A DNA stretch of 21,185 bases from IMG/VR virus record IMGVR_UViG_3300000125_000003, positions 1 through 21,185 of that record. One strand, given 5' to 3'. The translations under genes and the position numbers were made by a program. The DNA is from a virus. Below are positions 1 to 21,185 of the stretch, piece by piece. The number at the start of each line of letters is the position of its first letter. The stretch's first letter is position 1. The notes beneath the pieces were generated by a model. It had not been told where the DNA came from. It saw only the letters and a program-made list of their open reading frames with translations, and searched no databases.

Positions 1-1727
1 ACATCGTGATTGTGTCTGTATAACCCACCAATCGGCACTCCGCCTGCTGCTGCCTGAGCATCATTTGCGTAACTGCTAGAACTTGGTAAGTCCTTTATTA
101 CTACCGTTCCATCATATAAAATCTCTAAACTGTTAGATAAATTTCCATTTATACCGTTACCAATTATAAATTGAGCATCAGAATTTGAAGCGTTTTCAGT
201 TCCGATTACTGTTTGTTCAGATGCACTAGCAATAGACCTATATCCAAAAGCCTGTGAGCGATAACCGTTAGCCTCACTAAAAGACCCAACAGCTGATGTT
301 CTTTCATTAGTAGCCCTAGCATTGTAACCAAAGGCATTAGAGTTGCTAGCTGTTGCCCACGCTGAAAATCCTAAACTAAGACTAAATAAACCAGTAGCCA
401 AAGAACTTGACCCAACAGCCGTTGAACTTTGTTGAGTAGCTTGACAAGAATTCCCAAAAGCCATAGCACCATTACCAGTGACAGTATTATAAGCACCAAC
501 AGCAATAGTGTTATAAGTAGTTCCTGTTGAAGTATTATCGTAACCAATTGACACTGCTTGTTGTGAAGTAATTGCATTATCTACACCAATAGAAACTGAA
601 TTAGCTCCTGTACAATTATTGCTTTTCCCTATAGCTGTTGAGTATTGAGCACCTGCTGTATTTTGTCGACCAAAAGTATAACTATCTGTTGCTGTTGAAT
701 CATTATCGTATCCAAAAGCGTAAGATTGACCGCTAGTTGCGGTGTTATTGTGACCGATTGCAGCGGAATTACTGCCACTTACAGTATTAGATGCTCCTAT
801 TCCAACAGAAGCATAACCGCTTACATTTCCGCCCATACCAGCAGCAAATGAAGTATTTCCTGTTGCCTGTACATTAAAACCAATAGCTGTTGAATTAGAA
901 TTACTAGCTAAACAACCTTTACCGATTGCCACAGAATAACCCCCTGTCGCACCTCTATTTTGTTGATAATCTTGCAGTGTTAAATCAATAGCCTTATCCC
1001 CAATAGTTCCGTAATAATTAGCGAAATTTTCGTTATATATTCTGTAACCTGTATTTCCGCTTTCTGTTATTTCTTTTAATTTCCCAGATGCGTTGTATTC
1101 ACCAGTTATTGGGTCGTATAAAGTTTGACCTCCATCAACTAAAGGAATGCTATTTAAATAAATTTTGTCATTAACGTTTAAATCTGCATTTACAGTATTC
1201 GTTCCATTACCTGTAAAATTAACTCCACTTTCAGTAACGTATAAAACACCGTTTGTTGTGACAAAACTTAAAACTGAACTTACATTTATTATAGCGTTTA
1301 GATTATCGTTATTCCATTGTGACCACCCTTCGGCTGTCATTAAGGAAGTAGAGCCTAAGTCACCATTGAACTCAATATATCCAAACCCACTTACATTGGA
1401 AACTGTAACAACGGGTGTTGTGTAATTTCCGTTTAAACTTTGTAAAGATAAAGTATCTCCAACGCTTACTAAAGCTTCTCCGCTTGAGTTCGTATATATT
1501 TCCCCTGATGTGCCATAATTTGACCAGTCACTTACCATCATAGCAACTGGCGTAGGTGTATTAACGCTGCTAACAGTTCCTTGTGATTCTGGTGTTAAAA
1601 AAGCAACAGTACCGCCTAAATTTGCAGGGTCTATTCTTACATTTTCTGAGCCATCATAACCCACAACAAAATCAACGTCTGCTGGGTCGGTCTTTAAATT
1701 AAATTCACTAAATTTTTTGTTTGCCAT
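1..1727 (-). CDS. Tail fibre with YadA/Hep_Hag-type head repeats (3' end off the window)
   Basis: An open frame of 575 codons runs from an ATG at 1727 to the left edge without a stop, so the C-terminus is missing. The N-terminus (MANKKFSEFNLKTDPADVDF) resembles the attachment part of phage fibres. Residues 262-514 are about 18 degenerate repeats of 12-16 residues with the core S-x-A-(I/F/V)-G, as in trimeric autotransporter heads (YadA, Hep_Hag). After them comes a segment with FIIGNG and EILYDGTVVI, then GGVPIGGLYR, a motif I associate with the very end of Bacteroidetes phage fibres, so little should be missing. By analogy with YadA heads the repeat region would form a trimeric beta-roll. 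Role in host recognition is inferred from the fold and from its place at the end of the tail-tip genes. Confidence 0.85.
   Translation of the reverse strand, partial: MANKKFSEFNLKTDPADVDFVVGYDGSENVRIDPANLGGTVAFLTPESQGTVSSVNTPTPVAMMVSDWSNYGTSGEIYTNSSGEALVSVGDTLSLQSLNGNYTTPVVTVSNVSGFGYIEFNGDLGSTSLMTAEGWSQWNNDNLNAIINVSSVLSFVTTNGVLYVTESGVNFTGNGTNTVNADLNVNDKIYLNSIPLVDGGQTLYDPITGEYNASGKLKEITESGNTGYRIYNENFANYYGTIGDKAIDLTLQDYQQNRGATGGYSVAIGKGCLASNSNSTAIGFNVQATGNTSFAAGMGGNVSGYASVGIGASNTVSGSNSAAIGHNNTATSGQSYAFGYDNDSTATDSYTFGRQNTAGAQYSTAIGKSNNCTGANSVSIGVDNAITSQQAVSIGYDNTSTGTTYNTIAVGAYNTVTGNGAMAFGNSCQATQQSSTAVGSSSLATGLFSLSLGFSAWATASNSNAFGYNARATNERTSAVGSFSEANGYRSQAFGYRSIASASEQTVIGTENASNSDAQFIIGNGINGNLSNSLEILYDGTVVIKDLPSSSSYANDAQAAAGGVPIGGLYRHNHD
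186..944 (-). repeat. Region of about 18 YadA/Hep_Hag-like protein repeats inside the fibre gene
   Basis: Residues 262-514 of the fibre hold successive units such as YSVAIGKGCLASN, STAIGFNVQATG and SVSIGVDNAITS. Each has a small-residue core AIG/AFG/AVG/SIG followed by an Asn/Ala/Thr-rich turn ending in Gly. The repeat is clear in protein and degenerate in DNA, so it is an old repeat and not a recent tandem expansion. Confidence 0.85.
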
Positions 1728-1737
1728 TTTGTTATTT

Positions 1738-1902
1738 TTATTCGATTATTAAATTGTCATTATTTTCCGCTAAAATAAATTCGCCATTTTCTGAAATTAT
1801 AAAATCTCCTATTGGAATATCTCCACAGTCAGGAAAATTAGGTACACTTAATTTATTACTTTCATCACCCCACCAAGATTTACAATACATTTCGTTTGCC
1901 AT
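1738..1902 (-). CDS. 54-residue acidic protein between spike and fibre genes, function unknown
   Basis: ATG at 1902, TAA at 1738. The product begins MANEMYCKSWWGDESNKLSV and is rich in Asp, Glu and Asn, with two cysteines (C7, C26) and a paired Trp. It starts 7 bases after the spike gene stops and ends 10 bases before the fibre gene starts, so it fills the gap exactly, which is the main evidence that it is real. Its start context and first codons (MANE, after an A-rich leader) resemble those of the fibre gene that follows (MANK). I do not recognise a family. A small accessory of the fibre, such as an adaptor or chaperone, is possible from position only. Confidence 0.65.
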   Translation of the reverse strand: MANEMYCKSWWGDESNKLSVPNFPDCGDIPIGDFIISENGEFILAENNDNLIIE

Positions 1903-1909
1903 TTTTTTA

Positions 1910-3145
1910 TTATTTTGTTAATTTTTGCAATTCTGAGTCTGTTAATGCATCTTTATATACTTCAACGCTTTTAACGTTTCCGTAAAATTTATTATTAATA
2001 TCACCTCTATTAAAGTTTAATGTATTTAAACCAATCGGAACGTTTCCACTTATATCTGTCGCTCTTTCTACGCCATTGATAAACAAAGAAAAATCATTAA
2101 CCTTGTACTTTAAAGCTATTTTATTAAAATCTGTTATATCTGACACATCGTAAGATAAAAATACTTGTGAAGATGCATTGCTTCTAACTTCTGTATATAT
2201 TCTATTGCTATCACTTCTAAAACCAAACTTGATAGTATTATTATTAGTACCATCGCTTAAAGATAAAACCCTAAAAGTTAAATCATCTGCTAAGGCACTT
2301 ATTTCAGCATATAAAACACCCTCATTGCTACTAAATAAATCAGCATCGCCTCCGTTTATACACTCATCTTCTTGTCTTGTTACTATACCCGATGTTGAGT
2401 TTTTAATATAGCTTGTTGGATAGCTTCCTTGTTCTACTTGAATACCGTAAACATTAACCCCACTAAAATTATCTCCTACATATTGAGCATTATTTTTAGG
2501 TAAAACTCTTATCCTATGTGAAGATACAGAACTAGAAAAATTATATTTTAATTCACATCTATACCAACCGTTACCAAAGTCTTTGATATTTACGCTTTGA
2601 ATAACCCCGTCTAAAGTATTAAAATTTACAACTCCGTTTGTAATTGTGAATGTAGCTCTTGAAATTGCCGAACCAATTCCAACGTGAACGATTATAATTT
2701 CAAAAACTGATGTACCACCATCTTTAATAAATACGCTACCAATATATGTGGTTTGCGTGGTGGCTAGATTTGATTGTTCAAGGTAATGCTCTGCATAAGT
2801 TGTATTTGGATATATTTTAAAAGCATTTGTGTTACCACTTGGGTCAATCACATTACTATCGTAATTTATATTTTTTTTATTCCATATAGATTGTGTAATG
2901 TCTTGTGAATAATTTACGTAATTAGTCCTTTGCGGTTGTAATAACAAACTAGGGCAATCGCTGTTTAACCAATCTAATCTTGGTACGTTATTATTAACAG
3001 TTTCAATTAAACCTTCTTTATTGACTCTTGAAGATTCAGTATTTCTACTAAAATCAAAATCCCCTACGCCATTAACAGGTAAAATTGAATAAACTTTACC
3101 GCTTTTATATCCGCTTGGTATTAATGCTAATTTAGGATTTTCCAT
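1910..3145 (-). CDS. Phage spike/fibre-like protein with C-terminal LamG-like domain
   Basis: 411 residues. The N-terminal part (about residues 25-85) has the pattern FSRNTESSRVNKEGLIE followed by PRLDW and LLLQPQRTNYVNYS, which matches the domain annotated in many phages as a head-spike or fibre domain. Residues about 85-250 look like a carbohydrate-binding-module-type beta-sandwich (NGWYRCELKYNF). Residues about 270-411 look like a concanavalin A/LamG-like fold, ending in VEVYKDALTDSELQKL, a typical end of LamG domains. No enzyme motif is visible. A surface-exposed, glycan-binding role is inferred. The start at 3145 overlaps the preceding 33-codon gene by 14 bases. It belongs with the fibre gene downstream as the receptor-binding end of the operon. 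Confidence 0.75.
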   Translation of the reverse strand: MENPKLALIPSGYKSGKVYSILPVNGVGDFDFSRNTESSRVNKEGLIETVNNNVPRLDWLNSDCPSLLLQPQRTNYVNYSQDITQSIWNKKNINYDSNVIDPSGNTNAFKIYPNTTYAEHYLEQSNLATTQTTYIGSVFIKDGGTSVFEIIIVHVGIGSAISRATFTITNGVVNFNTLDGVIQSVNIKDFGNGWYRCELKYNFSSSVSSHRIRVLPKNNAQYVGDNFSGVNVYGIQVEQGSYPTSYIKNSTSGIVTRQEDECINGGDADLFSSNEGVLYAEISALADDLTFRVLSLSDGTNNNTIKFGFRSDSNRIYTEVRSNASSQVFLSYDVSDITDFNKIALKYKVNDFSLFINGVERATDISGNVPIGLNTLNFNRGDINNKFYGNVKSVEVYKDALTDSELQKLTK

Positions 3146-3233
3146 TATCTTTTTTCCTTATTAAAGGTTTGCTTTGTTTTTTTAAATAAGCAACTAACTT
3201 ATTTAAGTTTTTTTTCTTTACTTTATATTTCAT
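3132..3233 (-). CDS. 33-residue basic protein, function unknown
   Basis: ATG at 3233, TAA at 3132. The start codon overlaps the TGA of the preceding adaptor gene in an ATGA arrangement, and the gene ends 14 bases inside the next gene. Such exact junctions are the evidence for it. The product (MKYKVKKKNLNKLVAYLKKQ...) has about 12 Lys/Arg in 33 residues and could form one amphipathic helix. I do not recognise a family. Expression would depend on translational coupling to the adaptor gene, since there is no room for a separate leader. Confidence 0.6.
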   Translation of the reverse strand: MKYKVKKKNLNKLVAYLKKQSKPLIRKKDNGKS

Positions 3234-3730
3234 AAAACCCATCCATTAAACACTGTGTCAGTATCTGGACTTATATCGTCATTTGTGTTGCTTGTGTATT
3301 CTGGGAACTTAGATTGATTAAAACATAAATGGTCAACTAATCTAGTGCTGTAATAGTTAGCGTATTCCCTAGCTTTGCCCACTAAATAATCAACTTCGTT
3401 TTTATTAACGTTTTCTGCGGTTTCGCTTGAATGTTTAAACACACCGCCATTCTTGATTTGATATGCCGCAAATGGAATATAATTAACTTGTGCAAACCAT
3501 ATTAAGGTTGGTTGTATATAGTCGCTTACAAGTGCTAAATAATCGCCTGTTAAAGTACTGTTTTCAATATCCGTACTTATTCGGTTGTATAAATCAGTCC
3601 CTAGTAGGTTTTGTATGTCAATTTCTTGACCTAGTTTAATAAACTGTATAAACTTGTCAGTATCAACATTCCCATCTAAGATAGAATTCCGTACTAAGTC
3701 AGTTCTTGATATAAATAATGCTGTTGCCAT
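3230..3730 (-). CDS. Probable head-tail adaptor / head completion protein
   Basis: 166 residues, directly abutting the portal gene (portal TAA at 3731, ATG at 3730). The sequence has the feel of a family seen after the portal in Bacteroidetes phages: an N-terminal stretch FISRTDLVRNSILDGNVDTDKFIQ, then IQNLLGTDLYNRI, a helical middle GDYLALVSDYIQPTLIWFA, and YIPFAAYQIKNGGVFKHSSE. The alpha-helical composition and the position next to the portal fit the gp6/gp15-type adaptor that docks on the portal ring. This assignment rests on family resemblance and context; no residue-level proof is available. Confidence 0.55.
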   Translation of the reverse strand: MATALFISRTDLVRNSILDGNVDTDKFIQFIKLGQEIDIQNLLGTDLYNRISTDIENSTLTGDYLALVSDYIQPTLIWFAQVNYIPFAAYQIKNGGVFKHSSETAENVNKNEVDYLVGKAREYANYYSTRLVDHLCFNQSKFPEYTSNTNDDISPDTDTVFNGWVL

Positions 3731-5545
3731 TTAGTTTTTGAATTTCATTTTGTTCCAATATTCAGCGGTATAACCTTTATACTTCATATCCTTTGGTGCT
3801 ACTGGTACTTTTTGAGCGTTCTTTGGTGCTTTAAAACCTTTGCTTTTTGCTTGACCGCTTGTTATTTGGCTTTTTTCACCGTTTTTAATTTGGTAGGTTT
3901 TTCTGAACCATTTATGATTACATCTTGCACCGCCTTTATATAGCCATATAGAATAAGTATCAGAACCACCTTTACCAAACCCAGCGTTTACAGATTTTTT
4001 ACCCATTGATACAATGTCCTCTTTACGGTAAACCTTTTTTGCACCTATCATTTTAGAACAAAACTGTCGGCTATTTGACCCAGCTTTTTCTGGTGCATAG
4101 CTATAACGTACTAAAAACTCAACGCCTTTTTGACTATCTTGTTTTGACTTACCGTCTTGTGTACTTTTTGCGTTTGGTTTTGCAGTTCCAGTACTTACAA
4201 AATTCCATATTTTAGATAATGTAGTTTCTTCTTTTTCTGGTTCGGCGTTTAAGTCTGTTATAACTTCATCAAGTTCATCGTTTAACTCATAATCAACTTC
4301 GCTCTCATCTACTAAATCATATCCTTCTAGTAGTTCTTCTTCACTCTCCCCTAAGTCGATTAATTCATCAGCTATTTTGCTACCTACATCATTCGGTAAT
4401 TCTTGACTAAGTTTAACCCCAGTTTCTTCTTCCCTTGTTTCTGCATCCTCAACGTTTTCTAAGTCTGTAAATTCTAACGGTTGAAGCGTTTTAAAGTACA
4501 ATTTAAGGCTCATTTGGTTGTAAGCTAGTATAGAATCAAAAGCGTCTATTAAAAGCATCTGAAATGGTCTTATAACGGTGTTATCCATTAATGTACTAGC
4601 TGTTTTTAATTCGTCTGCATTATTACCTAGTCCACTTGAGTCCTTAATGCCTAAAAGCATAGGACTAACAACCCTATGTCCTACCATTATTTTTTTAGTA
4701 CATTCATCACTCACATATTGGTAAGTATTATGTGCTTCACTTATTTGCAACGTTTCAACAGTTGCTGCACTTTCTGAATTATCATTAAAAGCTAAAATGA
4801 ATTTAGAACCAGATGTACCAGTAAATTTTTCTGTTATACGGTTTTCTAATGCTTGACGTTCTTCTGCGTTTGGCGTTCCGTTATTAAACTGTATTAAAGT
4901 ATTCGGACTAAAAGAATTAACAGTGTTGTTTAGGTGGTATATAGACACTTGTTGCTCTGTTTCACACCAATTTAAAATCCCTTGATAATCTGGACTTGAA
5001 TAATATTTATATCCAGCTCTGTAGGGTTTAACATATATAATTTCTATATTTTCTTTACTACTTCCAAAAGCTGGTATCCTAGTAGTTTGACCTACATTCT
5101 TAACCTTAGACCAATCGTCTGCGTAAAAATATCCTTCAATTTCTCCTTTGTCGTTACATTTTTCGGCTCTTAAATTTTCAACTGGAATATGTTCAACTTG
5201 TGCAATAGTTTTTTTATCTTTTGAATAAATCACCTGCATAGCACATTGCCCCATAAGTTTAAGGTCATAACACAATTTGCGAACCATATCTTTATGAAAC
5301 AAAGAAATCATTTTAGCGTATTGTTCAGGCTTTTTATTTGAATTTAAAGCATCAAGTCCACGTCCGTAAATCATTTCGCTAATACCGTTTATAATAGCGT
5401 TATTTGTTGGGCTACCATTATATCGGTCAATTAAGTACTTAAAATAATTGTTATCAGAGCCATAAGAAACCCACTCTTTATTGGACTTCTCAACAATATC
5501 TGGTGTTGTGTAGGTACTTAAATTTACTATTCTTAAATCGTTCAT
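3731..5545 (-). CDS. Portal protein with C-terminal Cys/His domain
   Basis: 604 residues, longer than the usual 400-500 for portals. Residues 1 to about 360 are portal-like: YNGSPTNNAIINGISEMIYGRG near the start, a middle with EHIPVENLRAEK and IIYVKPYR, then NAEERQALENRITEKFTG and VVSPMLLGIKDSSGLGNNADELKTA, as in portals of the SPP1/PBSX type. A highly acidic linker (about 370-440) follows. Residues 477-556 form a separate domain containing QFCSKM, YRKEDI and YKGGARCNHKW, with C496, C542 and H544; I have seen this pattern in other phage structural proteins but know no function for it. The tail end is Lys-rich. The portal forms the dodecameric DNA gate of the capsid. It lies far from the terminase here, which is unusual. 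Confidence 0.8.
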   Translation of the reverse strand: MNDLRIVNLSTYTTPDIVEKSNKEWVSYGSDNNYFKYLIDRYNGSPTNNAIINGISEMIYGRGLDALNSNKKPEQYAKMISLFHKDMVRKLCYDLKLMGQCAMQVIYSKDKKTIAQVEHIPVENLRAEKCNDKGEIEGYFYADDWSKVKNVGQTTRIPAFGSSKENIEIIYVKPYRAGYKYYSSPDYQGILNWCETEQQVSIYHLNNTVNSFSPNTLIQFNNGTPNAEERQALENRITEKFTGTSGSKFILAFNDNSESAATVETLQISEAHNTYQYVSDECTKKIMVGHRVVSPMLLGIKDSSGLGNNADELKTASTLMDNTVIRPFQMLLIDAFDSILAYNQMSLKLYFKTLQPLEFTDLENVEDAETREEETGVKLSQELPNDVGSKIADELIDLGESEEELLEGYDLVDESEVDYELNDELDEVITDLNAEPEKEETTLSKIWNFVSTGTAKPNAKSTQDGKSKQDSQKGVEFLVRYSYAPEKAGSNSRQFCSKMIGAKKVYRKEDIVSMGKKSVNAGFGKGGSDTYSIWLYKGGARCNHKWFRKTYQIKNGEKSQITSGQAKSKGFKAPKNAQKVPVAPKDMKYKGYTAEYWNKMKFKN

Positions 5546-5547
5546 AT

Positions 5548-5898
5548 TTATATTATTATAAATTCGTTATCCGAACTTTCTTCACTTATATATTGGTCTT
5601 TATTTACGCTGTAATATTCATCATTACTTTGGTTAATTGCTTGGTCTGTGCAAAAAATCTTATCTTTATAAATTATATTATTTGAATAAAGAACATCTAA
5701 AATATAAAAATCGCTTTCAGTTAAAGCACCGAAAACAGCATCAAAAGAAATATAATTACCATCAATTACCGATGTAGCATCAACCGTAATAGAAACATTT
5801 GTACTTTCGCTAGTCAATTTTAGGTTCAAAGTACCCACCGTAAATTCTCTTGGAATTATCTTAAAGGTTTTATTACCGCTTGTGTTTATCAACTTCAT
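5548..5898 (-). CDS. 116-residue protein between tail tube and portal genes, function unknown
   Basis: The product is beta-rich, starting MKLINTSGNKTFKIIPREFT and ending YYSVNKDQYISEESSDNEFIII. The C-terminal pattern, Tyr-Ser-Val-Asn-x-x-x-Tyr followed by Asp-Asn-(E/D)-(F/Y)-Ile-Ile-Ile, is one I associate with small structural-region proteins of Bacteroidetes phages, none with a proven role. It begins after the terminator behind the tail tube gene and ends 2 bases before the portal start. The leader directly before its ATG, TTTATATATTAAT, is identical to the one before the tail chaperone gene. A minor virion or assembly role is a guess from position. Confidence 0.6.
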   Translation of the reverse strand: MKLINTSGNKTFKIIPREFTVGTLNLKLTSESTNVSITVDATSVIDGNYISFDAVFGALTESDFYILDVLYSNNIIYKDKIFCTDQAINQSNDEYYSVNKDQYISEESSDNEFIII

Positions 5899-5911
5899 AT
5901 TAATATATAAA
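5899..5911 (-). promoter_or_regulatory. A/T-rich start-codon leader, identical to that at 16987-16999
   Basis: TTTATATATTAAT stands directly before the ATG of the 116-residue gene. The identical 13 bases stand before the chaperone gene. Variants precede the protease, scaffold-like and portal genes. It probably serves as an unstructured translation start region, as Bacteroidetes rely little on Shine-Dalgarno pairing. Confidence 0.45.
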
Positions 5912-5943
5912 TAAAAAACAAATATTTTGTATTGTGTAGATAT

Positions 5944-5972
5944 AAAAAAAGGGCTATCCGTTAAGATAACCC
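5944..5972 (-). terminator. Intrinsic terminator after the tail tube gene
   Basis: On the minus strand GGGTTATC (5972-5965) pairs with GATAGCCC (5958-5951) in an 8-bp stem with one G-U pair, a 6-base loop and seven T (5950-5944). It lies 23 bases past the tail tube stop. Confidence 0.85.
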
Positions 5973-5995
5973 AGTTTTATAAGTAAAAGTACTAA

Positions 5996-6523
5996 TTAAG
6001 CCGTTGGGTCAATTTGCACTGGTGAAGTTTCTGTTAAGATTTCTTCAGAGTCAATAAAGTAAGGCGGTGCAGTTTCTTGTGCATTCAGCGTTAAAGTGTA
6101 TCCTGTTAAATCTCCCATTGCTGCACCTGTAACGATTGTACCACCGTTTACCTCAGCACCATTTTCAAGACCTACAAAAAAGAAGTTCCCGTTGTAATCT
6201 TCAACAGCTACGTGTGGTCGTGCGTGAGCGATTAATTTAAGTTGTTCTTGTGTAGCTACATCTTGAAAGGTTAAAGTCATATTTAGTGTAGTATCGTAAA
6301 AAGTTGTTCCGTTTTCTCGGCTTGAAGTGATAGCGGTTTCCATTGAACTGTTACCTTTTACATCAAACTGATAAAATACAGCGTTACCACTTAGGTTTGT
6401 TATTTCACCTGCTACGATTGTTGCATCTCCTAAAGTACCGTAATCTGCAAAGTAAATGGTCTTAATTCCACCTACTGCCGATTTACAAGGCACTTTACGT
6501 CCGCTAGTTATTAAGCATCCCAT
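5996..6523 (-). CDS. Major tail tube protein (probable)
   Basis: 175 residues, beginning MGCLITSGRKVPCKSAVGGIK. It has the make-up of a siphovirus tube subunit: mostly beta strands, an N-terminal strand leading to YFADYG, a middle with TTLNMTLTFQDVATQEQLKLI, and a C-terminal GYTLTLNAQETAPPYFID, where the alternating strand before the Ala-Gln-Glu turn is typical of tube proteins. Placement directly behind the major capsid gene, with a terminator on each side, fits a product needed in high amounts. No sheath gene accompanies it, which supports a non-contractile tail. A second capsid-associated protein is a less likely alternative. Confidence 0.7.
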   Translation of the reverse strand: MGCLITSGRKVPCKSAVGGIKTIYFADYGTLGDATIVAGEITNLSGNAVFYQFDVKGNSSMETAITSSRENGTTFYDTTLNMTLTFQDVATQEQLKLIAHARPHVAVEDYNGNFFFVGLENGAEVNGGTIVTGAAMGDLTGYTLTLNAQETAPPYFIDSEEILTETSPVQIDPTA

Positions 6524-6543
6524 ATTTTTAAAGTTTTTTAAAT

Positions 6544-6568
6544 AAAAAAGGGTAGGCAGAACCCACCC
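6544..6568 (-). terminator. Intrinsic terminator after the major capsid gene
   Basis: On the minus strand GGGTGGG (6568-6562) pairs with CCTACCC (6556-6550), with one G-U pair and a 5-base loop, followed by six T (6549-6544). The stem can be extended by A-T pairs around a single bulged G. It lies 24 bases past the capsid stop and 20 bases before the next start, so there is almost no room for a new promoter between it and the tail tube gene. Confidence 0.85.
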
Positions 6569-6591
6569 CTTTAAATTTGATTAGTTAATTA

Positions 6592-7527
6592 TTATACTGT
6601 TTTTCTGAAAACAATATCAGTTACTTGCGCATAAGCCACGCCACTAGTGAATCTCATTACTACACGAATATTTTGTGAGCCATCATTTTCAGCCATATCA
6701 ATCACTCGAACTTCGTTCAAGTCATTTAATAGACCTGTTCCAAAGAATAAGTTTCCTTTTTCAGCAGCGATAATTGTTCCTGAAGCAGCACCTCTTGCAG
6801 CTACTACTGGAATTCCATCAAAGAATAAAGAACCTAAAGATTGGTTGTTTCCTTTGTTTTCGTATCCGTTTGCACCTTGTCCACCAGATTGGAATCCGCC
6901 TAAAGCACGTGTGTAAGCACGAATTACATCAGAAGCAGCATAGATATATAAATCATCAGAAAGATAAACAGCCGTAGGAATAGCATCTGTTACAGCAGCT
7001 AATTCATCTAAAACATTTGCCGATGTAATAGCAGCACCTGTTAAATCTTGTCCTGCTGGTAAATCTCCGTCAGCATCTAATAAAGTTCCGAAACCGTTAA
7101 ACTGTCCGCTAGTTCCTGTATCTCCTGACCAGATATTCTTTTCTGTTCTATCAGCTACTTTAGAAGCAACGTGTCCGATTACGAAATCAGCAAAACTTGG
7201 TGCTAAATTATCAAAAGCACTAAAGCCCATTTGCTCAGCTTCCCAAGAGTCGTGAAGGTCTTTTTTACAAATATCAAGGTTTACTTGAAATTCTTCTGGT
7301 TGTAGGATAGCTTCTGTTAAAGTTAAAGTTCCTGCATCTGTTTGGAAGTCACAAGAAGCATCTTTTACGATGTCATCAGTTGCAGCCTTTTGAATTACAG
7401 ATTTAAATTTTACATTTGGCATTACGGTAATTAACCCTTTATCCAAAGTGTCAGCAGATAGTAAAGCAGCAGCAATGTATTTGCCACTAAATTCACCTGC
7501 ATAAGTTGTTGTTAATGATACACTCAT
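6592..7527 (-). CDS. Major capsid protein (probable HK97 fold)
   Basis: 311 residues. Features consistent with Bacteroidetes phage capsid proteins: an N-terminal arm with YAGEFSGKYIAAALLSADTL, then VMPNVKFKSVIQKA, a segment with LDICKKDLHDSWEAEQMG, a helix-rich middle (DFVIGHVASKVADRTEKNIW) and a C-terminal strand GSQNIRVVMRFTSGVAYAQ. There is no large N-terminal delta region, consistent with a separate scaffold gene upstream. Its neighbours are protease, scaffold-like protein and tail tube, and it has its own terminator. The capsid assignment is firm by context; the HK97 fold is known for such families and is not shown here directly. Confidence 0.8.
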   Translation of the reverse strand: MSVSLTTTYAGEFSGKYIAAALLSADTLDKGLITVMPNVKFKSVIQKAATDDIVKDASCDFQTDAGTLTLTEAILQPEEFQVNLDICKKDLHDSWEAEQMGFSAFDNLAPSFADFVIGHVASKVADRTEKNIWSGDTGTSGQFNGFGTLLDADGDLPAGQDLTGAAITSANVLDELAAVTDAIPTAVYLSDDLYIYAASDVIRAYTRALGGFQSGGQGANGYENKGNNQSLGSLFFDGIPVVAARGAASGTIIAAEKGNLFFGTGLLNDLNEVRVIDMAENDGSQNIRVVMRFTSGVAYAQVTDIVFRKTV

Positions 7528-7549
7528 TTTATTTAGTTTTTAGTTGTTA

Positions 7550-8170
7550 TTAATTATTTAATCTTGCCATTACTCTATCAATAGTAGTGCTTTTTCTGTT
7601 TTTAGAAACACTAAATTTAGAGATAGATTTATTTCCTTCTGGATTTGATACGATTGGCTCAGCACTTGGCTCGTTTAATTCAGCTTGTACTTCAACAGGT
7701 ACTTCGTTTAGTTCCACTCTTTCGTGCTTAGCTAATTCTTCTGTTAAAAGGTTGCCTAAGTCTTCGCTCAAATCTTCTTTTGGTTCTAGCATTGCTTTGA
7801 TTTCTTCAATCATATCTTTAACCTCTGCTAGCTCTTCTTTAGTAGCATATCCCATTTCTTCTTCTTCAGCCGCTTCAACCTCAACTTCTTCTGCTTCAGT
7901 TTCTTCAACTTCTTCTTCAGCTTCAGCATCTTTGATTTCAGCAATAACGCCATCTTCGGCTACTACTAATATTTTACCGTCTTCAAGATTATAGCTCCCA
8001 ATAGGTAATGCCACTTTCTCATCCTCTGTAACGATAAACACTTCCACGCCACTTTCAAACGAATCAGCCTCAATGACCGTTCCGTTGTCTAGTTTAGCTT
8101 GTTCTAACTTAACTTCTTCGTTAAGGTTTAGAACGTCTTTGATTTTTTCAATCACGTTGTTTGATTTCAT
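7550..8170 (-). CDS. Acidic scaffold-like capsid assembly protein
   Basis: 206 residues immediately upstream of the capsid gene (22-base gap). The first about 75 residues contain VKLEQAKLDNGTVIEADSF and GSYNLEDGKILVVAEDGVI, a beta-rich module I know from Bacteroidetes phage genes before the capsid gene. Residues about 80-105 are almost entirely Glu, Ala and Val. A coiled-coil-prone helix follows (EELAEVKDMIEEIKAM), and the C-terminus is basic and Ser-rich (FSVSKNRKSTT). An acidic middle with a basic C-terminal tail that could bind capsid subunits is typical of scaffolds. It would be a natural substrate for the protease encoded two genes earlier. The role is inferred. Confidence 0.6.
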   Translation of the reverse strand: MKSNNVIEKIKDVLNLNEEVKLEQAKLDNGTVIEADSFESGVEVFIVTEDEKVALPIGSYNLEDGKILVVAEDGVIAEIKDAEAEEEVEETEAEEVEVEAAEEEEMGYATKEELAEVKDMIEEIKAMLEPKEDLSEDLGNLLTEELAKHERVELNEVPVEVQAELNEPSAEPIVSNPEGNKSISKFSVSKNRKSTTIDRVMARLNN

Positions 8171-8193
8171 ATTTATATATAATTTAGATTTAT

Positions 8194-8733
8194 TTAATTT
8201 GCATTTTGAACTAGTTTCCTTAATGATTGCAAAGTTTTAAGATAACTATTTGTAGGTATTTTAACACCTAATTCTTTAGCCATTTTTTCAGCGTTATCAA
8301 TAAATTTATCTAGTAAAGCAATGTTTTTCCTAGCTTCTTTTATTTTAGGCTCGTTCTTTTTTTTATTTTTTTCAACAACTTTTTTCAAATCTTGAAAGCT
8401 TCTAGATGCTCCTTCTTCTAATTTATCTGCTTTATCGCTTTCTTGTTTTGCACTTTTGTATTTATCTTCTATATCAAAAAATTTCTTTCTTAATTTGCTA
8501 GCATTATCGATAGCCTTTTTAAAATCTTTAAACCGACTTGGTAACAATTTTTCTTGTCTAGCAACTAAATCAGTTCCATCTTTAAGTTCCTTAATTAAGG
8601 TTTTAGATAAGCCATCTACCTTGTTTAAATCATCAATAATACCTAACTCTACTTTTTGTTTCGTCAACTCTGTTTTATTTAGTTGTTTAATAGGAGTTGA
8701 TAAGTGTTTGTAAACTTTTTTTAAATTGTTCAT
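8194..8733 (-). CDS. Lysine-rich coiled-coil protein in the capsid module, function unknown
   Basis: 179 residues, nearly all predicted helix by eye: long Lys/Glu/Leu-rich stretches (RFKDFKKAIDNASKLRKKFF, DKYKSAKQESDKADKLEE, FQDLKKVVEKNKKKNEPKIK). No enzyme motif, signal peptide or membrane segment is seen. It sits between the cysteine protein and the acidic scaffold-like protein. A second scaffold, a minor capsid component or an assembly chaperone would fit. The opposite charge to the acidic protein that follows could mean the two interact, which is only a suggestion. Confidence 0.55.
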   Translation of the reverse strand: MNNLKKVYKHLSTPIKQLNKTELTKQKVELGIIDDLNKVDGLSKTLIKELKDGTDLVARQEKLLPSRFKDFKKAIDNASKLRKKFFDIEDKYKSAKQESDKADKLEEGASRSFQDLKKVVEKNKKKNEPKIKEARKNIALLDKFIDNAEKMAKELGVKIPTNSYLKTLQSLRKLVQNAN

Positions 8734-8747
8734 TTTATATTTATTTA

Positions 8748-8912
8748 TTAATTTGAATTCTCGTTTTTAGAAATAGAACCAATACCCTGTGCTATTATAT
8801 CACCGTTACAGCATTCAATAGAATAAGCATCCCTATCCCTACATAAACAACCTCTGCGACCGTTTCTAGGGCTTGTTTTACTTGGCGTAAACATTTTCGC
8901 CCACCTACCCAT
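8748..8912 (-). CDS. 54-residue cysteine-rich small protein (CLC...CC), function unknown
   Basis: ATG at 8912, TAA at 8748. The start overlaps the end of the protease gene by 8 bases, and an alternative start at Met7 (8894) leaves a small gap. The product contains FTPSKTSPRNGRRGCLCRDR and later YSIECCNGDIIAQGIGSI, with four cysteines (C22, C24, C34, C35) and no others. The block Arg-Gly-Cys-Leu-Cys ... Tyr-Ser ... Cys-Cys-x-Gly ... Gln-Gly-Ile-Gly is one I recognise from small genes beside the prohead protease in Bacteroidetes phages, without a known role. The CxC/CC spacing could bind a metal ion or form disulfides. Confidence 0.7.
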   Translation of the reverse strand: MGRWAKMFTPSKTSPRNGRRGCLCRDRDAYSIECCNGDIIAQGIGSISKNENSN

Positions 8913-9510
8913 TGTTTTCGCTTTCTTTTATGATGTTTATTATTTCTTGTACCATTAAATCCTCTTTAGATAACTCATCGTTAATTGGCTCTTTAGGACG
9001 TTCCATTTTGTCAGCGAAATAGCCTTCTATACTAAACCCTTTTACTTTACCAGTCTTTACAAACTCATTCCAAATTTGGTCGTTGTTTACTTTAACAGAA
9101 CCAACCCAAGAACCTAAAGGTAAATCCATTCCGTACTTAACGCTTTTATCGTGTACCTTATCCTCTACTATCCAACTTTCAACTAAACTTAAACCCTCAA
9201 TAGCGTGTTGGTGTTCTAGTGTTGAGTTGTTTTGTTTACTATTCATTAAATACATCTGGGATGCTTTTAAGACAGTATCTTTTGAAAAATATATATAGTA
9301 CTCATCTTCGCCATTACGTCTGTATATTGGCTTGTTAGGTATTAATAAAGCACCCATTAATATTCTACGTTCACCATCTATTTCTGCTAGTTTAAACTCT
9401 TGGCTTTTTAAGGCTACAAAATCTTCTTCAATAGCAGGAGATTCCACAACGCTTATAGCTTCAATTCCTAGTTCGCTTTCCTCGTCTAATATTAATTCGA
9501 CTATTCTCAT
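8905..9510 (-). CDS. XkdF-like prohead serine protease (Peptidase_S78_2 type)
   Basis: 201 residues. The N-terminus EAISVVESPAIEEDFVAL is the usual opening of XkdF-like proteins. It is followed by GERRILMGALLIPNKPIYR, EYYIYFSKDTV, then LEHQHAIEG with H100 and H102, SWIVEDK, PLGSWVGSVKVNNDQIWN and GFSIEGYF with S160. The pairing of a His in the middle with a Ser in GFSxxG is the catalytic layout of the phage S78 proteases. The enzyme would cut scaffold and capsid arms during prohead maturation. It opens the capsid module, 35 bases after the tape measure stop, behind the leader TTATATATTATT. Confidence 0.8.
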   Translation of the reverse strand: MRIVELILDEESELGIEAISVVESPAIEEDFVALKSQEFKLAEIDGERRILMGALLIPNKPIYRRNGEDEYYIYFSKDTVLKASQMYLMNSKQNNSTLEHQHAIEGLSLVESWIVEDKVHDKSVKYGMDLPLGSWVGSVKVNNDQIWNEFVKTGKVKGFSIEGYFADKMERPKEPINDELSKEDLMVQEIINIIKESENNG

Positions 9511-9545
9511 AATAATATATAATTAAATTTATTTATTTTTGTTTT

Positions 9546-11405
9546 TTATATTGTTGCACCTTCTACAATATTATTTTGTAAACTTTGCGCAGTTGTTACA
9601 TCGTTTGAAACTACATAGGCTTGAACAGGTTCGTTTGTTTGACTAGCTACCGCATCACCTAAAGCACTTGTTTCGCTTGAGCCTACAATGTTAAAACTTG
9701 GAGGTGTTGGTGCAGAAGGCGTTCCACCAGTTGAAACACCACCTGATGAACCTTTTTGTTTTGGTATTTTTGTTTTTGCAATCGTTATAACATTAGCTAA
9801 ACCAGATGCTATAATTCCAGCCGCTGCAACTGGACCTGCTATTCCACCTTGTGCTAAAGCTTTATTAGCTCCAAGATATGTATCAATTACCGCTTGTGCA
9901 ATTCCTATTCCTTTCTGTGCTTCTGCATTTTCACCTGCTAAAGCACTAAGACCATTTAAAGCACCGCTAACAGCTTCTAGGTTTGATATCTTAGCATCTT
10001 TAGTTTTTTGGTCTAAATCCTTTTTAGCCGTTTCTAGTTCAGTATCCCTACTTAAATTAGTTTGTCTAGATTGTTCTGTAAAATCATCTAAAGCAATTTG
10101 AGCATCTATCTTTGCTTGGGTTTCTGCATTTGCATTATCAACAATAGCTTGAAGCCTAATGGTTTCTTGTTCAGCTTCTAGTAAATCAATTTCTTTTAAT
10201 GCTTCTAAACGTGCTAATTCGTCATCTATTTGCTCCGCATTAAATCGTTTACGTTCTATTGATAAATTACTTTCGCTTTCTAGCTTTGAGTTTGTGAGCT
10301 CTATTTGTTCTCTGTCAAGTGCTAAATCGTTTGCTTTTTGTTCTGAACGTAAGCCTTCAACTTGAGCTAAAATCCCTTCTTTGTTTGCTAAGGCATCTAT
10401 TAAAGCAACTTGAGCTTCTATAGTATTGTTTTTATTTACTTCGTTTTGTGCTGCCGCTACTTGCATATCAGCTTGTTTTAACATTGCTTTTTCTTGCTCT
10501 GCTAAAACCTCTAAAAGTTTATCATTAGCTTCTTTACGCTCAGCTACTGTATTACGTTCTTCATCCCTAACTTGCCTTAGTTGTTCAGCTTGTCTATCAT
10601 ATTGTTCAACTAATCTTAATTGTTGGGCGGCTGCAAGTTCAGCACTATTTTTTAATTCAATGTTTGTTTTAGCTGTTTCTAAAGCGGCTTTTACACTTAT
10701 CTTACCTAGTTCTTCACCAGCTATTTTACCAATATTAGCAACCTCACCAATAGCATCTCCTATATTTGCAGCTATATTTTTACCAGCATCTAAAGCATCA
10801 ACAGCAACCTCTTTAATGTTTTCAGTAGTTTCTTTTATTTCTGCATTTAATCGCGTTATTGTTTCTGGGTCTTTATCTCCAAAGAATGAATTCTCCCAAG
10901 CTAATTGAGCTGTTTGTAAAGCTAATTTTATAGCATAAAAACCTAGTTTTAATGGAGTTATACCTATTTTAATAACACTCCCTAAAACCTCGCCTAGATC
11001 GTTAAAGTTTTCAGAGCTTTTAGCAATAGACTCATAAACATTTATAACCGCCGTTACAACTTGATTTGCTACAATAGAAAACGTTTCAAACGCTGTTGAG
11101 AATACATCTACAACTTTTTGGTTTTGGCTAAACACATCTTTTAATCCAGAAAGAGCGGATATAATTAAACCAATCCCAGCGGCTTTCATAGCAAGTCCTA
11201 AACCTTTAAACCCTTTACTTATAAGTCCAACTCCTTTCTGAGTTTTCTTTGAGCTTTTAGTTATATCTTCAAGACCTTTCTCTGTAGTGTCTGAAAATTT
11301 AGAAAATGATTTATTAAGTTCTTGTATCGCATCTGCTAACTTTCCAAAGTCAGCCTGAGCACCACCACTATCAACATTTAATTCAATTGTTTTTTCTATT
11401 GCCAT
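9546..11405 (-). CDS. Tail tape measure protein
   Basis: 619 residues. The N-terminus IELNVDSGGAQADFGKLADAIQELNKSF is typical of tape measures. A first hydrophobic stretch (GLAMKAAGIGLIISALSGL, about 70-90) is followed by a very long helical region of Ala, Glu, Gln and Lys (about 220-480) that looks like coiled coil. A second hydrophobic stretch (GIAGPVAAAGIIASGLANV) lies near residue 550, and the C-terminus is low-complexity Ser/Thr/Pro. With the usual rule of about 1.5 angstrom of tail per residue, the tail would be near 90 nm, which is an estimate. The start at 11405 overlaps the preceding 46-codon gene by 10 bases. No lysozyme or peptidase insert is visible. Confidence 0.85.
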   Translation of the reverse strand: MAIEKTIELNVDSGGAQADFGKLADAIQELNKSFSKFSDTTEKGLEDITKSSKKTQKGVGLISKGFKGLGLAMKAAGIGLIISALSGLKDVFSQNQKVVDVFSTAFETFSIVANQVVTAVINVYESIAKSSENFNDLGEVLGSVIKIGITPLKLGFYAIKLALQTAQLAWENSFFGDKDPETITRLNAEIKETTENIKEVAVDALDAGKNIAANIGDAIGEVANIGKIAGEELGKISVKAALETAKTNIELKNSAELAAAQQLRLVEQYDRQAEQLRQVRDEERNTVAERKEANDKLLEVLAEQEKAMLKQADMQVAAAQNEVNKNNTIEAQVALIDALANKEGILAQVEGLRSEQKANDLALDREQIELTNSKLESESNLSIERKRFNAEQIDDELARLEALKEIDLLEAEQETIRLQAIVDNANAETQAKIDAQIALDDFTEQSRQTNLSRDTELETAKKDLDQKTKDAKISNLEAVSGALNGLSALAGENAEAQKGIGIAQAVIDTYLGANKALAQGGIAGPVAAAGIIASGLANVITIAKTKIPKQKGSSGGVSTGGTPSAPTPPSFNIVGSSETSALGDAVASQTNEPVQAYVVSNDVTTAQSLQNNIVEGATI

Positions 11406-11536
11406 CGTATCTCTTGTTTTAACGTTTTGTAACCCTCTTTTAAAGTGGTTGGTAATTTATATTTGCCTTGTGCTATTCGCAAGTTTTCGGTTTCTCCGTT
11501 AGCGTACTTTAAACTTTCTATTATTAATTTAATCAT
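11396..11536 (-). CDS. 46-residue protein before the tape measure gene, function unknown
   Basis: I choose the ATG at 11536, one base after the stop of the large tail protein, over the longer form, which would overlap that gene by 56 bases. The product is MIKLIIESLKYANGETENLR and on, helical, ending KTLKQEIRWQ. It overlaps the tape measure start by 10 bases. These exact joints support a real coupled gene. Nothing in it points to a function. Tail-assembly proteins often sit just before the tape measure, but the better chaperone candidate in this window lies elsewhere, at 16342-16986. Confidence 0.6.
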   Translation of the reverse strand: MIKLIIESLKYANGETENLRIAQGKYKLPTTLKEGYKTLKQEIRWQ

Positions 11537-11537
11537 A

Positions 11538-14150
11538 TTATAAGGTTGTTTCAAATAAATCAGTGTCAAACGCCGCAAACTCATCTCCATCAATATCGTA
11601 AATTGGTCTTAAAGATATTTTATAAGTTGTGTCAGGGTCTAAATTTAACCGTTCCTTACCAGTAGGCTCGGTAGATAAAACAGAAGTATCATAAACATCA
11701 TCTATATATATATCATATTTAATAAGGTTAGAATCGGTTATAGCATCCCAATCAAAAGCTATCTTAGAAGATGTTTTGCTTGTTGTTTCTAAATTCTGAA
11801 CTCTGTTTAAATCTGGTCTTTGTCCGTTTATGCTTTGCGATGTATTCACTTGTAAATTGTACAATTCTAAATCTGTTTTATTTGTCAATAGATTTGTCTT
11901 TACTGAGTTTATTCTGTACTCGGTATTATTTATAATAAAAACATCATTTAGTCTATAATTTAAAATTACATTTAAAGGTAAATAAGCAGTAACATTTAAT
12001 TTTCTAGAATCCCTTGCAAAAATATTAGCCACATAATTTCTGTAATATTTAGTAAATAAATCATTAGATGATTCTTGTGTTCCAGTGTTTAAAGTGTATT
12101 CATCAGTTTCAACACCAAAATTTAAAGTATCATTAATGACCCCTGTTGATATATTTGGCAACGAGTTAGAAGGTCTTAGATAGGGATTAATAACTGTTGT
12201 ATCTTCATTGGGTTCTTCAAATAAAATTTGGTCTGAAACACCACCACTAGTTTGAGTGCTTAAACAATAAAGCAATAAAGGTTCACCGATTGTTGGTTCA
12301 AATTTTTTATCTAACATCGCACCTTGTACAACTTTTGTTAAGTCACCGGTTTCTTCATCAGTTAATCTTTCGTACATCATTTTTTCAAAACCAACTTCAA
12401 CATTATAATTCCCTCCATCCCATTTATCATTTCCGTAGCTTTCTTCTGAAAATTTATTACCTTGCTGTTCTTCTGAAAATTGTACTAAATATGATTTTTT
12501 GCTTTTAAATTTAAATAACATATTTTTAAACTGCAATAATTTAGATACTTTTGATTTTTCTGTATCTACGTACTCAGTAATATCATAGTAATTTCCTTCA
12601 TTGTAATAATCATCTAAAGGTAAAATATTAATTATCCCATCCTCTTTATATGCGGTTAAGTTAAACATCGTAAAAATGTTTTTAAGAAAATCAAATATTT
12701 TAATTTTAGGCATTTGCCTGCTTATTGTAACTACGTTTTCAGATGCAGGAGCTAACTTTTCATAAACACCTTGGTCAACAGAAAACCAAGAACTTAATCC
12801 AACCCTGTAATTTTCAGTCACAACCAAATCTTGTGACATTCCTAAAGTGTTGGCTGTTATTATATTTACCTGCACATTAATATTTTCCTCACCCCAAGTG
12901 TCTGGTGAAAACTGATGAGAAAAAGTTTGAGTTCCTGTCCCACTGAAATTCGCTATTTCTGAATTATTAGAATTTCTTAATATTTGCACATCATAAGTCC
13001 TATTTGGGTCAGGTGAATTAACTGTTAATTCAAATAAATATCCGTGAGTTATCCTCCATTGTCCCGTTTGCTCGAAAAATGGAGCTGCAGGTCTTAAATC
13101 TGTTCCAGAAACAAAGTCGTAATAATTATAATTACCAGTCCAAATACTTGGTTGAAATGAAAATCTAGTACTTATTGTTTGAACTGCACCACCTTCATCA
13201 GAATTAGACAAAAAACCTTCTTCTCTATGAAGCCACATATAAAGCTTTTTAAATGTAGAACTATTAAAAAACTGAGGGCTAAATTTTATTTCTGGATAAG
13301 TGTTTTCTATCGCATCAATTATAACTTTACATTTTAATGCTGGTTTTAAATCAGAATAATTTATATACGTATTACTTATAACATCCTTGTAACCTTCTTG
13401 ACCATCATAGCCGTATCGCATATTTTTACTGTGCGTTATAAGTGGAAATACTAAATCATCACCTTCAGAACCTCCTCTTAATTTGCTTTTTACAAAATCG
13501 CTTTCATATACAAAATTTAAAGTATCTGGGTAATCTAAAGTACTAAGTTCATTCTCAGCTAGTAAATCTTTAAACTCAACAGATTCACCTGTAAAAACTA
13601 ATTTATAAGAATAAGCTACATTGTTTTTTAATTCAACAGATGTTAAGCTGAACTTTCCTATTTTGTAATTTAATCCGTTTAGCTGTATTAAAGCATCACC
13701 TTTATATCTAGCATCGTAACTGTTTTCAATCTTACCATTATAATAATGTTTAAAAACTTTATTGTTATTCTTTGAAGCAGGTACGCTAAATTGTTGACTA
13801 AAAGGTGCAAATATTTTAGATGGGTCTTTTACGTTTTGAATACTATCTGTAATAGAAACGCTTTCATCTTTAAACAAATCTAACTTTGTAAATTCGTTAT
13901 ATATTTGATATGGTTGATTGTTACCAGAAAACGACCCGCCATCAATATCTAAAGCATTAACATTCCCACTAGGTGCGATTGCAGTAATAGTACCTAAAAT
14001 ACCAGTTGTAAGGTTTTCAATTATTTGACCCACTTTAAAGTCACCACTTGTGAAGTCTGTTGATGTATCAACTAGCCTTGTTTGAGTTGGAAAATCTCCA
14101 TTAGAACTATACTTATTCCCATCCCTTATATATAAGTCAATTATCTGCAT
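11538..14150 (-). CDS. Large tail-tip / baseplate hub-like protein with C-terminal fibronectin III-like domain
   Basis: 870 residues, abutting the gene before it with no gap. The N-terminal region contains LDLFKDESVSITDSIQNV, FAPFSQQFSVPASKNNNKVF and YYNGKIENSYDARYKGDALI, a pattern I know from tail proteins of Bacteroidetes phages and which may be the equivalent of the Tal/gpJ hub. The middle is beta-rich. The last about 90 residues (VQNLETTSKTSSKIAFDWDA, YDIYIDD, LDPDTTYKISLRPIYD) look like a fibronectin type III domain, common in tail-tip proteins that touch the cell surface. It shares the tail module with the smaller tail protein upstream and the tape measure downstream. Confidence 0.7.
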   Translation of the reverse strand: MQIIDLYIRDGNKYSSNGDFPTQTRLVDTSTDFTSGDFKVGQIIENLTTGILGTITAIAPSGNVNALDIDGGSFSGNNQPYQIYNEFTKLDLFKDESVSITDSIQNVKDPSKIFAPFSQQFSVPASKNNNKVFKHYYNGKIENSYDARYKGDALIQLNGLNYKIGKFSLTSVELKNNVAYSYKLVFTGESVEFKDLLAENELSTLDYPDTLNFVYESDFVKSKLRGGSEGDDLVFPLITHSKNMRYGYDGQEGYKDVISNTYINYSDLKPALKCKVIIDAIENTYPEIKFSPQFFNSSTFKKLYMWLHREEGFLSNSDEGGAVQTISTRFSFQPSIWTGNYNYYDFVSGTDLRPAAPFFEQTGQWRITHGYLFELTVNSPDPNRTYDVQILRNSNNSEIANFSGTGTQTFSHQFSPDTWGEENINVQVNIITANTLGMSQDLVVTENYRVGLSSWFSVDQGVYEKLAPASENVVTISRQMPKIKIFDFLKNIFTMFNLTAYKEDGIINILPLDDYYNEGNYYDITEYVDTEKSKVSKLLQFKNMLFKFKSKKSYLVQFSEEQQGNKFSEESYGNDKWDGGNYNVEVGFEKMMYERLTDEETGDLTKVVQGAMLDKKFEPTIGEPLLLYCLSTQTSGGVSDQILFEEPNEDTTVINPYLRPSNSLPNISTGVINDTLNFGVETDEYTLNTGTQESSNDLFTKYYRNYVANIFARDSRKLNVTAYLPLNVILNYRLNDVFIINNTEYRINSVKTNLLTNKTDLELYNLQVNTSQSINGQRPDLNRVQNLETTSKTSSKIAFDWDAITDSNLIKYDIYIDDVYDTSVLSTEPTGKERLNLDPDTTYKISLRPIYDIDGDEFAAFDTDLFETTL

Positions 14151-15263
14151 CTATCTAATGTTATTTATCGTGTCAAAAGCAAAGTCTATTTTTATAGTGT
14201 AGTTTATTAGCTTATCATTTAAACTTGTTTTGTAGCTAAAACTAGAATCCGTTATATTGACAGGTATAATTTGGTTGTCTATTTCAATCCAAGCATCCTC
14301 GCTAAGCTGCATTTCCTTAAATACTTCATTATAATCTTCTGGATAGTAACCAGTATTCAAGTCCATTTTTTCAGTACCCATTTTATATAGGTTCTTTTGT
14401 TGGTGTTGGTTTATTGCATAACTATTTGCTGTAAGTGTATTTCTTTTGAAACCCTCTTTTTTAGTGGATAGTTGTTTATTGCTACGTTTGAAAAACCACA
14501 CATCTTGCAATGCACCGAACTTATTTATAAAACTTATTTTGTAAGGCTGATATTTGCATTCCTCAATGTTTTCAACTTTTATAAGGTCAACACTCCCATC
14601 TATTGAATTAACATATATGGTGTCAACAGGAAATAACGTTGTACTATCTAAGAATGAATCTAAACAAAGGTTGCCCTCGAAAGTACCGCCATCATTTAAA
14701 ACCCTATCTTCAAACTCATCTGATGGACTTACTGAGTTTGTTATGTATTGTATTTGAAACAAATTTGAAACTGACCCAATAATGTTTTGTTTATATATTT
14801 CCTGTCCGTTATGATAAAAAGAAACGCTTGAAGTTTTACTATTATCAATAGGCAAATAAACGGCTGCATCATCTAACTTAACGATTTTTAAATTAGACTG
14901 TAATAAACTAGAATCATTTTGTGGATTTATTCCCTCTTGGAAATACCCATAACCATAAAAGCCTTTATTTTGAACTGTTGTTAAAACAGACTCAACTCCT
15001 GCAACTATTTTTGTGATTTGATAATCAACCCAAACAACAGGTGTCGAAACAGTAGAAGGATTGTAATCCATATAATCCCTAACAAGTTCTGATATCTCAA
15101 AATTAATTGTTGAGTTTACAGCAGTAGAATTTAAAATGTAAGTTGGTGTAGTTGGTGCTGCTCCTTGATTTCCGCTATATATCCACAGTTTTAAAGTAGC
15201 ACTTGTTAAATCGCTTTCATTTAAATATACATAGTAAGGGCTTCTTGTGTTAATTTTTGCCAT
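14151..15263 (-). CDS. Tail-tip structural protein (distal tail-like), putative
   Basis: 370 residues, beta-rich, beginning MAKINTRSPYYVYLNESDLT. A distinctive central block reads IKVENIEECKYQPYKISFIN followed by KFGALQDVWFFKRSNKQLS, a pattern shared by tail proteins that precede the hub in Bacteroidetes phages. The N-terminal domain has INFEISELVRDYMDY. It lies directly before the 870-residue protein, where a distal tail protein or baseplate ring component is expected. I have no motif that separates these options, so the call is by order and family resemblance. The start is one base after the gp10-like stop. Confidence 0.55.
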   Translation of the reverse strand: MAKINTRSPYYVYLNESDLTSATLKLWIYSGNQGAAPTTPTYILNSTAVNSTINFEISELVRDYMDYNPSTVSTPVVWVDYQITKIVAGVESVLTTVQNKGFYGYGYFQEGINPQNDSSLLQSNLKIVKLDDAAVYLPIDNSKTSSVSFYHNGQEIYKQNIIGSVSNLFQIQYITNSVSPSDEFEDRVLNDGGTFEGNLCLDSFLDSTTLFPVDTIYVNSIDGSVDLIKVENIEECKYQPYKISFINKFGALQDVWFFKRSNKQLSTKKEGFKRNTLTANSYAINQHQQKNLYKMGTEKMDLNTGYYPEDYNEVFKEMQLSEDAWIEIDNQIIPVNITDSSFSYKTSLNDKLINYTIKIDFAFDTINNIR

Positions 15264-15264
15264 T

Positions 15265-15795
15265 TTATCGTTCTGTTAATTTTATTAAATCTTTTTCTAA
15301 ACCTAAAGAGTACGCTTCAATTAGTTCATCTGGAAGTCTTTTAAACGCAGCTACAAACGGCTTAGTAAAAAATAAACTTGGCTTGATACCTTTTTGGTAT
15401 ATGCTTCTTGATATTAAAAACGCTGTGCTTTTATAACTTAAATATCTGCCAGACTTCCTATCTCTAAATTGTATTCCTTTTCGTTTAACCCACTTATTAA
15501 TACTATTCGTTAATCCTCCCTTTTTGCCCGTGCCACTTCCAAACCTAAACGGACTGTTCGGTGCTTTTGCACTTGATGATTTACCTCTAACTCCTTTATC
15601 TTGAAACTGACCGTATTGTTCCATACTAAAGCCTAGTTCAGCACCTTTAGGTGTTAGCTCTACATTATAACCTAAACTATTATAAAGTCCCTTAGTGTCG
15701 TTCTTACTGCTTTTAGATAAGTTGCTACGGCTTTGCTGTATAACGTACTTAGCGAACTTGTTTAATTCTTCTTGTAGGGATTTATCTGCTAACAT
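15265..15795 (-). CDS. HK97 gp10-like head-tail joining protein
   Basis: 176 residues, basic. Features matching the gp10 family: an N-terminal helix (LQEELNKFAKYVIQQSRSNL), the central YGQFQDKGVRGKS corresponding to the family's Tyr...Phe...Gly-(T/V) loop, and the C-terminal KPSLFFTKPFVAAFKRLPDE, like the Pro-Phe-(L/F) helix that ends gp10 proteins. A longer basic insert (WVKRKGIQFRDRKSGRYLSY) is present. The gene overlaps the preceding one by 7 bases. The usual partner of this family is a tail terminator, which fits the upstream gene. Confidence 0.65.
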   Translation of the reverse strand: MLADKSLQEELNKFAKYVIQQSRSNLSKSSKNDTKGLYNSLGYNVELTPKGAELGFSMEQYGQFQDKGVRGKSSSAKAPNSPFRFGSGTGKKGGLTNSINKWVKRKGIQFRDRKSGRYLSYKSTAFLISRSIYQKGIKPSLFFTKPFVAAFKRLPDELIEAYSLGLEKDLIKLTER

Positions 15796-16259
15796 ATTGT
15801 AATGTCGTTATTCACTAATATATCAAACGTTGCTGTCCATCCAGCTACCTTGTTTTCAAACCTATCTACAAACGGTTCTAAACTTGCGTCACCATCTAAT
15901 TGATATTTGTCGCTGTATAAATCTCCACGCCTTAAAACTTGTACTAACTTATTTAATACCGCTAGTTGTGTATTTAAAACGTCCTGTTCATTATTGTTTC
16001 CTATAAATATATCCGTTGTTGGTTCTTTACTTTCATCTACAATATCCATTGCTAAAATAGAAATGTTAAATCTAAGAACGCTTTCTTGTGCTGTAACTGT
16101 ATTAATAATCAAATGTGATAAAGGGAATATAGACTGCTTAGACAAATCAATATCAAATAAATCACCCTCTGTAACGGTGTTTACATTTATATCACCTAGT
16201 AAAGCATCTTTGATAGCTTGTGTTAATAAATAATAACCTCTTATTCCTGTTTGGCTCAT
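15789..16259 (-). CDS. Probable tail terminator / tail completion protein
   Basis: 156 residues. It begins with MSQTGIRGYYLLTQAIKDAL, has a helix QDVLNTQLAVLNKLVQVLRR, and ends FENKVAGWTATFDILVNNDI, a C-terminal strand pattern seen in the small terminator proteins of Bacteroidetes phages (Ala-Gly-Trp ... Asn-(D/T)-x-x-(I/V)-Cys). Its size and place, before the gp10-like gene, match. The ATG overlaps the stop of the chaperone frameshift extension in an ATGA joint, so its translation may depend on ribosomes that shifted frame. Function is inferred from context and resemblance. Confidence 0.5.
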   Translation of the reverse strand: MSQTGIRGYYLLTQAIKDALLGDINVNTVTEGDLFDIDLSKQSIFPLSHLIINTVTAQESVLRFNISILAMDIVDESKEPTTDIFIGNNNEQDVLNTQLAVLNKLVQVLRRGDLYSDKYQLDGDASLEPFVDRFENKVAGWTATFDILVNNDITIC

Positions 16260-16534
16260 TTGAATTTGTTTTTAATATTCCTTGCTTCTATTTCGTTTTT
16301 TTCTTTTGTATATGTTAAATACGTTAAGCACTCGTGTACGTTTAGTTTAGTGATATCTTCAAACTTTGTAATATCTCCGTTAGCGATTGCATATATTGAA
16401 TTGTACCATTTCCATCTGGCTGTGAAGCCAGATATTTCACTAAATTCTCCTCGTTCTGTTTGCTGGAAGAGTTCAGAATAACTGTCGATAAGTCCTTCCC
16501 TAAATCGTAAAAAAAAACCATAGCACCAAAACAC
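16256..16534 (-). CDS. -1 frame extension of the tail assembly chaperone (gpGT-like C-terminus)
   Basis: This frame overlaps the chaperone gene in the -1 phase and is open from 16552 to 16256. It contains no ATG; the only upstream candidate is a GTG at 16534. Slipping at the T9 run joins chaperone residue 159 to codons from 16510, giving a fusion of about 243 residues with the join VFF-LRFREG. The unique end reads GFTARWKWYNSIYAIANGDI followed by TKFEDITKLNVHECLTYL, a well-formed protein segment I know from the second chaperone frame of Bacteroidetes phages. The stop overlaps the next ATG (ATGA). By analogy to lambda G/GT the fusion would recruit tail tube subunits to the tape measure. Confidence 0.75.
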   Translation of the reverse strand: MFWCYGFFLRFREGLIDSYSELFQQTERGEFSEISGFTARWKWYNSIYAIANGDITKFEDITKLNVHECLTYLTYTKEKNEIEARNIKNKFK

Positions 16535-16986
16535 GCATCTAAAGGATAGTTCTTAGCTTCTTCATTTACATCTGGGTCATATTCTTTTAATGTATATCTT
16601 TGCCCTTGCTTTAAATCAATAGGTCTATATAAAACATTCATAGCTCTATGTAGATTATCGTTATCGCCTATAAAGGTATCTAAGTCCACGTACTCCCCAA
16701 AGCTCATATTTTCTAAGTCTGGTATAAATCCGTAATCTTTACCGTTTAATTGAAATCTATTTAACATCTGATGTTCTACATCAAACATAGTATTTATGAC
16801 GGTACAAATATCCGTTATATCTTTTGCTTTCATTGAACGTACAACCTCAACAGGTACTTTGCAGAATATCTCAATCATCTTAGACTGCACCTCTGACTCC
16901 TTTGTAATATCTAGTTTTGAAAACTCCTGATACTGTCCTAGAGTGATTTCATTTAACGTTGTTGGTATAACTAACTTTACTTCCAT
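16342..16986 (-). CDS. Tail assembly chaperone, short form (gpG-like)
   Basis: 214 residues. The opening PTTLNEITLGQYQEFSKLD and the central YGFIPDLENMSFGEYVDLDT are characteristic of a Bacteroidetes phage tail protein family placed as the chaperone. Frame 0 remains open for 55 codons beyond the T9 run and ends NGTIQYMQSLTEILQSLKIS, which also looks like genuine protein, so the last part of the gene is read in two frames. The leader TTTATATATTAAT sits directly before the ATG. In most siphoviruses this gene lies between tail tube and tape measure; here it follows the terminase. Confidence 0.75.
   Translation of the reverse strand: MEVKLVIPTTLNEITLGQYQEFSKLDITKESEVQSKMIEIFCKVPVEVVRSMKAKDITDICTVINTMFDVEHQMLNRFQLNGKDYGFIPDLENMSFGEYVDLDTFIGDNDNLHRAMNVLYRPIDLKQGQRYTLKEYDPDVNEEAKNYPLDACFGAMVFFYDLGKDLSTVILNSSSKQNEENLVKYLASQPDGNGTIQYMQSLTEILQSLKISLN
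16508..16518 (-). promoter_or_regulatory. Probable -1 ribosomal frameshift site, T-TTT-TTT within a T9 run
   Basis: On the minus strand frame 0 reads GTT TTT TTT TAC. The last T of GTT with the next two codons makes the canonical slippery heptamer T-TTT-TTT in the right phase. The nine T occupy 16517-16509. About 10 bases downstream GGAAG (16499-16495) can pair with CTTCC (16469-16465), with a small CAG/CTG hairpin inside; this stem is weak and may not be needed. Confidence 0.75.
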
Positions 16987-16999
16987 ATTAATATATAAA
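16987..16999 (-). promoter_or_regulatory. A/T-rich start-codon leader before the tail chaperone gene
   Basis: TTTATATATTAAT abuts the ATG at 16986 and is the same 13-mer as at 5899-5911. It lies in the 35-base gap after the large terminase gene. No Shine-Dalgarno-like GGAG is present. Confidence 0.45.
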
Positions 17000-17021
17000 C
17001 TTTTTTAATTTATTTTAGTAA

Positions 17022-18230
17022 CTAAGACACTGTATATTTACCCCTGTTTGGGTTTTGTAATTGAAAGCCTACTGCATAACGGACTGCATCGAGTAAGTGA
17101 TTCCAATTATCTATTGGCGTATTAGATTTACGTTCTAGCCATCTGTAATTATTTAGTTCTTTAATTAAGTTAGTACTATCTGGACTTACTATAATATCAT
17201 AGTCTTGCAGTAAACTTATTCCGTATGTGATACTCCCTTGACCTTTTATACTAGGGCGTACATTACAACCTTTAGCTTTTATTTCGCTTAGTAGTCTAGG
17301 TTCTGCACTATCCCCAACGATTAAACCCTCTCTAGCGTGTTTTAAATTAAGCTGTGCTATTTGTGACGTTGTTAGTCTTTGTAAGTAGAAACATTCCTTT
17401 AAATAAATACGTTTGTTAGAACTATCGATATTAACTTCAACTAATGTACTAGGGTCTGCTGCGAAACCATAATCTTGACCCCATACACTTGTGCCTATAT
17501 GCTTAAACTCTCCTACACTCCAATTATTAAATATAACCCCCTCTGCTTTGTTTAACCACGAGCCTAACATTTGTTGTTTGTATTTATCTGGGCGTCTTAT
17601 CTTCATTTGCTCTATTTGGTCTATATAGCTTTTAGATAAGTTCTTTATATTATCCTTATAAGTAGTGTGTATATATGTAGTGTTTTCTTTAGTTGTATTG
17701 CTGCCCTCTTGCACCCCTCTATCCTCAAAGAAACGTCTATATATAAAATGTTCTTTTGTCGTTGGGTTAAGTATTAATATAATTCTATTTGGTTTGCCTT
17801 GCTGTCTTACTGACAAATCAATAGTATCGAATTTTTGTTCATCAACTAGTTCCTCTGCTTCATCTACCACCCACGTTGTAATGCCTTGTAAAGATTTAAG
17901 GTTTGCAGTCTGGTCACCGCTTGAGGTTTTAATACCTCTGAATATTATTTTACTTCCAGTCTTTTTGTTTAGTATCTCATCTTTGGTTATGTGAAAATCT
18001 GCTATTGAGCCGAACTGTTCTAGCTTGTCAATAAATTCTGGAATGATTGATATGTAAGCTGAGGTTAGCGTATAACGTGTAAACAGTATCGTATGACCTT
18101 GTTCGTATGTTAGCATCACTAAAAGGGCGTTTACTGAAAAAGACTTCCCAGAACCACGCCCACCACTCACTATAAAATACCTACTGTCGCTATCAACAAT
18201 AGGCATATATTTTTTCTTTACTTTAATCAA
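17022..18230 (-). CDS. terL: Terminase large subunit
   Basis: 402 residues, PBSX/Terminase_3-like. The N-terminal ATPase has Walker A GGRGSGKS (23-30), Walker B WVVDEAEE with D123 and catalytic E124, and the coupling motif LILNPTT (about 152-158). The C-terminal RNase H-like nuclease has the three expected acidic residues: D253 in GQDYG, D307 in VGDSAEP and D381 in HLLDAVRYAVG. It powers DNA packaging and makes the cuts. The start overlaps the small subunit by 8 bases. Length is normal and no key residue is missing. Confidence 0.95.
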   Translation of the reverse strand: MIKVKKKYMPIVDSDSRYFIVSGGRGSGKSFSVNALLVMLTYEQGHTILFTRYTLTSAYISIIPEFIDKLEQFGSIADFHITKDEILNKKTGSKIIFRGIKTSSGDQTANLKSLQGITTWVVDEAEELVDEQKFDTIDLSVRQQGKPNRIILILNPTTKEHFIYRRFFEDRGVQEGSNTTKENTTYIHTTYKDNIKNLSKSYIDQIEQMKIRRPDKYKQQMLGSWLNKAEGVIFNNWSVGEFKHIGTSVWGQDYGFAADPSTLVEVNIDSSNKRIYLKECFYLQRLTTSQIAQLNLKHAREGLIVGDSAEPRLLSEIKAKGCNVRPSIKGQGSITYGISLLQDYDIIVSPDSTNLIKELNNYRWLERKSNTPIDNWNHLLDAVRYAVGFQLQNPNRGKYTVS

Positions 18231-18492
18231 CGAACTTTATTAAATCTCTAAAATTGATGTTTAAACCCTCACTAGAGTTAATGTCAACACTTTCCTTAGG
18301 TTTGCCATAACGATAGCTTAAATACAGTTGTACGGCTCTCATATCGCCTTTAGCAACTAGCTCACCCAGTTTACCTAGTGCTTCGTCTTTGTCTATTATA
18401 GCATCTAAGCGTTCTATAAGTTTTAACTCATCTACCTTTGATGGTCTCCCAGCTCCTTTCCTAGCTCCACCATTATTTTTTCTATTATCCAT
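18223..18492 (-). CDS. terS: Terminase small subunit (probable)
   Basis: 89 residues from the ATG at 18492. A longer form starting at 18627 would overlap the methylase by about 80 bases and add 45 residues that look like antisense translation, so I reject it. The N-terminus NNGGARKGAGRPSK is the basic Ala-Arg-Lys-Gly-Ala-Gly-Arg-Pro motif common at the start of phage small terminases. A helical region follows (KLIERLDAIIDKDEALGKLG) and a C-terminal YGKPKESVDI, like the usual Tyr-Gly-Lys-Pro ending of these proteins. It would recognise the packaging site and form a ring with the large subunit. Confidence 0.75.
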   Translation of the reverse strand: MDNRKNNGGARKGAGRPSKVDELKLIERLDAIIDKDEALGKLGELVAKGDMRAVQLYLSYRYGKPKESVDINSSEGLNINFRDLIKFVD

Positions 18493-18548
18493 ATTGAAAT
18501 AAAATTGTTTAATCAATCCTACTAATATATAAACAGAATTACTTTTTT

Positions 18549-19166
18549 TTAGAACATTCTTATTTGTGCTTTGTGTTGCTCTATTCTTTTTATTGCTGCA
18601 ACGTAATACTCTTTGTCTAATTCGCAAGCTGTTAAATCATATCCTAGATTATGACAGGCTAAAGCTATTGAGCCACTTCCTAAATGAGTGTCAAGTATTT
18701 TGTCGTTTTCTTTAGCGTAGTTCATTAAAAGCCATTCGTATAATTTAACAGGTTTTTGAGTTGGGTGTATTCTATTTCTGTTTTTAGCAGCATTATAATC
18801 ATATTTTTTAGCACTTGTCTTGAAACTACTCCACGCTAATTCGTATTGAGCAAATGTTACATCTTCACTGAAACCCTTATCCCATAACAACCAACAAGGA
18901 CTTGGATATAAATAATCTGTCATATAATTACCACCCCATATAATTTGATTTTTACTAACCCTAAACAATTCTTTAAAGTAACTATTACTTGGTATATTTT
19001 TATCTTCTCCTTCAAATTTATGGTAATTACTTTTTTTGTCGCCTTTACGCCTACCCATACTTACATTAACATTAATACCATAAGGTGGGTCTACAATAGC
19101 AAGGTCAAAGTGGTTATCTTCATACCTTGCCATTAACTGCATATTATCTTCGTTTGTTACTAGCAT
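18549..19166 (-). CDS. Orphan DNA methyltransferase, N6_N4 type (beta class)
   Basis: 205 residues. Motif IV DPPY lies at 26-29, the HPTQKP motif at 134-139 and the AdoMet-binding motif I as LDTHLGSGS at 158-166, followed by ACELDKEYY. This order (IV before I) marks the beta class of amino-methylases, which modify adenine-N6 or cytosine-N4. Motif I has Thr-His-Leu where Pro-Phe-x is usual, a variant I have seen in phage enzymes. The protein is short and has little room for a target recognition domain, so the target cannot be read from it. No restriction enzyme is nearby. The start overlaps the preceding gene by 7 bases. Confidence 0.85.
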   Translation of the reverse strand: MLVTNEDNMQLMARYEDNHFDLAIVDPPYGINVNVSMGRRKGDKKSNYHKFEGEDKNIPSNSYFKELFRVSKNQIIWGGNYMTDYLYPSPCWLLWDKGFSEDVTFAQYELAWSSFKTSAKKYDYNAAKNRNRIHPTQKPVKLYEWLLMNYAKENDKILDTHLGSGSIALACHNLGYDLTACELDKEYYVAAIKRIEQHKAQIRMF

Positions 19167-19681
19167 AGCACAGGGTTTTTAACTCGGTTGTTTAATAACG
19201 CTCCTTTTACTTCCTTTATAGTCTTTGGCTTTATTCTAGTCTTTAATGATGCGTTAAATGGGTCTAGTCGTGTTTGTTTAAACTCTTGTACTGTTTCTAT
19301 GTCCCATTGACTTATAACGTCTGTAATGCACTTAATACGCTTTAATGTTTCTTTTGTGTTTATTTGTTCTATTTCTTTTTTTATTTTTGCTTTTTGTATG
19401 TCTGTGAAAGGCTTTGAAAATACCAACCCTAGTTCGGCTATTAGTTCATCGTGTTTATCTTTGTGTTCGTAGTCTATAACATCTACTGTATTGCAGTGGA
19501 ATACAACAAGGTCGTGCTGTGTGTTTATTTCGTTTCCTATTTCTCTAAACGTTGCCTTGGTATCTCTTGCTAGTTTACAAAATACTTTTCTTGGATATAC
19601 ATATTTTCTTTTCCTTGACCTTGTGGCTATATCTAAACCAAATTTTTTATCTACTGCTTGTTTTAATATATCTAATCTCAT
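19160..19681 (-). CDS. Protein with DnaA domain IV-like helix-turn-helix, putative DNA binding
   Basis: 173 residues. The first about 75 resemble the DnaA C-terminal DNA-binding domain: a leading helix (ILKQAVDKKFGLD), a TRSRKRKYVYPRKVFCKLAR helix like the DnaA Arg/Ala-Arg-Gln helix, then FREIGNEINTQHDLVVFHCN, which parallels the DnaA signature Ile-Gly-x-x-(F/L)-x-x-Arg-Asp-His-(S/T)-(T/V)-(V/I). The His-Asp order is reversed and the Arg is missing, so it is divergent. The rest has Lys/Glu-rich helices of unknown role. Phage versions of this fold are usually called replication- or DnaA-like proteins. It sits with DNA genes before the packaging genes. Confidence 0.5.
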   Translation of the reverse strand: MRLDILKQAVDKKFGLDIATRSRKRKYVYPRKVFCKLARDTKATFREIGNEINTQHDLVVFHCNTVDVIDYEHKDKHDELIAELGLVFSKPFTDIQKAKIKKEIEQINTKETLKRIKCITDVISQWDIETVQEFKQTRLDPFNASLKTRIKPKTIKEVKGALLNNRVKNPVLC

Positions 19682-19684
19682 TGT

Positions 19685-19819
19685 TTATATTTTATTGTCT
19701 ATTGTTTCTATTAAGTGTCTAAGGTCTGAGCGTTCCCAAGTTCCTAAGTCTAATCCGTTTATAAGGAATTTATAATAGTCTTTTTGGTCTGTGTTTCTTA
19801 TTTCTATATTTATATACAT
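19685..19819 (-). CDS. 44-residue protein, function unknown
   Basis: ATG at 19819, TAA at 19685. It starts one base after the stop of the preceding gene and ends 3 bases before the next ATG, filling the gap exactly. The product reads MYINIEIRNTDQKDYYKFLI followed by NGLDLGTWERSDLRHLIETI, with a strand-turn-helix appearance. The Asn-Gly-Leu-Asp-Leu-Gly-x-Trp-Glu-Arg-Ser-Asp-Leu-Arg stretch is well formed and looks like a conserved small family, but I cannot name it. Confidence 0.6.
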   Translation of the reverse strand: MYINIEIRNTDQKDYYKFLINGLDLGTWERSDLRHLIETIDNKI

Positions 19820-19820
19820 A

Positions 19821-20264
19821 TTAATCTAATTTAGTGAATTCTGCTTTTTGGTTTTTATTATGTTCTTCTTTGTTCTGGAAGTAGTTGTCTACTAGTGCGT
19901 CTATCATTACTAGTTCATCAATAGTTGCTACTTTTACTTTATGCATTAGGTTATCTATTTTGTTTAGTACATTGGTACACATTTCGGGATTGTTATTGTA
20001 CACACTATTAAATCCTTCTTGATATATTCCTTCCAATAGTTTTGATGTCTTATTGACTTGCAGCTTTACGTTTTGTTTAAACCCTACGCTTCCTTTTAAG
20101 TCATCGTTTGCTTCTAGTAGTAATTGACTTATCAATACGCATTTTAAATAGCTTAGGTGTCTGTGTGTTATAGGGTCATCTTGTACGCCTCTAACTTGTT
20201 CTTGGTGTTCTAGTTCTTTTTGTTCCATTTGTTTATAGTATTCTATTTGTTTTTTTCTATCCAT
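19821..20264 (-). CDS. 147-residue helical protein, function unknown
   Basis: The N-terminus is a Gln/Glu/Lys-rich helix (KKQIEYYKQMEQKELEHQEQ), followed by ITHRHLSYLKCVLISQLLLE and further helices. Few strands are apparent and no catalytic motif is visible. The gene overlaps the DUF3310 gene by 22 bases, so translation is probably coupled. It belongs to the DNA-metabolism end of the window, and a regulatory or DNA-associated role is possible, but nothing in the sequence shows it. Confidence 0.6.
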   Translation of the reverse strand: MDRKKQIEYYKQMEQKELEHQEQVRGVQDDPITHRHLSYLKCVLISQLLLEANDDLKGSVGFKQNVKLQVNKTSKLLEGIYQEGFNSVYNNNPEMCTNVLNKIDNLMHKVKVATIDELVMIDALVDNYFQNKEEHNKNQKAEFTKLD

Positions 20265-20473
20265 TGTTGCTGCTGCTCTCTTAGGTATTCTATTTCACGT
20301 TTTAAATAATCCGCTGCTTTTTCTAAGTCTTTTAACTCATCGTCTTTTTTTCCGCTTCTGCAAATATACTTAATTATATTCCCTCTATTAAAGTTTAGTT
20401 CATAATCCTTTATAAAGTCTATAACGTCATAGCCTTTTCCGTTCTCGTAATGTAAATAGGTTGCTCGTTTCAT
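20243..20473 (-). CDS. DUF3310-like small phage protein (nucleotide kinase-annotated family)
   Basis: 76 residues. The sequence FNRGNIIKYICRSGKKDDEL and then KDLEKAADYLKREIEYL matches the DUF3310 signature: Gly-Asn-x-Ile-Lys-Tyr-(L/I) followed by Arg-x-Gly-Lys-Lys and an Asp-Leu-x-Lys-Ala-x-x-Tyr-Leu helix. The family is frequent in phages; some members are labelled nucleotide kinases without a P-loop, and the function is not settled. It starts 4 bases after the ParB-like gene ends and shares its end with the next gene's start. Confidence 0.8.
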   Translation of the reverse strand: MKRATYLHYENGKGYDVIDFIKDYELNFNRGNIIKYICRSGKKDDELKDLEKAADYLKREIEYLREQQQQWIEKNK

Positions 20474-20477
20474 AATT

Positions 20478-21185
20478 TTATTTTCTATAAAAATGTTTTA
20501 AATTAACTTCCATTAAAGGCTTAAATTTTGATATTGAAGTAGCAGCAGGATGTTCAAGTTTAGCCAGTCTTCCATATTCTGCAAATAAATAGTCCATAGC
20601 TTTATAATCTTTAAAAGCCTTTGAAAAACCTATATTAATCATTTCCCTTACACAGTACGCCTGAACATTACTTTTACCATAATCATTAACTAAGTTAGAT
20701 ATTTTATCTAATAAGTATAAAGAGAATTTTTCATCCTTTATAATAGATTGACCTTTTTTAAAGTTTTTGGATTGTGAGCCGAAAAAACTATTTACCACAT
20801 TACCAGCAGATACGTTATTTCTATTTTTAAGGTACGCATCGTAAACTTTGGCATATTGTTTATTTTCTTTTGAAAATGCTTTTAAGTAGTCTAAAGTAGT
20901 CCAAGCCTTATTTCCGTTGTTTAGGCTTATAATAGCGTTTAAATGCTCTTTACCTTTATTTGTATCAACCCAATCAACAATGTAAGCTGGTACTGTCGTT
21001 TGCTTTAAAAGTCTTGAGCATACAACCCTATGATGTCCTTCTATTATATCTCCATCACTTGAAATAACAATAGGCATCATCCATCCAAACTCGTTTAATT
21101 TTTGTTTAAAGTTTTCCGAATGTTTAAGCAGTACATCTCTGTTTACTTCTGCCATTTTTAAATTGCTTATTGGATAATAAGCGTT
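20478..21185 (-). CDS. ParB-like nuclease domain protein (5' end off the window)
   Basis: An ATG exists at 21155, but the frame stays open to the right edge and the residues before it, YYPISNLK, followed by MAEVNRD, are the first strand and motif of a ParB domain. The true start is therefore beyond 21185. The domain continues with LNEFGWMMPIVISSDGDIIE and GHHRVVCSRLL; GHHR corresponds to the nucleotide-binding Gly-x-x-Arg box. Residues further on are helical, without a ParB centromere-binding domain that I can recognise. Phage proteins of this kind are often found with methylases and packaging genes. A plasmid-type partition role is unlikely, as no ParA is near. Confidence 0.75.
   Translation of the reverse strand, partial: NAYYPISNLKMAEVNRDVLLKHSENFKQKLNEFGWMMPIVISSDGDIIEGHHRVVCSRLLKQTTVPAYIVDWVDTNKGKEHLNAIISLNNGNKAWTTLDYLKAFSKENKQYAKVYDAYLKNRNNVSAGNVVNSFFGSQSKNFKKGQSIIKDEKFSLYLLDKISNLVNDYGKSNVQAYCVREMINIGFSKAFKDYKAMDYLFAEYGRLAKLEHPAATSISKFKPLMEVNLKHFYRK

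Follow-up and report, generated by a model that had tools for sequence, protein, structure and literature searches.

A phage gene with two overlapping frames under selection: candidate tail-chaperone-like recoding at a conserved T run never shorter than nine

The window analysed here is a virus record of 21,185 bp. On its minus strand lies a gene with two overlapping frames that part at nine consecutive T. Its features are as follows.

16342–16986, minus strand: frame-0 ORF with an ATG start, encoding the short, G-like product of 214 amino acids (159 shared amino acids and its own 55-amino-acid tail)
16509–16517, minus strand (A9 on the plus strand): slip site, an uninterrupted T9 read in frame as GTT TTT TTT TAC
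16256–16510, minus strand: −1 frame past the slip site, stop included, encoding a T-like domain of 84 amino acids (LRFREGL...KNKFK)
16342–16508, minus strand: dual-coded overlap of ~167 nt in frames 0 and −1, with the wobble positions of both frames equally substituted
16259–16341, minus strand: stretch past the frame-0 stop that codes in the −1 frame only; third positions of that frame account for 279 of its 372 substitutions

The original prediction, made from the DNA letters of this record, had placed GTT TTT TTT TAC in frame 0 within a run of nine T, and exactly nine T lie at 16509–16517; the four triplets are codons 157–160 of the frame-0 ORF, and the run is the longest homopolymer of the whole window. 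A −1 switch at the T9 would give a long product of 243 amino acids, in which the 159 shared residues are followed by the 84 residues of the −1 frame and the 55 frame-0 residues are replaced; the predicted products of 214 and 243 residues, with 55 exchanged for 84, were thus read correctly from the sequence. The −1 frame had also been described as open from 16552, lacking ATG and ending in an ATGA joint with the next gene. All coordinates hold in the window: the frame runs from 16552 to a stop at 16256–16258, and this stop forms an ATGA with the start codon (16259) of the gene that follows. Reading of the sequence past the slip site found zero ATG, GTG or TTG codons in this frame, and the sole listed start-like codon upstream in it is a GTG at 16534. 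That one gene would yield two products, with about 55 codons of the window gene read in both frames, is well supported at the level of sequence.

The genes that locate this ORF within the structural region are listed below.

17022–18230, minus strand: terminase large subunit, the adjacent gene upstream, read in the same direction (PF04466, E = 3e-31)
15789–16259, minus strand: next gene, 156 amino acids (PHROG 30964, unknown function), with its ATG overlapping the −1 stop
9546–11405, minus strand: tape-measure-like protein, downstream, separated from the recoded gene by four genes (PHROG 9483, E = 8e-7)

The minus-strand order is terminase large subunit, recoded gene, proteins of 156, 176, 370 and 870 amino acids and tape-measure-like protein, followed by a head-maturation-protease-like protein, other head genes and the portal. 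This order of modules (3731–18230, minus strand), with terminase, recoded gene, tail genes and tape measure ahead of protease, head genes and portal, is unusual. A further ORF of 575 amino acids (3–1727, minus strand), which runs past the window end, contains repeated AIG/SAIG-type motifs resembling YadA-like trimeric adhesin heads and is probably a tail fibre. The isolates closest to the frame-0 protein were the Nonlabens phages P12024L and P12024S (~28% identity), and two relatives were located in Winogradskyella and Bacteroidetes MAG contigs; on these grounds, this marine virus probably infects Bacteroidota. Searching with the T domain gave no match among isolate phages, and in the genome collection these two MAG contigs only.

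Conservation was examined in 543 related loci, representing 404 distinct sequences with identity down to 25–30% and including the isolate Nonlabens phage P12024L. The slip site carries T9 in 345 of the distinct sequences, T10 in 58 and T12 in one, so that at least nine T are present in 404/404, and T7 or T8 was found at this site in none of the 404. An in-frame T TTT TTT heptamer is likewise present in every one. Of an initial 80 viral contigs, 78 extend across the site, and each of these has GTT TTT TTT TAC, or a sequence one base different from it, together with the open −1 frame; site and frame were likewise kept in 80 more distant contigs and 63 relatives of P12024L. The query pattern used for the first distant set contained FFY, and the search was therefore repeated with N-terminal-only queries ending before the slip zone; the T run was again present in every contig reaching the site. 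Across relatives, the run starts in codon phase 0, 1 or 2, and conservation of the −1 frame begins right at it (L.FR motif).

Both stops are visible in 389 relatives, and in 388 of them the −1 frame ends later than frame 0. The exception, contig L160 (1746–2490), carries a T10 that unites the two frames in one ORF of 247 codons, through either sequencing error or a real fusion; fused frames in relatives had been named in the original prediction as an arrangement that would speak against it, and this contig was the only case. Likewise, no ATG-started second gene was consistent among relatives: an ATG occurs somewhere in the −1 frame past the run in about half of all relatives, at no constant position, and in 1/78 of the close ones. 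The ATGA joint is frequent without being universal and was for that reason rejected as part of the signal. In one locus (L268, 1501–2100), the slip zone has been lost by internal deletion, and the shared part is joined to the short-form tail in the remaining frame 0. An error of sequencing or assembly was considered as a source of the two frames, as was phase variation of the T run at the DNA level, given that T runs are error-prone and that L160 joins the frames at T10. The same T run recurs, however, in hundreds of independent metagenome contigs as well as an isolate genome, and because conservation is so broad, this reading is already refuted and was assigned next to no probability.

For analysis of selection, 106 non-redundant relatives were placed on a tree, and substitutions were counted by parsimony at each codon position. 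Upstream of the slip site, substitutions at frame-0 positions 1, 2 and 3 numbered 379, 247 and 1550, respectively. In the part read in the −1 frame only, after the frame-0 stop, the corresponding counts were 33, 279 and 60, with position 3 of the −1 frame dominating, and in the overlap they were 100, 237 and 281. Changes synonymous in frame 0 and nonsynonymous in −1, relative to expectation, stood at 2.72 upstream, 0.23 in the −1-only part and 1.30 in the overlap; for changes synonymous in −1 and nonsynonymous in frame 0, the values were 0.32, 3.00 and 1.42. Changes per site amounted to 3.96 in the overlap versus 7.33 upstream. As both synonymous classes are similarly enriched in the overlap, the substitution pattern indicates that it is held about equally by both frames, with purifying selection on each. 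Alignment of both frames in relatives had been proposed as a check; its outcome agrees with the predictions that both C-termini are real and that about 170 bases are dual-coded, the overlap of ~167 nt being selected in both frames. Retention of the run in 404/404 relatives, together with evolution of the −1-only stretch as −1-frame coding sequence, indicates that the T run and the −1 frame are beyond chance.

These data also bear on whether the long product alone matters, with the frame-0 tail after the T run being a by-product of unconstrained reading. The tail does vary in length, from 55 codons in most relatives to about 15 to 86 after the run in distant ones, and is short in P12024L. Against this, the overlap ratios are unlike those of either single-coded zone, the frame-0 stop falls at the same codon in 106/106 close relatives, and a tail motif (GDG...SL.E.L..L.IS.N) recurs in distant relatives. 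By these sequence comparisons, the long-product-only reading is refuted for close relatives, and overall we consider it very unlikely.

The isolate phage P12024L carries CTT TTT TTT TAT at the slip site and a homologous −1 frame, with 28–31% identity to the window gene. Its gp40 and gp41 (L081, 6001–6695; NC_018272.1, 23946–24640), which are annotated as two hypothetical proteins, are two frames of one recoded gene. The pair in P12024L and P12024S (PHROG 32199 and PHROG 38404) is a true homologue of the window gene, with an identical T9 in the same register (the T9 being read in P12024L) and a homologous −1 frame, and differs in a shorter frame-0 tail and in that no recoding is annotated. PHROG 38404 is probably the ATG-started end of the −1 frame only. 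The P12024L annotation, in which the −1 frame begins at an internal ATG overlapping the frame-0 stop, would fit the −1 ORF being a gene in its own right, started internally. Yet 28 codons of the −1 frame, which is conserved from the T run onward, precede that ATG, and in the window the −1 frame has no ATG, GTG or TTG past the slip site from which such a gene could begin; a separate gene was accordingly judged highly improbable. In Flavobacterium phage 6H (L228, 10000–10927, spanning gp10 and the stretch below it), gp10 gave a fold match to the window protein, and it is followed by a long unannotated open frame in another frame (...LYGFYLYFASFQKYLTSATIFIQGSE...) with no T9; phage 6H may recode there too, without a T9.

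The gene had been predicted to encode a tail assembly chaperone. Architecture, operon position and weak PHROG and fold matches agree with this assignment, but no chaperone profile or solved fold was matched. The frame-0 protein belongs with PHROG 32199 (unknown function, E = 8e-21) and matches PHROG 166, "tail protein," at E = 1e-4, and Pfam and NCBIfam searches with the G-like and T-like parts returned no chaperone profile, PDB searches with both parts being equally unproductive. The predicted model of the G-like part (pLDDT 78) had no match in the PDB at E ≤ 0.001 by Foldseek, and in BFVD it matched unannotated viral proteins and, very weakly (E = 0.12, probability 0.75), one annotated tail assembly chaperone; the predicted T-domain model was of poor quality. 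The gene adjoins the terminase gene and lies upstream of the tape measure gene in the same direction, with four genes between rather than directly before it. In lambda, the tape measure protein is bound by G, whereas recruitment of the major tail (tail tube) protein falls to the T domain (PMC5009743). The window gene would share with lambda G/GT a short product and a rarer −1-extended product with a common N-terminus, encoded in a structural operon (PMC5009743). It differs in its slip site of T9 or longer, with the X XXY YYZ heptamer in frame but 55 codons before the stop, in the ~55 codons that are dual-coded and selected in both frames, and in adjoining the terminase. The distance from slip site to stop is ~167 nt here, as against a site near the 3′ end of G in lambda; in the SEA-PHAGES chaperone set, it averages 26 nt (PMC10885494).

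Taken with the weak PHROG 166 and very weak fold matches, architecture and operon position point to a tail assembly chaperone, the short form of which would be abundant and the long form rarer and bearing the 84-amino-acid helical domain, as in lambda G/GT. No sequence or fold match links the window protein to known tail chaperones, and while it would work like G/GT by design, grouping by descent goes beyond what the sequence supports. Recoding into two products in a G/GT-like role, whatever the nature of the slip step, is considered highly likely.

Recoding of tail chaperones is a textbook case of ribosomal frameshifting. A purely ribosomal programmed −1 frameshift, with P- and A-site tRNA-Phe re-pairing one base back on U UUU UUU as in lambda, was weighed against slippage of RNA polymerase on the T run. 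In the latter, one U would be added in a fraction of mRNAs (U10), which would put the −1 frame in register, and ordinary translation would then yield the long product. The prediction had named a canonical T-TTT-TTT slip signal. The in-frame heptamer, found in 404/404, stands and favors the ribosomal reading, but its role as the signal is doubtful, since what relatives keep looks longer: an unbroken stretch of nine T or more, placed in different registers. T7 or T8 would satisfy the heptamer yet never occur, and the edges of the run shift in compensation such that at least nine T are held. In nine sequences from two separate clades, the T following the FF codons is lost to CTG, and 9/9 have TTT in front with the run still at nine, compared with TTT in front in 16/395 sequences elsewhere; in three sequences with AGT, in which the leading T is lost, TTT lies behind and the run reaches T10. 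Only two to four independent events underlie these edge compensations. In the sequences whose following −1 codon encodes Leu, heptamer position Z, the last base of the second Phe codon, is T in 364/364, although C at this position (TTT to TTC, with TTA to CTA or TTG to CTG) would be synonymous in both frames; its absence also counts against a ribosomal signal.

Further evidence came from other runs in the same phages. In-frame T7/T8 heptamers number 37 in other ORFs of the same contigs, terminase included, which argues against the ribosomal reading, even if tolerance of T7 heptamers is still compatible with low-level slippage. Among perfect in-frame T7 heptamers without sign of recoding are those in L004 (396–1581) and L073 (4207–5326), and RFFE in the terminase, read as CGT TTT TTT GAA, is an example of a tolerated T-TTT-TTT heptamer. 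In fetched related loci, A9 is depleted in coding sequence relative to A7 and A8 (A9, 16 coding versus 65 noncoding; A7, 283 versus 343), a pattern that slippery runs of nine would produce in these hosts, and T9 outside the slip site occurs in two sequence families only, in 0.93 Mb. In many bacteria, A/T runs that are prone to slippage are visibly selected against once they reach a length of nine (Baranov et al., PMC1088944). An immediate +1-frame stop after the run was dropped as evidence for polymerase slippage, as it follows from protein motifs in the other frames.

With respect to stimulators, no conserved RNA structure was detected up- or downstream of the slip site (RNAalifold, 34 diverse sequences, z > 0), and single-sequence z values were near 0; a stem-loop present in the window is not common to relatives. 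A Shine–Dalgarno-like motif upstream of the slip site was found in 9/106 relatives only. The lack of such elements speaks against a ribosomal slip, as does the report that in E. coli U_UUU_UUU prompts far less shifting than A_AAA_AAG does (PMC5009743), although a low ratio requires no strong stimulator (about 30:1 in lambda, PMC5009743). The tail chaperone cases in the literature searched are, moreover, all ribosomal (PMC5009743; PMC3711429, 6–7% frameshifting measured). A nine-T run also follows from a heptamer with hydrophobic flanks, V/I/L/F being NTT in frame 0 and L/F being TTN in frame −1. Flanking T are thereby explicable under the ribosomal reading, and because hydrophobic residues in both frames force T around the heptamer, run length alone is not decisive.

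Polymerase slippage is favored by the lack of T7/T8, the compensated edges, the heptamers tolerated elsewhere, the absence of a Shine–Dalgarno motif or RNA fold and the published threshold of nine. It is as well supported as ribosomal frameshifting or slightly better, and the conservation pattern agrees with a run-length threshold of nine at least as well as with a ribosomal shift. From the sequence evidence, we put addition of one U by RNA polymerase as the slip step at about an even chance and a purely ribosomal shift at somewhat below even; both could contribute.

Shigella mxiE and spa13, Thermus dnaX and IS transposases likewise have two overlapping ORFs with a conserved T or A run, nine or more long, in the overlap. 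The second ORF of mxiE is, as would be the case here, reached by one inserted nucleotide, with one extra U at a U run joining the two ORFs (PMC1088944, PMC5009743). Those are cellular, plasmid or IS genes in which slippage has been shown experimentally, whereas in the present phage gene it is inferred. The HK97-like tail assembly chaperone cluster of GeneTack also has a frame transition, with the measured frameshifting mentioned above, but is a different protein family (PMC3711429).

Recoding of the G/GT type is already known; what is new is the family, the signal of T9 or longer and how long the frames overlap. In the open-licence literature searched, transcriptional slippage was not found reported as the source of any tail chaperone. 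There is perhaps one chance in two that, in a large family of phages of aquatic Bacteroidota, a tail-chaperone-like long form arises via programmed transcriptional slippage at T9 or longer, rather than by ribosomal frameshifting, with at least 55 codons read in both frames. Simultaneous selection on two reading frames is seen in this gene with unusual clarity, its fusion was missed by gene callers even in the isolate phage P12024L, and its assignment would give a function to unannotated PHROGs. With 404 distinct sequences in several registers, the family constitutes a large natural mutational series, which makes the question of ribosome or RNA polymerase directly testable.
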